DNA from: Sphingobium sp. HWE2-09 | Lineage (GTDB): Bacteria > Pseudomonadota > Alphaproteobacteria > Sphingomonadales > Sphingomonadaceae | Length of the DNA: 64,000 bases | NCBI RefSeq assembly: GCF_035989265.1 | Contig: NZ_JAYKZX010000001.1 | Span: forward strand, 558,001-622,000 | Reading direction: 5' to 3' | Shown here: positions 1 through 64,000 of the stretch, in pieces | Layout of the letters: each line of letters begins with the position of its first letter | Position numbering within the stretch: position 1 is the first letter of the stretch | Notes under the pieces: generated by a model | Databases searched by the model: none | What the model was told of the DNA's origin: nothing | What the model saw: the letters and a program-made list of their open reading frames with translations, nothing else | Program-made: the position numbers and the translations under genes

Positions 1-2853
1 GCTGAGATGGGCGACATGATGCTGGACACGCCGCTCACCGTCCAGACCTTCTTCACCAATATCCTGCTCGGGAGCAGCGTGGGCGACGTGCTGTTCGAGG
101 ACAGCCCGGCGACCGCCGCCCGCGTCATGGCCAACCGCGCCGTGGTGGCGGGTGGTCTAGCCACCATGTCGACCGCCAATGAATGGATGCCGACGATCCG
201 CGCGACCGTCTTCGGAATTATGCTGTTCATGATGCCGATCGCCCTCCTGTTCATCCTCACCCCCATCAACCTTCGGGTCGCGAGCTTCGCGCTGGGGTTG
301 TTCGTGTTCGTGGCGCTATGGGGCGTTATCGACGCCGGCATTTATCAACTTACCCTTGGCCGCGCGATGGCGGTGCTGGCAGAAATGCGGTCCAGCCATG
401 TGGCGGCCACGACCTGGATGCTTGCCCCCTCCTCCGCGATGAAGGCACTCGCCATCTTCGGCAGTTTCCGCACAGCTGCGGCGGGCCTAGCTGGAGCGTT
501 CGTGTTCACGGTGTTCCGCTTCTCCGGCAATGTCTTCTCATCCTTCACCGGCGGATCGCTTGGCGTCCAGGCCCAGGGATCGGCGGCGGCAGCGGGGGTC
601 TCGACCTCCGAAGGTCTTGCATCGGCGCTTGAGGCACAGGCCTCCGCCATGGGCACGGGCGTCCGCCGATCGGCAGCTTCGGGCTTCGGGGATTTTGGCG
701 AGCGTTCATCCTTCGGAACCAACCGCAGCTTCGGCGCCGCGGGCGCGGTTGGCGCTGCCCATGGTGGTGGCGCCCCCGGCAGTGCAGCAATGGGCCTCGG
801 CAAGATCGACGGCGCGCGGGAACTGGGCGGTCTTGCGCCCGCGCTGCATGGCCGAGACCTCAACGATCCCGCGACGGCGAGCGCCGTGCAGGCGGCGGCA
901 GCGACCGGCGCGATTCACAATTTTGCCGAGAAGGACGCGCTACGCCGCCTTGGCACCAGCTATTTCGGTAAAGGCGAAGCGGGCGAAAAGGCATTCGGCG
1001 CTTTCGCTCAGGGCCTCGTCCAATGGCGGGCTTTCGGCGATACGCGCGCTTATGGCATGATGATGCAGGCGGCGACGCGGCATTTCGAGCGCGGCGGATA
1101 TTCTCCGCAGGACGCGACGCTCAAGGCAAGCGGAGTGATCGCTGAAGCGAGTGCAGATCCCACCTTCGCCAAACTTATCGCCAACAGCTATGCGCAGGAG
1201 GAGATGCTGCGCAATGACCTGACAGCTGCGCAGGTCCAGGTCGGGGCGATGGAAGGCCGCCGGGATTATGCCAGCGGCCGGGTCGCCCAGGTAGAACGGG
1301 GTAATGTCGCGACCGAGCAGGCCCATCGCACGGGCGGGAACGAGGGCCAGCGCAACGCCGCCGACATGCTCGGCCTTCCCGTTGATGAGATGAGCCGCCG
1401 CATCGCTTTCATCAATGCCCTCTCGGGCGAAGCGCGCTCCTCCGCCATCACGCAACTCTCCCGCGCAACAGGCCGCAATGAGGCGCAGGTCGCCAAGGCT
1501 CTCGAAACCTACCGGGCGGCGACCGATCTTGGCACGGCCGATGGGGCAACGGCTGAAGCGGCGCGGGAAGGCGCCAGCGTTTATGGGCGGACCCGGGAAG
1601 CGGCAGGCTATGACTTCGCAGAACGATCGGGAAAGCTCGACGCGCAAAAGGAGGTCGGCCACGACGGCACGCGCAGCGCTGCCCGGATCGGCGAGCAGCG
1701 GCGGCAGTCGGAGAATTTCGGCTTTGCACAAGGCGCCGAGGCCGCCGGCATGTCGACGCGCGAAGCGGCGCGTCTCGACAGTTTCATTCGGTCACTGGCC
1801 GATGCGAGCGGCCACCAGCTCGACATGACGGAAGGCGGCGTGGATGGCGTTGCCGACCGGGCGCGGAACGCCAGGATGACCAGCATCGTCGAGCGCGAGC
1901 GGCTGTCGCGCATGCAGGGTCTCCTCCGGGCCAACGGCATCGAGATGAGCAAGCGGCAGATCGCCATGGACCAGAATGGCGACTTCAGGATGAACCTCAC
2001 CCCGGCAACGGCCGCGCAGATGTGGCAGGCCGGCCTTCTCAACGAAAGCCAGCTCGGAGCGATCGCCAATGGCGGCCATGCCCGCTTCAGCCTCGCCCAC
2101 AATGATCTTCTGGTTTCGAGCAGCGCAGGGTTTGAGAAATCGGCGCGCAACGACACCAGCACGCGGTTCGAGGCGGGCAAGCAGGCTGGGCCTGACACGA
2201 TCGAGCATTTCATGGGCGGTGGCGCTGAAGGTCGCGCCGCCATGGCGAACTGGCTTAAGGGCGGGTTCGAGATGGATCGCAAGGGCGATTGGCGGCTGAA
2301 ACCGCAGGTCGCTGATACGCTGCAGCGGGATGTCCAGGCCATTATGGCTCAGACAGGCTGGGAACGCTCGATCGGAAGGGTGGCTCAAGATCAGAATGTT
2401 TTCAATATCACGGCCCAAGGCGAAATCGCGGGTACGACCATCAGCACAGGCGGCGGAACGAGCACAGATCGATCGGGAAGTGGCAGCGGCCGAGTTGGAG
2501 GATCTCTTACCGTTTCAAGTCAAGAAAGCGGGACCACTAACGAAGCCGCCAGCAGTCAGCTCAGCATCGTAAACTACGATGTCAGACGAGCTATCGCCAA
2601 CGCCGAGCACGCAGCTTCGAAGGCCGGCCAACCTGCAGATGCTTTCACAAATCGCCTTACCTCAGAGATCCTTGGACCCAATGGCCTGAGAAACCGCTAC
2701 CTTGGAGATGCCGACAGCGCGCGTGGAACCACTGACCTAAATGCCCCCGTCACTTCATTTGAGCAGTCTTCGCTACTCTACAGTGGCCGCTTCTTTACCG
2801 ATTTAGCTAACGGTCCAACCGACGGTAATGGGTCGTTCAAGAAGCGCGATTAA
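1..2853 (+). CDS. traG: TraG-like conjugal transfer protein, 5' truncated by window edge
   Basis: Family: F-type TraG inner-membrane protein, which acts in mating-pair stabilisation and pilus assembly of type IV conjugation systems. The first in-frame ATG is at 7, but the frame is open to base 1, so the gene very probably starts outside the window. Hydrophobic segments lie near residues 65-115 and 145-175 (counting from the ATG at 7). A long polar, Ala/Gly/Gln-rich region without membrane segments follows to the C-terminus, which fits the periplasmic C-terminal half of TraG. The visible 948 residues already match the usual full length near 940, so this homologue is longer or differently arranged. 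It is the only transfer gene seen and marks the left edge as the end of a tra operon on a plasmid or integrative element. Confidence 0.8.
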   Translation, partial: AEMGDMMLDTPLTVQTFFTNILLGSSVGDVLFEDSPATAARVMANRAVVAGGLATMSTANEWMPTIRATVFGIMLFMMPIALLFILTPINLRVASFALGLFVFVALWGVIDAGIYQLTLGRAMAVLAEMRSSHVAATTWMLAPSSAMKALAIFGSFRTAAAGLAGAFVFTVFRFSGNVFSSFTGGSLGVQAQGSAAAAGVSTSEGLASALEAQASAMGTGVRRSAASGFGDFGERSSFGTNRSFGAAGAVGAAHGGGAPGSAAMGLGKIDGARELGGLAPALHGRDLNDPATASAVQAAAATGAIHNFAEKDALRRLGTSYFGKGEAGEKAFGAFAQGLVQWRAFGDTRAYGMMMQAATRHFERGGYSPQDATLKASGVIAEASADPTFAKLIANSYAQEEMLRNDLTAAQVQVGAMEGRRDYASGRVAQVERGNVATEQAHRTGGNEGQRNAADMLGLPVDEMSRRIAFINALSGEARSSAITQLSRATGRNEAQVAKALETYRAATDLGTADGATAEAAREGASVYGRTREAAGYDFAERSGKLDAQKEVGHDGTRSAARIGEQRRQSENFGFAQGAEAAGMSTREAARLDSFIRSLADASGHQLDMTEGGVDGVADRARNARMTSIVERERLSRMQGLLRANGIEMSKRQIAMDQNGDFRMNLTPATAAQMWQAGLLNESQLGAIANGGHARFSLAHNDLLVSSSAGFEKSARNDTSTRFEAGKQAGPDTIEHFMGGGAEGRAAMANWLKGGFEMDRKGDWRLKPQVADTLQRDVQAIMAQTGWERSIGRVAQDQNVFNITAQGEIAGTTISTGGGTSTDRSGSGSGRVGGSLTVSSQESGTTNEAASSQLSIVNYDVRRAIANAEHAASKAGQPADAFTNRLTSEILGPNGLRNRYLGDADSARGTTDLNAPVTSFEQSSLLYSGRFFTDLANGPTDGNGSFKKRD

Positions 2854-3373
2854 TGTAGCCGGGGTTAAGGGGGTTCAAAGAGCTGCCGATCCACAAAGCG
2901 CCGGACGCTGGATCCAGTGGATCAATCTCTTTCGGCACCCCTGACGGCCCATATTTCCTGCGATCCCAAAAATCGTCCTCGTGAAATTCACTGTTCTCTT
3001 GGGTTGGTAACGAAGCCAACCACTGCCGAAAAAATCCGAACGAGAGAACGAGCGCCACAGTGGGCAGAAAGAAGAAGATATTCAGGTATCCGCCGGCAGC
3101 AGAACGATAAACATCAGCCAATGCGTCCAGCTTGAGCGCCGCGAGCATGCTGAGCCAATAGACCGGCACGCCACTCCACCAGAGCTTCGCGTACCAGGCT
3201 CGCCAAAGCCATTCCCTAAGGCGAAGTTCGTCGGGCTTGCTATCGGCATCATTGGGTTCAAAGATTGCAGCCAACATTAATTCCTCGTCGCTGAACGTAC
3301 CATCTTGGATCCGCGCGAAAAGTAGATATCCCTCCGATAATGGAAGGTTTCTACCTTCCGTTATCTGGCACAC
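2837..3373 (-). CDS. small membrane protein of unknown function
   Basis: No family recognised. The 178-residue product has a charged N-terminus rich in Glu and Asp, then two hydrophobic stretches near residues 65-85 and 95-115, and a polar Pro-rich C-terminus. This looks like a two-helix inner-membrane protein. The frame opens with GTG and no strong ribosome binding site, so the start is uncertain. It converges on the TraG gene with a 17-bp overlap at the 3' ends. Codon use resembles a real gene but the assignment rests on frame length and topology only. Confidence 0.5.
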   Translation of the reverse strand: MCQITEGRNLPLSEGYLLFARIQDGTFSDEELMLAAIFEPNDADSKPDELRLREWLWRAWYAKLWWSGVPVYWLSMLAALKLDALADVYRSAAGGYLNIFFFLPTVALVLSFGFFRQWLASLPTQENSEFHEDDFWDRRKYGPSGVPKEIDPLDPASGALWIGSSLNPLNPGYINRAS

Positions 3374-3446
3374 CGAGAACCATTCATTCTCTTCGTGCTA
3401 TCCTTCGCGTCCTCTTTTTAATCTCATAAAATGCCATGGTGCGCAG

Positions 3447-3905
3447 ATCCTAGATTTCTAGACGCCTTCTGCTTTCAAAATCTGTTCCCGTTCGATCTGG
3501 GCGGGCGACACCATCCGGTTACATATGCGCTTGCGCACCGGGTCTTAGAACTCTGTGTAATTATACTCATTCTGCCGGGTTTCCTCGCGTGTTTTGTAGA
3601 TGCGCCGCCGGATGCGCTTCTGCTTGAGCGAGGAGAAGCTTTCAGCCACCGCGTGGTCATGGCGGTTGCCGCGCCGGCCCATCGAATGCTCTAGAATGAT
3701 AGCTCGGAAGGCCGCCCACTCCATGCGTGTGAACTTCGAGCTCTGATCCAAAAGGATCAGCAACCGCTGTTTCAGCTTGTGCCACCATATCGCCACGTGT
3801 GGCGCCTGCTCTGCATCGACCGGCCCGCCACCCCGCAGGATCGAGATCAATCACGACGGCAAGATAGGCAAGACTTTCAGGTACGGATGTAGGAGATGTC
3901 GAGCT
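3447..3905 (-). pseudogene. IS3-family transposase OrfB remnant (C-terminal half)
   Basis: Pieces of the rve integrase domain of an IS3-family OrfB can be read in order but in different frames: DISYIRT, then YLAVVIDL, then MEWAAF, then HSMGRRGN..AVAESF with KRIRRRIYKTREE. After NEYNYTEF there is a TAA, and the same frame continues DPVRKRICNRMVSPAQIERE, the usual OrfB end. At least two frameshifts and one stop make it inactive. The N-terminal half and OrfA are missing. The upstream end abuts an IS630 remnant. Confidence 0.75.
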
Positions 3906-4215
3906 GCGACCTGATCCTCCAGCGGGGTAGCGAGGAGCGAATTGCCGGGAGCCTGGGTCTTGTTGCGCAGCAGGGCATCAAAACCCTAGGCCATGAACAT
4001 CTCCTGCCAACTGCACACGCAGGTCATCGACTTGCCCGTCGCCGCCATGATCGCGGCGGTGCCCAAGCATATCGCCAGTAAGCAGGACGATCCGCACCTG
4101 CCACACGTGCCTCTGGGGAGATTTACGCGCTACGACGAGCGCTTCAAGCCGGACCGTGTCCGATGCTGTCACGATGATTCTGATGCCCGAACGAATCCTA
4201 CATCGGCCTGCCTGA
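3906..4215 (-). pseudogene. IS630-family transposase remnant (N-terminal helix-turn-helix part)
   Basis: Reading leftwards, the frame gives RIIVTASDTVRLEALV, KSPQRHVWQVRIVLLT, then after a frame change LGTAAIMAATGKSMTCV, SWQEMFMA, a stop, and GFDALLRNKTQAPG. This follows the N-terminal HTH region of IS630-type transposases (RLEALV..SPQKHV..RIVLLTADGLGT..IMRATGKSK..VWRWQERF). The DDE domain is absent: homology stops where the IS3 remnant begins near 3905. Frameshift plus stop show decay. Confidence 0.65.
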
Positions 4216-4429
4216 AACTCCACTCTGCTTTTCGCAGATTGTTTTGCGGCGCGGCTCGGCATGGTTTCGCAGTGCGCCGCCCCTTTCTACGATCCAAAAA
4301 TCATACTAGAGGCTGGCTAAACAAATACGAGGCGTATTTCTATTATCGACGCCTGTGCGTTGGCCGTTCGCGGGCCGGTTCCATCGGCCTCCCAATGGAC
4401 GACGCCGACACCATTTTCAGGACGAACCA

Positions 4430-5839
4430 TTGACAGATATTTTTACGCCGCCCTATCCCCACCCCCCCAAGAGCAAGCGCGGTCTTGTGATGCGATTCCT
4501 GCGCGGATGGCACAGCTGGATCCATGTGTTGTTCGACAAAAGCTATACGATGAAGATGGGCGAAATCCGTACGCCCGGCCGCACAATGTATATCGCCAAC
4601 GAACTCAGTCTGGTCGATCAAATACTGAAGGGCGGCACCGCTTATCCCAAACATAGCGAACTGGTCCGAAATTTGGACCCGCTAATCGGCAACTCGGTCT
4701 TTTCCGCCAACGGGGCGGATTGGGAAAGCCAGCGAGCGATGGTCAATCCGGCTTTCGCTCATACCGCGCTTGGCCGGTCGATGCCGCTGATGGTCGCGGC
4801 GGCCGACGATCTGGTTGCGCGGCTGGATGCGGCGGACAAGAGCCGGCCGGTCGATATCGATCCGATGATGACCCATGTCGCGGCAGACATCATATTCCGC
4901 ACGCTGTTTAGCCAGCCGCTGGACGAAACCCGCTCTAACATCATCCACACCGCCTTCGGCAAGTTTCAGCGACTGGCGCACAGCGCGTCAATGCTGCGGC
5001 TCTACGGGCTGCCGGCGAGCTGGTTCGAGAAGCGATCGAAGACACCCGCGCGCGCCATCCATGACGTGTTCCGCCCGATCGTCGAGGCCCGCTACGAAGG
5101 CTACCACGTGCGGGGAGAGGCGCAGACGCGCGACATCCTGCAATCGCTGATCGAGGCTAAGCATCCCGACACGGGGGCGCATTTCACCTGCGCGCAGGTG
5201 ATGGAGCAGGTGTCGACTATCTTTCTGGCCGGGCATGAAACATCGGCCAGCACCATGACCTGGGCGCTCTATTTGCTGGCGGAATGCGCCCATATTCAGG
5301 ACCGGGTCCGGGCCGAAGTGACCGGCGTGGCAGGGGACGCACCACTGACCGCCGCGATGCTGAAAGACATGGGCCAGCTGCGCAACATCTTCAAGGAAAC
5401 GCTGCGCCTCTATCCGCCCGTATCCTTCCTCCCGCGTGAGGTGACATGCCCGATGCCGATGCGCGACAAGCAGCTGGAACAGGGCGCGATGCTGGTCGTC
5501 GCGCCATGGCTGACGCAGCGGAACGAGGATAACTGGGCCTGTCCCCACGCTTTCGACCCCGACCGGTTCGACGATCCGACCAATGCGGAGATGGCGAAGC
5601 AGGCGTGGTTTCCCTTCGGCCGGGGGCCGCGCGTGTGCGTGGGCGCGGGTTTCGCCCAGCAGGAGGTGATGACAGTGATCGCCAGCGTCGTGCGCCGCTA
5701 TGCCCTGACCATGCCGGCAGGGTTCAAGCCCGAACCGATCAGCCGCCTTACCCTCCGCCCGCGCACCGTGATGCCAACAATATTTGCAAGAATCAATGGA
5801 ACAGCATGGCGTCCTTCTACAGCGCGACATCCATCATGA
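4430..5839 (+). CDS. cytochrome P450 monooxygenase
   Basis: A complete P450 of 469 residues. The I-helix oxygen-binding motif AGHETSAST, the ExxR motif ETLR (K-helix), and the haem loop FPFGRGPRVCVGAGFA with ligand Cys about residue 403 are all present. P450s insert one oxygen atom into an unactivated C-H or double bond using electrons from a ferredoxin or reductase. No redox partner is encoded nearby. The open frame reaches back to 4355, but a TTG at 4430 preceded by AGGA at 4419-4422 (7-nt spacing) gives the best start, with the N-terminus MTDIFTPPYPHPP. No membrane anchor is seen, so the protein is probably soluble. The substrate is unknown. The gene stands alone between transposon remnants and an IS5 element, which suggests acquired cargo. 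Confidence 0.9.
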   Translation: MTDIFTPPYPHPPKSKRGLVMRFLRGWHSWIHVLFDKSYTMKMGEIRTPGRTMYIANELSLVDQILKGGTAYPKHSELVRNLDPLIGNSVFSANGADWESQRAMVNPAFAHTALGRSMPLMVAAADDLVARLDAADKSRPVDIDPMMTHVAADIIFRTLFSQPLDETRSNIIHTAFGKFQRLAHSASMLRLYGLPASWFEKRSKTPARAIHDVFRPIVEARYEGYHVRGEAQTRDILQSLIEAKHPDTGAHFTCAQVMEQVSTIFLAGHETSASTMTWALYLLAECAHIQDRVRAEVTGVAGDAPLTAAMLKDMGQLRNIFKETLRLYPPVSFLPREVTCPMPMRDKQLEQGAMLVVAPWLTQRNEDNWACPHAFDPDRFDDPTNAEMAKQAWFPFGRGPRVCVGAGFAQQEVMTVIASVVRRYALTMPAGFKPEPISRLTLRPRTVMPTIFARINGTAWRPSTARHPS

Positions 5840-6120
5840 CGCGGAGGCTCTGGCCGCCCCGACGAAAAATCCGTCTATCGCGCGCTATGGAGCTCGTTGC
5901 GGAAGTTCCATAATATGGCGAGATCTTAGTACAATCCGCTATGCCGACTGGTCTGTCATCAATGCAGCTGACGAACTTACCGGCCCGGATGAGAGGGTGA
6001 TCCGGCCTTCCGGTGCACGCAGCGCCCATCTTTCGCCAGAACTTTCAGCCTTGCCATGGTCATCGTGATGTCGGCCTTGACGTTGACGTCATGGTTTTCA
6101 TCGAGGGGCTTAAGTTCCTC
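5840..6120. other. no confident gene between P450 and IS5 element
   Basis: On the minus strand a short peptide-like stretch (HDVNVKADITMTMARLKVL, about 6030-6110) looks coding but stops soon after. It may be the tail of a gene cut by the IS5-family insertion at 6120. No family was recognised. Confidence 0.3.
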
Positions 6121-6123
6121 TTA

Positions 6124-7077
6124 GTGTCTGATCCGAAATTAAGGTGAGTGGTATCAGCAGGTTAGCTTGACGGCTCGGCCTGTCATTGATTCATGGGTTT
6201 TGCGAAAAACTACCAAGGATCAACGATGTGGACCGATACCACTCGCGCGCTTCATGCGCGACGCGGGCTGATTTTGCCAAGTGATTTGACGAATGCCGAG
6301 TGGTTGGTGCTGGAGCCGCTGCTGCCGTCCGCCTCGCATGTGGGGCGGCCTCGCAAATGGCCGATGCGCCGGATTGTCGAAGCGATGCTTTACCTGCTGC
6401 GTGGTGGCTTGCCATGGCGGATGCTGCCCCCATGCTTTCCGCCGGTCTCGACGGTGCGGCGCTGGTTTTACCTCTGGCGCGACAACGGCCTGTGGCTGAC
6501 GATGAACCATGTGCTGCTCATGGCTTCGCGCGAGATGACGGGCCGCGAGGCCTCGCCGTCGGCGGGTGTGATCGACAGCCAGAGCATCAAAACCACGGAA
6601 AGTGGCGGTCCTTGCGGCTATGACGCTGGCAAGAAGGTGAAAGGCCGCAAGCGCCATATCCTGACCGACACCGAGGGAAACCTGGTGCATGCCGTGATCC
6701 ACACCGCTGACATTCAGGACCGCGATGGTGCGCCGATGGTGCTGCGCGAAATCATCCGGCGCTTTCCGTGGTTGCGGCACGTCTTCGCCGATGGCGGCTA
6801 TGCTGGCGACAAACTCCGGGAGGCTCTGCGGCGAATTGGGAAATGGACCGTCGAAATCATCAAGCGGTCAGACACCGCCAAAGGCTTCAAGGTGCTGCCC
6901 CGCAGATGGGTTGTTGAACGCACGCTGGCATGGCTCAACCGGAACCGACGCCTCGCCAAGGACTTCGAGCAAACCATCGCATCGGCAACGGCGTGGCTCT
7001 TCATCGCATCCATTCAACTCTTCACGCGCCGCATCGCAAGGGCATGAAATAACGCCGAATAATTATGAATCAGACAC
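6124..7077 (+). mobile_element. IS5-family insertion sequence, apparently complete
   Basis: Terminal inverted repeats read ttagtgtctgatccgaaatt at 6121-6140 and, in reverse complement, ttagtgtctgattcataatt from 7080-7061 (17 of 20 match). A TA dinucleotide lies just outside GTGTCTGAT at both ends (6122-6123 and 7078-7079), which would fit the 2-bp TA duplication of the IS427-like subgroup. The exact ends are uncertain because TTA/TAA are themselves palindromic. One intact transposase gene lies inside and the element length is about 954 bp, normal for the family. It looks potentially mobile. Confidence 0.8.
6226..7047 (+). CDS. IS5-family DDE transposase
   Basis: The product has an N-terminal DUF4096-like region with AEWLVLEPLLP, followed by a DDE transposase domain. 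Candidate catalytic residues are Asp in VIDSQSIKT, Asp in FADGGYAGDK, and Glu in VVERTLAWLNRNRRL. ATG at 6226 is preferred over the upstream ATG at 6193 because AAGGAT lies a suitable distance before it and the family usually begins MWTDTTRALHARRG. The frame is single and uninterrupted at 273 residues. It catalyses cut-and-paste movement of the enclosing element. Confidence 0.9.
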   Translation: MWTDTTRALHARRGLILPSDLTNAEWLVLEPLLPSASHVGRPRKWPMRRIVEAMLYLLRGGLPWRMLPPCFPPVSTVRRWFYLWRDNGLWLTMNHVLLMASREMTGREASPSAGVIDSQSIKTTESGGPCGYDAGKKVKGRKRHILTDTEGNLVHAVIHTADIQDRDGAPMVLREIIRRFPWLRHVFADGGYAGDKLREALRRIGKWTVEIIKRSDTAKGFKVLPRRWVVERTLAWLNRNRRLAKDFEQTIASATAWLFIASIQLFTRRIARA

Positions 7078-7320
7078 TAAGGACGCATTGACGTCAGGTG
7101 GCGACTACGGCTCCGTTCGAGATGTCTTTTACTTGCCGCAATGAGCCGATAATACGCCAGGTGGCCGAAAGCGATGGCTTCGACTATATGAGCATCGCAT
7201 AATTGAAGGCATATTAGTTCGATCGACCGCCCGTACATCAGTCGCTTTTGAAAAGCCGCAGTTAGTTACGGATATCAGTCGGCGACCAAAGGCTAAAATG
7301 AAGGAAGTCTGTTTGGAGCG

Positions 7321-8685
7321 CTAGTTCGTGTGCTGAGAGTTGGCGTGATCCGAGACACCTTTTGGTAATAACGCCGAGATCGGGACAGCGATAATTATCG
7401 GTAGCGATGCTAGGATGAACGCCAACTTAAATCCTGCTGCGCCGCCCATCTGCCCGAGCGGAACGGCAACGGCAGCGGTCCCGATGACCACGCCAAGTTG
7501 CCGGACGACGCTCAGCATCGACGTTCCATGGGCCATTCGAGCCTGCTTCATCCTGTGGAACGGCGCAGTCTGCAGCGGAACGACCGTCAGCCCGAATGAT
7601 CCGCCCGCCAACAAGAGGGTCAGTCCCAAGAGTATTTGCGATGTGGCTTCACTGGTGAGCGCGAAAGCGAGGGTGGAAACGCCAGAGCCGAGTAGGCCGA
7701 TACCCAGCACGATCCGTCCTCCAAAGAGTCTCATCAGCTTTGGCCCTGCAACGGTCGTAACGATGATGCCGACTGCATGTGTGGCCATGATGGTTCCAGC
7801 ACGAGCCGCAGAAAAGCCGTGCGGACCTTGCAGCAAAAGGGGTAGAGTGAACAGCAATCCACCGAACCCTACAGAAGCGAGAAACATGGTCGCATTGCCG
7901 GCCGCAAAATCCCTGCCCTTGAGCAGACGAAGATCGACCATAGGTGCGGCGTTTTTTAACTCTGCCTGAACGAAAGCGGCAAGAGTCACAATTCCGGCGA
8001 GGAGCGGTATGAGGATGCCGGGTCGAAAAAGCGATCCCTCCGGGGCAAACGAGAGAGCAATTGTCACGGCCATGAAACCTAAGGCACCGAGGAAAAATCC
8101 TTTGGTGTCGAATGGATTGCCCTGCTCCACGCGGTCCTCCCCGAGCCAAAGAACAGCAAGAATGAATCCGACAATGCCGATAGGCAAATTGATAAGAAAT
8201 ATCCAGCGCCAACTGGCGGCGTCGATGAGGATGCCACCGAGGAAGGGGCCGATGGCAGGTGCGACTGCGGCCGGTACCGAGAAAATCGCCGAGGCGGTGG
8301 CGCGCTCCTGTTCCGGAAATGCCCGGAACAGGATGGCCATACCAACCGGCACCAAAAGACCGCCGCCGATGCCCTGCAAGGCGCGAGCGGCGATCAGCGC
8401 TTGCATGCTCCAGGCTGCGCCACACAGGGCGGACCCAAGCGTAAAGACACCGAGCGAGAATAGAAATACACGCTTGGCGCCGAATCTGTCCGCCGCCCAG
8501 CCGCTTGCAGGCATCACTACTGCAACCATCACGACATAGGCCGTAATCGCCAGCTGAGCCAGACCAATGGATGCAGCGAACTCTGTCCTGAGTGTTGGTA
8601 TCGCGAGGTTGACAGTGGTGAGATCGAGCAGGTCCACGAACAGCGCGAACACAGTCACGATCGCGACTTTATACTTCACGGACAT
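7321..8685 (-). CDS. MFS transporter, EmrB/QacA (DHA2-like) drug:proton antiporter
   Basis: The 454-residue protein is almost wholly hydrophobic, with 12-14 predicted membrane helices. Motif A appears as GWAADRFGAKRV (loop 2-3) and antiporter motif C as GPFLGGILIDAASWRWIF (helix 5 region). LDLTTVNLAIPTL at the N-terminus is the usual DHA2 signature (D..IVNVALP). The family exports toxic amphiphiles in exchange for protons. Homology does not give the substrate. An AraC regulator lies upstream on the same strand, separated by about 590 bp, and may control it. The protein ends near SALLPKGVSDHANSQHTN and looks intact. Confidence 0.88.
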   Translation of the reverse strand: MSVKYKVAIVTVFALFVDLLDLTTVNLAIPTLRTEFAASIGLAQLAITAYVVMVAVVMPASGWAADRFGAKRVFLFSLGVFTLGSALCGAAWSMQALIAARALQGIGGGLLVPVGMAILFRAFPEQERATASAIFSVPAAVAPAIGPFLGGILIDAASWRWIFLINLPIGIVGFILAVLWLGEDRVEQGNPFDTKGFFLGALGFMAVTIALSFAPEGSLFRPGILIPLLAGIVTLAAFVQAELKNAAPMVDLRLLKGRDFAAGNATMFLASVGFGGLLFTLPLLLQGPHGFSAARAGTIMATHAVGIIVTTVAGPKLMRLFGGRIVLGIGLLGSGVSTLAFALTSEATSQILLGLTLLLAGGSFGLTVVPLQTAPFHRMKQARMAHGTSMLSVVRQLGVVIGTAAVAVPLGQMGGAAGFKLAFILASLPIIIAVPISALLPKGVSDHANSQHTN

Positions 8686-9271
8686 CGCAACATCCTTACA
8701 GGTCCTTTTCTAGCGGCCAGGCAGCACTTCCCGATGCTGGAGCGCTACCCTCAATATTCACCAGCATTACCTGATGCAGTAGCATAGACCTAAGCCTTAG
8801 CGATCCCACGTGGGCGAAATGAGCGTGACCGGGATCGGTTGTGCCGCGAGCTAGTCTGTCGCATAGGCTCAGGCTGAGCAGACACTGAGATAGCTCGCCG
8901 TATTAAGCATGAGCAGGATTTAGCTTCGTTCCTCCCCAGACATGCTTCCCACCAATGATCCGGGACGTCACGTTATCATGGCCAGCTCCTTGAGTTCGGC
9001 AGGGCATATGAAAGCTAAGTCCACCAGGTAGAATTGGACCGCTATTTGCCGACGGCGTACGACGCTGACGAAATTGCCCGTGTGATAGCTTTTATCGAAG
9101 AATGCCTTAATGTCTTTGTCGACGATGGACATACTATTGCGCCGGTCCTGTTGATGGACCAGCTGCTGCAGGCGATCCTTTATTGTGCGAGATAAAATTT
9201 GCGATCGAGTTGGGGGGCGACATTAGGCCGACTGACATCGCGAATCGGCCAGGTCGTTGCCTGTTCTCTTA
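8686..9271. other. 586-bp spacer between MFS gene and AraC gene, no confident gene
   Basis: A short plus-strand stretch around 9030-9190 reads LDRYLPTAYDADEIARVIAF and on to ILYCAR, followed by a stop. It has coding-like character but no start, no family and a different frame upstream. It may be the decayed end of a lost gene. Nothing else is recognised. Confidence 0.3.
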
Positions 9272-10036
9272 TCATGGATCAAAGTAGGTTCCCGGGGTCC
9301 TACCGAAGGTGGCACGGAAGCTGGCGATGAAGCTCGAGGGATTTTCATACCCTACGGCGAAGGATGTCGCTTGGACGCTCTCTCCGGCAGCCAGACTTTC
9401 TAAGGCGACAACCATGCGGGCACGAGCGCGCCACGCGCCAAAACTCATGCCCGTTTCCGCGGAGAACAGGCGCTCGATGGTCCGCTCAGATGCTCCCACA
9501 TCTCGTGCCAACTGGTTCAACGGCAGACGACTGGAGATATCGTCCATGACGATCTTTGCTATCCGGGCAGCACGCGCGTCGCGCGGCGACGGCAGGTTAA
9601 CCGGCGGTCTGGACATGGTCGAAACTTCGTCGAACAAAACACCGATCCGGCGCGCCTCGGCACTTTCGATGTCATACGCATCGTCGATGCCTATGCACGC
9701 CTCTATGAGGTAGCGCACCAGCGGTGTGACGTTGACGACCGCGCATCCCTCCCAGTCGGGCAGACCGGGAGTGGCGATACCAAAATGAAGAATTTCAAGT
9801 TCGGCAGCGCGATTTACCTCTAGACTATGTTCCGTTCGCGCGGCAATCCAGAGTGCGCGGCCTGGCGGAAGGATCCAACGGCCCGCTGGTGTCGCCACAT
9901 GCATCAGCCCACGCGCTGCATACATCAGCTGTGCTCGATCGGGATGCACGTGCCGGGAGAATTCACCCGGACCCGCTATCGTACGAAAACCCGTGACAAC
10001 GACCTGCTTCGAACTGTCTGGCGGAGGGACTGCCAT
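9272..10036 (-). CDS. AraC-family transcriptional regulator with cupin sensor domain
   Basis: An N-terminal cupin-like domain (FSRHVHPDRAQLMYAARG, ILPPGRALWI, HSLEV) is joined to a C-terminal pair of helix-turn-helix motifs. The latter are LPLNQLARDVGASERTIERLF and, ending the protein, VQATSFAVGYENPSSFIASFRATFGRTPG. This is the layout of AraC regulators that bind small metabolites or act without a ligand. The frame runs to 10102. ATG at 10036 is chosen because AGGG lies 8-9 nt before it. The aldo/keto reductase gene on the same strand lies 140 bp upstream and the MFS exporter downstream, so either may be a target. Confidence 0.85.
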   Translation of the reverse strand: MAVPPPDSSKQVVVTGFRTIAGPGEFSRHVHPDRAQLMYAARGLMHVATPAGRWILPPGRALWIAARTEHSLEVNRAAELEILHFGIATPGLPDWEGCAVVNVTPLVRYLIEACIGIDDAYDIESAEARRIGVLFDEVSTMSRPPVNLPSPRDARAARIAKIVMDDISSRLPLNQLARDVGASERTIERLFSAETGMSFGAWRARARMVVALESLAAGESVQATSFAVGYENPSSFIASFRATFGRTPGTYFDP

Positions 10037-10175
10037 GATCATGTCCCTGTCGGGTGCCCTGACTGTGATAACACCGCAGATAGCCGGATCGAACATCGCC
10101 AAGGCGCCGCAGCCGCCGAAATTAGTTTGCCACCGGCACTAATGCCGCGCTCACCTCTGTCCCGCTTCTGGTGTC

Positions 10176-11210
10176 TCATCCAACCGGGAGACCGGTCTCG
10201 TTAAGCATCGGAAAGCCATGCTGATGCCAATACGGATACGGGGCGGGTGCAGCGCTTGCTTCATTAAGTTGTGCGACCTGGTCTTCGTTAAGCGCCCAGC
10301 CAGCCGCCCCCGCATTCTCGACCAACTGCTCCTCGTTGCGCGCACCCACGATAACGGTTGCGACGGTGGGTCGACGCAGTAGCCAGTTGAGCGCTATCTG
10401 GGGTATCGTTTTGCCGGTTTCTTCGGCAAGGATGTCAAGAACATCGATGATGCGGTACAGCCGTTCCTCATCGAACTGCGGACCCGTGCCGGCAATGTCG
10501 TGCGCCCTAGTGCCAGGTTTGGCGGGCTGGCCGCGCCGGATCCGCCCGGTCAGCTTGCCCCAGCCGAGCGGGCTCCAGATCGTCGCCCCCACGCCCTGAT
10601 CGTGGCCAAGCGGCATCAACTCCCATTCGTAGTCTCGGTTGAGGAGGGAATAGTAGACCTGGTGCGCGACGTGTCGCGGATATCCAAGCCGATCGGAAGC
10701 GGCGAGCGACTTCATCAGGTGCCAGCCCGAGAAATTCGACGCGCCGACGTACCGCACCTTTCCCTCGCGGACGAGTTGGTCAAGCGTCGACAGCGTCTCC
10801 TCGACCGGAGTACTGTGATCCTGACCATGAAGTTGCAACAGATCGATGTGATCGACACCGAGGCGCTTCATCGATGCATGGACGGCGTCGAGCAGGTGGA
10901 TGCGCGACGAACCGTAATCGTTGGCACCGTCACCGGTCGGGAACGTTACCTTCGTAGAGATAAGAAGTCGATGACGTTTGCCGCGGATCGCCTCACCGAG
11001 AATTTTTTCGGCGAGGCCGGACGAATAGCCGTCGGCGCTGTCGAACATCGTGATGCCGTGATCGAGGCAGACATCTATGAGCCGCGCCGCACCGTCAGCG
11101 TCGGTAGACCCCCATGCCTTAAAGAAGTCACCCGCGCCGCCGAAGGTGCCGGTACCGAAAGCCAAGGTGGGCACCCGAAGGCCCGACGAGCCAAGACGAC
11201 GATATTCCAT
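10176..11210 (-). CDS. aldo/keto reductase
   Basis: NADPH-dependent oxidoreductase with the (beta/alpha)8 barrel of the AKR superfamily, 344 residues. Visible signatures are MEYRRLGSSGLRVPTLAFGTG at the start, MFDSADGYSSGLAEKILGEA (catalytic Asp and Tyr), ISTKVTFP (catalytic Lys), HIDLLQLHGQDHSTPVEETL (His), and the cofactor-binding tail PTVATVIVGARNEEQL. AGGAG precedes the ATG. The next gene upstream on the same strand is the cyclo-ligase, 51 bp away, so the two may be cotranscribed. A decayed, internally deleted second copy lies at 50455-50958. The AKR family reduces aldehydes and ketones and the substrate here is not known. Confidence 0.93.
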   Translation of the reverse strand: MEYRRLGSSGLRVPTLAFGTGTFGGAGDFFKAWGSTDADGAARLIDVCLDHGITMFDSADGYSSGLAEKILGEAIRGKRHRLLISTKVTFPTGDGANDYGSSRIHLLDAVHASMKRLGVDHIDLLQLHGQDHSTPVEETLSTLDQLVREGKVRYVGASNFSGWHLMKSLAASDRLGYPRHVAHQVYYSLLNRDYEWELMPLGHDQGVGATIWSPLGWGKLTGRIRRGQPAKPGTRAHDIAGTGPQFDEERLYRIIDVLDILAEETGKTIPQIALNWLLRRPTVATVIVGARNEEQLVENAGAAGWALNEDQVAQLNEASAAPAPYPYWHQHGFPMLNETGLPVG

Positions 11211-11261
11211 TCTTTTGCACTCCTGTTCATGGCCGCTTTACCTGATAGCTTCGCCGAATGG

Positions 11262-11861
11262 TTACGAGGGGCTAGGTTTGATCATGATGGTTTCCCGTTC
11301 GGTAACAATGGCAGTCAGTGGAATGTCCCAGGGTTCCCTCGGCACCTCCTCCACTTCTTGAATGCTCCAGGCAACACCGATCCGCTTTGCGGCCGGACGA
11401 CGTTCGAGGAAGCGGTCATAGAAGCCGCCACCCTGGCCTAGCCTGCCGCCGTGCCGGTCGAAGCCCAAGAGCGGGACGAGCAGAACACTAGGTTCACAGA
11501 TACTACTACCATACGCCGGCACGCGAATACCGGCATAGCCCGGTACCAACGGGTGGGCCGGTGACCAGGAGACAAACTCCATCTTTCCGTCTCGCACATG
11601 GGGTAGCGAGACCGGACGACCTAACTTATGCCGATCAGCTAGTAGCGGTAGCACGTCGGGCTCATCTGCCTGCGAAGCATAACCCGCAACCATTTCATTA
11701 CTAGCAATAATAGGGACGAGCGCCGTCAGGATGTGCGCAGTGGCACCGTTCCGGTTTGCAACGCCCATATCCAACAGGAAGTCCGACCGTGATCGCCTCA
11801 ATATTGCCCTGAGAAGGGATTTTGATGAACAGAGACTCTTTGTCTCAGGCTGAATAGCCAT
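11262..11861 (-). CDS. 5-formyltetrahydrofolate cyclo-ligase family protein
   Basis: Family reaction: ATP-dependent conversion of 5-formyl-THF to 5,10-methenyl-THF. Visible features are the N-terminal basic helix KSLLRAILRRSRSDF, SWSPAHPLVPGYAGIRVP in the middle, and the signature PLLGFDRHGGRLGQGGGFYDRF (GxGxGYYDR type) near the C-terminus, then RIGVAWSIQEVEEVPREPWD. The frame extends to 11966. ATG at 11861 gives 199 residues, the usual family length, but no clear binding site decides it (11906 is also possible). The gene precedes the aldo/keto reductase in one transcription unit. A degenerate paralogue at 51010-51645 sits beside the matching reductase remnant. Confidence 0.85.
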   Translation of the reverse strand: MAIQPETKSLCSSKSLLRAILRRSRSDFLLDMGVANRNGATAHILTALVPIIASNEMVAGYASQADEPDVLPLLADRHKLGRPVSLPHVRDGKMEFVSWSPAHPLVPGYAGIRVPAYGSSICEPSVLLVPLLGFDRHGGRLGQGGGFYDRFLERRPAAKRIGVAWSIQEVEEVPREPWDIPLTAIVTERETIMIKPSPS

Positions 11862-12082
11862 ATGTCCGATCCGATGAAAAGTTCGTGCTAACCATTCTTC
11901 CGACATGGATTGGATGTTCCCGTATCGCAAGCAGCATCCCGCCAAATTATAACGGCTTCTCGCCACAATGGCAGCGCAAACATCGATACGTTTAGCGATT
12001 GCTGATCAAAATATATCGGAAGACGAATTTGCCTTTTTGCGAACAATTAGCACTTAAACAGATGATTCGTTAACGGGTCCGT

Positions 12083-12790
12083 ATGCCGCCTCATCTGCGA
12101 TACCTCGCGATCGATGCGGAGGTTACGTCCATTCAGGTGGTAACGCCGCGCCTAGGAGGGTCACTATCAGAAGCAAAGGATTTTGCAATCTGTACGATCT
12201 TCTTTCAAGCCATTGGATGAAGCTTTTCTTTGGCGATGGCGTTTCGGAACGTGCCTATACGATGCGCGCTCACCGTCCGGACGTCGGCGAAATCGACATG
12301 GATTTTGTACTCTGCCAAGAAGTAACTAATCCCGGACTGGCTGAAGTCTGGATCAGACAGGTAACCATTGGAAGCCGCGCGCAACTTTGTGGCCCCCGCA
12401 GCGACTTTCGACATGATCCCAAACGCCGCGCCTGTCTCTCCAACGACGAATGCGCATGGCCCGCCATCTGCGTCATCCTTGAAAGTCTGCCTCAGGGGGC
12501 ACCCTGCAATTCCATCGTCGAGGGCATTGACCAAGCTGCCATCAGGAAACTTTGCCCGCTTGCCGGTCCGATAAACTCAAGCGCTGTATAAACGCTAGAA
12601 CGACGCGGGGAGTGGCCGATTACCGTAGGACGCGATCTGACGCTGAACCTTAGAAGAGATCGGATTTGGGTCGGTTGTGAAAGCGCGACGGCGGATCGTT
12701 CCCGACGGCGTTCTCTAGTCGTCAAGGTCAACAGCTGACCTCTTATGCGGTTCGTCATGCACGTGTCGGGCTCCAGAGTTCTCTCCGCAG
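12083..12790 (+). pseudogene. siderophore-interacting protein (SIP) family, decayed copy
   Basis: Segments follow the intact SIP gene at 54049-54774, in order but across changing frames. They are DAEVTSIQVVTPRLGGSL, WMKLFFGDGVSERAYTMRA, EIDMDFVLCQE, CGPRSDFRHDPKRR, SNDECAWPAICVILESLP, and finally DRIWVGCES and MHVSG. The intact protein has WMKLFFDD, RAYTIRNFR, EIDLDFVLH, YGPRSDFRH, GDECALPAISGILEQLP, DQIWIGCESS and MHISG. Stops and frameshifts between these blocks mean no functional product. It lies divergently upstream of the cyclo-ligase. Confidence 0.78.
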
Positions 12791-13111
12791 TCGTCGCGGT
12801 GGATGCCGCATGTTAGCCTTCAAAGTAGGGTGAATCTAAGTGGTGCGCGAGACGGGATCGGAAGAACCAGGTTAATCCCCCGTGCTTCATCAGTACGCGT
12901 TAGTGATATAGTTCCGGTCCGCGAGCTCCCCTACGAGCCCGCAACTATCATCGCTGCATCGAAGGCCGGACAGATAGCAACATCCAATTACGTGCCTACC
13001 GCCAAAAAACACCTGCGTTACTTGGGGCGTCCACAGATGGCAGGTACCGAGGAATGGCTCATCAAACGCGATTAAACATTCCTCTATATTGTTGTTCGAT
13101 CTGGTCCAACG
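12791..13111. other. spacer with an unassigned 90-codon frame
   Basis: A plus-strand frame at 12803-13075 would encode 90 residues ending GRPQMAGTEEWLIKRD. No family was recognised, no good ribosome binding site is visible, and it follows directly on a pseudogene. It may be a remnant or chance. Confidence 0.25.
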
Positions 13112-16100
13112 TCACGCGCGCCGCACCTCAACCCAATGTGTTCCACCCATACCCGACAGCGTCGCCGCCTCACCAACGCGCTTCACTTGGCTGACCGCAG
13201 AACTGCTGATCGTGTCTTCGGCGCCGGCGGACACGACAAGTTCGAAAGCCATGCCCGGTGGGACGGTTGCTTTGATGCGACTGCCCGTCGCCAATGGCCG
13301 GGCATCCACGCGGATCGGACCGCGCACGCTGTCATAACGGCAGGCAACCCGCCCGATCCGGGCATCCAGGAGCGGCGCGATGCGGATTTGCCCAAAACCC
13401 GGGGCGAGCGGTTCGATGCCGGCAAGATGGCGATACAGGAACGCACTAACGGCGCCAAAAGCATAGTGATTGTAGGAATTCATCGCGACATCGCCGGTAT
13501 CGCCATTCCAGCGTTCCCACATCGTCGTCGCGCCTTTGCGGATCATATAGCCCCAGGACGGGAAGTCGGTGCGCATCAGCAGCTCGCACGCAAGAGCCCC
13601 GTGCCCACTGCGCGCCAGTGCTGGAAGCGCGAGCGGCGTCCCAAGGAAGCCAGTGCTGAGCGCAGTGCCGCGTCTGCGGATATCAGCGGCCAGCTTGGCG
13701 GCTGCCGCCTTCCGCAGCGCCGCAGGGATAAGGTCGAGCGCCAGCGCCAGGATATAGCTCGACTGGCTACCATTGCCGACGGTGCCGTCCGCCTGGACGA
13801 ACCGTCGTACAAACGCCGCCTTGATCTGCGTATGCTGCGCCTGCAGGGCTGCTACTTCACCGCTCCGCCCGGTCCATTGGGCCATCGCTTGCAATTGATC
13901 GACTGAACGCGCAAGCATGGCGGTGGCAACGAGCGGCTTGGGCGTCGTCTCGTCCGCTGGGGACTTAGCATCAACTGACAGCCAGTCACCGAAATCGGCA
14001 CCCCGTCCGTTGAGCCAAAGTCCATCAGGATTTCGCTGCAGCACGCCATCAACGTAGCGGCGCATCGCGACCCAGTTTTCGTCGACCACGGTCCGGTCGC
14101 CATAATGAAGGTAGGCCGTGAACGGCAACATCACGCCGGCGTCGGACCAGCCGGGCGTCGATTGCGGCGGCCCGAAACCGCCGCTTTTCGGCAGCGGCGC
14201 CCATAGCGGATAGTTGCCGACCGGGCCCTGAGCGGCACGCACTTCGCGCAACCATTCACGCGTGAACGCGCCGACATCCATATTGAAGGCTGCGGTGTCC
14301 CAAAAGATCTGGGCATCGCCGAGCCAACCCAGACGCTCGTCGCGTTGAGGGCAATCGGTCGGCACGCCAACGAAGTTCGACCGCTGGCTCCACAGGGTGT
14401 TGAGCCAGATCTTCTGCACGATCGGCTGTTCGGCGCTGAAGGTACCGGTCTCGTCGAGCGCCGAATTCATCACTAGGCCACGCACCATCGCGGGCGTCAT
14501 TACGTCGACGCCGCTCACTTCGACATAGCGAAACCCTTGGTAGGAAAAGCGTGGCTCGAGCGTCGCATCAGCCGGTGCGTTGGCGTAGCGGTCCTCGGCA
14601 CGCGCCGCGCGCAGGTTGCGCCGGTCGATCCGTCCTCCAACGTCCAGTAATTCAGCATAGCGCACGCGCACCTGCTTCGCGGCGGTGCCAAGCTTGAGAC
14701 GCGCGCGGCCGGCGAAGTTCTGGCCGAAATCTACGATGTGTAGCTTGTCGCCCGCCTTGCGAACGGTCAGCGGCGTAAGTTCACGTGTGACCCGCACTGG
14801 CGGCACGGTACGCGCGATAAGCGGTGCAAGCACTTCAGGCGCGCGCCAGGCCTTTATCCAGTCGCCATCATCGAATCCGGGCAGGGCCCAGCCCTGTTGC
14901 GCCTCGGCAAAGTCCCAATCTTCGCCGCCATACATCTCGGCATAGCTGACCGGCGCATGTGCCGATCGCCACTGCTCGTCTGACACGATTGCAACACGAT
15001 CGTCGGCGCTTGCCGCTTCCAGCTGGACGCGCACGCGGCGGGGCGCGGGTCCGAAGCTATAGCGCCCGACCGGGGCCATGTAGCTGGCATACCAGCCATC
15101 GGCGACGACGAGGCCGATGACATTCTCGCCCGCATGCAGCGACGCTCCGATATCATGCACCCGATACGGCACATGCGCGGTGAAGTCGGACTGTTCGGCC
15201 AGCATCGCGGTTTCATCGATGCACTGCCCGTTGACCCACAATTCATACGCGCCCAAAGCGGCAATATAGATGCGCGCTCGATCCGGCTTGACCGGCAATT
15301 CGAAGCGCCGCCGCAGCAGACGCGCCGCCGTCGCGGGCCAAGGAAATATTGGCTGTGGGTCAGCGACTTCGGCGAGATTCCACCCAGCCATAGTGGTAGT
15401 GGTATCGCTGCGGCCGGCCGCAGGATCGGTCAAACTGCCCCACCCGCTCGCGATACGCTTTACCGAGTGGCCGACCTCGACCCGCACCTGCGCCGCGACC
15501 GCAACCTTCGGCTTCACGAAATAGCCGGGTGCTGCGAGGATCTCTGCGGTCAACACATGGCGACCGGCAGTAACGGGCACGCGGACGCGCACGGCAGGTG
15601 CGGTGCCAAAGGCGAAGGCGTTGTAGGGCGGCAGGTCGATCGGTTTGCCATCGAGCTGAAGCGAGCGAAGTACGCCGTCGATTGCGACCGTGACCAGGGC
15701 TGACCCCACCCCGCTGTCAAACGGAAGGCCGAACAAATGCGGCTTATCAGGGGCCGCCACGCCTGCCACCCATTGCGGTTCGGCGGCACGATCGTCCCGC
15801 TCAGCCTCACTTTCGGCCGCGATCCATTGCGCTGTCCAGTCTGCCGGATCGAGCAGTGCCATCTCCCACCGCGCCGGCGCGCTCACCACGCGTCGCCCTC
15901 CGGCCCCGCGCCCCTCGACCTGCCAGACGCATCGCTGTCGCGAGCCGAGCGGACGCCCGCTGTAGGCAACGACGCGCAGTGCGCTGTCTTTCATCCACCC
16001 CGAGTCCCACAGAGCGGCGCCCCCGGTGGCCAGCGCGTCGGCGTCGGACGCGACCCTGACGCGGAATGCCTCGAGTTCGGTGCCGGCAACCTGCCAGCTC

Positions 16101-16309
16101 AACATGGGATTGGCATCCGTCAACCCCAGTGGGTTGGTCAGCTGGGCCGAACGTAGCCCGTCGATTGATGCGGATGGGGTCGCTGCGAACCCCGAACCGG
16201 TGCTGGCGGCGACTGCGCCAGCGGCACCGGCACCGGCAGCGCCGATGAAGCCGCGACGAGAGATTGCACCCGCTGCGACCGATTCTGGCAGATGGCGGTC
16301 ATACGCCAT
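13112..16309 (-). CDS. alpha-L-rhamnosidase, glycoside hydrolase family 78, Tat-exported
   Basis: Hydrolyses terminal alpha-L-rhamnosyl residues, for example from flavonoid rutinosides or plant polysaccharides. The 1065-residue protein starts with a Tat-type signal: SRRGFIGAAGAGAAGAVAAS near residues 17-36. Bacterial rhamnosidase N-terminal and concanavalin-like domains follow, with YELWVNGQCIDETAM and ENVIGLVVADGWYASYM typical of GH78. The (alpha/alpha)6 catalytic domain contains TDCPQRDERLGWLGDAQIFW, where the acidic residues supply the general acid, and TTMWERWNGDTGD. The frame is intact. GGAGGAG precedes the ATG. A 10-bp palindrome lies about 70 bp upstream. The next genes upstream (GH43, DoxX-like) are decayed, so this is the survivor of a saccharolytic set. 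Confidence 0.95.
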   Translation of the reverse strand: MAYDRHLPESVAAGAISRRGFIGAAGAGAAGAVAASTGSGFAATPSASIDGLRSAQLTNPLGLTDANPMLSWQVAGTELEAFRVRVASDADALATGGAALWDSGWMKDSALRVVAYSGRPLGSRQRCVWQVEGRGAGGRRVVSAPARWEMALLDPADWTAQWIAAESEAERDDRAAEPQWVAGVAAPDKPHLFGLPFDSGVGSALVTVAIDGVLRSLQLDGKPIDLPPYNAFAFGTAPAVRVRVPVTAGRHVLTAEILAAPGYFVKPKVAVAAQVRVEVGHSVKRIASGWGSLTDPAAGRSDTTTTMAGWNLAEVADPQPIFPWPATAARLLRRRFELPVKPDRARIYIAALGAYELWVNGQCIDETAMLAEQSDFTAHVPYRVHDIGASLHAGENVIGLVVADGWYASYMAPVGRYSFGPAPRRVRVQLEAASADDRVAIVSDEQWRSAHAPVSYAEMYGGEDWDFAEAQQGWALPGFDDGDWIKAWRAPEVLAPLIARTVPPVRVTRELTPLTVRKAGDKLHIVDFGQNFAGRARLKLGTAAKQVRVRYAELLDVGGRIDRRNLRAARAEDRYANAPADATLEPRFSYQGFRYVEVSGVDVMTPAMVRGLVMNSALDETGTFSAEQPIVQKIWLNTLWSQRSNFVGVPTDCPQRDERLGWLGDAQIFWDTAAFNMDVGAFTREWLREVRAAQGPVGNYPLWAPLPKSGGFGPPQSTPGWSDAGVMLPFTAYLHYGDRTVVDENWVAMRRYVDGVLQRNPDGLWLNGRGADFGDWLSVDAKSPADETTPKPLVATAMLARSVDQLQAMAQWTGRSGEVAALQAQHTQIKAAFVRRFVQADGTVGNGSQSSYILALALDLIPAALRKAAAAKLAADIRRRGTALSTGFLGTPLALPALARSGHGALACELLMRTDFPSWGYMIRKGATTMWERWNGDTGDVAMNSYNHYAFGAVSAFLYRHLAGIEPLAPGFGQIRIAPLLDARIGRVACRYDSVRGPIRVDARPLATGSRIKATVPPGMAFELVVSAGAEDTISSSAVSQVKRVGEAATLSGMGGTHWVEVRRA

Positions 16310-16377
16310 ATATTCTTCTCCTCCGGCGCTGCTTTTGCTTTCGAACCGGAATTCTATGCCGCGGCGAGGGTTTAGAA

Positions 16378-16387
16378 AAATCGATTT
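16378..16387. promoter_or_regulatory. candidate operator palindrome upstream of rhamnosidase gene
   Basis: AAATCGATTT is a perfect 10-bp palindrome in an A/T-rich patch about 70 bp before the rhamnosidase start. Size and central CG resemble LacI-family half-site pairs, but no such regulator gene is in the window. Chance occurrence cannot be excluded. Confidence 0.3.
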
Positions 16388-16690
16388 AAACTATAGTACG
16401 TCCCTCGATACGCAGATGGGTTCAGAACCAGGTATTTCGCGCAAAATATCCGGACAGACCGATTTGTCGCGCCCGGACGGGCCGAAGTCCCAAGCGGGAC
16501 GCCAGCAGTGGCAACCGACACCAGCGCGGCGGCCTAATATTGCGCGGATCAATGTCGATACTCAGGCGATCTCGCTGGCACGACGAATGACACGCAGCTG
16601 GAGAAAGCGCCGCGCTTACCTGCCGGCGCAATTTGCCCTCGGGTCGCCGCGAACCGTTTTCGAACAGCGGTGCAGTCGGCGCGCAGCGGA
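16388..16690. other. upstream spacer of the rhamnosidase gene, no gene seen
   Basis: No frame with recognisable protein similarity. The C-terminal end of the GH43 remnant reaches into the right part of this stretch. Confidence 0.3.
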
Positions 16691-16699
16691 GCAAACCGT

Positions 16700-17640
16700 C
16701 GTATCGATGTCGCCCTCCTCCTCGTATAGCGCGCGGAAGCGCAGGCTGCTGAACCGAACCTCCCAGTCGCCTGACACTGAGAAGGCCGGCGGCGTTGGTA
16801 GATGATATCCAGCGACATCCTATGACAGTTCAAGCGTCCGTACCTTGCCCTCAACGCTCAAATAAACGGAAGCGACGTTCAGGCGGTTTGCGAACTTGGG
16901 GTAAAAGGGCGAACTCAGGTTAAATGCCTTATGAACGCCCGATCGGAGCACCTAGCCAGCTTGTTTGGCGTCTGCTTGGTTGCGATGCTTTCAATACCGC
17001 ATAAGAGTTTGGCATCGTACCATAGCAGTAGCCCGCCATTCGCCTCGCAATTCGACCTTCGACGGACAATTCATAATCGTGTTCGCCCACGTTCATCGCC
17101 AGCGGCGACGTGAGGGTCGCGCTGGCTCCTTGGCCCTTGAGCATCATCGTCCGATTGGCAAAGCTGACCCGGTGGAGATAGCCGGGCTCGGCTTGTGGAA
17201 TGTCAGGTTGACGCCAAGTATCTCGACGGAAACGCTTTCGGTAAGCGCGATGCCGTGGCGACTGCCAGGCCCACGCGTTGGCATCGGCAATGACTGCGAA
17301 AGGTAGCCCTCCTGCGCACGTGGTCAGCCCCCGGCGGTCTGTTCCGTCGGCTCCATCAGCACCTGACGACCAATGTGCGAGACCCGCTTTCCTATACGTG
17401 ATAAACCAGCCACTGCCCGTCCGGCCCCTCAACCGGTGTGCCGTTCCCGTGTGACCACCAAGGTTCCTACCGGCTTCGCGTTCGGACGATCGGGTTGTGC
17501 GAGCAGTTCTCGCTCAGACCCTCGGCGGCGCGTGACCAAGCAGCGATGATCAATTGGCCAGTTGGCTCCCCACCCGCGCCGCCTTGGGCCGATAAAATAT
17601 AGTAACAGCCATCTTTCTGGAGCAGCTTGACCTTCGAGTT
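16700..17640 (-). pseudogene. GH43-type glycosidase (beta-xylosidase/arabinofuranosidase family) remnant
   Basis: Reading leftwards, conserved GH43 blocks appear in shifting frames. They are KVKLLQKDGCYYILSAQGG, a catalytic-domain strand; HNPIVRT; GNGTPVEGPDGQWLVYHV, matching the H-G/A-D-x-V..PDG.WW.v segment; GRQVLMEPTEQTAGGWP; and near the end VYLSVEGKVRTLELS, AGYHLPTPPAFSVSGDWEVR and FSSLRFRALYEEEGD. Stops lie between several blocks. GH43 enzymes cut xylo- or arabino-side chains. The remnant lies just upstream of the rhamnosidase on the same strand, so it once belonged to a plant-glycan set. Confidence 0.7.
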
Positions 17641-18040
17641 CTAATACTTAAACTATCCAGTCCGGCGCACAACTCCAGGCGTGATATACACCTTCCTAGG
17701 TAGCGCGCAAACCATCGTCGGACAGCGCGAAACGCTGCCCTGCATTCAGGTAAGGATAGTGTTCTGCGTCTTAGTATACTGCAGGTACCTGGGCACGACG
17801 CCTTGCTGATAACGGGTAGATAGATAGGATAGCGGCTGCCTACCTTTGCGATGTGCGCCGCGAACGTTAATTGTGGGTCGGCGACATTATTCATTCTGCC
17901 CTCCACGCCGAGAACCGCAATATACTCCCCAACTCGCTGCATACCTATGCGCAGGCGCTGTTCTTCGCGATCTGATGGAACAAAGCCGAGCTTATGCCTA
18001 TGGCCGGGATGACCCACTGTGCCGTAAATTCTGTCGTCTC
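17641..18040. other. no intact gene; possibly the missing 5' part of the GH43 remnant
   Basis: A minus-strand frame reads NNVADPQLTFAAHIAKVGSR around 17780-17890, faintly like the N-terminal ADP..V..G..Y block of GH43 proteins. Further frames are short. The assignment is weak. Confidence 0.25.
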
Positions 18041-18089
18041 TGGTTCCCGAAGACCAACGGCTGCCCTGCCGGCGAGTGCGCCTGCTCTC

Positions 18090-18330
18090 ATGCCCGGAGT
18101 AACGAGACGATGCGGCTCTGGAAAACTGCCGCGAGGGCCGGACCGCCGACGAGCTCCGGGAAACCGACTAGAAAAAAAGGCTGGACAGCGCGACGCCGCC
18201 ATTTTAGTGTCCCCGAAGCCCGGCTGAAAAGCTTTTGCATACCATGCTCGATGAAAACGGCGCGGCGACCACACATTATCGCCGACGGCCTGAGTAGGTT
18301 TCTATTCAGATTTCCTTCATTGCTCTCTCC
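18090..18330 (-). pseudogene. DoxX-like membrane protein remnant
   Basis: The minus-strand frame contains AVFIEHGMQKLFS, then FFLVGFPELVGGPALAAVF and SRIVSLL. These match the order of DoxX-family landmarks (LF..HG.QKLFG, the E-LVGG-LL helix, R.VA.LLA). The spacing between the blocks is distorted by frame changes and the C-terminal half is lost. DoxX proteins are small four-helix membrane proteins of oxidoreductase systems. Only a decayed trace remains. Confidence 0.42.
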
Positions 18331-18332
18331 CG

Positions 18333-19409
18333 TCACCATTCAGTGATGAACGGCCCATAGGTCCAGTTGCGACCGCCGGTATCTTCCGCGACGATCGGGT
18401 TGCGCTGGCGACCAAGATAGGTGACTTCGCCTTCCATAATATCACCCGGCCGCAGCCAGCGGTTGCCGTGTGACGCCGCATTGCCCGGGGGCGAGCCGGT
18501 CATTAGCAGGTCACCCGGGACCAGTCGGACGCGCTCCGAAGCATAGGAGAGAATCTGCTCCGGCGAGAAGATCATGTCCGTCACCGGCCAGTCCTGCATG
18601 ACGTTGCCGTTCAGTTTTAGGCGAATCTGCATCTTTTTTAGGTCAACGAACGGTTTCGGTACGATGAATGGACCCAGTGGCCGGAAATTCGGCTGATTCT
18701 TGCTCACCCAATCAAACTCGAAGCGTACGTCGGCCCGACGGAATTCATCCACCGTCCCCATGTCGTTAACCGCGACATAACCAGCGATAAGGTCGCTCGC
18801 ATCCTTCGGCTTGACGTAGCGGCCGGTGCGGCCCACAATAACGCCGAGTTCCATTTCCCAGTCAGGATGATCACCGATTAGGGGCAAGGAGACGGTGTCG
18901 TTCGCACCACAAAGCGCCGAGTGGAGGCCGGTCCAGAAAAACGGCATTCCTTCGCGTCCGCGGCGGTCCACCTCGACCATGTTACGGTCGAAGAAATCCT
19001 GATCGCTTTCCCCGTCTTGGCGCTTGCCCTGGTTGAACTTGTTGAACGTCATCATTTCGGCAACGTGCATCCGGTAATTGGATCCGGCGCCCAGCACATT
19101 GGGATGCGCGACCGGCGGCAGACATTCTACTGCCTCGAACCGAATTCCGCTATCTCCGCCCCTGGCGGAGATGTCGTGCAAAAGGTCAAAGGCGCGGTCC
19201 CAGTCGTTTAACAGTGCATGGGTGTCGAGGTAGAGATGAGAAAGGTCGAACATCGTCCCGTCCGGCTGGACGAGGCCGGGAAAGACCAGGCTGTTTGCCC
19301 GGTAGGTGCCAAAGCCGAAGCTGCCCTTGACCAGTCCGGTGGTGGCGTCGACATCCTCTGGTTCAGATGCAGGAGGCAGTTTGAGGTTAAGCGAAATAGG
19401 CGTCGACAT
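18333..19409 (-). CDS. fumarylacetoacetate hydrolase (FAH) family protein
   Basis: The family hydrolyses C-C bonds of beta-diketones or decarboxylates or isomerises ring-cleavage products, with a divalent metal. The fold signature is PNVLGAGSNYRMHVAEM, then DWEMELGVIVGRTGRYV (metal-binding Glu pair), VAVNDMGTVDEF, LGPFIVP, and LVPGDLLMTGSPPGNA. The open frame extends to 19586, but ATG at 19409 begins the recognisable protein (MSTPISLNLKLPPAS) and overlaps the end of the preceding VOC gene by 23 bp, implying one transcript and translational coupling. Pairing with a ring-cleavage-type VOC protein suggests it processes the cleavage product. It is related to the FAH at 25165-26142. Confidence 0.9.
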   Translation of the reverse strand: MSTPISLNLKLPPASEPEDVDATTGLVKGSFGFGTYRANSLVFPGLVQPDGTMFDLSHLYLDTHALLNDWDRAFDLLHDISARGGDSGIRFEAVECLPPVAHPNVLGAGSNYRMHVAEMMTFNKFNQGKRQDGESDQDFFDRNMVEVDRRGREGMPFFWTGLHSALCGANDTVSLPLIGDHPDWEMELGVIVGRTGRYVKPKDASDLIAGYVAVNDMGTVDEFRRADVRFEFDWVSKNQPNFRPLGPFIVPKPFVDLKKMQIRLKLNGNVMQDWPVTDMIFSPEQILSYASERVRLVPGDLLMTGSPPGNAASHGNRWLRPGDIMEGEVTYLGRQRNPIVAEDTGGRNWTYGPFITEW

Positions 19410-20313
19410 GGCGGTCGCTCCATAAATCCATCGATGCGTCGGCGATCGAATGCGACGTGGTCGGGATCGACGCGTTACAAAGATCAGTGTCGGAAAAGGT
19501 TTCGAAACGATAGCCGCTGGGGTCGCGCCATACATCGAACACATGGCTGCCCAGCGGATGGCGGCCCACGCCCCAGACCGATTCATGCTGTTTATGCGTC
19601 ATCCAGCGATGACCCATAAACTGGGTTTCGGGGTTCGGCACTTCAAACGAGACATGGTGCAGATCGCTCTTGCCCATCGCGAAGAAGGCGATCGTATGAT
19701 GATCCACCCACTCGTCGCCGCGATCAATTCGGTAGAAACCGCCAATGATATTCTGGGGAGCACCGGCGTAGAGCAGATCACTTGGTATAAGGCGCAACGT
19801 CTCGCGATACCATTTGTCACATGCCGCCCAATCCCTGATGAATAGGCCGACATGTCCCAGCCGCATCAATGGCGGCGCCCCGAGCGGCGGCTTGTGCTGC
19901 CATACGCCGCGCCGCTCCTTTTGCGCGCCCTGATTATGCGTCATCAGCGGCGGCAGCGGATCAGCCTCCCGCGTTTCCATACCCGTCACCAAACGGATGC
20001 TGTTTCCTTCGGGGTCCATGAGGGTGATCGCCCGGCCCTTGCCCGGCCCGCCAAGCGGCACAAAGGACTGGCCGTGACGAATCTCCAACTCGGACAAATC
20101 AGCGTCGTCATCCAGTTCGAACGCCAGTGCCGCCAACTGTGATTTCGCCGCTTCCTCCAGGACAAGCTGATAGACCGCCGACCCACTCCCGTGTAGATAG
20201 ACAAGGCCGTTCTCTTCGCCCGCCGACGTCAAGCCGAAATCCTGCGTAAATGCCAATGTGCCGGCCAGATCGCGTACTTTCAGATGAAGATGGTGCAAAC
20301 CCTTCAATCGCAT
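19387..20313 (-). CDS. VOC-superfamily extradiol dioxygenase-like protein
   Basis: Two tandem vicinal-oxygen-chelate modules in 308 residues, the architecture of type I extradiol dioxygenases such as catechol 2,3-dioxygenases. Likely metal ligands in the C-terminal module are His in RLGHVGLFIRD, His in SDLHHVSFEVP, and Glu in YRFETFSDT. These enzymes open catechol rings with Fe(II) or Mn(II). AAGGAG lies just before the ATG. The gene heads an operon with the FAH gene and is divergent from a LysR gene across an 88-bp spacer with a TCCAATC motif. A second VOC protein at 27747 shares the SVWGxGRHxxxSxVF segment. True dioxygenase activity is inferred, not shown. Confidence 0.85.
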   Translation of the reverse strand: MRLKGLHHLHLKVRDLAGTLAFTQDFGLTSAGEENGLVYLHGSGSAVYQLVLEEAAKSQLAALAFELDDDADLSELEIRHGQSFVPLGGPGKGRAITLMDPEGNSIRLVTGMETREADPLPPLMTHNQGAQKERRGVWQHKPPLGAPPLMRLGHVGLFIRDWAACDKWYRETLRLIPSDLLYAGAPQNIIGGFYRIDRGDEWVDHHTIAFFAMGKSDLHHVSFEVPNPETQFMGHRWMTHKQHESVWGVGRHPLGSHVFDVWRDPSGYRFETFSDTDLCNASIPTTSHSIADASMDLWSDRHVDAYFA

Positions 20314-20356
20314 AATGCTCTCCTTCTAGGAGTATTGTGATCCGCCAATCCATCAG

Positions 20357-20390
20357 CGTCCAATCATTAGCTTGCTTGTATCCTATCAGC
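20357..20390. promoter_or_regulatory. candidate LysR operator, site A of four
   Basis: CGTCCAATCATTAG at 20357-20370 is followed by CCTATCAGC at 20382-20390, in the spacer between the divergent VOC and LysR genes. The same core recurs at 24889, 26611 and 27680. Confidence 0.55.
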
Positions 20391-20401
20391 GAACCGGATA
20401 A

Positions 20402-21334
20402 GTGGAGGGTGTGCGTTACGATCGTCTCGACCTGAATCTTCTGGCAGCGCTGGATGTGCTGATTGAAACGCGGAGCGTCTCCGAGGCTGCCCGGCGGCTT
20501 AATCTCAGCCAGCCCGCCGTCACCGGCGCGCTCAACCGACTGCGCGACTTTTTCAAGGACGACCTGTTGGTGCTGAACGGTAGGCAGATGCTGCTGACAC
20601 ACCGTGCAGAGGAACTGGCCGAACCAGTTCGGCGCTCGCTGATGCTGATCCGCGCAGAGATTACCCGTCCAGGCGGCTTTGATCCTGCGACCAGTCAGCG
20701 GCGCTTCGCCATCGTCGCGTCGGATTATGCGTTCACCGTCGTGTTGGCGGATATCGTTAAAAAAGTGGCGCAGGTCGCCCCCCATATTTCGTTCGAGATC
20801 ATTCCTCCAGGCAGCCAGTCGTCGGATCGGTTAGAACGCGCGGAGATCGACCTGCTTTTCACGGTGGAACCCCTCATCTTGCCGCACCAACCGTCCCGCG
20901 CGCTCTGGCGGGACGACGAGGTGGTGATCAGTTGGGAGGGCGCAGGCTATCCCGGCATCATCGACATGGATGATTTCTACCGCGCCGGCTATGCTGTTAC
21001 CCTGTTTGGGTCGGACCGCCGCCCCACTTTGACCGACGCGCATTTGCAAAAAGCCCACCCGGGCGAAGCGCCTGCGCTGCTTCTTCCCAATTTTTCCGCC
21101 CTGCCCCTAGCGATCGCCGGAACGGGGCGTATGGCGATAATGCATCGCCTGTTCGCCGAGCATTTCGCACTCGCCCATCCAATCCGGCTGCACCAGCCAA
21201 GCCTAGCGCTGCCCGAGATTGTGGAGGTGGTGCAATGGAACCATGTGCGGGAACGCGATCCGGGCATTCGATGGCTGCTGGAGGCGATCCAGGCGCAGGT
21301 CAATCTGCTTCCGACGCGCACACATATCGGGTGA
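20402..21334 (+). CDS. LysR-family transcriptional regulator, copy 1
   Basis: An N-terminal winged helix-turn-helix (RLDLNLLAALDVLIE, SVSEAARRLNLSQPAVTGALN, RLRDFFKDDLLV) is joined to a periplasmic-binding-protein-like effector domain, 310 residues in all. It starts with GTG at 20402. GTG at 20411 also fits, because the paralogue at 26748 begins at the equivalent of this position (MRFERLDLN), but GGAGGG lies too close to it. The regulator is of the NodD/PcpR-like short-linker type seen in sphingomonad catabolic clusters. It is divergent from the VOC/FAH operon and probably controls that operon and itself through the TCCAATC sites. The paralogue shares most of the HTH. Confidence 0.93.
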   Translation: MEGVRYDRLDLNLLAALDVLIETRSVSEAARRLNLSQPAVTGALNRLRDFFKDDLLVLNGRQMLLTHRAEELAEPVRRSLMLIRAEITRPGGFDPATSQRRFAIVASDYAFTVVLADIVKKVAQVAPHISFEIIPPGSQSSDRLERAEIDLLFTVEPLILPHQPSRALWRDDEVVISWEGAGYPGIIDMDDFYRAGYAVTLFGSDRRPTLTDAHLQKAHPGEAPALLLPNFSALPLAIAGTGRMAIMHRLFAEHFALAHPIRLHQPSLALPEIVEVVQWNHVRERDPGIRWLLEAIQAQVNLLPTRTHIG

Positions 21335-21339
21335 CCGGT

Positions 21340-22372
21340 TGGCTCAGTCCTGCTCGGCTGTCTGCTGCATATCCTCTGCAATCCTCTGGCCAGGATGCGC
21401 TGGCCCATGACCGCCGCCTCGTCGATGGGCAGCAGCGCTGGGCGATGGGCGAAGAGATGGTGGGTGGACCCGCTCGGATCATCGGCTAATCAACATTCTA
21501 AAACGCCTGCTACATGCCGAAATCAAGCATGTGCGAAATCTGATCATTGCCATGGCTACGGTTGCGCCCGGCCGCCCAGACACAGCGCCTGCTGTCCTGC
21601 GTTTCGGGCGTCAGCAAGTCAACGACCGGGATAATCGGTTCATCCGGCAGCTCTCGTCCGACAGGCTCGGGCAGCCAGGAAAAAAAGATTATTGAGCACC
21701 TGATATTCATTTGGGCGATGAGGTGCCGACCGAACGAGGATCGCCGTTCCGAAGCTGCTGGAACAGACCGGTGATCAGTTTGACTCTTAGGTCATATTGT
21801 GCATTGATCAGTCCATCTCGTTTTTCTGCCCGGAAGACCGGGCGCTGCGAATTGCTGGGGGAGGCGAGAAAAGGACTCCAGAACTTCGACATGGATGAGA
21901 TCGAGCAAATTGTCGACCACCAGATCATAACCGTTCGCGAGATGCAGTTTGTCATGCACCTAGATAAACACCGGATCCTCCATCATTGAAAACGGTGCAG
22001 CAGCCCGAAATCGGCTATTCCGGCATTAGCTGGCACAGCCAGATCATGCATAGCGTCCGGCGAGCGGATGGGCTGTAGCCCGTAGCGCATTGGGAATGAC
22101 ACTTTTGCCATGCGGCTTGCGCACGCATCGCCTGTCCGTAACAAATTCCCGTTAATGATAATTCCATCCTTGATCAAACCTCGGTTAAGCGGCGAGAAGC
22201 GTTGGGGACAGGCGTAGTAAACCGCGCAGGGTGGGCAGTCCACATCGCCAAACAGGAGGATTGGCAGGTCCGGCATGCTGCGCGCGATCACCGCATCGGC
22301 GAGCTAACGGGCCAAGAAGGCCGAATAACAGGCATTTTTGGGATAGGTCACCACTTGCCGCTCCCGTATTGT
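21340..22372 (-). pseudogene. Rieske non-haem iron oxygenase (vanillate O-demethylase oxygenase-like), decayed
   Basis: Nearly a whole Rieske oxygenase alpha subunit can be followed on the minus strand through several frames. In order: TYPKNACYSAFLAR then a stop, LADAVIARSMPDLPILLFGD, YYACPQRFSPLNRGLIKDGI (the CxH Rieske half-motif with His replaced by Gln), PMRYGLQPI, IADFGLL, VHDKLHLANGYDLVVDNLLD (catalytic-domain N..D..H), PIIPVVDLLTPETQDSRRCV, GRNRSHGNDQISHMLDFGM, and LPIDEAAVMGQRILARGLQR. At least three frameshifts and two stops inactivate it. It lies between the LysR gene and the TonB receptor, so it was once part of the module, perhaps a demethylase or ring hydroxylase. Confidence 0.8.
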
Positions 22373-22378
22373 TCCCGA

Positions 22379-22410
22379 TGCCCCACCAGCCCGAAGTCCG
22401 GCGGGGCATG
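22379..22410 (-). terminator. hairpin just after the TonB receptor gene
   Basis: atgccccacc at 22379-22388 can pair with ggcggggcat at 22401-22410 with one mismatch, and inner bases add to the stem. It lies 7 bp beyond the receptor stop. No T-run follows, so termination is uncertain. Confidence 0.3.
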
Positions 22411-22417
22411 GGTCATG

Positions 22418-24811
22418 TCAGAAAGCGAAGCCTGCGCGCACGCCGTAGGTGCGCGGCGGGCGCAGTGTCGTCCCGTAAAATTGCGTGCCCGGCGTCGGGA
22501 AGATTTGCGACTTCACCGTTTCGTTGAACATGTTATTGATGAACCCGCTTATATAGAAACGGCGGTCAGGACCATTATAGGTGATCGCCGCGTCCGCCAG
22601 CCAGTAGCCGGGCTGGGTTTCAACCGGCAGGAACTCCAGTCCGATCAGCGTGCGCGACTGGTAATGCGCCCGCGCGTCGAAAACTAGCTCCCCAGACTCC
22701 AACGGCACCTTCTGTTGGCCGCTGAGGTTCAGCGTCCATTTAGGCGCGTTGGGTGGCCGCTGGCCACTGCAATTGACACGGAAGCTGTTGCCCGACGGCG
22801 CATCGAAACCTTGAGTTGGACAGCCTGTGCCATTGAAGATCGCCGGATTGGCGATGCCGCTGCCGTTGGACTGGAGGAAGGTGAAGCTGTTATATTTTGC
22901 GTCGAGATATTGCAGGTCCGCGCCCAGCATAGTTGTGGGCGTTGCGGCGAAGCGGGTTTCTAATTCCAGCCCCTTGAAGGTGGCCCGACCGACATTTTCG
23001 GTCGCGAACGTAGGTACACCCGAAATCGTCACCAGATGCGAGATTTGCTGATCGCGATAGTGCCAGTGGAACAGTTCCAGATTTACCTGCAACCGGTTGT
23101 CGAGGAAACGGTTCTTCGAAACAAGCGTGAAGGCTTCGATCTCTTCTGGCTGGTAGGTTCCAGTCCCGGGCGAGAAATAGAAGCCGCCCGCCTTGAACCC
23201 GGTTTCATAGCTGGCGTACAGCAGATTCTGGGACGTCATGTCCCAGTCGGCCCCGGCGCGCCAGGTAAATTTCTTGAAATCGGCCTGATTATTGGCGTTG
23301 ATGGGAGTCACCACCTGCAACACGGTTGGGTTGAACGCGATCGGCATCGTCACCCGTTGGGACGGAGGCGTCGTTCCGAAGGGCAGACCGGGTGCGTTCG
23401 CGCAGAGCGCGGGGGGCCCTTGGCAAATGCGGGTGAAGGACAGCCGGTTGCCGGAAAAGCTCTTGTCTTCCCAGGTCTGTCGCGCGCCGACAGTGAATCG
23501 GATGTCGGGCGTCACCGCATAGGTGAGGCGGCCGAACAACGCCTCGCTTTTGGTATCGGCCTTGAGGTTCGCGTCATACTGGCCGTTCCAATTGCTGACA
23601 TAGGAACCGGTCGGCCCTTTCGTCCCTTCGTCGAAATAGAAGAATCCGGCGAGCGCGCGGAGCGGATTGGTGTCGGGCGTGGCGAAGCGCGCTTCGAAGG
23701 TCGTCTGCTGCGACTTGCTGGTTTCCCGAATCTGGAAGCCGGGGGTATAGCTGCGATAATCGAGGCTGGTTTCGCGATGGCCTGGGACGAGTGTGAGAGT
23801 GCCAGCGGCGCTTTCCCAGTTAAGCGTGGCGGCGACACCCCAGGTGCTGTTGTTCTGGAACTGGCGGAATTCGGCCGGGAAGGCGCTGAAATTGCGTTGC
23901 AAAGTATTGGCGCGCTGGCTGGTGTAGAAGGCCTGTCCCTGTGGCGAGAAAAAGCCGATGCGATCGTCCACGCTGAATGCCGCCGTGCTGGATACCCCGT
24001 TGGGTGCCAGCAACGGGGTCGCGCCGACACCGCGACCGCCTTGGTCGAAATAGTCGCCCACGACGTGGAGGCTGAGGTCGCTCGTAGGTTCGAACAGCAG
24101 CGAACCGCGCAGGCCCCAGTCCTTCTGATCGTCGGTGTCATCGTTCATATAGCCGTCGTGGCGGACATGGATGCCGGCGATGCGGATCGCGGCCTTGTCG
24201 CCGATCGGCGCGTTCACCATGCCGTCAACGCGCAACGCATCGTAGTTACCATATTCGATGCCCCCCGACGCGCCGAACTTGCCGAGTTCCGGTTTCTTGC
24301 TGATCACGTTGATCGCGCCGCCAGTGGCATTGCGGCCGTAGAGCGTGCCCTGTGGCCCCTTCACCACTTCAACTCGTTCCAGATCGTAGAAGAAGCCGGT
24401 CGTGCCAGACGGGCGGCCGATATAGGTGCCATCAAAGGTGAAGGCGATGGCGGATTCAGAGAGCGCGTTGCCCTGATAATTGCCGACACCGCGCAAATAG
24501 AAGAGGTTGTAGGGGCCAGCGGACGGAGCGACCTGGAGCGAGGGGATGAGAGCGGTCAGTTCGGATGGGCGGGTTATGCCGGCGGCCGAGAGCTGGTCGC
24601 CCGACACAGCACTGACCGCGATGGCGGCGCGCTGAAGATTTTCCGCGCGGCGCTGGGCTGTGACGACGATGTCGGCGAGGCCGACGTCCGGGCCGGATGA
24701 AGACTGCTGGTCAGCCGCCTGGGTAGGAGCGGCGGCGATCTGAGCCCAAGCAGGCGATGCGATGGCGGCGAGCGCGACGGCGCTTGTAGTGAGTAGAAGC
24801 GAAAACTTCAT
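22418..24811 (-). CDS. TonB-dependent outer-membrane receptor, module 1
   Basis: The 797-residue product starts with a Sec signal peptide (MKFSLLLTTSAVALAAIASP, cleavage near AWAQ). Next come a TonB-box/plug region (DIVVTAQRRAENLQR, FYLRGVGNYQGNA, VEVVKGPQGTLYGRNATGG, INVISKKP) and a 22-strand barrel ending GVRAGFAF with the C-terminal aromatic residue. Such receptors import large or scarce substrates using TonB energy. In sphingomonads they often serve aromatics and glycosides rather than iron. The frame extends to 24997, but ATG at 24811, preceded by AGGAG, begins the signal peptide. A TCCAATC operator lies 80-110 bp upstream, linking it to the LysR modules. Confidence 0.94.
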   Translation of the reverse strand: MKFSLLLTTSAVALAAIASPAWAQIAAAPTQAADQQSSSGPDVGLADIVVTAQRRAENLQRAAIAVSAVSGDQLSAAGITRPSELTALIPSLQVAPSAGPYNLFYLRGVGNYQGNALSESAIAFTFDGTYIGRPSGTTGFFYDLERVEVVKGPQGTLYGRNATGGAINVISKKPELGKFGASGGIEYGNYDALRVDGMVNAPIGDKAAIRIAGIHVRHDGYMNDDTDDQKDWGLRGSLLFEPTSDLSLHVVGDYFDQGGRGVGATPLLAPNGVSSTAAFSVDDRIGFFSPQGQAFYTSQRANTLQRNFSAFPAEFRQFQNNSTWGVAATLNWESAAGTLTLVPGHRETSLDYRSYTPGFQIRETSKSQQTTFEARFATPDTNPLRALAGFFYFDEGTKGPTGSYVSNWNGQYDANLKADTKSEALFGRLTYAVTPDIRFTVGARQTWEDKSFSGNRLSFTRICQGPPALCANAPGLPFGTTPPSQRVTMPIAFNPTVLQVVTPINANNQADFKKFTWRAGADWDMTSQNLLYASYETGFKAGGFYFSPGTGTYQPEEIEAFTLVSKNRFLDNRLQVNLELFHWHYRDQQISHLVTISGVPTFATENVGRATFKGLELETRFAATPTTMLGADLQYLDAKYNSFTFLQSNGSGIANPAIFNGTGCPTQGFDAPSGNSFRVNCSGQRPPNAPKWTLNLSGQQKVPLESGELVFDARAHYQSRTLIGLEFLPVETQPGYWLADAAITYNGPDRRFYISGFINNMFNETVKSQIFPTPGTQFYGTTLRPPRTYGVRAGFAF

Positions 24812-25164
24812 ACGTCCTCTCCTATAATGTACGCTCGTGCCGTTTGTGCCGAGCGTTACGGGGCGAGCGTAGGAAGCATGGATGCAGTCGTCCAATCGAT
24901 AGCCATGGAATGTCTTATAAGCAGCAATGATACCCGCAACATCTTTGGGAAGGTCGACCCAAAAACTAAGCGGCGAGTGAGATAGCGAACGACGCAATAA
25001 AAATAAGTGTCGCTATTATATAGCCAATTAACTGTATTGATATTATTGTATTTTTCTAAATCATTGTATGGGTATCCGCGACATCTCCAAGAATAAGGCA
25101 TTTAATGATTTTGTCTTGGCTATTCTCGCGTTGTCATAATAGGCGCTGCTATCGACGTGGCGGA
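24812..25164. other. A/T-rich intergenic region upstream of TonB receptor
   Basis: It holds the site B operator at 24889-24922. Bases about 24980-25080 are strikingly A/T-rich compared with the rest of the window. No gene is seen. Confidence 0.5.
24889..24922. promoter_or_regulatory. candidate LysR operator, site B of four
   Basis: CGTCCAATCGATAG at 24889-24902 is followed by GTCTTATAAGC at 24912-24922, upstream of the TonB receptor. CCAATC to the end of the second element spans 31 bp, as at site A. Confidence 0.55.
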
Positions 25165-26142
25165 TTAGCCAGGCGCGCGCTCCGCCTCGCAGCGTACGCG
25201 CTGCTTGCCGACCAGTCCGCTTATTTCACCGACGACCTCGTCGCCATCGCGCAGGAAGCGATCATAATGGGTGCCGTTGCCGGATGGAGAGCCCGTCAGG
25301 ATGACATCGCCCGGAAGCAGTCGCGTATGCGCGGAGAGATATTCGATGAGCCGTGCGACGTCGAAGATCATGTCGTCCGTGCCTTCATCCTGCATCACAT
25401 CACCATTCACTGACAGGCGCATGTGCAGCTTTTGCGGATCGGCGATGAAGCGCCCCGGCGTGATATAGGGGCCGAGCAGCTTGAAGCCCGGCAGGCCTTT
25501 GCACGCCATCCAGTCCATGCCCATCTGCGGAATGTCCGGGCGATCCACCAGTTCGCGTGCTGTGAAATCATTAGCGATCATATAGCCTGCGACATGGCCC
25601 AGCGCATCCGCCCGCGACACGCGCCGCGCCGGGCGACCGATCACCACCGCTAGTTCCAGTTCCCAGTCGGGTTCGCGCACATCGTAGGGCAGCACCAGCG
25701 GCTGGTCGGGGCTGCCGATCGAGGCGCGTGCGCCGACATAAATGAACGGCTTGCCGGTCGCGGCACGGCGATCCATGATCTCTTCGCCATGTTTGCGACG
25801 TTCCTCGGGAGACAGGTGCGCAACACCACCCACCCCCTTGTCAACAATCAGTTCAATTACATGGCGGCGGTAATTGGCGCCAGCGCCGTAGATATTGTCA
25901 GGCATGTAAGGCAGCAGGGCGGTCAGCGCCGCTTCGGCTTCCCAGCCGTCGGCCGGAGCGGTGGCCACCGCCGCATCGATTGCAGAGCCCCAGCGGTCCC
26001 AGTCTGCGACGATCGCGCCAAGATCGGCCGGGGCATCCGCCAGCGCATCATGCAGCGCCAACACCCTGCCGTCTTGCAAGATCCCCACGAAATAGTCGCC
26101 CCCGGTGCGGGCGAATGTACCCAGCGCGTAGATGCCCGACAT
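25165..26142 (-). CDS. FAH-family hydrolase, module 2
   Basis: A 325-residue member of the fumarylacetoacetase family. Signatures are DNIYGAGANYRRHVIELI, EPDWELELAVVIGRPARR (metal-binding Glu pair), YMIANDFTARELVDR (Asp ligand region), MDWMACKGLPGFKLLGPYIT, and LLPGDVILTGSPSGNGTHYD. It resembles the FAH at 18333 in its GAGANYR/GAGSNYR start, pointing to an older duplication of the module. The NTF2-like gene lies 18 bp upstream on the same strand, so the two are probably cotranscribed. By family it acts on a dicarbonyl ring-fission product. Confidence 0.9.
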   Translation of the reverse strand: MSGIYALGTFARTGGDYFVGILQDGRVLALHDALADAPADLGAIVADWDRWGSAIDAAVATAPADGWEAEAALTALLPYMPDNIYGAGANYRRHVIELIVDKGVGGVAHLSPEERRKHGEEIMDRRAATGKPFIYVGARASIGSPDQPLVLPYDVREPDWELELAVVIGRPARRVSRADALGHVAGYMIANDFTARELVDRPDIPQMGMDWMACKGLPGFKLLGPYITPGRFIADPQKLHMRLSVNGDVMQDEGTDDMIFDVARLIEYLSAHTRLLPGDVILTGSPSGNGTHYDRFLRDGDEVVGEISGLVGKQRVRCEAERAPG

Positions 26143-26160
26143 CCTATGATCCCCCTCTGT

Positions 26161-26565
26161 CTATTCCTGCGGCAAACGGCATGCGTGGAAGGACGCGATC
26201 CGCCATTGCCCATCCTGTCGAACCCAGACCTGCGTAACGAAAGCACGCACTTCGACCCGCTCGTCCTTCCCGCGCGCGCGAACGATGTTCGTCATCGTGC
26301 CGGTCATGACCGCGGCGTCCGGCGCGAGCGGGCGAATCGTCAGCGGGCCACGCGTCACGTCGATGAACTCCAGAAAATCGATGGCATGATGAAGCAACTG
26401 CGCCTTGTCATGCACCTGCCCGCTCGTATGGACATGCACCAGATCGTCTGACAGCAGGTCCGCCAGCCGCGGCCGGTCTCGCGCCAACAGCGCGTCGCGT
26501 CGCTCCGTTTCCCGCGCGGTCAGCGCCGCTCCAATGTCCATCTGATCCCAATCCCGCATGGCCAT
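26161..26565 (-). CDS. SnoaL/NTF2-like (DUF4440-type) protein
   Basis: A 134-residue cone-shaped alpha+beta domain: RETERRDALLARDRPRLADLL, VHVHTSGQVHDKAQLLHHAI, and FVTQVWVRQDGQWRIASFHA at the C-terminus are the usual DUF4440/SnoaL layout. Members include isomerases, dehydratases, cyclases and non-catalytic partners, so the function is open. It is the first gene of the unit with the FAH and is divergent from the second LysR gene, across a spacer that carries operator site C. Confidence 0.8.
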   Translation of the reverse strand: MAMRDWDQMDIGAALTARETERRDALLARDRPRLADLLSDDLVHVHTSGQVHDKAQLLHHAIDFLEFIDVTRGPLTIRPLAPDAAVMTGTMTNIVRARGKDERVEVRAFVTQVWVRQDGQWRIASFHACRLPQE

Positions 26566-26610
26566 GCCTCCCCATCAATGCCGATCCGATTAGCGAGACG
26601 CTGCCCGCAT

Positions 26611-26656
26611 CGTCCAATCGGTAGATGCTTGCGCAGCCATTGCTGCGCCTTATAGC
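26611..26656. promoter_or_regulatory. candidate LysR operator, site C of four, with a nested hairpin
   Basis: CGTCCAATCGGTAG at 26611-26624 and CCTTATAGC at 26648-26656 flank a perfect inverted repeat, gcgcagc (26631-26637) and gctgcgc (26642-26648). It lies between the divergent NTF2-like and LysR genes. The extra 12 bp relative to sites A and B coincide with the hairpin. Confidence 0.55.
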
Positions 26657-26747
26657 TGCCTTAGGCCGGAACGATCGCGACAAAAGCCGCGACGTCGCCC
26701 ATAGCCCATGCGCAGCGTGGACGAACTTAGGAAAGGAACGCGGTCGA

Positions 26748-27671
26748 ATGCGATTTGAAAGGCTGGACCTTAATCTGCTGGTGGCACTGGACGCATTGAT
26801 CGAGTATCGTAGCGTATCGACGTCCGCCAAGCGCCTTTTCCTGAGCCAGCCCGCCGTCAGTGGCTCGCTCAACCGCCTGCGCGATTTTTTTGGCGACGAT
26901 CTGCTGGTGCAGGTGGGCCGCCAGATGATGTTGACCCCTAAAGCGGAAGAACTGCGCGCGCCGGTGCGCGAAGCGCTGATGCTGATCCGGGCCAAGATCA
27001 CCACGCCGCGCGAATTCGATCCGACGACCGCTAGGCGCCATTTTACCATCATCGCATCGGACTATGTCTATAATGTGCTGCTGACCGACGTCTTCGCACA
27101 AGCCGCCCTACGCTCGCCGCATCTTGCCTTCGACGTGCTCAGCACCGGCAAGCGCGGCACCGAGATGATGGAACAAGGGGAAGCGGACATCCTCATCACG
27201 ATTCCGCAATTCCATACGGACGATCATCCTCGCGTCGCGCTGTTCGAAGATAAGCATGCGGTCGTCGCTTGGCGGGACGGACATTATGGTGCGCGAATGA
27301 CCCACGACGATTTTTACGAGGCCCACCACGCCGTAGTCCTGTTTGGACGAGATCGTCATCCCGCCTTTTCCGAAACCTTCTTTGAACAGCGGGGCATGAC
27401 GCGCAACATTCAGCTGCGCGTGCCGACCTTTTCCGCCCTTGCCCCCGCGGTGCTCGGAACCGATCGCATCGCCACAATGTATGACCGCCACGCTCAATGG
27501 TTTGCGCGCTTTCTGCCGCTGACGGTCCATCGCCCGCCAATCGACATGCCTGATGTGGTCGAAGAACTGCAATGGCACAGTCTGCGCAACAGCGATCAGG
27601 GTCTACAATGGCTGATCGCGCTTATTCGCGAATGCGCTGCCAACCTTGCTCCGCTAAAAAACGGCTTATAG
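26748..27671 (+). CDS. LysR-family transcriptional regulator, copy 2
   Basis: A 307-residue regulator with wHTH MRFERLDLNLLVALDALIE, SVSTSAKRLFLSQPAVSGSL, NRLRDFFGDDLLVQVGRQMM and a C-terminal effector-binding domain. The frame opens at 26625. ATG at 26748 is chosen because AGGAAAGGAA precedes it and the homology with copy 1 begins there. It stands between the divergent NTF2-like/FAH unit and the downstream VOC-enolase operon and is the obvious regulator of both. The DNA-recognition helix is nearly the same as that of copy 1 (LSQPAVxGxLNRLRDFF), which fits a shared operator. Confidence 0.94.
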   Translation: MRFERLDLNLLVALDALIEYRSVSTSAKRLFLSQPAVSGSLNRLRDFFGDDLLVQVGRQMMLTPKAEELRAPVREALMLIRAKITTPREFDPTTARRHFTIIASDYVYNVLLTDVFAQAALRSPHLAFDVLSTGKRGTEMMEQGEADILITIPQFHTDDHPRVALFEDKHAVVAWRDGHYGARMTHDDFYEAHHAVVLFGRDRHPAFSETFFEQRGMTRNIQLRVPTFSALAPAVLGTDRIATMYDRHAQWFARFLPLTVHRPPIDMPDVVEELQWHSLRNSDQGLQWLIALIRECAANLAPLKNGL

Positions 27672-27679
27672 GTCGCATC

Positions 27680-27709
27680 CATCCAATCGATTTTTGCTAT
27701 CTTCATAGC
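27680..27709. promoter_or_regulatory. candidate LysR operator, site D of four
   Basis: CATCCAATCGAT at 27680-27691 is followed by CATAGC at 27704-27709, about 40-65 bp before the VOC gene that heads the enolase operon. Confidence 0.5.
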
Positions 27710-27746
27710 TGGCCTACTGAACCCGCATTCAGCAGGAGAGCGGACC

Positions 27747-28847
27747 ATGACAGGCATCAATGGGGTCGAATTGGTAATTTACGGCGTCGAAAATCTGGAC
27801 GAGTGCGTGAGCTACTTCGTCGATTTCGGGTTGCCGCTGATCGAACGCGACGGCGGCCAAGCTTTGTTCGAAATGGAGGAAGGATCGAGCGTCATCATCC
27901 GCCCGCTGGCCGACGCGGTTTTACCCGGACAAAGGCTCGAGGGCTATGGCGTCCAGCAGGTGATCTGGGGCGTGCCCAATCAAAAATATTTCGACCGCAT
28001 CGTGGCACGGTTGCGCAAGACGACCGACGTGACGATCGACGCCGATGGCACCGGGCGCTTCTTCGATTGCGACGGCATCGCGAGCGGAATCCGCATCTAT
28101 GACCGGCGCAAGATCTGGGGCGCGCCCGATCCGGTCAACAGCTATGACAACGTCAATCGTATCAACACGCACCGTAAATGGCGGCTCAAGGCCAACCCCA
28201 AGACGATCCAGCATGTCGTGTTCCAGGTACCCGATCCCAATGCCAGCTGGGAATGGTATCGCGACAATCTGGATTTCCGGCTGTCCGACGTGCAGCAAGG
28301 TTTCGGCGTATTCGCCCGCGCGCCCGGCACCAATGACCATCACAGCATCTATTGGTTGAAGGCCGACCTGCCCTTCCCCGGCTTGGACGGCAAGACGCGG
28401 TTTAATCACGTCAATTATGGTGTGGAAGATATCGACGAGGTGATGGTCGGCGCCAATTATATGGAGCGCAAGGGCTGGCAGAAGTCGGTATGGGGGCTGG
28501 GCCGCCACCGCATCGCCAGTTCGGTGTTCATGTACCTGCCCTGCCCCGCTGGCGGCGACGCGGAATATGGCACGGACAGCGACGTGCTGGACGACAGCTG
28601 GGTGCCGCGTACCTGGAATTCGCGGTTCGGCACGATGAGCTTCATGCACAATCTTCAGCCCTGGATATTCGACGAAGCGCCATGGGAAGTCGGCTATGTC
28701 GATGGATTGACGCCCAAGGCGGTAAAGCCGCATCCCAGCCAGCCGGCCGTGGTCGAGGCATCGCCAGCGGACGCGGCGGGGGCGCTCCACAATCCGACGC
28801 ATAAGGAGGCGCATCACGACGCCGACAACGATCAGGCGGCTGAGTAA
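27747..28847 (+). CDS. VOC-superfamily dioxygenase-like protein, operon head
   Basis: 366 residues with two VOC modules. The N-terminal one starts INGVELVIYGVENLDECVSY and the C-terminal one starts IQHVVFQVPDPNASWEWYRD. Candidate ligands are His in IQHVVF, His in RFNHVNYGVED, and Glu in AEYGTDSD. SVWGLGRHRIASSVF matches the equivalent segment of the first VOC protein. A long low-complexity tail after about residue 330 is rich in His, Ala and Asp (HNPTHKEAHHDADN). AGGAG precedes the ATG. The next gene starts 6 bp after the stop, so this heads a four-gene operon. By family it is a ring-cleaving dioxygenase or a glyoxalase-type isomerase. Confidence 0.85.
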   Translation: MTGINGVELVIYGVENLDECVSYFVDFGLPLIERDGGQALFEMEEGSSVIIRPLADAVLPGQRLEGYGVQQVIWGVPNQKYFDRIVARLRKTTDVTIDADGTGRFFDCDGIASGIRIYDRRKIWGAPDPVNSYDNVNRINTHRKWRLKANPKTIQHVVFQVPDPNASWEWYRDNLDFRLSDVQQGFGVFARAPGTNDHHSIYWLKADLPFPGLDGKTRFNHVNYGVEDIDEVMVGANYMERKGWQKSVWGLGRHRIASSVFMYLPCPAGGDAEYGTDSDVLDDSWVPRTWNSRFGTMSFMHNLQPWIFDEAPWEVGYVDGLTPKAVKPHPSQPAVVEASPADAAGALHNPTHKEAHHDADNDQAAE

Positions 28848-28853
28848 GGCGCG

Positions 28854-29807
28854 ATGGCGACAGTCGTTCAGACCGACTATGCCTGGCCCGACGTCAGCAT
28901 AGAGCGTATAGTCATTGAGAGAGCGGGACACCGGCTGGTCGTGGGGCCAGCAGTCCCCGCCAGCGCGGCGGAGATCGAGGCGCTGGTCGCGCAGCATGAT
29001 CCGCAGGCGATCATGGCCTGCTGGGCGCAGGTCAGCGGCGCGGCGATCGCTGCGCCCGCGAACCTCAAGATAGTACAGCGGATCGGCGTCGGCCTCGACA
29101 ATATCGACGTCGCCGCCGCCACCGCGCGCGGCGCATTCGTCGCCAATGTACCCGACTATTGCGTGGACGAGGTGTCGGCGCACGCCGTCGGTTTCGTGCT
29201 GGACTGGGCGCGCGGGATCACAGCGTTCGACCGCGATGTGAAGCGCGGGGCATGGAACCCGGCGGCGGCGGTGCTGCGGCGCGTTGCCGACCTGACCGTC
29301 GGCATCGTGGGCTATGGGCGGATTGGCACGATGACCGGCACGCGACTGCGCGCCTTTGGATGCCGCGTGCTGACCAACAGTCTGGGCGGCAGCGGCACCG
29401 ATCATCGCGAATTACCTGACCTGTTGAGCGAGAGCGACGTGGTGATCGTCCACGCGCCGCTGCTGCCCGACACGCATCACTTGATCGACGCGGACGCGAT
29501 CGCGCGGATGCGAGACGGCGCGTTTCTCGTGAATGTCAGCCGCGGCCCCCTGATCGACACGCAAGCGTTGATCGCCGCGCTAGAGACGGGCAAGCTGTCT
29601 GGCGCGGGCCTCGACGTGGTCGAGGGCGAGCCCGAACCGCCACGCGCGCTGGTCGAGCGTCCTGACGTGATCGTGACGCCGCATATCGCCTTTTCCTCCG
29701 GCGCATCGCTTGACGAACTGCGCCGCCGCTCGGCTGAGGAAGTCGTGCGCGCGCTGGCTGGCGAGCCGCTACATTTCCCCTGCAATCAACCAAAGGCACT
29801 GTCTTGA
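28854..29807 (+). CDS. D-2-hydroxyacid dehydrogenase (phosphoglycerate dehydrogenase-like)
   Basis: Interconverts a 2-oxoacid and a D-2-hydroxyacid with NAD(P). The 317-residue protein has the family's split catalytic and Rossmann domains: IVQRIGVGLDNIDVAAATAR, VGIVGYGRIGTMTGTRL (GxGxxG near residue 160), FLVNVSRGPLIDTQALI with catalytic Arg, Glu in the VVEGEPEPP segment, and catalytic His in VIVTPHIAFSSGAS. Its stop overlaps the start of the enolase-like gene (TTGA), so the two are translationally coupled. Close relatives act on glyoxylate, hydroxypyruvate or aryl-pyruvates. The neighbouring enolase-like and kinase genes suggest a glycerate-type product. Confidence 0.9.
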   Translation: MATVVQTDYAWPDVSIERIVIERAGHRLVVGPAVPASAAEIEALVAQHDPQAIMACWAQVSGAAIAAPANLKIVQRIGVGLDNIDVAAATARGAFVANVPDYCVDEVSAHAVGFVLDWARGITAFDRDVKRGAWNPAAAVLRRVADLTVGIVGYGRIGTMTGTRLRAFGCRVLTNSLGGSGTDHRELPDLLSESDVVIVHAPLLPDTHHLIDADAIARMRDGAFLVNVSRGPLIDTQALIAALETGKLSGAGLDVVEGEPEPPRALVERPDVIVTPHIAFSSGASLDELRRRSAEEVVRALAGEPLHFPCNQPKALS

Positions 29808-31096
29808 CCTCCCCTATCATCACCCATGTCCATGGCCGCCAGATCCTCGACAGCCGCGGCCGTCCAACCGTCGAAGCCGAAATCACTTTGTCGGACGGCA
29901 CGGTCGCGCGCGCGTCAGTGCCATCGGGCGCGTCGACCGGCAAGGCAGAGTCCGTCGAGCTGCGCGATGGCGGCGCGGCCTGGGGCGGCAAGGCGGTGGG
30001 CCGCGCCGTCGGGAACATCAACGATCGCGTGGCGAGCGCCGTCGCGGGTCTTAGCGCATTCGATCAGGGTGCGCTCGACGCGCGGCTGGTCGAGGTGGAC
30101 GGGACCGACAATTTCGGCGGGATTGGCGCGAATGCGGCGCTGGCGGTCAGCTTGGCAACGCTGCGGGCCGGTGCGCTGGCGCAGCGCCTGCCGCTCTATC
30201 GCTGGATCGCGACGCTGATCGGGGTGAAGCCGACCATGCCGCTGCCCATGGTCAACATCCTGTCGGGCGGGCTTCACGCCGGGCGCGGGATGGACGTGCA
30301 GGATTTTCTGGCGATGCCGGTGGGCGCGGCCAATTACAGCGAGGCGCTGGAATGGATCTGCCGCATCCGCACCACCGCGACCGAGCTATGCGCGGCGCAG
30401 GGCCTGCCGGTGCTGCTCGCCGACGAAGGCGGGCTGTCGCCGGGCTTCGAACGATCCGAAGAGGCGCTCGACATGATGGTCGCCGCGATTGAGGCGGCGG
30501 GGCTGACGCCGGGCAAGGATGTCGGCATCGTGCTCGACATCGCTTCCTCCTCACTGGTCGATGCCAACGGCGGCTATCGTTTCGAGCGGCTGGGCGAGAC
30601 GTTCGACGCCGCGCAGATGATCGACATGCAGGCGGCGTGGATTGAACGCTATCCTATCATCTCGATCGAAGACGGTCTGGGCGAGGACGACTGGGCGGCG
30701 TGGCCCGCACTGACCGAGCGGCTCGGCCATATTCAGCTGGTCGGCGATGATCTCTTTGCGACCCAGCCTGCCCGCGTGCAGCGGGGTATCGATAGCGGCG
30801 GCGGCAACGCCGCGCTCATCAAGGTCAATCAGAACGGCACCGTATCGGGGACGTTCGACGCGATCCGCACGGCCCGCGGGGGCGGTTTCGCGACGGTTAT
30901 TTCGGCGCGATCGGGCGAGACCGAGGACGACTTCCTAGCCGATCTGGCGGTTGGCGTTGCGGGCGGGCAGATCAAGGTCGGATCGGTGCGCAATTCGGAG
31001 CGGCTGGCCAAGTATAACCAACTGCTGCGCATTGAGGAAGCGGGCCTGCCCTGGGCCGGCGCTTCAGGCGTCGCACCCCTTGGAGTAAAGGCATGA
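29804..31096 (+). CDS. enolase-like protein with altered active site
   Basis: 430 residues covering both enolase domains. The metal ligands Asp245, Glu289 and Asp315/316 (LDIASSS, SIEDG, VGDD) and the catalytic pair Glu208 (DEGG) and Lys340 (LIKVNQ) are kept. The flexible loop PSGASTGK and Lys403 (LAKYNQLLRIEE) are also kept. Two conserved residues that contact the leaving group differ: His of the usual SHRSGET is Ala368 (SARSGETED) and Glu of QEF is Asp167 (VQDF). It starts with TTG, overlapping the dehydrogenase stop, and its own stop overlaps the kinase start (ATGA). Ordinary enolase makes PEP from 2-phosphoglycerate. The changes and the operon suggest a specialised paralogue acting on a related phosphorylated hydroxyacid. 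Confidence 0.88.
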   Translation: MTSPIITHVHGRQILDSRGRPTVEAEITLSDGTVARASVPSGASTGKAESVELRDGGAAWGGKAVGRAVGNINDRVASAVAGLSAFDQGALDARLVEVDGTDNFGGIGANAALAVSLATLRAGALAQRLPLYRWIATLIGVKPTMPLPMVNILSGGLHAGRGMDVQDFLAMPVGAANYSEALEWICRIRTTATELCAAQGLPVLLADEGGLSPGFERSEEALDMMVAAIEAAGLTPGKDVGIVLDIASSSLVDANGGYRFERLGETFDAAQMIDMQAAWIERYPIISIEDGLGEDDWAAWPALTERLGHIQLVGDDLFATQPARVQRGIDSGGGNAALIKVNQNGTVSGTFDAIRTARGGGFATVISARSGETEDDFLADLAVGVAGGQIKVGSVRNSERLAKYNQLLRIEEAGLPWAGASGVAPLGVKA

Positions 31097-32079
31097 TAGC
31101 CGACGCGGCGATGCTGGCCTTCGCGCGCGCTAACGACCTGCTGGGCGCGGACGAGGATGGCGCGTGGGTGCCGCTGACCGGCGGCGTGTCGTCCGACATC
31201 TGGCATCTCGCCTCCAGCCGGGGCGAGGTGTGCATAAAGCGGGCGCTGGCGCAGCTGAAGGTCGCGGCGACCTGGGAAGCGCCGGTCGACCGCAATGCCT
31301 ATGAATGGGCCTATATGCAGGTGGCCGATGCCATCGCGCCGAACGCCGTGCCGCGCCCGGTCGCGCAGGACGAGGCGCTGGGCCTGTTCGCGATGGCATG
31401 GCTCGCACCAGACCAGCATATATTGTGGAAGAGCGAATTGCTGGCCCGGCGCGCCGATCCCGCCTTTGCGGCGCAGGTGGGTATGCTGATCGGCCGCATT
31501 CACGCCGGAACCGCGCGCAACCCGGCGATCCCCGACGCCTTCGCCACCGACGGTAATTTCCATGCGCTGCGGATCGAACCCTATCTGCTCGCCACCGCCG
31601 CCGCGCATCCCGACCTGGCGCCTGTCATCGGGGCGGCCGCCGATGCACTGGCGAACACGCATCTGGCGCTGGTACATGGCGATGTCAGCCCAAAGAATCT
31701 GCTGGTCGGCCCGGCTGGTCCGGTGCTGCTCGACGCCGAATGCGCCTGGTACGGCGATCCGGCGTTCGACCTCGCCTTCTGCCTCAACCATCTGGCGATC
31801 AAGGCGCGGGTTGTGGACGGCACGCGCGATGCGCTGCTGGCGTCCTTCGATGCGCTGGCCGCTGCCTATATAGCGCGAGTGGATTGGGAAGCGCCCGCCG
31901 ATCTTGAAACACGCGCGGCGCGATTGCTGCCGATGCTGGCGCTCGCCCGCGTCGATGGCAAGTCACCGCTCGAATATCTTGATGAGGCGCATCGGGGCGC
32001 ACTACGTCAGGCCGCCCGCGCTGCGATACAGGCCGCGCCGCAGACGCTCGCCGCGGCGCGCGACCTGATCGTCAGCTGA
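31093..32079 (+). CDS. APH-family small-molecule kinase
   Basis: 328 residues of the aminoglycoside phosphotransferase/choline kinase fold. Signatures are VPLTGGVSSDIWHLAS (nucleotide loop), VCIKRALAQL (ATP-binding Lys), LALVHGDVSPKNLLV (catalytic loop, HGDxxxxN), and VLLDAECAWYGDPAFDLAF (metal-binding Asp). Such kinases phosphorylate hydroxyl groups of sugars, amino alcohols or hydroxyacids. The ATG overlaps the enolase-like stop by 4 bp. Position in the operon suggests it makes the phosphorylated substrate for the enolase-like step, as glycerate 2-kinase does in the serine cycle. Antibiotic resistance is a less likely reading. The 3' end overlaps the convergent amidohydrolase gene by 8 bp. 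Confidence 0.85.
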   Translation: MIADAAMLAFARANDLLGADEDGAWVPLTGGVSSDIWHLASSRGEVCIKRALAQLKVAATWEAPVDRNAYEWAYMQVADAIAPNAVPRPVAQDEALGLFAMAWLAPDQHILWKSELLARRADPAFAAQVGMLIGRIHAGTARNPAIPDAFATDGNFHALRIEPYLLATAAAHPDLAPVIGAAADALANTHLALVHGDVSPKNLLVGPAGPVLLDAECAWYGDPAFDLAFCLNHLAIKARVVDGTRDALLASFDALAAAYIARVDWEAPADLETRAARLLPMLALARVDGKSPLEYLDEAHRGALRQAARAAIQAAPQTLAAARDLIVS

Positions 32080-33136
32080 CGGACAGGCCCAGCAGCGCGG
32101 CGGCGTTGCCGCCCATGATCTTCGCTCTGGTCTCGTCGGCCAGCCGCGCGTGGAAACCGACCGGATCGGGTTCGGCCATGTCGAAGGGATAGTCGCTGCC
32201 AAGGCACAGCCTGTCCGCGCCATGAGTGCGCACGAGGCTGTCAAGCTGGTCTGGATCGAACACCAGCGTATCGAGCCACACCTGCCGCAAGTAGCTGGAC
32301 GGTTCGCGATGGATATGCTGGCGGCAATCCTCGCGCGCGCGCCAGGCATGGTCCATCCGCCCCCAATAGCCCGGCAGATAGCCACCGCCATGCGCGACGC
32401 ACAGCTTCAAGCCCGGATAGGCGTCTAGCACCCCGTCGAAGATCAGGTGCGACAGCGCGATGGTCAATTCGATCGGATTGCCGATGATATTGTCGAGATA
32501 ATGTTCGGCCAGCCGCTGCCCCTGCGTGAAGCCCAGCGGGTGGAGGAAGATCAGCACACCCAGTTCTTCCGCCGCCGCGAAGAAGGAGCGGCGCGAAGGA
32601 TGTGCCAGCTCCTCGCCATTGACATTGGAGCTGATTTCGATCCCGCGCAGGCCAAGATCGTTCACGCAGCGGCGCATTTCCGCGATCGCCATCTCGCTAT
32701 TCTGAAGTGGCACGGTGCCCATGCCTACCAAACGGTCGGTATGTTGCGCCACCGCTTCGGCGATGCCGTCATTGACAATGCGCGCCGCGTCGCGGCCCAA
32801 TTCGGCCGGAGCGAAATAATAATATTGGCCGGGCGACGGGCTGATCGCCTGCACATCGACGCCCAGGCGGTCCATGTCGGCCAATCGCTCGCCGATGCCG
32901 TTCAGCTTCGGGCCGATCTGCGCGAACATCTCGCCGTTCACGACCTTCGACGCGTCGGACATGAACGCCATGGGGTTGGGCGGATTGTCGATCTGCGAGC
33001 GCACCAGCCCTTCGGCGGCGGGGATGCCGAGATGGCAGTGGATATCCACCACCAGATGCTTGCCGCGCTGGCTCACCGGAATCGGCGCGCGATCATGGTC
33101 GCAAGTCGAAATACCTGCGTGCGTTACGTTGTGCAT
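32072..33136 (-). CDS. amidohydrolase-family decarboxylase/hydrolase (ACMSD-like)
   Basis: 354 residues of the amidohydrolase_2 group that includes 2-amino-3-carboxymuconate semialdehyde decarboxylase and gamma-resorcylate decarboxylase. Metal-site motifs are LVVDIHCHLGIP (HxH), LIFLHPLGFTQGQ, LCVAHGGGYLPGYWGRM (His), and LCLGSDYPFDMAE (Asp). These enzymes remove CO2 from, or hydrolyse, aromatic acids and ring-cleavage products without organic cofactors. AGGAG precedes the ATG. The start overlaps the upstream monooxygenase stop (TAATG), so the two are coupled. It is the last gene of the minus-strand array. Confidence 0.9.
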   Translation of the reverse strand: MHNVTHAGISTCDHDRAPIPVSQRGKHLVVDIHCHLGIPAAEGLVRSQIDNPPNPMAFMSDASKVVNGEMFAQIGPKLNGIGERLADMDRLGVDVQAISPSPGQYYYFAPAELGRDAARIVNDGIAEAVAQHTDRLVGMGTVPLQNSEMAIAEMRRCVNDLGLRGIEISSNVNGEELAHPSRRSFFAAAEELGVLIFLHPLGFTQGQRLAEHYLDNIIGNPIELTIALSHLIFDGVLDAYPGLKLCVAHGGGYLPGYWGRMDHAWRAREDCRQHIHREPSSYLRQVWLDTLVFDPDQLDSLVRTHGADRLCLGSDYPFDMAEPDPVGFHARLADETRAKIMGGNAAALLGLSVS

Positions 33137-34260
33137 TAGATATCTCCTGCCAGATAGGCCATCGCCTGCCCCATGCGCATTCCCATTTCCTGTGGCGGCG
33201 CGCCTTCCAGCTGGCGTTGGCCGATCGCGACGCTGCTTTCGATTACATAGCGACAGCGCTCGAACCGCCGCTCGACAAACGCATTGAGCGCGCCCGCAAC
33301 GTCGTCACCCGCCTTGGCCAGTTCCTCCATCAGCACCAGCGCGTCCTCGACCGCGATGCCCGCACCGCTGGCAAGGTGCGGGGTGGTGGCGTGTGCGGCG
33401 TCGCCAATCATCACGACGCGGCCGACATGCCACGGCTTGGGTTGAAGCGCATATTCGAACGGTCGCGCGACGATGGAGGAATTCGGTCCGATACTCTCGC
33501 GCACCGCCGCCATCGGCCCATCAAAGTCTGCCATTAATTCGCGCAGATAATTGGCCTGATCGGCGTCAGGCACGCGGCGGCATTCGGGATCGGCATGCAG
33601 GATGAAGCCGTAAACCTGTGTCTGCGAACAGGGAATGATGCCGCCGATATTGGCATGGCCGAAAAAGAATTCGGAAAAATTCATTTCCGGGGGACGCGGT
33701 GCGACGACGCGCCAGCTCATCTGCCCGGAATAGACGGGCTTTACCGCGTCGGGGAACAGCGCGGCGCGTGTCCTGGAATAGATGCCATCGGCCGCGACGA
33801 CCAGGTCGAAGCGATCCTCATGCCCGTCGCTGAACCGCACGGACACGCTGTCGCCGTCCTGATCGAACGCATTAGCGGTGACGCCCAGCCGCACGTCGAT
33901 AGCCAGTTCCCGCACGGCAGAGGACATGATCTGGTGCAATTTGGGCCGCATAATGCCGCCCGACGCCGGTAGGCCTTCCTCGATCGGTGGCGGAATCTGT
34001 TCGCCAATCATCGTCCCGTCGAACAGGAACAGACGCTGCCCGATGGAGAAATAGCCATGTTCCTTGATCGGATCGAGCAGGCCAAGCTTGCGGAAGGCAC
34101 GCAGCGTCGGACCGGTGATGGTGATCCCCGCGCCATAAACTTTCCATTCAGGGTCGATATCGATCAACCGGACCGTCGTCCCCTGCCGGGCCAGCGCGAT
34201 CGCTGCCGCCATGCCCCCGATACCCCCGCCGATCACCAGCGCTTTTGCAATAGCTGTCAT
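33136..34260 (-). CDS. FAD-dependent aromatic monooxygenase (salicylate hydroxylase-like)
   Basis: A class A flavoprotein hydroxylase of 374 residues. FAD-binding GGGIGGMAAAIALARQG lies at residues 12-28, the DG motif is LVVAADGIYSRTRAA, and the GD motif is VVMIGDAAHATTPHLASGAG. The family hydroxylates, sometimes with decarboxylation, activated phenols using NAD(P)H and O2. A good binding site (AGGACAG) precedes the ATG. It is coupled to the amidohydrolase by a one-base overlap and lies 106 bp downstream of the FAH gene of the same strand. Its likely role is to place the second hydroxyl group for ring cleavage. Confidence 0.93.
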   Translation of the reverse strand: MTAIAKALVIGGGIGGMAAAIALARQGTTVRLIDIDPEWKVYGAGITITGPTLRAFRKLGLLDPIKEHGYFSIGQRLFLFDGTMIGEQIPPPIEEGLPASGGIMRPKLHQIMSSAVRELAIDVRLGVTANAFDQDGDSVSVRFSDGHEDRFDLVVAADGIYSRTRAALFPDAVKPVYSGQMSWRVVAPRPPEMNFSEFFFGHANIGGIIPCSQTQVYGFILHADPECRRVPDADQANYLRELMADFDGPMAAVRESIGPNSSIVARPFEYALQPKPWHVGRVVMIGDAAHATTPHLASGAGIAVEDALVLMEELAKAGDDVAGALNAFVERRFERCRYVIESSVAIGQRQLEGAPPQEMGMRMGQAMAYLAGDI

Positions 34261-34366
34261 ATCTGTCCTGCAATTCCTCTCTGGACTCAGAAGCTAGCTG
34301 CGCCCGATCGGGAAGAAAAAGCATTTCCTTCTATGACAGGCATCGCCCCCGCTGATGCGCCGCCGT

Positions 34367-35326
34367 TCAGGTCGAATGCGCCTGCGCCACCTGCTGGTCG
34401 AGTTGCCCGAACGGACCGATCCCGTCCCCGGCGTGCATCGCGACCCGATCGCCGAAGTGCAGGAAAGAGGTGCGCGGCGCGCCATGCGCGATCGTTTCGA
34501 TGGCGCGGCGTTCGCTAATGCAGGTGGAGCCGACCCGGTCATGGTCGGGATTGGAGACGGTGCCCGACCCGATGATCGTGCCCGCCGGCAGCGCGCGACT
34601 GTGCGCGGCATGGGCGATCAGGTCATGGAAGCCGAACGCCATCGCTCCGCCGACCGGGCTGCCGAACCATGCGCCGTTCACTTCCACCGTCAGGGGCAGA
34701 TGGACGCGCCCATCACGCCACGCCGCGCCCAGCGCGTCGGGCGTCACAGCGAAGGGCGCCATGCTGCACGCCGGTTTGGCCTGCACCCAACCGAAGCCGG
34801 TCTTCATCTCTACCGGCGCGATGGCACGCAGTGACCAGTCGTTGATGAGGACGATCAGGCGGATATGCGCGAGCGCTTCGTCCGCACGGCAGCCCATCGG
34901 CACGTCGCCGGTGACGACGCCGAACTCCCCCTCGAAATCGATTCCGTCCGCTTCGCTCGGCAGCGGGACGTCGTCGGTGGCGGCGATGAAGCGATGCGAC
35001 ATGCCCTGATACATCAGCGGCTTGTCGGCTTCGATCGGCGGCAGGTTGAACGCCTGCTGCATCAGGTCGCCATGGGTCGGGAAGGCGGACCCGTCGAGCC
35101 ATTGCCAGGCGCGCGGCAGCGGCGCGGCGAAATCGACGGGGGTTATCGCCTCGCCACCTTCGGCAGCGGCGGATGCGGCACGCAGCGCGGGCTGCGCCGC
35201 GTTCCAATCGTCGAGCGCCGCCTGCAACGTCGCCCATCCGGGCACCGCCGCGACTCGCGCGCCGCCCGTGCTGACCGCTACCAGCGTGCCGTCGCTCCCG
35301 CCGCGCTTCAATGTCGCCAACCGCAT
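34367..35326 (-). CDS. FAH-family hydrolase, FahA-like subgroup
   Basis: 319 residues. Signatures differ from the two other core FAHs: MYQGMSHRFIAATDDVPLPS, IDFEGEFGVVTGDVPMG (metal Glu pair), IRLIVLINDWSLRA, VQAKPACSMAPFAVT, and GTIIGSGTVSNPD. This subgroup resembles fumarylacetoacetases or acylpyruvases. ATG at 35326 follows the cyclase stop by 4 bp and uses the GAGGA inside that stop region as its binding site; the longer frame to 35467 is rejected. Coupling to the cyclase suggests they act in sequence. Confidence 0.9.
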   Translation of the reverse strand: MRLATLKRGGSDGTLVAVSTGGARVAAVPGWATLQAALDDWNAAQPALRAASAAAEGGEAITPVDFAAPLPRAWQWLDGSAFPTHGDLMQQAFNLPPIEADKPLMYQGMSHRFIAATDDVPLPSEADGIDFEGEFGVVTGDVPMGCRADEALAHIRLIVLINDWSLRAIAPVEMKTGFGWVQAKPACSMAPFAVTPDALGAAWRDGRVHLPLTVEVNGAWFGSPVGGAMAFGFHDLIAHAAHSRALPAGTIIGSGTVSNPDHDRVGSTCISERRAIETIAHGAPRTSFLHFGDRVAMHAGDGIGPFGQLDQQVAQAHST

Positions 35327-35330
35327 GATG

Positions 35331-36110
35331 TCAATCCTCGAATATGGCGACCGCGCGGGTCCAGCCCGCCGACGCGCCCTTGATTTTGTGCGGGAAGCAG
35401 CTGACGGTGAAGCCGTTGCCGGGCAGCGCTTCGAGATTGTGCAGTTTTTCCAGGTGGCAATAGCCAATGTCGCGACCGGCCTTATGCCCTTCCCAGATCA
35501 ACGAGGTGTCGCCCGTTTCCTTGACCTTTTTCGCCGTGTAGCTGAACGGCGCGTCCCAGCTCCAGGCGTCGGTGCCCGTCACGCGCACGCCGCGGCTCGT
35601 CAGATACATGGTCGCTTCATAGCCCATCCCGCAACCGACATTGACGAAATCGGGCCGACCCAGTGCCTTGCCCGCCGCCGTGTTGACCAGCACGATGTCG
35701 AGCGGCTGAAGATCATGGCCGATCCGCGTCAGTTCCGCCTCCACATCGGCCGCCACCACGACATAGCCATCGGGGAAATTGCGGAAGTCGAGCTTGACAC
35801 CGGGGCGGAAGCACCAGTCGAGCGGCACTTCATCAATGGTAATCGCACGCGCGCCACCGTCCATGGTCGGATGAAAATGATAGGGGGCGTCGAGATGCGT
35901 GCCATTGTGCGTGGTCAGCGTGACCCATTCGGCCGCCGCGAAGCCTTCGCCATCGAGCGTCTGTTCCGCCGTCACGCCGGGGAAGAAATGCTGAAGCTCC
36001 TTCACCGTGTCTTGATGGGTTTCATAAGTGATCTTCGGCCGCATGAAGGGCGGATCGGACACGACGTCATTGTCCAGCGTGATCGACAGGTCGATGAATT
36101 GGCGGGGCAT
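35331..36110 (-). CDS. cyclase family protein (kynurenine formamidase-like)
   Basis: 259 residues of the metal-dependent KynB-like cyclase/hydrolase family. Diagnostic is WVTLTTHNGTHLDAPYHFHP, the HxGTHxDxPxH metal motif, near residue 70, with IDLSITLDNDVVSDPP at the start. AAGGAGG precedes the ATG at 36110; the upstream frame to 36221 lacks support. Members hydrolyse amides or lactones, or cyclise. Its role beside FAH, monooxygenase and ACMSD-like genes is probably opening of a lactone or cyclic intermediate (inference). Confidence 0.88.
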   Translation of the reverse strand: MPRQFIDLSITLDNDVVSDPPFMRPKITYETHQDTVKELQHFFPGVTAEQTLDGEGFAAAEWVTLTTHNGTHLDAPYHFHPTMDGGARAITIDEVPLDWCFRPGVKLDFRNFPDGYVVVAADVEAELTRIGHDLQPLDIVLVNTAAGKALGRPDFVNVGCGMGYEATMYLTSRGVRVTGTDAWSWDAPFSYTAKKVKETGDTSLIWEGHKAGRDIGYCHLEKLHNLEALPGNGFTVSCFPHKIKGASAGWTRAVAIFED

Positions 36111-36370
36111 CAGGCCCTCCTTATAGTCAGGAGTGAGGGAATTGGGCGCATCGTGGCGAGCCGCGATCGTGAGTGCGTGCCGCGAGCGGGTGTCGGCTTG
36201 TGGGCGGAAGCCCGTCGGCAAATGCCAGCACGCTTCGCCGTTTTCCTCAACGCCCTCTCCCTGCTTCGCTATGATATTTGAGTCGTCACCATCCTAACGG
36301 CATCCGGTCACAGGCACATTCAATGTTCATGATGCCAGCCATCGGCCAGCGCGATACGATGATGCGGTGT

Positions 36371-37426
36371 CTAGTCCTGCAACAGCGTTGCGCGCAATGC
36401 GTCCATGTCGATGGTGCGCCGTTCCCGCGCGCTGGCCAGCCCCGCGTCGAGCACCGCCATGACCATGAGCGCCTGGGCGGCCGGCACCGGGTTGGAGCCT
36501 TCGCCCCGCACCGCCTGCGCCAGAGCACGCCAGAACGCGCCATAGTCGCCGCGCTGGTTGGGAATGGAGACGGGCGAAGCGCCGTCTGTCGCGGCGGTGT
36601 ATTTGCCTTCGACGGGATCGATACCCAGATCTGGATGTCCCAGCCCCTTTCCTGCAAGGATGGCCGGCTCCTGCATGTCGAGGCCCTGCTTGATCCAGCT
36701 GCCGCCTGTGCCGTGGACCATGAAGCGAAGGCCATGATCGGCAGCAAGCTTGCTGGAATGAAGCACGGCGCGGCAGCTGTCATAGTGCAGCACGACATGA
36801 AACCAGTCCAGCGCGGGCGCGCTGTCGCGCAGCGTGGCGAAATCGGCGGTCACTGCCTGTGGCATGCCGAACAGTTGCAGGGCCTGATCGACCAGATGCG
36901 GACCCAGATCGAACCAGGAACCGCCCGCCCGGGCTTCCTTCCACACAGCTGGCGCCTGCGGACGCCAGCGATCGAAATGGCTTTCGAAATGGACGATGCG
37001 GCCAAGTTGCCCGTCGTCGATCATCCCACGCAGCGTCAGGAAATCCGCGTCCCAGCGTCGGTTCTGAAAGATGGTGAGCAGTACGCCCGCCGCGTCTGCC
37101 CCAGACGCGACCGCCCCGGCGTCGGCAAGGCTGGTGGCGAACGGCTTGTCGACCAGCACATGCTTGCCCGCAGCGATCGCCGCGAGCGCATGAGGGGCGT
37201 GCAGTTCGTCAGGACTGCACACGATCACCAGATCGATATCGTCCCGCGCCAGCAGTGTATCGACATCCGGCGCGACTGCGACGTTGGGATGATGGGCAAG
37301 CACCTCGGCCGCGTCACGCGAGACGATGGCGCGCAGGGCCATGCCCGGCGTCGCCTGCACGAATGGCGCGTGGAATACCCGACCGCCCAGACCATAGCCG
37401 ATCAGGCCGACACCGATCTCCGTCAT
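36371..37426 (-). CDS. Gfo/Idh/MocA-family oxidoreductase
   Basis: 351 residues with an N-terminal Rossmann fold (IGVGLIGYGLGGRVFHAPF), VDKPFATSLADAGA (the catalytic Lys-Pro motif, usually EKP), and a C-terminal alpha/beta domain with FESHFDRWRP and GGSWFDLGPHLVDQAL. These NAD(P)-dependent enzymes oxidise sugars, sugar acids or inositols, and some start beta-elimination-type deglycosylation through 3-keto sugars. The start overlaps the GH3 stop by 4 bp, so it is coupled to a glycosidase. This fits oxidation of a released or bound sugar. Confidence 0.9.
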   Translation of the reverse strand: MTEIGVGLIGYGLGGRVFHAPFVQATPGMALRAIVSRDAAEVLAHHPNVAVAPDVDTLLARDDIDLVIVCSPDELHAPHALAAIAAGKHVLVDKPFATSLADAGAVASGADAAGVLLTIFQNRRWDADFLTLRGMIDDGQLGRIVHFESHFDRWRPQAPAVWKEARAGGSWFDLGPHLVDQALQLFGMPQAVTADFATLRDSAPALDWFHVVLHYDSCRAVLHSSKLAADHGLRFMVHGTGGSWIKQGLDMQEPAILAGKGLGHPDLGIDPVEGKYTAATDGASPVSIPNQRGDYGAFWRALAQAVRGEGSNPVPAAQALMVMAVLDAGLASARERRTIDMDALRATLLQD

Positions 37427-39759
37427 CGCTTGCCCTTCCCGCCAAAGCCGCGGCCAAAGCCATAGGGATAGAGCGCCCCGTCGCGCGTGTCGGCATAACC
37501 GGGCGCGTCGGGATGCTGGCGCAGCACCGATTCCCGGGTTGCGGGCAAGGCGAAGGGCAGTCGCGCCTCCGGTGCGGCCTTGCCGGTGATGATGTCGAAC
37601 TGTGCCCGGTCGCTGGCGCCGAACGTCGCGAGCAACGCTCCGGCATTTCGAACGCGGCTTTCCTTGTCGAGAACGTAGGGATTGCGGAAATAGATGGAGA
37701 TGACGGCCTTGGCAGGATCACCCGCTTCGCGCATCGCCGCCTGGATGTCCGGCAGCGACGGGGTCATCTTCCAGCTCTGCGCTTTTGCGAGGTCTGATAG
37801 CGTGACGATATTGACTTCCCACGGGAAACCGCCACCGAAGATCAGGCCGCTGTCGAGGCAGCCGTCGGGCGTTTCGAACGCGCCGGGGGCGCCTGGATCA
37901 TAGACGCAGGGGTCTTGCGCGCCCCAGGTCGCCTGACGTTTCCCGGTGCGCGGGTCCATGATATTGAATTCCGGCCCGATCGCTCGACCACCGGTGTCCG
38001 GCGATTTGGGCGAATAGGCGCGCGCACCGGTAGGATTGACCATGACCTTTATCAGCAGCGCATCAATGTCCCCAGGAACCGGCGGCCGTTCCTTCGTATT
38101 GCCGTCGGTAACATTCAGCCCCGACGCCCGCGCAGCGTCCGCGCCAAATCCCATCACATAGACTTTTGCGCCCGCCTTGAGCGGCAACAGCGCATTGCGG
38201 TTCTCCAGAAGCACGATCGAGCGGCGCTGAACGTCCAGACCCGTTGCCCGATCGTCCGGCCGGCCGATGTTGTCCGCCGCTTTGGGCGCGTCGACATAGG
38301 GGTTTTCGAACAGGCCAAGCTGGAACTGTTCGGTCAGCAGGCGGCGGACCGCCGGGTCGATCTGGGTCGCTTCGCCGAGCCGTCCCGCCTGTACGAGATT
38401 GGTGAGCATTCTGGCGTCGGTGAATTCCGACAGAATGTCCGTGCCGCTGCGGATCGCAACGACGACCCGGTCGGCGATGTCATAGGGCTTGCCGGTTTCC
38501 GGATTGGTGCGATAGCTTTCCAGCCCCCAGCCGCGCTGTTCGATGATGCCGCTATCAGAATTGACATAGCCTTTGAAGTCTAGCTTCGCACGGAGCAGGT
38601 CGGTCACGACCTGTTTGGAGAAGGCCATGCCGCGCTGGTCGTATGTAACGCCTTCATAGGTCAAGTTTATCGGCACGCCATAATAGGGCATGATCGACGA
38701 CGCCCCCTTCGCGATCGCCGTGCGGAAGGGTTTGAGATGATAGGCAAAGCCATATTTGCCCCAACTGTCGGTGTATACCTGACGCTTTCCGAAGGTATAA
38801 TGCGGGTCTAGGCCCATTTCCTGCGGGCCGCCGCCGGGGAAATGCTTGATCGACAACGCGATCGACGAGGCGGGCGACAGTGACGTGCCGTCGGCACGCA
38901 CCGGACCCTGCAACCCGCCGATCAGCGTCCCGACAATGTCGGACATGAGATCGGCATTCTCCGTGAAGGTTTCATGGAAGCGCGACCAGCGCGGCTCGGT
39001 ACCGAGATCGGCCATATAGCCATACATGCCGCGCAGGCCGATAGCGCGCCATTCGCGGCCCATCACATCGGTCAGGCTGCGCAGCGGGGCCATATCCGCC
39101 CTGATGCGCGCGGGCACCATCCCGCGCGCGTTGACCGGCGCGCCGGCGCCCAGCGCCGCCGCCGCCAGACCCGCTTCCTTGGGAAATTCGGTGAAAGCTC
39201 CCGCGCCCGCCCCGATGCCGAAGGTCGGGTTCGTTTCTACGTGGTTTCGGGCATTGTCCTTGAACAAACCGGGGATGCCGAGCCGTCCCGTTTCCAGCCG
39301 TTCCTGCACCGCATTGGTGAACTTCGCCATCTGATCGGGCGTCTGCGGGTAGCCCGCATAGAGCGCGAAGCCGGTCAGCTTCACCTTGCAATCTGCTGGT
39401 GCGGTCATGACCTTGGCGCGCAAGATGAAGCGGGTGAGTTTCTGATTGTCGATAAGGTCTCGGCCGCGCGGCGTGATCGTCCCGTCGCAATCGGGATTAT
39501 TGGTCGCAATCATCATCATACCGACCTTTTCCGCCAGTGTCATCCGCCCGACCAGATCGGTCGCACGCTGCTGCGCGGACAGGCGCCAGTCCTCATAAGG
39601 ATCGAGCCGACCGTTTGTGTTCAGATCTCTGAAGCGCAAGCCGTCCATCTCTATGATCGACTTGGACCGCGTGCCAAGCACCGGCTGCGGTGGTGGCGCC
39701 GACTGTGCGCCAGACAGCGCGAAGCCTGCGAGCAGAAAGAACATAAGTCGACGCATCAT
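37423..39759 (-). CDS. glycoside hydrolase family 3 beta-glucosidase
   Basis: 778 residues with an N-terminal signal peptide (MRRLMFFLLAGFALSGAQS). The GH3 N-terminal barrel begins DLVGRMTLAEKVGMMM and includes SIALSIKHFPGGGPQEMG (KHF substrate loop) and the nucleophile segment GYVNSDSGIIEQRGWGLES. The C-terminal alpha/beta sandwich holds VLLENRNALLPLKAG. GH3 enzymes release beta-linked glucose or xylose from oligosaccharides or aglycones, here probably in the periplasm. It leads the Gfo/Idh gene (4-bp overlap) and lies 150 bp from the TonB receptor, from which a terminator separates it. Confidence 0.93.
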   Translation of the reverse strand: MMRRLMFFLLAGFALSGAQSAPPPQPVLGTRSKSIIEMDGLRFRDLNTNGRLDPYEDWRLSAQQRATDLVGRMTLAEKVGMMMIATNNPDCDGTITPRGRDLIDNQKLTRFILRAKVMTAPADCKVKLTGFALYAGYPQTPDQMAKFTNAVQERLETGRLGIPGLFKDNARNHVETNPTFGIGAGAGAFTEFPKEAGLAAAALGAGAPVNARGMVPARIRADMAPLRSLTDVMGREWRAIGLRGMYGYMADLGTEPRWSRFHETFTENADLMSDIVGTLIGGLQGPVRADGTSLSPASSIALSIKHFPGGGPQEMGLDPHYTFGKRQVYTDSWGKYGFAYHLKPFRTAIAKGASSIMPYYGVPINLTYEGVTYDQRGMAFSKQVVTDLLRAKLDFKGYVNSDSGIIEQRGWGLESYRTNPETGKPYDIADRVVVAIRSGTDILSEFTDARMLTNLVQAGRLGEATQIDPAVRRLLTEQFQLGLFENPYVDAPKAADNIGRPDDRATGLDVQRRSIVLLENRNALLPLKAGAKVYVMGFGADAARASGLNVTDGNTKERPPVPGDIDALLIKVMVNPTGARAYSPKSPDTGGRAIGPEFNIMDPRTGKRQATWGAQDPCVYDPGAPGAFETPDGCLDSGLIFGGGFPWEVNIVTLSDLAKAQSWKMTPSLPDIQAAMREAGDPAKAVISIYFRNPYVLDKESRVRNAGALLATFGASDRAQFDIITGKAAPEARLPFALPATRESVLRQHPDAPGYADTRDGALYPYGFGRGFGGKGKR

Positions 39760-39854
39760 CTACTCCCCGTGCGGGATTGAATATATACGGAGCCGTCGGG
39801 CATCAATGATGCGACCCGGCCATTCGGCGCGAACCATATTTCGATCCGACCGAC

Positions 39855-39888
39855 GAAAAAAGGGCGGGTGCACTTCGCGCCCCGCCCT
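39855..39888 (-). terminator. rho-independent terminator for TonB receptor gene 2
   Basis: On the minus strand a stem of agggcggg (39881-39888, complement) with its partner at 39861-39868 is followed by TTTTTT (complement of 39855-39860). It begins 22 bp after the receptor stop. Confidence 0.75.
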
Positions 39889-39909
39889 CCCCTTTTCGAT
39901 GGACCCGGC

Positions 39910-42219
39910 TTAGAAATTAAACGCCATAGACGCGCCGATCGTCCGCACCGAATTGAACCCATAAACCTGATACACGCTGTTGAGCGGCGCCGGGCGGGCG
40001 TTGGCGTCGCCAGGATCGCTGCCGATGAAGCCCGGCACGCGTTCGTCGCCACAATTTTTGCAGAACAGGCTCAGTTTCACATTCTGGTTTAGTTCATAGG
40101 TGATGCGCGCGCCGAACTGATCGATCGGTCCCGACTGCGCAAGCGGGTTATTATTGGGCAGGAAGAAGATCGACGAACGGTGATACCAGTCGCCCGACAA
40201 CGTCAGGTTGTTGTCGCCGATCGGGATGGTGTAGCTCGCGCCCAAGCTGGACGAAAATTTCGCGGCCAGCGGCGTGCGCAGGCCGCCAGCGTTGAAATTC
40301 ACGCAACCCTGACCCGGATAGCATTGCGCGCCGGGGAAGTCGTCGAATTTGGAATTGAGTATCGATACCGACGCATTGAACGACAGGGCGCGGGTCGGCC
40401 TCGCGGCCAGCGAGATTTCCGCGCCCTTACTTGTCACGGAGGCAGCGTTGCGAATCACGAAGGCGCTGAGCACCGGATCGAAGGAGCCGGCCTGGTAATC
40501 GCGATACTTGGTGCGGAACAGTGCCATATTAAGTGTCACGCGACGGTCGAACCAGGAAGTCTTGGCGCCCACCTCGATATTGCGGGACGTTTCGGGCAAC
40601 ACCGCGAGCGATGCGGTAGTGGTCGCGGACGAACTGTTCATGCCGGGGCCTTTATAGCCCTTGGCGTATGTGCCGTATAACAGCGCATCCGGCGTCGCCT
40701 GATATTGCGCGCCCAGCTTCCAGCTGAAATCAGTATTCTTTGCCGTCTGGTTAAACGTACCACGCGGACCCTGGAATCGGACGAAATAGTTTAGCTGGTT
40801 CTGGATGAGGTCGATCGACACCTTGTCCCGCGTCACACGGCCGCCCGCGATCAAGCGCAGCTGATCGGTGAGCGCGAAGGTCAGCTGAGAGAAAGCCGCA
40901 AAGCTGTCGCTCTTGAACACATATTCACTGTCCGATCCCACCGCATAATTATTGGCAACGGCGCAGCCCGCCCCCGGTGCGGCGCGAACGCAGAAAGGCG
41001 GCGAAGGCAGCAGGAAGGCGGGAAGGTAGAGATTGCCCGCGTTGGTCACGAACGTATGATCACGGAAGCCCATATAGAACAGACCGAACTGACCGCTCAG
41101 ACGGCCTTCGTCGGGCAGCGAGAGGCGCAACTCATTCGAATACTGGTGATATTTGGTTTCGAGCCCCGACGCGCTGTTGGCGTTGCTGGAAGTGAAGTCG
41201 AGGTCGACCAGCTGGTCAAGGCTATAGCCGCGATAGGCCGCCACGTTGCTCAGCTTGTACCCGTTGTCGAACATGTAGGCGACATTAAGTTGCCCGCCAT
41301 AATTTTCCAGCGTGCGACGGTTAGCGCCATCCGAGCGATATTGCAAAAGCTCGGGGCTGGCGATGAACCCGTCACGCGCCAGCGGCGCAATATTCGTGCT
41401 GCCAGGCGCGAGGACGCGATAAGTGCGGTCAAACAGAGCCGCAGTGCCCGTGATGCGCGCATAATTACCGATCGTGTAGACGCTGAGGCTATCATCAGGT
41501 TCGTAGAGATATTTAACCCGAGCGTCGAGCGCGCGCCGATCGAGGCTGCTACCTGGACCGGTCTGCAATGCTTGTGTCACCGGCTGCTGATACTCATAGG
41601 CGAGGTTGAGCCGCAACGCCGACGTCGTGCCGATTGGCAAATTGACGGTGCTGCGCGCAATCATGCCTTCGCCGTTGCGGGGCGTCGTGTCGCGCAAATT
41701 ATATTCGACTTCGCCATTCGCGCTGCGCTTGCCCAGCACCGGGCGACCGGTGGTAATGTTAAGGAGACCGGCTGTAGCGTTCTTGCCGAACAACAGGCCT
41801 TGGGGCCCGTTCAGCACTTCGATCTGCGCGACGTCATTAAATACGCCTTCGCTCAGCGGCCCGCGCGCCAGGTTGACTTCGTCCACAGCGATCGCAACGG
41901 CGGGATCGACGGTCTGCTGGAAGGCGAGCGTGCCCACGCCGCGGACAGCGAAGCTGTTGTCCTGACCCAGCTGAAGGCTGGGCGCGGCAATGTTAAGCTG
42001 TTGGAGGCTATTGATGTTGCGTTCGCTCAACGAATCCCCGCTAACCACGCTGACGCTGACCGGCACTTTTTGCAAGCTTTCGGGTCGCCGTTGCGCAGTG
42101 ACGATAATGTCAGCCGTCAAATTTGGCTCGGTTGCTACCTCCGTATTTTGCTGCGCCAGGACAGGAGATGCCGCTAGTGCAAAGTAAATAGCTGTCGATG
42201 TTAGAACGAAGCGTTGCAT
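39910..42219 (-). CDS. TonB-dependent outer-membrane receptor, module 3
   Basis: 769 residues: signal peptide (FVLTSTAIYFALAASPVLAQ), plug domain with DIIVTAQRRPESLQKVPVSV, GVGTLAFQQTVD, IEVLNGPQGLLFGKNATAGL and LNITTGRP, and a barrel ending IGASMAFNF. AGGAGG lies before the ATG. It starts the minus-strand array that continues with the glucosidase, so its ligand is probably the glycoside processed by those genes. No TCCAATC site is visible upstream, so its control differs from that of the first receptor. Confidence 0.93.
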   Translation of the reverse strand: MQRFVLTSTAIYFALAASPVLAQQNTEVATEPNLTADIIVTAQRRPESLQKVPVSVSVVSGDSLSERNINSLQQLNIAAPSLQLGQDNSFAVRGVGTLAFQQTVDPAVAIAVDEVNLARGPLSEGVFNDVAQIEVLNGPQGLLFGKNATAGLLNITTGRPVLGKRSANGEVEYNLRDTTPRNGEGMIARSTVNLPIGTTSALRLNLAYEYQQPVTQALQTGPGSSLDRRALDARVKYLYEPDDSLSVYTIGNYARITGTAALFDRTYRVLAPGSTNIAPLARDGFIASPELLQYRSDGANRRTLENYGGQLNVAYMFDNGYKLSNVAAYRGYSLDQLVDLDFTSSNANSASGLETKYHQYSNELRLSLPDEGRLSGQFGLFYMGFRDHTFVTNAGNLYLPAFLLPSPPFCVRAAPGAGCAVANNYAVGSDSEYVFKSDSFAAFSQLTFALTDQLRLIAGGRVTRDKVSIDLIQNQLNYFVRFQGPRGTFNQTAKNTDFSWKLGAQYQATPDALLYGTYAKGYKGPGMNSSSATTTASLAVLPETSRNIEVGAKTSWFDRRVTLNMALFRTKYRDYQAGSFDPVLSAFVIRNAASVTSKGAEISLAARPTRALSFNASVSILNSKFDDFPGAQCYPGQGCVNFNAGGLRTPLAAKFSSSLGASYTIPIGDNNLTLSGDWYHRSSIFFLPNNNPLAQSGPIDQFGARITYELNQNVKLSLFCKNCGDERVPGFIGSDPGDANARPAPLNSVYQVYGFNSVRTIGASMAFNF

Positions 42220-42800
42220 TGTCCCTCCTCTGTGCTCCGGCGGTGTTCATTCCGCTCATTGCCTTTGGTCCCACTTGCACCGCGTTCGAAAGGATGCAAA
42301 ATCAGTTTAAGCAACTTTGTGCATAAGCGAGGGTTATAGGTAAAACAGTGACGATAGATTTTTCTGCTGATGAATCCGGTATTTCTCACTTGAGTTCGCA
42401 AAAAGTGATCCAGGAGTAATCCTGGCTTAGCGACCGGGCCGCGCCGTCTTGTCCTATCGATGGCGCTCGCTGCAGCAGCGAAACCTCGCTAAATACATGC
42501 CAAACTGGGGAGGACAAATTAATCCTTGATGCCTTTGCACGTGTCTCCACGCTCTGGATGCTGCATTTCCAAGGGCCATGTTTGAACGCCCCTAAGAGCG
42601 CGAGAAAAATTTTCGGCTCGCGACACTTGGTGGGCTACTATCATCTGTCCGTTCGGTCGATGCCGCCGTCAGTAAGGCGGCTCACGGATCGGCGCCGGGT
42701 TAGCAGGAGGCGGTCGAAGACATGATGCCTTAATCTGGTTTCGCTATTTGAACCGTGCCGAGTTCGCCGGAGGCTGCAACTCCGAGAAGTTGGAATCTGT
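42220..42800. other. 580-bp region upstream of TonB receptor 2, no gene seen
   Basis: Should hold the receptor promoter. No recognisable gene or repeat. The right end meets an IS3 remnant. Confidence 0.35.
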
Positions 42801-43056
42801 ATGAGCAGGACAACGAACAAGTTTGCACCCGAGGTTAACGAGCGTGGTTTACATGTGGCCGATGATAAACGCGGTTACCGATCCAGCTGTGCGGCGGTGG
42901 TTTCGATTGCGGGTAAGATCGGCTGGGTTCCGCAAACGCTGTATGAATGGATAAAGAAGGCCTAGGTCGGTAGCGGCCAGCGCGCCGGTGTCCTGCCCGA
43001 GATTGCCGACAAGATGTCGGGGCGGGAGCGTAGAGTCCGCAAACTGCCCATTTGAT
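42801..43056 (+). pseudogene. IS3-family OrfA remnant
   Basis: Starting at an ATG, the frame reads MSRTTNKFAPEVNERGLHV, then SSCAAVVSIAGKIGWVPQTL and YEWIKKA. This is the IS3 OrfA helix-turn-helix (KFSPEVR.RAVRMV..W.AI.SIA.KIG...TL..WVKKAE). A TAG at 42963 interrupts it, and the same frame continues GSGQRAGVLPEIADKM before homology ends. OrfB is absent here. Confidence 0.75.
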
Positions 43057-43234
43057 TGTTCCTACGCCGACAAATAGCGAAATCTAAAACCAAAATATGT
43101 TCTCGATATCTGCCGCTAGCAGTGTCGCCGAAATTCAAACCCTTTATTCCGTTCAACATTATTGGCTACTTTTCACAATCTGTTTATCGAAGACATTCAA
43201 TAGGTTTGACCAGCCGATCACGCAAGGTTAGCCG

Positions 43235-43242
43235 CTGCGATC
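43235..43242. repeat. 8-bp target duplication, left, of IS256 element
   Basis: CTGCGATC immediately before the inverted repeat; identical copy at 44564-44571. Confidence 0.85.
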
Positions 43243-44563
43243 GGGACTGTCAGGATTTCCGTGTGCGGCGAGGCGGTTGATCATCAGGCCGTCATGGCCC
43301 TGATGAAACGTTTGCCGAAGAGCACGGCAAATTGCGCCTTCGCCATGTTCCACTCACGCGGCGGCATTTTCCACTCTTTCTCCAATCTGTTCAAGATCAG
43401 ATAGAGCAGCTTTGTCGCCGCCTCATCGTTGGGGAAATGCCCCCGCGCGCGAACAGCGCGGCGAAGCTTGGAATTGAGCGCCTCTATAGAATTTGTGGTG
43501 TAGACGATCCGCCTGACTTCCTCGGGGAAAGCAAAAAATGGGATGACCTCCGGCCATGCCCGGCGCCAGCTTTGGCCGATGGCGGGATAGCGCTGCCCCC
43601 AGAAGCTGGCTTCGAAGGCCGTCAGCGCTTCCTCGGCTGCCACCGCATCAACGGCACGGTAGATGGCTTTCAGGGCCGTTCCGAGCGCCTTGCGATCCTT
43701 CCACGCCACGAAATCCATCGAGTTGCGCAGCAGATGAACTATGCAGGTTTGAACCATGGCTTCAAGGAAGACGGCGGTGATGGCGTCGGGGAAGCCCTTG
43801 AGGCCATCGACGACGGCCAACATGATATCCTCGACGCCGCGGTTGCGCCGTTCGTTCATGACGCGCAGCCAGAATTTGGCGCCCTCATTCTGCTCCAGCC
43901 ATAGCCCGAGAGCGACCTTGGTGTCGTCGGGCATGAGCCTAGGGCAATATGGATCGCCTTGTTGCGGACCATGCCTTCGTCGCGGACCTTTACCCGGATC
44001 GCATCGAAGAAAACCAGCGGATAGGCCGGGTCCAGCGGCCGTTGCTGCCATGCCGCCACTTCCTCCAGGACCGCGTCAGTGATCGTGCTGATCAGATCGG
44101 GCGAGGCGTCGATCCCATACAGCTCGCGCAGATGCCCGGTGATCTCCCGTGTGCTCATGCCGCGCGCATACATCGAGATGATCTTGTCGTCGAAGCCGGG
44201 GAAGCGACGCTGGTACTTGGCGATCAACTGCGGATCGAAACTGCCGGCCCGATCGCGCCGCACCTCGATCTTGATCCGCCCGCTGTCGTTCGTCACCGTT
44301 TTGCGGCCATAGCCATTGCGGTTGTTGCCAACTTGGTCGTCACGCCCGAGATGATGATCCGTCTCCGCATTGAGCGCCCGTTCGGCAAAAGCCTTCTTCA
44401 GGGTATCGAGCAAGCCGCCTTGGCTGAGCGTCCCCGCCGCGTCAGTGCCGGCCAGCAGTTGGTCGAGGATGTCGTTCGGTATCGAGGGTTCTTTCCGTCG
44501 TGACATACTGGGTCTCCTTGTTCCCCATTATGCCTCGCCACACACGGAAATCCTGACAGTCCC
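43243..44563 (-). mobile_element. IS256-family insertion sequence, 1321 bp, transposase frameshifted
   Basis: Inverted repeats: gggactgtcaggatttccgt at 43243-43262, continuing gtgcggcgaggc, matches the reverse complement of the right end (44532-44563) with one mismatch. The element is flanked by a perfect 8-bp direct repeat, the size typical for the family. The clean duplication shows simple insertion without later rearrangement. The single transposase gene carries a one-base deletion, so the copy is probably immobile unless helped in trans. Confidence 0.9.
43284..44506 (-). pseudogene. IS256-family (Mutator-type) transposase with -1 frameshift
   Basis: Read from 44506, the N-terminal frame runs MSRRKEPSIPNDILDQLLAG through GRIKIEVRRDRAGSFDPQLI, ARGMSTREITGHLRELYGI and KAIHIALG. 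One base is missing near 43935, so that frame runs into GSCPTTP. The other frame resumes MPDDTKVALGLWLEQNEGAK and continues VVDGLKGFPDAI, VYTTNSIEALNSKLRRAVR, NRLEKEWKMPPREWNMAKAQ to the stop. Together they make a full-length transposase (about 407 residues) with the DDE residues in their usual segments. It may be a true mutation or a sequencing slip. Confidence 0.88.
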
Positions 44564-44571
44564 CTGCGATC
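44564..44571. repeat. 8-bp target duplication, right, of IS256 element
   Basis: CTGCGATC immediately after the right inverted repeat; pairs with 43235-43242. Confidence 0.85.
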
Positions 44572-44904
44572 CCGTGCGTCAGCCGCGAAAATACCGTCCA
44601 TTGACCGCATTGTAGGTGCCGATGCTCCGTGGCCCAGGTCTCGCCGCTTCTCCAGCAATGATGGAGAGCAACCATGACACAAATCCAACGTGCATTCGCA
44701 TTCTTGTGACGCCAGTGGCTATGACGGTGGAGACCGTTCGAAGTTCAATGCTGGCCCCGCCACCGTCTTGACGGGTTTCCCGATGGTAGCGGCCGCATCA
44801 GAGGCACAAGCGCTGACGATCGCGTCCCGCTCGCTGGGCGGCGAGCCTACCGCCACGCGGGCGTAACGATCGCCCAATCTTCATCCCCGATCGCTTGCTC
44901 CGAC
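44572..44904. other. spacer between IS256 and YdeP remnant, no gene seen
   Basis: May include further decayed upstream sequence of the YdeP-like gene, but no block could be recognised. Confidence 0.3.
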
Positions 44905-45631
44905 ATGGACATCACTCAGCATCGCAAGGGCACCAGCAAAGTCCAGCATGACGCCAATTAGCTGATGCTTAGCAACGCGGGGCGGCCATTCACCGGCTTC
45001 TGCCCGCGACTCAGCCAAGAGAACGTCAAGGACGACCGAGCCGTCCGCATCACCGAGCACGCCAGCGGGCCGCTGCTCAACCAGATCAAAGAGGAGTTCG
45101 CCTTCGAGCCGCCGCGAGGGCACGGCCATTCGGTGGTCGAGAGCATCGCCGCGATGTGCTACGGCAAGGCCAAGGCGACCGTATGACTAGGCGGTAACCT
45201 CGCGATAAACTACTTCCGATCCGCAGGACTGCGCGCAGGGCTTTACCAACATAGCGCTTGCGGGCTAAATCATCACAAGCTCAACCGCACATAGTTGCTG
45301 CTGCCCACGTGACACTTATATCCTATCCTGCCTAGTCCATACCGAGCGCGACCTGAAGAACTACATCCCGCAGGTGGTGACGGTGGAGGAGTCGATGTCG
45401 ATGGTCCGCGCCTCGCGCGGCTTTCTGTTGCTGCCCAGCGACAAGGTTCGTTCAGAGCCGTGGGTCGGCGCGCACATTGCCAAAGCAACGCTGGACGACA
45501 AGGGCGGAATCGACTGGGCTGGCTATGTCGCCGATTACGACCGGGTCCGCGACAGGATCGAGGCGGTGCTCCCCGCCTTCAAGAACTACAACAACCGCAT
45601 CCACGCGCCGGGCGGCTTACACGTGCTTAAT
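44905..45631 (+). pseudogene. FdhF/YdeP-family molybdopterin oxidoreductase remnant (C-terminal part)
   Basis: The frame reads DITQHRKGTSKVQHDAN, stop, LMLSNAGRPFTGFCP, NVKDDRAVRITE, PPRGHGHSVVESIAAMCYGK, stop, LGGNLAINYF, and so on. After a frame change it reads HTERDLKNYIPQVVTVEESM, VRASRGFLLLPSD, VRDRIEAVLPAFKNYNNRI and HAPGGLHV. This matches YdeP-type formate-dehydrogenase-like proteins (ITQH..G..NV, GRPGAGLCP.RGHSNVQGDR, LGGN, RTE.D......VTVEDSM, SRG, YN.R...PGGF). Several nonsense codons and a shift inactivate it. The N-terminal cofactor domain is absent and the end abuts an unrelated GH15 fragment. Confidence 0.75.
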
Positions 45632-45636
45632 TCGGA

Positions 45637-45790
45637 GCAGATCGGCGAACACCGTCGGGCTGTTGAGCGATGGCCAGCACAGATAGTCGATCGTGCCGTC
45701 GCGTGCGACCAGCGCTGCGGTTTCGTGGTCGCCAATGATGCCTTGCTCGCCGATGCTGCGCAACGGCGGCACTGCTTGCGCCTCACCCAT
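45637..45790 (-). pseudogene. GH15-family protein fragment (N-terminal 50 residues)
   Basis: Begins at ATG (45788-45790) and reads [52 protein letters not shown]. These are the N-terminal blocks of bacterial GH15 glucoamylase/trehalase-like proteins (IGDG.TAALV..DGSIDWLCWP.FDS...FA.LL). Homology stops near 45637, where the YdeP remnant ends on the other strand, so the junction is a recombination break. Confidence 0.72.
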
Positions 45791-46036
45791 TATCGCCGAA
45801 TTCCGGAAGTAGCGACATGCCGCCATCGACAAACAAGGTCGTGCCGATGACGCAATCCGCTTGATCGGGTGCCAGTCAGACAGCGGCGCGTGCGACATCT
45901 TCGGGCTCGCCGATCCGGCCGTAAGGGACCAGCCGGAGCAGCTTTTCCAGCGTCGCCTCGCTGTTCCACGCACCCAAGTTGATCGGCGTGCGGATGGCGC
46001 CCGGTGCGATCGCGCTGACGCCGATAAACGGCAGAG
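45786..46036 (-). pseudogene. short-chain dehydrogenase (glucose 1-dehydrogenase-like) C-terminal fragment
   Basis: The minus-strand frame reads [38 protein letters not shown], stop, then [20 protein letters not shown]. These are the standard SDR C-terminal elements (PG.I.TP, GR.GEPEDVA, G.T.FVDGG). The N-terminal Rossmann and catalytic part is missing. The stop is followed at once by the GH15 fragment start, so the pair was a former operon. Confidence 0.7.
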
Positions 46037-46049
46037 TGTTTTTGAACGT

Positions 46050-46955
46050 TCATTCCGTTGCGCCAGCGGGTCCGGGGAGCCCTGTCTCGGCAGGCGACCT
46101 GTGACTGACGATCGGTGTGGGCGCACCCGTGGTTTTCAGCGCGTAGCTAGCGATTTCGTCCTTACGAGCGAACCACACGCCGGGCTTCGATTTGGCATAA
46201 GTGAGAAACCGATCGAGAAGCCGGACGCGATTGGCATGTCCCGAGATACGGTCGTGCAGCGAGACCACCATCATGCGACGCCGGTGCGCTCCTTCTTCAT
46301 AGAGCTGATCGAATTCGTCTTTGAGCGCCTGCTCATAGGCGATCGGATCATAGCCCTCGAATGGGAACGACGAGATATCATTCATATGGAATGTATAGGG
46401 CACTGTCACGAAGTCACCGCCCGACAGGGGCACGATGAATGGTTCGTCCCGGCTGGGTTCGTCGATATGATATTGGAACCCGAGCTCCTGCAGGATGTCG
46501 AGCGTATTGGGTGAGTTTCGCAGCCAATAGGCGTTCCAGCCAACCGGCCTTACCCCAGTGATCTTCTCGATCGACGCCACGCAATCTGCGATGAAGCGCC
46601 GCTCCTCGTCGGGTTGCATCGTGTAGCTGTTCTCCCACGTCCGCCCGTGCGCAGCGATCTCGTGGCCCCGCCGGACGATCTCCCGCGCCAGTTCGGGCTC
46701 CTTCTCAATCGCCTGACCGATGACGAAGGACGACAGCTTGATGTCGTGCTTGTCCATCAGGTCAAGGATGCGCGGGATGCCTTCATGGACGCCGTAAGCG
46801 AAGAAGGCATTGGTCGGCAGATCGGGCAGGCCATCCTGGATCGGCTCCGGGATGGGACCATCCGCCCCTGAGATCGGCTGGCCGCCACCTTCGAACATAA
46901 GACTGAGGGCGATGGCGAGGCGTGCGCCGCCAGGCCAGAATGCAGTGTCGGACAT
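46050..46955 (-). CDS. polysaccharide deacetylase family protein (PuuE/allantoinase-like NodB fold)
   Basis: 301 residues with a NodB-type fold: [57 protein letters not shown] (metal His), [18 protein letters not shown], and [15 protein letters not shown] (His). The usual DD of the first motif is replaced (LSLMFEGGG), as in PuuE-type relatives that hydrolyse C-N bonds of small molecules rather than chitin. ATG at 46955 is preceded by AGGAG; the open frame to 47021 is rejected. It may be cotranscribed with the VOC gene upstream. Confidence 0.85.
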
Positions 46956-47059
46956 GCGCCGTACTCCTTTGACAGTCTCGTTTTCAGCTGGATCGGCGGA
47001 CCGGCCACCCGTTGCATTCAAGCCGTAGGCTTCAGTCTGAGATGGCCGATCCCCCGGTT

Positions 47060-47521
47060 CTACACGTCGATCTGACCGTTGTGGCAGATCTCGATGACCT
47101 CGCCGTCGAGGCCCACGATCATGGCGATGCGGAAGGGAAGGTTCGGCTCGCCCACCAGCTCGCGCCCCTGTGGCTTCGTATGCACCGTGGCGCCTGCCGC
47201 GACAGCGCGCGCTACGACGCGATCGACGCTCTCCGGGCTGGCCGCCTTGAGCGCGACATGGACGATGCCCGGCTCCACCTTGCCGTCGAACGGCACGGTC
47301 TTGACACTGCCCTCGGGTGCGCCGGCGGCATCGTCGCCAGCGCCGAAGACCTCGATGAAGCCGCCGCCTGGCGCTCGCAGGAACGCCGACCGCTTGATCG
47401 TCGGCTCGAAGGTCCAGGGATAGACCATTTCGAATCCAAGCCCATCGATGTAGAATTTGACCGTGGCGTCCCAGTCCACGGCGCGGATCGCATAATGGTG
47501 CAGTCCAAGAATATCGGTCAT
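47060..47521 (-). CDS. single-domain VOC family protein
   Basis: 153 residues with one vicinal-oxygen-chelate module pair: ILGLHHYAIRAVDWDATVKF (first ligand His), FLRAPGGGFIEVFGAGDD (Glu), IVHVALKAASPESVDRVV (His), and GLDGEVIEICHN (Glu). All four metal ligands of a glyoxalase-type site seem present. ATG at 47521, with AGGAAG before it, is chosen over GTG at 47527. It lies between the deacetylase-like and PRISE genes on the same strand. The substrate is unknown. Confidence 0.85.
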   Translation of the reverse strand: MTDILGLHHYAIRAVDWDATVKFYIDGLGFEMVYPWTFEPTIKRSAFLRAPGGGFIEVFGAGDDAAGAPEGSVKTVPFDGKVEPGIVHVALKAASPESVDRVVARAVAAGATVHTKPQGRELVGEPNLPFRIAMIVGLDGEVIEICHNGQIDV

Positions 47522-47598
47522 GGTCACTTCCTCTCTCTAAAAGTATTAGCCGGGGATTTCCGAGGCACGCCTAAGTCGTGGCCACCCCGGTCGTGCCG

Positions 47599-48639
47599 TC
47601 AGGGGATCAGCTTGCGCTGACGCATGTTGTCCAGATGCGCGAGCAGCACCTCGTCCGACCGCTCGTTCATCTCGAATCCGGCGCGGCGCGCCTTGGTCAA
47701 GTCGAAGATCGCATCCGCCTCGACGTTGAAGATGAAATCGCCGAACGCGCCTGGTGCAAGCCGATCGATGTCCGCTTCGGCAAGACCGTTGTCCTTAGCG
47801 AGATCGCTCCAGACCGACCGCATCGCGTGCAGTCGCTGTTCGAGCGAGATCGGTTGTGGCTCGCCTACCTCCAGGCCGAACCATTCCGCCAACTTCGGCC
47901 AGACGTGCGACCAGCGGAAGACGTCGCCGTTGGTGATATTGTAGGCGCCGTCCGCCTCGTTCTCGACCGACCAGAGCGCCGCACGACGCAGCACGTCCGC
48001 ACCGGTGACGTTCACCAGCACGTCGCGATAGGCGGTGTCGGTCCCGGGGAACTGGAACGCGGTACCCGTCGCCCGGCAGAGCGAACCGTAGACGCCGATG
48101 AGGTTGCCGAGGTTCATCGCCGATCCGAGCGAGTGGCCGATCACGATGTCGGGGCGCAGCGCGGTCCAGCGGATGCCGTTCTTCTCGAGCGAGCGGGCGA
48201 AATTCTCATGCCGGAAATAGAGGTTGGGCGGGAAGTGGCGGCTGTCGTCCTCACGCGCCGGCGTCTTGTAGACGCCGAGCTGCGCGCCGTAGACCTTGCC
48301 GCCCTGAATGAAGGTCACGCGCTCCAGCGGCGCGCCGGCGCGACGCAGCGCCGCGACCAGGTTCTCCAGCATCGTCCCATTCTCGTCCGCCTCCACGCCT
48401 GGATCTGCGTTGGGCTTCAGCGCCGCGTAGAACAGATGCGTGACGGTCTTCAGCGCGTCGCTCGACGCATCGAGACTGTTGGGGTCGAGCAGGTCCGCCG
48501 GGATGTGGGGCCCCTTACCCAACGCGGTATCGTCACGGTTGAGCGTGGTGACGGGCCAGCCCGCCTCTTGGAACGCGTCGATCGCGGTCCGGCCAACGAC
48601 GCCCGCGCCGCCTGCCACCAGGATGTGCTTGTCTGCCAT
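47599..48639 (-). CDS. NAD-dependent epimerase/PRISE-type reductase (extended SDR)
   Basis: 346 residues. The N-terminal ILVAGGAGVVGRTAIDAF is a Rossmann GxxGxxG. Later blocks GGKVYGAQLGVYKTPARED, NLYFRHENFARSLEKNGIRW and ALRPDIVIGHSLGSAMNLG match progesterone 5-beta-reductase/iridoid synthase-type SDRs, in which the Tyr of NLYF acts in 1,4-reduction of enones. ATG at 48639 follows AGGAG. It may reduce an alpha,beta-unsaturated ketone intermediate. It lies 49 bp downstream of the next SDR, in one probable operon. Confidence 0.86.
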   Translation of the reverse strand: MADKHILVAGGAGVVGRTAIDAFQEAGWPVTTLNRDDTALGKGPHIPADLLDPNSLDASSDALKTVTHLFYAALKPNADPGVEADENGTMLENLVAALRRAGAPLERVTFIQGGKVYGAQLGVYKTPAREDDSRHFPPNLYFRHENFARSLEKNGIRWTALRPDIVIGHSLGSAMNLGNLIGVYGSLCRATGTAFQFPGTDTAYRDVLVNVTGADVLRRAALWSVENEADGAYNITNGDVFRWSHVWPKLAEWFGLEVGEPQPISLEQRLHAMRSVWSDLAKDNGLAEADIDRLAPGAFGDFIFNVEADAIFDLTKARRAGFEMNERSDEVLLAHLDNMRQRKLIP

Positions 48640-48688
48640 GATATTTCTCCTGAAATCGTGTGTTCTGCCCGCTGCGAGGAACGATCGA

Positions 48689-49453
48689 TCAGGCGATCCG
48701 GCCACCGCCATCGACGTTCACGACGGTGCCGTTGATGAAGCCATTCTCCAGCACCGCGAGCGCGGCGTGCGCCTCGTCCTCGACCTCACCGATGCGTCCG
48801 ACAGGAAGCCCGCCAGCGACGTTGGCGAAGAAAGCGGTGCGTTCGTCTTCACCCATGCTTGACCAAGAGCCCGCGTCCACGACACCGGGCGAGATGACGT
48901 TAACGCGCTTGGGCTTCAGTTCGATGGCAAGGGCGGCTGCGAGGCTCTCCAGCGCCATGTTGACCGCCCCGACGATCGATGACCCCGGTCCCTGCCGGTA
49001 GGCGGCGAGACCCGAGAAGAACAGCAGGCTGCCCTGCGAGGCAAGATGCTTGTCGGCAGCCCGGCCGAGGTTAATCGGCCCCCAGAACTTGGATGCGAGC
49101 ATGCCCTCGATCTGCGCGTCCGTGAGCCCGGTGAACGGCCCGAAGGTAAGGTCGGCCGCTGTCGTCACGATGTGATCGTAAGGGCCATGTTCGGCGAGCG
49201 CCGCCTCGACCTGTTCGCGGTCGGTGACGTCGAGAGCGTAGGTTCCCAGCACCGCGCCACCAAGCGTCGCTGCGGTCGCATCCAGCTTGTCGCGGCTGCG
49301 CCCGGCCAGCGCCACCTTGGCACCCCGCGCGACCGCCATGCTTGCAATCGCGCGCCCGACCCCCGAGCCGGCGCCAACGATAAAGATGTTCGCGCCGATC
49401 AGGGCGCCCAGCCCGTCACCGCCGCGGGTCGCCTGCGAAGTGATATTCGTCAT
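48689..49453 (-). CDS. atypical short-chain dehydrogenase/reductase
   Basis: 254 residues with Rossmann motif IFIVGAGSGVGRAIASMAVA, DVTDREQ, and the C-terminal NVISPGVVDAGSW and INGTVVNVDGGGRIA. The usual YxxxK active site is not visible: the segment after the catalytic Ser (LLFFSGLAAYRQGPGSSIVG, then AVNMALESLAA) has no Tyr-x3-Lys. Such variants occur in a recognised subgroup and may use other residues. The gene is divergent from a LysR gene, with an inverted repeat in the spacer. Confidence 0.88.
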   Translation of the reverse strand: MTNITSQATRGGDGLGALIGANIFIVGAGSGVGRAIASMAVARGAKVALAGRSRDKLDATAATLGGAVLGTYALDVTDREQVEAALAEHGPYDHIVTTAADLTFGPFTGLTDAQIEGMLASKFWGPINLGRAADKHLASQGSLLFFSGLAAYRQGPGSSIVGAVNMALESLAAALAIELKPKRVNVISPGVVDAGSWSSMGEDERTAFFANVAGGLPVGRIGEVEDEAHAALAVLENGFINGTVVNVDGGGRIA

Positions 49454-49489
49454 GTTGCTTGCTCCGTTCGATCGTTATGAAACGGAGAT

Positions 49490-49504
49490 AGGTGCTACTC
49501 ACCT
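49490..49504. promoter_or_regulatory. inverted repeat in divergent SDR/LysR spacer
   Basis: AGGTG-CTACT-CACCT, a perfect 5-bp dyad with 5-bp loop, centred in the 99-bp spacer. Size and place suit a LysR operator for the gene at 49553. Confidence 0.45.
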
Positions 49505-49552
49505 CTGAATAATACGCGTAGAAGAGCAAACACCTTTCGAACAAGGCGAACA

Positions 49553-50446
49553 ATGGATCAGTTCAATCTGCTACGTGTCTATGTCGCCGTCGCTAATCTC
49601 GGCAGCTTGTCGGCGGTCGCGCGCGAGAAAGGGCTGTCGCCCTCAACGGTAACGTCGGCATTGCAACGGCTGGAGGAGCGGGTCGGCGCACGCTTGGTCA
49701 CACGCACCACGCGCCGGCTTTCGCTGACGCCGGAGGGTGAGCGCTTTCTAGTCAATTGCCGCCGCATCCTTGCCGACCTCGACGAAGCGATGAACGCGGT
49801 GTCCGACCGTGGTCCACTCCGCGGCGAAATCCGCGTGACGGCGACCAATGATTTTGGCCGGAGCACGCTCGCGCCGCTCCTTCATGAGTTCATGGAGGCG
49901 AACCCAGGCGTACAGATCGCGCTGACGCTGAACGATGCCGTGGTCGACATGGTCGAGGACAGCTACGATCTGGCGCTGCGCATGGGGCAACTCCCGGACT
50001 CTGGGCTGACCGCGCGCCTGCTTATGCGCGGCGAACGCCGGATTTGTGCGTCGCCAGCCTACTGGCGACGGCACGGTCGGCCGGAGCATCCTCGCGATCT
50101 GGCGCGGCACAACTGCATCGTCCTTGCCCGGCCAGGATCGCCACAGAGCAGCTGGCAATTCAAGGAAGACGGAAGCGCGTTCACCGTGCGTGTTCACGGT
50201 GACCGAACCGCCAACGACGGCGGGACCTTGCGCGGCTGGGCGATTGCGAGTGCAGGTGTCGTCTTAAAGTTTGACCTCGATATTGCCCAGGATCTGGCAG
50301 CCGGCCGTCTTGAAACCGTGCTCGACGATTTCAGTACCGGGACCGTGAACCTTCACGCGGTCCACCCCGCAGGACGACACCCGTCTCGCCGAGTCGCGGC
50401 GCTGTTAGACTTCCTCGCTGCTCGTCTTGGTCTTGCGAAGTCCTGA
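49553..50446 (+). CDS. LysR-family transcriptional regulator, copy 3 (CrgA-like type)
   Basis: 297 residues with an N-terminal wHTH (NLLRVYVAVANLGSLSAVAR, KGLSPSTVTSALQRLEERVG, TRRLSLTPEGERFL) and a LysR substrate-binding domain (LRGEIRVTATNDFGRSTLAP, DLALRMGQLPDSGLTARLL, RICASPAYWRRHGRPEHPRD). This belongs to the CrgA/DhcR type and is not close to the two regulators of the core island. It is divergent from, and probably controls, the SDR/PRISE/VOC/deacetylase unit. The 3' end faces the aldo/keto reductase remnant. Confidence 0.93.
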   Translation: MDQFNLLRVYVAVANLGSLSAVAREKGLSPSTVTSALQRLEERVGARLVTRTTRRLSLTPEGERFLVNCRRILADLDEAMNAVSDRGPLRGEIRVTATNDFGRSTLAPLLHEFMEANPGVQIALTLNDAVVDMVEDSYDLALRMGQLPDSGLTARLLMRGERRICASPAYWRRHGRPEHPRDLARHNCIVLARPGSPQSSWQFKEDGSAFTVRVHGDRTANDGGTLRGWAIASAGVVLKFDLDIAQDLAAGRLETVLDDFSTGTVNLHAVHPAGRHPSRRVAALLDFLAARLGLAKS

Positions 50447-50454
50447 GTGCGGAT

Positions 50455-50958
50455 TAAGCTGAAATGGCGGCTTTCCGGCGATAATGGCCTCGTTCCTGGT
50501 CTGCAACGGCGTTGCTTCACGGTGTTGTAAAGCGCCCACCCAACTGCACCTGCGTTCTCGATCGATTGCGCCTCAATGCGCGCACCCACGATAACGGTTG
50601 CGACGGTGGGACGATCGAGCAACCAGTTGAGTGCAAGCTGGGGTACCGTTTTGCCCGTTTCGTCGGCTATGCTGCCGAGAATGTCGAAGGTGCGGAATAG
50701 CCGCTCCTCGTCAACCTGCGAAATCGGGCCAGCAACGTCGTGCGCTCTGGTGCCGGGTTTGTCGGGCTGGGCGCGACTGATTCGCCCGGTCAGCTTGCCC
50801 CAGCCCAGTGGGCTCCAGATCGTCGCTCCCACGCCCTGATCGCGGCTAAGCGCCATCAACTCCTACCCGTAATCTCGGTTGAGGAGGAATAGTCGACTTG
50901 GTGTGCAACGTGCCGCGCATACGCGGAAGCCCGATTAGCCCGAACGACGAATTTCCAT
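50455..50958 (-). pseudogene. aldo/keto reductase remnant, internally deleted
   Basis: Starts MEIRRSG, stop, SGFRV, matching MEYRRLGSSGLRV of the intact gene at 10176-11210. It then jumps to RDYG, stop, ELMALSRDQGVGATIWSPLG, WGKLTGRISRAQPDKPGTRA, HDVAGPISQVDEERLFRTFD, and LALNWLLDRPTVATVIVGAR. About 180 residues of the barrel are deleted. After GWALY the frame departs from the intact C-terminus. Close similarity to the first copy shows duplication of the cassette. Confidence 0.85.
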
Positions 50959-51009
50959 CAGATAGCACTTCTTAACTAGGCCGAGCTAGCAGGCGGCTTC
51001 GCCTCTCCT

Positions 51010-51645
51010 TCACAATGAGGGCGGCCTGACATTAATAGTCTCAAGATCCGTCACCACGGCGGTCAGCGCAGCGTCCCAAGGATCGCGCGGCACCTCTTCG
51101 ACTTCCTGAGAAATCCAGGCGATACCTATCCGCATGGTGTTCGGGCGGTGTGCCAGATAATGGTCGAACAAGCAGCCTCCGTGACCAATCCGGCCACCCT
51201 GTTGATCGAAACCCAAAAGCAAAATATGCAGGACTTTGGGCTCCTCGTTATCGCACCCAAGCTGCGGCATCGGGATGTTGGCTTAACCGGGGATGAGCCG
51301 GTCGGCCGGCGACCATGCAGCAAACTCCATTTTCCAGGCCCCATACGCGCAAAAGTAGTATGCACTGTCAGGCTATGAGTGCGCTAGGACCGCAAGAACG
51401 ACTGGCTCATCCCGTTGCGCGACATACGCCGCTACAAGCGCATCGCCAGAGATCATTGGAGATATCGCCGCATGAATTCGCGCGATGGCAGTGTGGCGAG
51501 GGTCCGCGCTCATAGCGGTCAAGAAGTTGCGCCTCGCCGGTCTCATGGTTGCCCTCAGGACCAATTTTGCTGGTTTGGTCTTGAACACTTCAGCCTTTTT
51601 TTCGTGACATATGAATGAGCGGCTTCGCCATGTACCGATCAACAT
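51010..51645 (-). pseudogene. 5-formyltetrahydrofolate cyclo-ligase remnant
   Basis: Blocks match the intact copy at 11262-11861: LRATMRPARRNFLTAM, ARIHAAISPMISGDALVAAY, VAQRDEPVVLAVLAHS, GPGKMEFAAWSPADRLIPG followed by a stop, HILLLGFDQQGGRIGHGG (key GxGGGFYDR changed to GHGGCLFDH), and MRIGIAWISQEVEEVPRDPW. Two frame changes and a stop inactivate it. Gene order beside the aldo/keto reductase remnant is the same as in the intact cassette. Confidence 0.82.
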
Positions 51646-52263
51646 GGGCCACGCCTCTCGAAAATATAACGACGATCCAGCAACTCGTAGCTAAGCTTCC
51701 TTCAAGCATTTGGCGATAATTCCTTATTAATCGACGCGATATCGGGATTGTGTCTTTGCGAAAGAATATCAAATATCCGCCTGCCTGATAGCCGCATGAC
51801 TGATAGGAGATCCATTTCGCAGTTCCAGCCATGGCACCCCGCGTTCGACACCGAGGTGACGTCCGTTAAACAGCGGCGAAGCCGATGGAAGAAAATTGCA
51901 TTTGAAGTGAACAGTTCACGACCTGAACGATGTTCTACCTCGTCAGTTGATAAGGGAACAAATCACGTCGGGTTTGAGATGACAATCGTGAGACGCCTCT
52001 CGACGGGATGGCTGAAGTTAGGCTTCGACCGCCGGTCGCTTCACATATCTTGCTGTTGAAGACCCGGAGTATCTAACCATGTCTACCGCGAAGGGAACTA
52101 TTTCCATGACCACACAGCGCAAGACTTGCCTTCTGACGTACTTCGTACGTTTTGGCCTCATCGCAAGCTTAACCGAGCCGATGGGTCAGCTTTGGTTTGC
52201 CGACGACAATCTCGTCCAGTTTCTGCCAGCGTTGCTCGGCAAAACAGAGCGGATCGACAGCGC
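51646..52263. other. spacer before COQ7 gene; weak second SIP-like trace
   Basis: Plus-strand AFDTEVTSV and RWKKIAFEVNSS near 51850-51915 faintly recall the SIP N-terminus (FTARVVAVEDLTPRMRRVTF). A 63-codon frame at 52079-52270 ends across the COQ7 start (gcATGgTGA) and might couple translation, but it has no known family. Confidence 0.3.
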
Positions 52264-52851
52264 ATGGTGAGCGCTGCACTCTCGGGCGCACCCGAATCCC
52301 GGCCGTTTAAAGCCAACCCGCGTGTTGGGAGTTGGCCGTCTAAGCGAGCGCTCCGGGCCTTGATTCGTGTGGACCACGCTGGCGAGTTCGGGGCTGTGCG
52401 CATCTATGACGGCCAAATTGCGGTGCTGGGCTGTAAAAGCCTGTATTACGACTTTCTGCTGCGCATGCGGGAGCAGGAGCTCGAGCATCATGCGCGCTTT
52501 TCCGAACTGCTGGCCGGCCGTAGCGTCCGCCCAACGATCTTTCTACCGCTATGGCACGTGGCAGGGTATGCGATCGGGGTGGCCACTGCCCTAATGGGTC
52601 CGGAGGCCGCCATGGCTTGCACAGAGGCGGTCGAGGATGCCGTCGTAGAGCATTACGATGAGCAACTCGCTGAGTTAGGCGACAGCGAACCTGAACTGTC
52701 ATTTGTCGTTGCAAGGATTAGGGATGAAGAACTGGAGCATCGCGACCATGCCATAACGGCAGGATCTCGCGATACCCCCGTTCACGCCCTGGTGTATGGA
52801 GCGATCCGCTTCGGCTGCCGGCTTGCCATCGCGATCAGCAAACAACTGTAA
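52264..52851 (+). CDS. coq7: COQ7-type di-iron hydroxylase (demethoxyubiquinone hydroxylase family)
   Basis: 195 residues of the ferritin-like di-iron carboxylate family that performs the last ring hydroxylation of ubiquinone. Both halves of the four-helix site are visible: IRVDHAGEFGAVRIYDGQ and REQELEHHARFSELL (Glu, ExxH), then CTEAVEDAVVEHYDEQLAEL and ARIRDEELEHRDHAI (Glu, ExxH). Gly-rich VAGYAIGVATALMGPEAA lies between. ATG at 52264 starts the recognisable protein; the frame is open further back to 52126. A COQ7 gene away from other quinone genes in an accessory region could be an extra copy or a hydroxylase with a different substrate. Confidence 0.9.
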   Translation: MVSAALSGAPESRPFKANPRVGSWPSKRALRALIRVDHAGEFGAVRIYDGQIAVLGCKSLYYDFLLRMREQELEHHARFSELLAGRSVRPTIFLPLWHVAGYAIGVATALMGPEAAMACTEAVEDAVVEHYDEQLAELGDSEPELSFVVARIRDEELEHRDHAITAGSRDTPVHALVYGAIRFGCRLAIAISKQL

Positions 52852-52959
52852 CAACTTAGACGCATGAAGCGTCAAATCAGCGAGAATAACGCAAATTCCT
52901 ATGGTATGACATAAAGATAATGGGGCCTCCAGTTCACTCGACTATAAAAGGAAACTTAC

Positions 52960-53451
52960 ATGACCAAAGCACTTATGTTGGCGGGAGTTTTGTCGCTATC
53001 AGTGTTGGCGTTCCCCGCCGCAGCGCAAGATACAGGCGTGAAGGGCGTAACCCGCACCGTCCTTGGTTCGGGACAGCCGGTTGCGGCATCCGGTCTGGAA
53101 TTGTCACTCCGCCGCGTGGTGTTCGCTCCCGGCGCAAAGATCCCGGGCGAAGTGCATTCAGGCATGCAGGTGATCTATGTCCTATCTGGCCACCTCTCGC
53201 TCCAGGTCCTGGGTGGCAGCGCCGTCGTGCGCAAGGCCCTCCCGGACGGCAGCATGGCGCCGGCGATCGAGGTCAAGGCGGGTCCAGACCCTGTAACGCT
53301 CGGGCCCGGCGACACGGCGCTCGAGAACGAGACCCTCGTACTCGCGCCGTCAAATCCTTCCCGTGAGCCTCTCATCATACTTGCAGGTTCGCTGATGCCG
53401 ATTGGTAAGCCACAGAGCATCCAGATCACCGAGCCCGTAAGAATTCCCTGA
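52960..53451 (+). CDS. exported cupin-domain protein
   Basis: 163 residues. A signal peptide (MTKALMLAGVLSLSVLAFPA, cleavage after AAAQ) is followed by one cupin barrel: LSLRRVVFAPGAKIPGEVHS, GMQVIYVLSGHLSLQVLG and LGPGDTALENETLVLAPSN. Of the usual HxH..E..H ligands only part (EVHS) is evident, so metal binding is doubtful. AAAGGAAA precedes the ATG. It lies 108 bp after the COQ7 gene on the same strand. Periplasmic cupins can be sensors or small-molecule binding or isomerising proteins; function unknown. Confidence 0.85.
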   Translation: MTKALMLAGVLSLSVLAFPAAAQDTGVKGVTRTVLGSGQPVAASGLELSLRRVVFAPGAKIPGEVHSGMQVIYVLSGHLSLQVLGGSAVVRKALPDGSMAPAIEVKAGPDPVTLGPGDTALENETLVLAPSNPSREPLIILAGSLMPIGKPQSIQITEPVRIP

Positions 53452-54048
53452 CCTAACCACTCTTACGGCCCCAGACTGGTCATTCCATGCTCGGTCGATG
53501 CACAGAAAGGAGGCGGCACCTGTCTGAAAGGACCGGCTGCCGTCGAGGACCTGCACTACTGCCGATGTAATTGTATTGGCTAAAAGTCAGAATTCCGTGT
53601 GACCATGCTGTAGTCGCGTCCGGTGGCTTTTCCAACATCATCGTATATCTTGGTCGTAATGTCGCCGCGCGGCAAAATAACACGACATCATTGATAATCG
53701 AGACGATGAATCCGAGACCTGCTGGCGGCTGCCGAGACCTACATCAGACAGTCTAAGAAACGATCAGGCCGACCTTCGGCCCCCGGCTGACATCGGCGCT
53801 TTAGATGGCGGGAATACATTATTTTTTGGCACAATGCCGCCAGTGATATGTCCAGGAACGTCCTTATCTGCAGGAGATCGACAATGTTGCGGGGATTTCT
53901 CGTGGCTAAAGGTTTATCTTTTCAAGGTCGTTGCCGAATGCAGAAGTTAATAGTATATTAAAAATAAACTTATCGATTTGTCTGCCGAAGATAAGAATAT
54001 CAGAAAACATTCGAAGATGGTGGCAACCTACTTTGCCAGATCTCCGAT
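53452..54048. other. about 600 bp between cupin and SIP genes, no gene seen
   Basis: A/T content rises towards 53900-54050. No frame has recognisable similarity. Confidence 0.35.
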
Positions 54049-54774
54049 TCAGTAATCGCTATGACTATCAACATAATCCGCAGCGCCTATCTTCCAGTAG
54101 CCGGAGATATGCATATTGTGCTTGTCGAAGCCGTGATTGCCTAGATGTATCCTAAGTTTGCGCGCCATCGAGCTTTCGCACCCGATCCAGATCTGATCTG
54201 AGGCTGGGTCCAAGATCAGATTCTGAACGAAGGTTGCGAGGCCGGCGCTATAAGGACCATGCCCGCCAAGGATCCAAGAGCTCATGAGGTGGCCGTGCGT
54301 TTCCAGGGTTTGAACAGCGCACCGTTCGTTGACCTCGATAATGGCGACCGCGCGCGTGCCCGCCGGGAGTTGCTCCAGAATGCCGCTGATCGCTGGCAGG
54401 GCGCATTCGTCTCCGAAGAGACACAGGCGGCGCCCAACTATGTGCCGAAAGTCACTGCGAGGACCGTATAAGCGAACTGTCGAACCGATTGCGACCGACC
54501 GAACCCATCGCGCCGCAGGCCCAGGCCTCGCGGCTTCGTGATGGAGTACGAAATCAAGGTCGATTTCTTGAACAGCACTACGGAAATTTCGGATGGTATA
54601 GGCGCGCCCCTGCTTGGCATCGTCGAAGAAGAGTTTCATCCATTGTCCGGGGGATACCGAACCGAGATCGGAAAAGTTCTCAACCTGGAACGTGACCCGG
54701 CGCATACGAGGAGTTAGATCCTCGACAGCAACCACTCGAGCGGTGAATTCACGATAGACGGGGCGTTCCAGCAT
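54049..54774 (-). CDS. siderophore-interacting protein / FAD ferric-chelate reductase (SIP family)
   Basis: 241 residues. The N-terminal FAD-binding barrel is FTARVVAVEDLTPRMRRVTF, PGQWMKLFFDDAKQG and RAYTIRNFR (the RxYTxR flavin motif). The NAD(P)H-binding part includes YGPRSDFRHIVGRRLCLFGD, ECALPAISGILEQLPAGTRA, SSWILGGHG and DQIWIGCESSMARKLRIHL. The family reduces ferric siderophores inside the cell to release iron. ATG at 54774 is chosen because GGAG lies 6 nt upstream; a GTG at 54786 is the alternative. A decayed paralogue is at 12083-12790. Confidence 0.92.
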   Translation of the reverse strand: MLERPVYREFTARVVAVEDLTPRMRRVTFQVENFSDLGSVSPGQWMKLFFDDAKQGRAYTIRNFRSAVQEIDLDFVLHHEAARPGPAARWVRSVAIGSTVRLYGPRSDFRHIVGRRLCLFGDECALPAISGILEQLPAGTRAVAIIEVNERCAVQTLETHGHLMSSWILGGHGPYSAGLATFVQNLILDPASDQIWIGCESSMARKLRIHLGNHGFDKHNMHISGYWKIGAADYVDSHSDY

Positions 54775-55162
54775 GGCCAACTCCACAAAATTACTTTGCT
54801 ATTGATAATCACTTGCTATACCAAAGTGGTAATGGGATTCTGACGGTTAATAATGCTTGTCCGCCAAATGTGCATATGCCAAGCTGAAGAATTAACCTGG
54901 CAGAATAAGTCGGCCTGCCGAAAGCCATTTCAAACGATGTCTATGAATCGATTGCCATCGCGCGTCAGCCGCGCCGGCATATTACCGCTGGGTAACCGTC
55001 GCTCTTTCGACACCTGAAAATCTGTCAAGGCGGCGGCGACACTGAGGTCGCCGGTTACTGAAGGCGATCAAAGACTGGCCGTTATTGTATCGCCGTCGCG
55101 TTCATACGGAAGACAAAGCCGCTATGAAGATCAGACGAGGCCGAAGTAGGTTACGCAGATAA
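54775..55162. other. spacer between SIP and IMPDH-like genes, no gene seen
   Basis: Short frames near 55030-55150 (AIKDWP, HTEDKAAMKIRRG) look like possible decayed coding sequence without assignable family. Confidence 0.25.
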
Positions 55163-56728
55163 TCATTCCACCGCGTCGGCATCGTCGGCTTTAACGATGA
55201 CGTCATGGACACCGCCCTCCCTGAGACTGGCACTGGAAACGAGCGTGAGCCGGGCTTTGCGATGAAACTCTACCACATCTATCGACCCGCAGCTGCAGAG
55301 AGTTGATCGAATCTTGCCTAGTGTGATGTCGAGCCCCTGCCGGAGAGAACCAGCATAGGGAACATAGCTGTCGACCCCCTCCTCGAACAAGAACATCTCA
55401 TTTTTCGAAGTTTCAGTGCCACCGTCCGCATAGCGATCCCAATTGCGCGCCCGGTTCGACCCTTCACCCCAATACTCCTTGACGAGGCGATTGCGGATCT
55501 GGATCCGACGTCCGGGCGATTCTTCGAAACGGGCAAAATATCGACCGAGCATCACGAAATCGGCGCCGAGCGCCAGTGCGATGTTGACATGATAGTCCTG
55601 GCTTATACCGCCATCTGAGCAGATCGGCACATACACGCCAGTTTCTGCATAATATTGCGCGCGTGCGGCGACAACGTCCTGCAGAGCCGATGCCTGGCCG
55701 CGGCCGATGCCCTTTTGTTCGCGCGTGATACAGATCGATCCGCCTCCCACCCCAACCTTAACGAAAGACGCGCCGGCTTCGACCAGATACCGAAAGGCCT
55801 CGCCATCGACGACGTTGCCGGCCCCGACAGACACGCTTTCACCATAAGTCTGGCGCGCGAATGCAAGGGTCTCGGCTTGCCAATGAGAATATCCATCCGA
55901 GCTGTCGATGCACAGAACATCAGCGCCTGCCGATACGAGTGCCGGAATACGGTCTCGATAGTCCCGGGTGTTGATGGCCGCGCCGACGATTAAACGCTTC
56001 GCGGCATCGACATTCTCGAGGGGATATGCGTTATGAAGTTCATAGTCCTTGCGGAAGACAAGGTGCTGAAGCCGCCCTTCCCCATCAAGGATCGGAAGCC
56101 AGTCCAATTTGTTTTGGCTGATGATATCATTTGCTTGCTTTAACGAAAGCGGCTGACGCGCGCAGATGATTTGCTCGATGCTGGTCATCAATTCATTGAC
56201 CGGCATTTCGAGCGGCGTGTGACCGGGTCGGTAGTCGCGCCGGGTGACCATGCCGAGCAGGACTCCATGGGGACTGCCACCGCTGGTGATAGCAACGGTG
56301 GAGTGACCGGTCTCCTCGATACATGCAAGCACGTCCTCCAGGGTCGCTGTGGGCGGAACATTGGCATCGCTTTCAACGAAACCGGCTTTGTGGAGCTTAA
56401 CGCGGCGCACCATCGCGGCCTGAGCCTCGATCGCCTGCGAGCCGTAAATGAAGCCGATTCCGCCGCAGCGTGCGAGTTCGATCGCAAGCCGGTCGTCTGT
56501 CACTGACTGCATCATCGCGCTGGCAAAGGGAATGTTGAGCGATAAGGTCGCTTTTGCGGGCAGGCGAGACAAATTGGACATGTCGCATACCACTCGGGCG
56601 ACGGGGACCGAAAGATCGACATTTGCAGGAAGGCAATCCCGCGTCGTCAGGTTCGGCAAAAGCAGAAACTCGCCAAAAGTGCGACTGGGATCGAGGATAA
56701 TTTGGGCCAAGTTAGTCCTGCCAAGCAT
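55163..56728 (-). CDS. guaB: IMP dehydrogenase of the divergent Tritrichomonas-like type
   Basis: Oxidises IMP to XMP with NAD, the committed step to GMP. 521 residues: barrel start [20 protein letters not shown], two CBS repeats near residues 120-230 ([38 protein letters not shown]), and [17 protein letters not shown]. The active-site loop is [20 protein letters not shown] with Cys333, followed by [45 protein letters not shown] (flap with Arg432-Tyr433), and [17 protein letters not shown]. These segments resemble the Tritrichomonas foetus enzyme more than ordinary bacterial GuaB (which has GIGPGSICTTR). ATG at 56728 is chosen by homology; no strong binding site is seen. It is probably a paralogue rather than the housekeeping gene. 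Confidence 0.9.
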
Positions 56729-56989
56729 CGGAAAGAGCGTGATGGGCGGGCAGGCTTGCCCCATCCCGCTTACAGAGGCCGTTCATATCGCGTCTGTAGC
56801 AGCCTCTCCATCCGCGCCTTTAGCGTTGTTTCGCCATTAGATGATGGATATTCGCCAAATTTTGCTGACGAGGACGTCTGGGAGACTGACGAAGTTGTGC
56901 CATACTTCTTGGTGCCAGCGACTCCTAACGTACCGCGCTGGGTAGGGAAGCGCGCACCGCATGTGCGGTCTACGCGGCGAGAGAGTGGC

Positions 56990-57841
56990 TCATGCGGTTG
57001 GCAGGAGGCCCACGCCTGACCAGTCAATCTCCTTTCCTTCGAAAGCGATGAGCCTGTCCAGATTATCGCGGATGACACTCAGGAACGGAGCTTTGACGGC
57101 ATGCCTTTCAACCACGTCATGTAGAAGATTTATGTCCTTGAGGCCAAGGGGCGCCGCAAAGCCTGCCGGCCAGAAGCTCTTCTCGATCAGAATGTCTCCA
57201 TAGGTCTTGTAGACTGGAGCCGAAAACAGCGTGTTCGTCAAGATCTCCAGGAAAAGCTTTCCGTCGATACCGCCCTGTTCAATAATTGCGAGCGACTCCG
57301 AAAGCGCTTCTATGACAGACATCACCATAAAATTGCCGTTCAATTTGATGATATTGGCAGCGGGAGCATGAGGGCCGGCGTTGAAATACCGTTGGCCGAT
57401 AACGCTGAAGAGCGTATCTATCTGTTGGATCAGGTTAAAGTCTCCAGCCGCCACTACAAACAGCTGGCCCGCCGCCGCAGCTGCCGGGCGACCGAACACC
57501 GGCGCAGAAATAAACCCGGCTTGATCTGCCTGATCGCGGCTCAGTCGCTCGGCGAGAGAGACGCTGATCGTACTATGCGATATATGAATTGCGGGAGCAT
57601 CCTGAATACCATGTTCGCCGTAGACCACCTGTTCTACCGCTTTGTCATCGGCAAGCATGGTCATGATGACGTCCCCCTGTGCGGCCTCAATAGGCCTGGC
57701 GGCGACCAAAGCCCCCTTAGACGCCAGTTCTGCGCACTTCTCGACCGAACGGTTCCACACAGTCACCTCATACCCGGCTGCGAGAAGATTGACCGCCATG
57801 CCCTTCCCCATCTGACCCAAGCCTATCAATCCGACCTTCAT
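56990..57841 (-). CDS. 3-hydroxyisobutyrate dehydrogenase-family (beta-hydroxyacid) NAD(P) oxidoreductase
   Basis: 283 residues. MKVGLIGLGQMGKGMAVNLL (Rossmann GxGxMG) opens the protein, followed by VTVWNRSVEKCAELASKGAL, FISAPVFGRPAAAAAGQLFV (substrate-binding GRP segment replacing DAPVSGG), IIKLNGNFMVMSVIEALSES (catalytic Lys) and GLKDINLLHDVVERHAV. The family oxidises beta-hydroxyacids or reduces succinic semialdehyde, and a related group are imine reductases. ATG at 57841 marks the family start; the frame extends to 57907. It lies upstream of the IMPDH-like gene on the same strand with a 261-bp gap. Confidence 0.9.
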   Translation of the reverse strand: MKVGLIGLGQMGKGMAVNLLAAGYEVTVWNRSVEKCAELASKGALVAARPIEAAQGDVIMTMLADDKAVEQVVYGEHGIQDAPAIHISHSTISVSLAERLSRDQADQAGFISAPVFGRPAAAAAGQLFVVAAGDFNLIQQIDTLFSVIGQRYFNAGPHAPAANIIKLNGNFMVMSVIEALSESLAIIEQGGIDGKLFLEILTNTLFSAPVYKTYGDILIEKSFWPAGFAAPLGLKDINLLHDVVERHAVKAPFLSVIRDNLDRLIAFEGKEIDWSGVGLLPTA

Positions 57842-58313
57842 GGCACACTCCTGATTAACTGAAGGGATTAGGTGTGGCATCCGAGTGTCACCCCTGTAGC
57901 GACGCATCTGTTCACAAGATTCCGAAAGATGCCTGCCCCGCCTGACATGGCGATTGTAGAGCGATTACTGGGGCGCAACGGACGCGTCCAGGTTATGCCC
58001 GATTTAGCGAGCACGCGCCCTTTCCGTTACCGGTATATTGGCAAATAATAACGTAACATCGCCATACCGCCGTCCTCGGACGAAGGCCGCCTTTACCAAA
58101 GTGCTTTCCGCTGTTGGCTATCAGGCCGGTTGGCTTGGAAGCTCTGGCGCCCGTATCTCTCAAGCCGACCGGGGGGACAGGAAAAGCTAGAAGCGATCGC
58201 AGCGTAAAGCTTCATGCTAGGCCACTGCCCTCCCGGTGATCAAAACCAGCATAATTACATGACTCTGGATTGGCGAACCGTTCCGCTGCTCCGGGCGACA
58301 AGCTCGGTAGGGC
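57842..58313. other. spacer left of IS66 element, no gene seen
   Basis: Contains the left target duplication (58306-58313). No recognisable coding sequence. Confidence 0.35.
58306..58313. repeat. 8-bp target duplication, left, of IS66 element
   Basis: GGTAGGGC directly before the terminal repeat gtaagcgccgacggaa; identical copy at 61423-61430. Confidence 0.88.
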
Positions 58314-58388
58314 GTAAGCGCCGACGGAATGTGGCCTTGTCGGCATCACCGAAATAGGAAAGCTCGCAGCCTTTAAGGAGGCGGGAGC

Positions 58389-58781
58389 ATGGACAGCGAG
58401 CAGTCAAACGAGCCTCGTATGAGCGGTCGCGGGGATGGCGGAGCGCTTGTACAGGTGGAGCGGCGTCGGAACTGGAGCGACGAGGAGAAGCTGGCGATCC
58501 TGAAGGAGACGACGGTGCCGGGCGTTGTCATATCGGCCGTAGCGCGGCGGCATGGGATAGGCACGGGTCAGCTCTACACCTGGCGCAAGCAACTGCTCCG
58601 GGGAGCGATGGCAGGCTTCGTACCTGTTGAACTGGCAACATCATTGCCGTCGGCCAAAGCCTGAGAAGCTGGGCGGATCGAGGTTCGAGGGCAGTGTGGC
58701 TTGACGGTGTCGGTGGATGGCGAAGTTGATCGGGCTGCCCTGAAACAGGTGCTCGATGTCTTGCGGGAGCTGGATCATTGA
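58389..58781 (+). pseudogene. tnpA: IS66 TnpA with in-frame stop
   Basis: The N-terminal helix-turn-helix is typical of IS66 TnpA: RRNWSDEEKLAILKETTVPG, then VISAVARRHGIGTGQLYTWR. A TGA at 58662 ends translation after 91 codons. The same frame continues EAGRIEVRGQCGLTVSVDGE, VDRAALKQVLDVLRELDH and its natural stop at 58779-58781, which is the conserved C-terminus. The normal stop overlaps the tnpB start, as in intact elements. Confidence 0.87.
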
Positions 58782-59134
58782 GCCTGGCGCTCCCGCCTCC
58801 GACGAAGATCTACCTGTCCCTGCCACCGTGCGACATGCGCAAGGGGTTTGACGGGCTGTCAGCGCAGGTGCGCAATATTCTTCAGCTCGATCCCTTCTCG
58901 GGGGCTGTGTTCCTGTTCCGCGGGAAGAGGGGCGACAGGCTGAAGGCCTTGGTCTGGGACGGGTCCGGGCTATGCCTGTATGCGAAGCGTCTTGAGCGCG
59001 GAAAGTTTGTTTGGCCACGTGCCCATGAGGGTGCGCTGCGGCTGTCGGCAGCCCAGCTTGCGATGTTGCTCGAAGGCCTGAACTGGAAGCAGGCGATCGC
59101 CCACGACGAGGTCATCACGCCGAGCCTCGCATAG
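58778..59134 (+). CDS. tnpB: IS66 TnpB
   Basis: 118 residues with the TnpB signature TKIYLSLPPCDMRKGFDGLS and FLFRGKRGDRLKALVWDGSG, then LYAKRLERGKFVWP. It starts with TTG overlapping the tnpA stop (ATTGA), the coupled arrangement usual for IS66. TnpB is an accessory protein needed for transposition, with no known catalytic site. The frame is intact. Confidence 0.92.
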   Translation: MSLALPPPTKIYLSLPPCDMRKGFDGLSAQVRNILQLDPFSGAVFLFRGKRGDRLKALVWDGSGLCLYAKRLERGKFVWPRAHEGALRLSAAQLAMLLEGLNWKQAIAHDEVITPSLA

Positions 59135-59171
59135 TGAAAAAGATCTGGAAAACCACCATTTTATATAGGCG

Positions 59172-60796
59172 TTGCCGTCGGCTTCCGCTATTGTCGGCGG
59201 CATGCGGTTCGCCCTTGATCGCCTTCCCACAGACCCGGTCCTCCTGCAGAAAATGCTGCTGGAGATGGCCGATGTCATGGAGCAGGAACGGGCCGAACTG
59301 ACGGCGGCGCAAGCCACGGTCAAAGCCCAGACCTTGCGGATCGAAAAGCTCGAGCATCGCGTCGCACGGCTGCTGCGCGTCCAGTTCGGTCGTAGCTCAG
59401 AGAAAATGGATATCGCCCTGCTGCGGCTGATGTTCGAGGAGGTCGAGGCACCGCAACCCGCCAACGATGAGGTGGCGGCACCGTCTGTGGCGAAATCAGC
59501 CCGCAAATCCGGCGGCCGTGTTCCGCTTCCTTCGCACTTCCCACGTCATACAGTCGATCATCAGCCCAGCCCGTGCAGTACCGTTTGTAACGGGCCGTCA
59601 GTACAGATCAACGAGGCTGTCACTGAGGTACTCGACTATGTCCCGGCGCGCTTCCGGGTCATTCGCCACGTGCGACCAAGACTGGTGTGCCGGCCCTGCA
59701 AACAGATCCGCCAGGCCCCCGCTGTCGATCTGCCGCTCCCCAAGGTGATGGCGAGCAGCAGCTTGCTGGCCCATCTCGTCATCAATCGCTTTGTCGATCA
59801 TCAGCCCTGGCACCGGCAGTCAGTGATCTTCCGCCGCGTAGGAATCCACATCGATCGGGACGTGATGAGCCGCTGGCCCGAAAACTGGCATGGCTGCTGG
59901 CGCCGCTGGGTGAGCGGCTGTTCGCCTATATCCGGGAAGCCGCCAAGATCCACGGTGACGACACGCCGGTCACGCTGCTGGGCAATGGCGATGGCAGCCG
60001 GACCGGGCACTTCTGGGTATATCTGCGTGATGACCGCTCCAGCGGCGACATGAGCCCGCCTGCCGTGGCCTTCCGCTTCAGCGCCGATCGTGGCGGAGCG
60101 CATCCGGCAGAACATCTCGCCGACTATCGGGGGTATCTACAGGCAGACGGCTTTGCCGGGTACAACGCACTTTACCGTGACCCCAGGACCAAGGCGCCCA
60201 AGGATATCGTCGAAGTGGGATGCTGGAGCCACGCGCGCCGGAAATTTACCGACATCTTGGACAAGAACCCGTCACCGATCGCGGCGGAGGCGGTTGTGCG
60301 GATCGCCGAGCTCTTCGCCATCGAGCGCGACATCAAGGGCGCGCCGCCCGATGAGCGACGACGCATCCGCCAGATCAAGGCCGTGCCGAAGCTGGAGGCG
60401 CTGCGCGTCTGGCTCGAAACCCAGAACCGAGGCCTGTCGTCCGACAGCAATCTGGCGCGTGCCTGTCGCTATCCGCTCAACCGCTGGCATGCCATGATCC
60501 GCTACTGCGATGACGGTCGGCTCGAGATCAGCAACAATCTGGTGGAAAACGCCCTGCGCGGTGTCGCGCTCGGGCGCCGGAACTGGATGTTCGTCGGCTC
60601 CATGAAGGGGGGAGAGGCCGCCGCGCTCTTCTACGCCCTGGCGGGCACATGCCGGCTCAACGGCGTCGAGCCCGAGGCATGGTTCACTGACGTCATCGAG
60701 CGCATCGGTGATCACCCGATCAATCGGATCGATGACTTCTTGCCGTGGAACTGGCAGTCATCAAAGCTGACCAACGATCTGGAGGAGGCTGCGTGA
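59172..60796 (+). pseudogene. tnpC: IS66 TnpC transposase with frameshift
   Basis: The N-terminal part (MRFALDRLPTDPVLLQKMLL, a coiled-coil region, RVARLLRVQFGRSSEKMD) and the zinc-ribbon-like [16 protein letters not shown] are read in the first frame to about 59875. The DDE domain then continues in the next frame: [36 protein letters not shown] (Asp), [16 protein letters not shown] (Asp) and [20 protein letters not shown] (Glu). A one-base shift near [15 protein letters not shown] joins them. Without it the protein would be about 540 residues, normal for TnpC. Confidence 0.88.
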
Positions 60797-61386
60797 GCAA
60801 CAGCACTGTCGTGCGGATGAATATTACGCTGGACGATGTCACGCCGGCCGTCAGCCGAACGCTGGAGGTGCCGCTCAATATCCGGCTTGACCGTCTGCAC
60901 ACCATCATCCAGACCGCCTTCTCCTGGACGGACTCTCACCTGTGGGAAATGAGCTTCGGGCAAACCGGCTTTGGCATCCCTGATCCTGAATATAGCTTCG
61001 ACGGGCCGCTCGACGCCCGTAAGGCCACTCTCGCCCAGATCCTGGCGGATACGAGGCGCAAGACCTTCCGATATCTCTATGACTTTGGCGATGCCTGGGA
61101 GCATAGCGTCAAGATCGAGCGCATCAGCCCGGCCAGCCCGCACGTGACATATCCGCTCATCCTCGATGCAGTAGGCATGCGGCCGCCAGAGGACTGCGGC
61201 GGCCCTTGGGGTTATGCCGAAAAGCTCGAAGCGCTCGCCGACCCCCAACATGAATATCACGAAGAGGCGCTCGAGACCCTCGGTGAAGACCATGATCCCA
61301 ATGCCAAGCCCGATATCCCCCTGATCGAGGCAAGGCTGGAAACGCTTGCGAAAAAATGGGCGCCACGGACACGCCGAAAAGCCTGA
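60793..61386 (+). CDS. plasmid pRiA4b ORF-3-family protein, IS66 passenger
   Basis: 197 residues. [54 protein letters not shown] and [20 protein letters not shown] are the diagnostic blocks of the pRiA4b ORF-3 domain. It starts with GTG overlapping the tnpC stop (GTGA) and ends 36 bp before the element's right end. The function of the family is unknown. It is common as a passenger in IS66-type elements and on plasmids. Confidence 0.9.
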
Positions 61387-61422
61387 CAGCCCGTGTTAAC
61401 GACGCCTTCCGTCGGCGCTTAC

Positions 61423-61430
61423 GGTAGGGC
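61423..61430. repeat. 8-bp target duplication, right, of IS66 element
   Basis: GGTAGGGC directly after the right terminal repeat; pairs with 58306-58313. Confidence 0.88.
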
Positions 61431-61893
61431 ATTCAATTCTAAACCTAATTAATGGTCGACCGGATCGCTATGACGTCAATACCGCGACCGCCCATCGCAA
61501 CCCGGTGGGACTTGCTACCGTGGTTTGCCGGTCAAATGACCAATATACTGTGATCGCGGACGAGACCCAGTATCTCGGGCTTAAGGCAATTCTGACAAGT
61601 CTGACAGAAAAGTGGCGGCTGGCGCGCATACGATCATCGATCGCACCGGGCCGGTGTCGCCTGGACGGTGGCAGTGATCTTCGGTCTGCCGGCCTGGGCC
61701 AATTATGACAGCCGTTCAGGCAGGCGGCACGGTAGCGCGCGCGCACAGGGAGGCCTTAGTGGCATCCGGTAGGATCATCAAGGTCGCCGTTGCCGCACCA
61801 GCGGAGCGCTGCTCCCTGGATATGACGCTAATGCCGCCTTCTGTAAAAGCGGGGACCAGCCGCAGGTACGCTAACAGGCCGGTCCCCTATGGA
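61431..61893. other. spacer right of IS66 element, no gene seen
   Basis: Short frames only, on both strands; none recognised. Confidence 0.35.
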
Positions 61894-62658
61894 TTATTTC
61901 ACGCCGAACAGGAAGTTCAGCACGAGCTCATTAACCTCTTTCGGACGCTCGATAGTCGTCCAGTGCCCAGTCCGAGCAAGGATGTAAAAGGCGGAGTCGG
62001 GGAACTTCGCCGCAAGCGCAGAAACCACGGGGGGCGGCGATGTGTTGTCTTCGTCGCCCGTGATGAGGATGGCAGGAACTAGGATTCGCGCGACATCGGC
62101 CGCCACGCAGGTAGCGAGCGCCTCGCAGTGTCGCGCATAACCTTCTGCTGGCTGGCGCATAATGAATTCGCGCACGAAGGCCGCAATTGCCGGCTGATTC
62201 GCCTTGGTGTCAGCTGAGGTGCCGGCGGCGACGATCTGGTCGGCGATCTCACCAAGGCCTTCTTCGCGCGCCTTGGCGGCGCGCGCCTTCATCGCCTCGC
62301 GGCCAGCTTCACCCGGCGCGTGGACAGGGCCGATCAGCGTGAGCGAGCGAACCTTCTCCGGCGTCTTCAGAGCGAGATGCTGCGCGACAACGGTCCCCAT
62401 CGAATGGGCGACGACATGAACGGGCTTGTCGACACCGATCTGCTCAAGAACGCCAAGCGCTGCGTCGACAAGCCCATCAATCGTGTTCTTGCCCTTTGAG
62501 TCCGATTGGCCCGCGCCAGGCAGATCGAAGCGATGACAGGTGAAGAAGCGCGAGAGCGCAGAAACCTGCGGACCGAACACGTTGGACGTGCCGCCAAGGC
62601 CGTGGATGAACAGGATCGGATCGCCCGATCCGGTCGTTTCGATGTAGTAATTGGGCAT
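61894..62658 (-). CDS. alpha/beta hydrolase (ring-fission-product hydrolase type)
   Basis: 254 residues of the alpha/beta hydrolase fold: ILFIHGLGGTSNVFGPQVSA (oxyanion HG), VHVVAHSMGTVVAQHLAL (nucleophile Ser), ILITGDEDNTSPPPVV (Asp), and ARTGHWTTIERPKEVNELVL (His). The catalytic triad is complete. ATG at 62658 follows the FAH stop; a TTG at 62664 overlapping that stop is the alternative. With the FAH upstream it forms a tight two-gene unit. Family members hydrolyse C-C or ester bonds, including meta-cleavage products and enol-lactones. Confidence 0.9.
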   Translation of the reverse strand: MPNYYIETTGSGDPILFIHGLGGTSNVFGPQVSALSRFFTCHRFDLPGAGQSDSKGKNTIDGLVDAALGVLEQIGVDKPVHVVAHSMGTVVAQHLALKTPEKVRSLTLIGPVHAPGEAGREAMKARAAKAREEGLGEIADQIVAAGTSADTKANQPAIAAFVREFIMRQPAEGYARHCEALATCVAADVARILVPAILITGDEDNTSPPPVVSALAAKFPDSAFYILARTGHWTTIERPKEVNELVLNFLFGVK

Positions 62659-62660
62659 GT

Positions 62661-63539
62661 TCAAGCAACCTTATTTGTAAGCCGACCAAGGCCGGAGATT
62701 TCGATGGAGATCTCATCACCACGCGCGAGATACTTGGGCGGATCAAATCCGATGCCAACACCCGCCGGGGTGCCGGTGGCGATCAAGTCGCCAGGAAGCA
62801 GGGTCAAACCGCCGCTCAGCGTCTCGATCAGGGTCGGTACGTCGAAGATGAGGTCAGAGGTGCTGGCGTCCTGCCGCAACTCACCATTGACCCAGCACTG
62901 CAGATGCAGATCATCAACATTCACTTCGTCGGCAGTAACGATGTAGGAGCTGGTCGGGCAGAAGGTGTCGAGCGACTTGCCGATGAACCACTGCTTGTGC
63001 TTCAACTGCAGATCACGCGCGGTCATATCGTTGATTATCAGAAAGCCGAAGACATGATCGAGGGCGTCCGCCTTAGAAATGCCGCGACCGCTCTTGCCCA
63101 TCACCACCCCGAGTTCGGCCTCATAGTCAATACTGTCGGAAAGGCCAGTCGGATAGAGGATGTCCTCGCCATTGGCGATGACGGTTTCGGGTGCCTTGGT
63201 AAAGATGATCGGCGCCGTCGGGATGGCCTCGCTCGCGTCCTTGGCCGAACTGTCGAACCCACTCTTGGTGAACTCGTGCGCATGCGCATGATAGTTCTTG
63301 CCGACGCACATTACGTTGCGGCTCGGGACGATCGGCGGCGCGAACGTCACGTCGCTCAGGCGCTCGCCGGCGCCTGAAGGAGCAAGGCGGGCCTTTACAT
63401 CATCGTAGATGCGAATGAGGTCGACCATGGTGTCGATCGGCTGGTCGAGCAGGTCCGAGACCGGCCAGTATTGATCAGTCTCGGGGGAGACGACCGCAAC
63501 AACGTCGCCCGTTCCCGTTCTAAGGGTTGCTAGTTTCAT
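62661..63539 (-). CDS. FAH-family hydrolase, fourth paralogue
   Basis: 292 residues. SRNVMCVGKNYHAHAHEFTK, DSIDYEAELGVVMGKSGRGI (metal Glu pair), GFLIINDMTARDLQLKHKQW, FIGKSLDTFCPTSSYIVTAD, and LLPGDLIATGTPAGVGIGFD are full FAH signatures. These are closest to the common FAH/2-hydroxyhepta-2,4-diene-1,7-dioate isomerase or acylpyruvase group (KNY.AHA.E, GKSFDT). ATG at 63539 starts MKLATLRTG; the frame also allows an ATG at 63542. It is more typical than the three core-island FAHs. It is cotranscribed with the alpha/beta hydrolase. Confidence 0.93.
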   Translation of the reverse strand: MKLATLRTGTGDVVAVVSPETDQYWPVSDLLDQPIDTMVDLIRIYDDVKARLAPSGAGERLSDVTFAPPIVPSRNVMCVGKNYHAHAHEFTKSGFDSSAKDASEAIPTAPIIFTKAPETVIANGEDILYPTGLSDSIDYEAELGVVMGKSGRGISKADALDHVFGFLIINDMTARDLQLKHKQWFIGKSLDTFCPTSSYIVTADEVNVDDLHLQCWVNGELRQDASTSDLIFDVPTLIETLSGGLTLLPGDLIATGTPAGVGIGFDPPKYLARGDEISIEISGLGRLTNKVA

Positions 63540-64000
63540 CACTCTCTCCCGTAACCATTAGCTGACAAATGTGAACCATTGACTGGCGAATACATGCGCC
63601 AAGTAGGACATTGGGTCAAGATAAAGAGGGTATGGAGCAGAAAAATAAATCCTATGCGCAATATTGGTATAGATGTGGTTCAGTTCAGCGGAAATTCTTA
63701 GAACACATCCCTGCAACGACGCGATTTCAGAAGTGAGGCGCGACCACGAGCCGTATGCCAGCCGCCTCGTGATTTCGCATTGGCCGCTTTGACGAAGCTT
63801 GCAAGTCTCCCAAGGCCGATCGATGCGAGGCCGAGGACAGACTAATGCCGGCGCCCCGACGGAGCAATCATACGCGTCCCGAGTCGCCAGGCGCCAAAGT
63901 GCGGCAATCTCCAAGCTGACGAACCGGTCGGATACGCGTTCGCATTAGAAATCGTCGCCAGCGTGTCCGCGCCTAACCGGCTGCTTAGCAGCGATGCGGG
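63540..64000. other. upstream region of the last FAH unit, no confident gene
   Basis: A minus-strand frame at 63558-63914 (118 codons) has no recognised family and no clear start. A/T-rich sequence around 63620-63700 would suit the promoter of the FAH/hydrolase unit. Confidence 0.3.

What the first reader, a model, noticed from the sequence alone, without database searches (positions are those of the whole stretch)
28854..32079. Coupled dehydrogenase, altered enolase and APH-kinase: possible new phosphorylated-hydroxyacid pathway
Three genes overlap stop-to-start (TTGA, ATGA): a D-2-hydroxyacid dehydrogenase, an enolase-like protein and an APH-type kinase, behind a VOC dioxygenase-like gene. 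Known chemistry: hydroxypyruvate reductase, glycerate 2-kinase and enolase convert hydroxypyruvate to PEP. The gene set mirrors this trio, but the kinase is from a different family and the enolase lacks two conserved active-site residues. Inference: a ring-cleavage product is reduced, phosphorylated and dehydrated by a specialised enolase. I know of no described aromatic pathway with this trio.
Basis: partly seen in the sequence, partly recalled or inferred. Interest (0 to 1): 0.8.

Follow-up and report, generated by a model that had tools for sequence, protein, structure and literature searches.

The report
Enolase-like operon with altered active site
Bacteria of several phyla carry a small gene module (a kinase, a remodelled cousin of the glycolytic enzyme enolase and often a dehydrogenase) that probably turns an unusual small acid from aromatic or sugar-acid breakdown into the central metabolite PEP, although its enolase is labelled as ordinary enolase.

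Summary
VOC, D-2-hydroxyacid dehydrogenase (DH), enolase-like (ENO) and APH kinase genes form a tight operon. ENO keeps the metal ligands, Lys345 and Glu211, but Glu168 is Asp and His373 is Ala (yeast numbering). The host has a second, canonical enolase (49% identical).

This is a conserved family. Of 152 loci with this APH kinase (148 distinct), 135 have an enolase within 11 kb and 86 a DH within 4.5 kb. Readable linked enolases, window included, have D168 in 135 of 135 and A373 in 131 of 132. In a 60-row tree they separate from 14 canonical rows at 100/98.

Many loci lie in aromatic- or sugar-acid-type clusters (VOC, FAH, LacI, TRAP/ABC); others do not. PEP carboxylase (Rhizobium, Cupriavidus) or pyruvate kinase (two other lineages) lies nearby in four lineages.

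Best reading: a C3-substituted pyruvate is reduced, phosphorylated at O2, and its C3 group eliminated to give PEP. The group is probably not the plain OH of 2-phosphoglycerate; methoxy, releasing methanol, is the boldest candidate. No enzyme was assayed. Eight searches of an open-access library found no description.

The parts
28854..29807 (+). D-2-hydroxyacid dehydrogenase (DH), first gene of the trio
   Evidence: PF02826 174.6 bits and PF00389 57 bits; best equivalog PGDH 195.7 bits, cut-off 454
29804..31096 (+). Enolase paralogue (ENO) with E168D and H373A; TTG start overlaps the DH stop
31093..32079 (+). APH-type kinase; ATG overlaps the ENO stop; HGDVSPKN motif
27747..28847 (+). Two-domain VOC protein, likely extradiol-type dioxygenase, 6 bases before DH
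   Evidence: PF00903 30.2 bits; H, H, E aligned in 7 of 7; below all dioxygenase equivalog cut-offs
26625..27671 (+). LysR-family regulator upstream of VOC (start may be further in; L018 relative 54% identical)
   Evidence: PF00126, PF03466
25165..26142 (-). FAH-family hydrolase (FAH1), divergent
   Evidence: PF01557 193.1 bits; 61% in L018
26161..26565 (-). SnoaL-like protein next to FAH1
   Evidence: PF14534; 54% in L018
32072..33136 (-). Amidohydro_2 (ACMSD/LigY-like fold family), converging on APH
   Evidence: PF04909; 78% in L018
33136..34260 (-). FAD-dependent monooxygenase
   Evidence: PF01494; PRK06847 subfamily 420.9 bits, cut-off 372; 64% in L018
34367..35332 (-). Second FAH-family hydrolase (FAH2)
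   Evidence: PF01557, PF18288
35331..36221 (-). Cyclase-family protein
   Evidence: PF04199 119.1 bits

Best explanation
The operon encodes a three-step route from a C3-substituted pyruvate (X-CH2-CO-COO-), released by ring cleavage and hydrolysis or aldol cleavage, to PEP. DH reduces it to (R)-X-lactate; APH phosphorylates the 2-hydroxyl; ENO takes the C2 proton as enolase does (two Mg, Lys345) and expels the C3 group X, giving PEP and HX. Where an FAH hydrolase releases the 2-hydroxyacid directly from a sugar acid, DH is not needed. Shown: gene anatomy, linkage, retained metal, base and phosphate residues, near-invariant E168D and H373A. Inferred: all substrates, the order of steps, PEP as product, and X being other than OH.
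For: ENO within 11 kb of APH in 135 of 152 loci, both ENO and DH in 78. D168 in 135 of 135, A373 in 131 of 132, G209A in 135 of 135, T397V/I in 131 of 132, against E, H, G, T in 32 of 32 canonical rows, while K345, E211, D246, E295, D320, H159, R374 are kept in every readable row. E168 is one of four listed enolase catalytic residues (table passage of PMC4922564). Host has a canonical enolase. In 46 of 46 module genomes (chosen because they have the linked ENO) a second enolase-family gene scores higher, 372-451 bits against 248-314. PEP-consuming neighbours: PEP carboxylase next to DH-APH in Rhizobium-type loci L015/L173 (one genome), L044, L057, L068, L107, L174 and 9.8 kb away in Cupriavidus L111; pyruvate kinase in L210 (461.6 bits, cut-off 306.4) and near APH in L036/L140. 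FAH within 11 kb in 28 of 152; of 25 loci with FAH and ENO, 19 have DH; of the 6 without DH, the annotated ones L108-L110 carry SDR genes.
Against: No substrate or activity is shown. PEP-enzyme neighbours were picked after seeing them: PEP carboxylase is near the module in only 2 of 46 genomes, both of the Rhizobium type, and a pyruvate kinase query hit no other of the 152 loci than L036/L140. 17 of 152 loci have APH without ENO in the stretch, 11 of these with 18 kb or more of sequence. 57 ENO-linked loci have no DH within 4.5 kb. Some pairs stand among housekeeping-like genes (L023, L041, L058). The role of His373 at the leaving group is recalled, not tested.
Confidence: 0.5

Rival explanations
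1. Plain hydroxypyruvate route: DH is a hydroxypyruvate reductase, APH a D-glycerate 2-kinase of a new family, and ENO a catabolic isoenzyme that still converts 2-phosphoglycerate to PEP despite its changed residues.
For: Same chemistry and probably same product; DH is close to glyoxylate/hydroxypyruvate and phosphoglycerate dehydrogenases. The window's genome has no MOFRL or Gly_kinase glycerate kinase, nor do 16 of the 17 module-bearing genomes of its family that were checked. 2,4-Didehydro-3-deoxy-rhamnonate-hydrolase-like FAH (352.2 bits in L108, 320.9 in L210; cut-off 500) would give glycerate from hexonates.
Against: Changes at E168 and H373 are near-invariant although both are fixed in 32 of 32 canonical rows. 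25 of 29 module genomes outside the family already have a MOFRL glycerate kinase and all 46 a higher-scoring enolase gene, so the route would be redundant. Absence of glycerate kinases in the family is not tied to the module: 23 of 27 genomes of the family without an APH hit also lack MOFRL.
Confidence: 0.25
2. C3-substituted glycerate route: OH still leaves, but the substrate carries a group R on C3 (R-CHOH-CH(OPO3)-COO-), giving a substituted phosphoenolpyruvate.
For: A smaller Asp168 and Ala373 also make room for R; varied contexts could supply varied R.
Against: PEP carboxylase and pyruvate kinase neighbours suit PEP itself; no neighbour class was recognised that would handle a substituted PEP.
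Confidence: 0.15
3. The pair has another role (metabolite repair, regulation or moonlighting) and its presence in catabolic clusters is secondary.
For: Stand-alone APH-ENO pairs in L023, L041, L058; 17 of 152 loci with APH but no ENO in the stretch.
Against: Metal, base and phosphate residues are retained; placement with LysR or LacI regulators and catabolic genes recurs (LacI within 11 kb in 31 of 152).
Confidence: 0.1

Closest known systems
Enolase / phosphopyruvate hydratase (TIGR01060, EC 4.2.1.11)
   Different: E168D and H373A near-invariant; linked to a kinase; paralogous to the host's canonical enolase
Hydroxypyruvate reductase - glycerate 2-kinase - enolase (hydroxypyruvate to PEP)
   Same: Order of chemistry: reduce, phosphorylate at O2, dehydrate
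   Different: Kinase is APH-type, not MOFRL or Gly_kinase; enolase remodelled; encoded as one unit
5-Methylthioribose kinase (TIGR01767) and other APH-fold small-molecule kinases
   Different: 48.7 bits against a cut-off of 275; different operon context
2,4-Didehydro-3-deoxy-L-rhamnonate hydrolase route (NF053535)
   Same: FAH hydrolase of this type beside APH-ENO in Paracoccus L108 (352.2 bits) and in the L210 cluster (320.9 bits)
   Different: Below the equivalog cut-off of 500; here followed by kinase and enolase-like lyase
Bacterial acetovanillone catabolism (PMC9618137)
   Same: Phosphorylation used within an aromatic catabolic pathway (recalled; only the search listing and start of the abstract were seen)
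   Different: Different kinase and chemistry as far as recalled; no enolase

Membership tests
Enolase (phosphopyruvate hydratase) | Two-domain enolase fold over the curated model cut-off | tested here: met
Enolase (phosphopyruvate hydratase) | Metal ligands D246, E295, D320; base K345; acid E211; K396 | tested here: met
   Window and all readable module rows; K396 lost only in L053
Enolase (phosphopyruvate hydratase) | E168 (listed catalytic residue) and H373 | tested here: not met
   D and A in the window; 135 of 135 D, 131 of 132 A in readable module rows; catalytic list from a passage of PMC4922564; role of H373 recalled
Enolase (phosphopyruvate hydratase) | Activity on 2-phosphoglycerate | not testable with these tools
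   Needs an assay
APH phosphotransferase superfamily (PF01636) | Profile over cut-off and catalytic loop HGDxxxxN (motif recalled) | tested here: met
   52.9 bits against 23.2; HGDVSPKN invariant in 20 of 20
Glycerate 2-kinase (MOFRL PF05161, Gly_kinase PF02595) | Membership of a known glycerate kinase family | tested here: not met
   Pfam scan of APH gives PF01636 only; no PF05161 or PF02595 match in the window's genome
D-2-hydroxyacid dehydrogenase | NAD-binding and catalytic domains | tested here: met
   PF02826, PF00389
Type I extradiol dioxygenase | Two-His-one-Glu metal triad | tested here: met
   Aligned in 7 of 7 sequences
Type I extradiol dioxygenase | Match to a named dioxygenase equivalog | tested here: not met
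   Best 43.1 bits (HsaC, cut-off 450); HpaD 37.6 against 321.4
5-Methylthioribose kinase | Equivalog score over cut-off | tested here: not met
   48.7 bits against 275

The most novel reading that the evidence does not exclude
The module enolase is an alcohol-eliminating enolase: O-methylated ring-cleavage products yield 3-methoxypyruvate, which is reduced, phosphorylated at O2 and split by ENO into PEP and methanol, an ether-cleaving step built on glycolytic chemistry. Support is circumstantial: His-to-Ala, Glu-to-Asp and Thr-to-Val/Ile give a larger, less polar pocket; a DesA/LigM-like O-demethylase (389.7 and 377.5 bits, cut-offs 800 and 580) and Rieske proteins, two with a VanA_C domain, lie in the related cluster L018, and a Rieske-like protein in L116; a class III (formaldehyde-detoxifying) alcohol dehydrogenase directly follows APH in L003 (594.3 bits, cut-off 543.95) and L061 but lies near the module in none of 46 genomes (positions compared by eye).
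Probability: 0.2. Interest if true: 0.88.

Novelty: new variant of a known kind. Interest (0 to 1): 0.7.

Why it matters
Enolase is commonly read as a one-function family, so a gene named eno is taken to mean glycolysis. Here a widespread paralogue, well over the curated enolase cut-off and annotated as phosphopyruvate hydratase in the five plasmid regions where the linked gene is annotated, has lost a catalytic glutamate and a histidine in a near-invariant way and travels with a kinase and often a dehydrogenase. If the reading is right it adds an entry of aromatic and sugar-acid carbon at the PEP node, gives a physiological substrate to a large group of kinases named after aminoglycosides, and offers a natural experiment on the leaving-group residues of enolase. 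Three proteins suffice to test it.

Tried and rejected
Large aromatic enolpyruvate as product: set aside, because PEP-consuming genes neighbour the unit in four lineages and the enolase signature is the same in sugar-type contexts. Decayed enolase: rejected; frames and catalytic residues are intact except in L053 (G373, K375, R396; no VOC or FAH match there). Only enolase of the host: rejected. Glycerate-kinase test: 26 of 46 module genomes and 10 of 33 others have MOFRL; it does not discriminate within the window's family and speaks against plain glycerate outside it. Methionine salvage (suggested by the kinase fold): not pursued beyond noting no obvious neighbour. Formaldehyde dehydrogenase link: adjacent only in L003 and L061, about 10 kb away in L018, none of 46 genomes; weak and post hoc. 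Second enolase of congener G1130 (L211): canonical (QEF, SHRSGET), no other query gene matched there, a useful contrast. One search's canonical row was a wrong-frame reading and its S39 column was mis-indexed; both were replaced. L193A, G209A, L285W rest on a narrow canonical set (30 relatives of one order plus two recalled sequences). Chance levels for PEP-enzyme neighbours were not computed. Literature: eight searches on the trio and its chemistry and two on enolase residues; only listings and abstract starts were seen, plus one passage each of PMC4450660 (a reference entry) and PMC4922564 (a table).
Full report
ANATOMY. LysR (to 27671, +) is followed by VOC 27747-28847, DH 28854-29807, ENO 29804-31096 and APH 31093-32079, with overlaps TTGA and ATGA. 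FAH1 and a SnoaL-like gene are divergent; an amidohydrolase, an FAD monooxygenase, FAH2 and a cyclase-family gene lie on the other strand. Alteraurantiacibacter buctensis L018 keeps FAH1, SnoaL, LysR, VOC (78%), DH, ENO, APH, FAD monooxygenase and amidohydrolase (78%), with a DesA/LigM-like demethylase, Rieske proteins and an O-methyltransferase among them.

LINKAGE. By tblastn, an enolase lies within 11 kb in 135 (112 within 1.6 kb on the same strand), a D-2-hydroxyacid DH within 4.5 kb in 86, both in 78. Of the 17 without ENO, six are stretches of 13 kb or less and 11 are 18 kb or more. Frequency: 22 of 397 genomes of the window's family (own included; single sequence, E 1e-60), 38 of 385 of the class and 9 of 398 of the phylum (own included; profile, E 1e-70). 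The kinase and enolase homologue lists share 39 contig lengths (119 entries each, self excluded), which I read as shared contigs. From the enolase side: G1128, same genus, has a D168/A373 enolase (57% identical), which sits in FAH / pyruvate kinase / LacI / DH-APH-ENO-FAH with a diverged APH (39%); the extra enolase of G1130 is canonical and without module genes. In 46 genomes chosen because they carry the linked ENO, all have another enolase-family gene with a higher score.

CONTEXT. (i) Window-type units: the window and L018; L116 with a LigK-type aldolase (PRK09262 255.3 bits, cut-off 179), DHDPS-family proteins, an aldehyde dehydrogenase and Rieske-like proteins; L117 with a DHDPS-family protein, RraA-like protein, FAD monooxygenase and VOC (41% to the window's). 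A second set in the same family (most of L119-L135; L120 and L123 show no ENO or DH) has the other DH subfamily among acyl-CoA ligase, LeuC/LeuD-like, alpha/beta hydrolase and VOC genes; a resemblance to phthalate-pathway genes was seen by eye only. (ii) Streptomyces, Rhizobium, Ramlibacter, Paraburkholderia, Cupriavidus and Rhodococcus share most of: HpaD-like VOC (286 bits in L069, cut-off 321.4), HpaG-like FAH, Zn-alcohol dehydrogenase, CMD, FMN reductase, cupin and LacI. Rhodococcus carries a window-type ENO there while Streptomyces carries the other subclade, so the two subclades look interchangeable. (iii) TRAP transport genes with FAH, APH, ENO and usually DH (L014, L045, L049, L073 without DH match, L161). 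(iv) Paracoccus and Roseibium: LacI, APH-ENO-FAH-SDR and sugar ABC genes without DH; the Paracoccus FAH scores 352.2 bits on 2,4-didehydro-3-deoxy-L-rhamnonate hydrolase (cut-off 500). (v) L023, L041, L058: APH-ENO without DH beside MreB-like genes (label by eye).

PRODUCT. PEP carboxylase lies next to DH-APH in L015/L173, L044, L057, L068, L107 and L174, all Rhizobium-type, and a PEP carboxylase (1245.9 bits, cut-off 815) 9.8 kb from APH in Cupriavidus L111. A pyruvate kinase (461.6 bits, cut-off 306.4) lies in the L210 cluster, and one (57% identical to it) about 3.7 kb from APH in L036/L140. Against this, PEP carboxylase is near the module in only 2 of 46 genomes, both of the Rhizobium type, and the pyruvate kinase query hit no other examined locus. 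These neighbours were noticed first and counted afterwards.

SUBSTRATE. In enolase Lys345 takes the C2 proton and Glu211, with Glu168 and His373 nearby, handles the 3-OH (recalled; E168, E211, K345, K396 are the listed catalytic residues in a table passage of PMC4922564). Module enolases keep the proton, metal and phosphate side and change the leaving-group side. I therefore rank a 2-phospho-3-X-propionate with X other than OH, or a C3-substituted glycerate, above plain 2-phosphoglycerate. Plain glycerate is further disfavoured because 25 of 29 module genomes outside the window's family have a MOFRL glycerate kinase; inside the family 1 of 17 module genomes and 4 of 27 genomes without an APH hit have one, so there the test is silent. 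Ring cleavage beside a methoxy group would give 3-methoxypyruvate (recalled chemistry), which fits the L018 and L116 clusters but not every context.

PRINT. Eight searches of an open-access full-text library by gene names, residues, substrates and pathway words showed no report of this module. Most subscription papers are not in it.

VERDICT. A real, widespread and conserved catabolic module built around an enolase paralogue, undescribed as far as those searches show. My estimate is 0.8 that it is a functional unit with a specialised enolase, 0.5 that the full reduce-phosphorylate-eliminate route to PEP with X other than OH is right, and 0.2 that X is methoxy.

Noticed in passing
window 18333-21334: A second LysR-like / VOC / FAH unit (FAH 18333-19586, VOC-like 19387-20313, LysR-like 20402-21334, the last by eye) resembling the FAH-LysR-VOC arrangement of the finding, without the trio.
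   Followed up: partly
window 13112-16309 and 37423-39759: An alpha-L-rhamnosidase (PF17389) and a gene that looks like a GH3 beta-glucosidase (by eye) flank the region, suggesting plant phenolic glycosides as the source of the aromatic.
   Followed up: partly
window 62661-63539 and 47060-47527: A further FAH-family gene (PF01557 235.3 bits) and a further small VOC gene in the same window.
   Followed up: no
window 6193-7047 and 58778-60796: Frames that look like transposase genes (IS5-like and IS66-like, by eye), so the region may be mobile.
   Followed up: no
L053 2555-4933: Streptomyces sporangiiformans-type locus order but enolase frame with G373, K375, R396 and no VOC or FAH match: perhaps a decaying copy. 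L053 is the Streptomyces himalayensis contig NZ_JACEHE010000003.
   Followed up: partly
L210 1-1758 and L139 12452-15121: Homogentisate-pathway genes near the module: fumarylacetoacetase (530.8 bits, cut-off 375.3, L210) and a homogentisate-dioxygenase-like fragment (66.7% identical between L210 and L139; name by eye).
   Followed up: partly
L023, L041, L058: APH-ENO without DH sits beside MreB-like genes in Deltaproteobacteria-type contigs; its role there is unexplained.
   Followed up: no
L052 3866-4732: A PEP-mutase/methylisocitrate-lyase family gene lies directly before APH-ENO behind TRAP genes (PrpB 250.3 bits, cut-off 354.4).
   Followed up: no
L006, L028, L040, L042 and others: In Betaproteobacteria-type contigs the pair follows genes that look like PdxH and fructose-1,6-bisphosphatase (by eye).
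   Followed up: no
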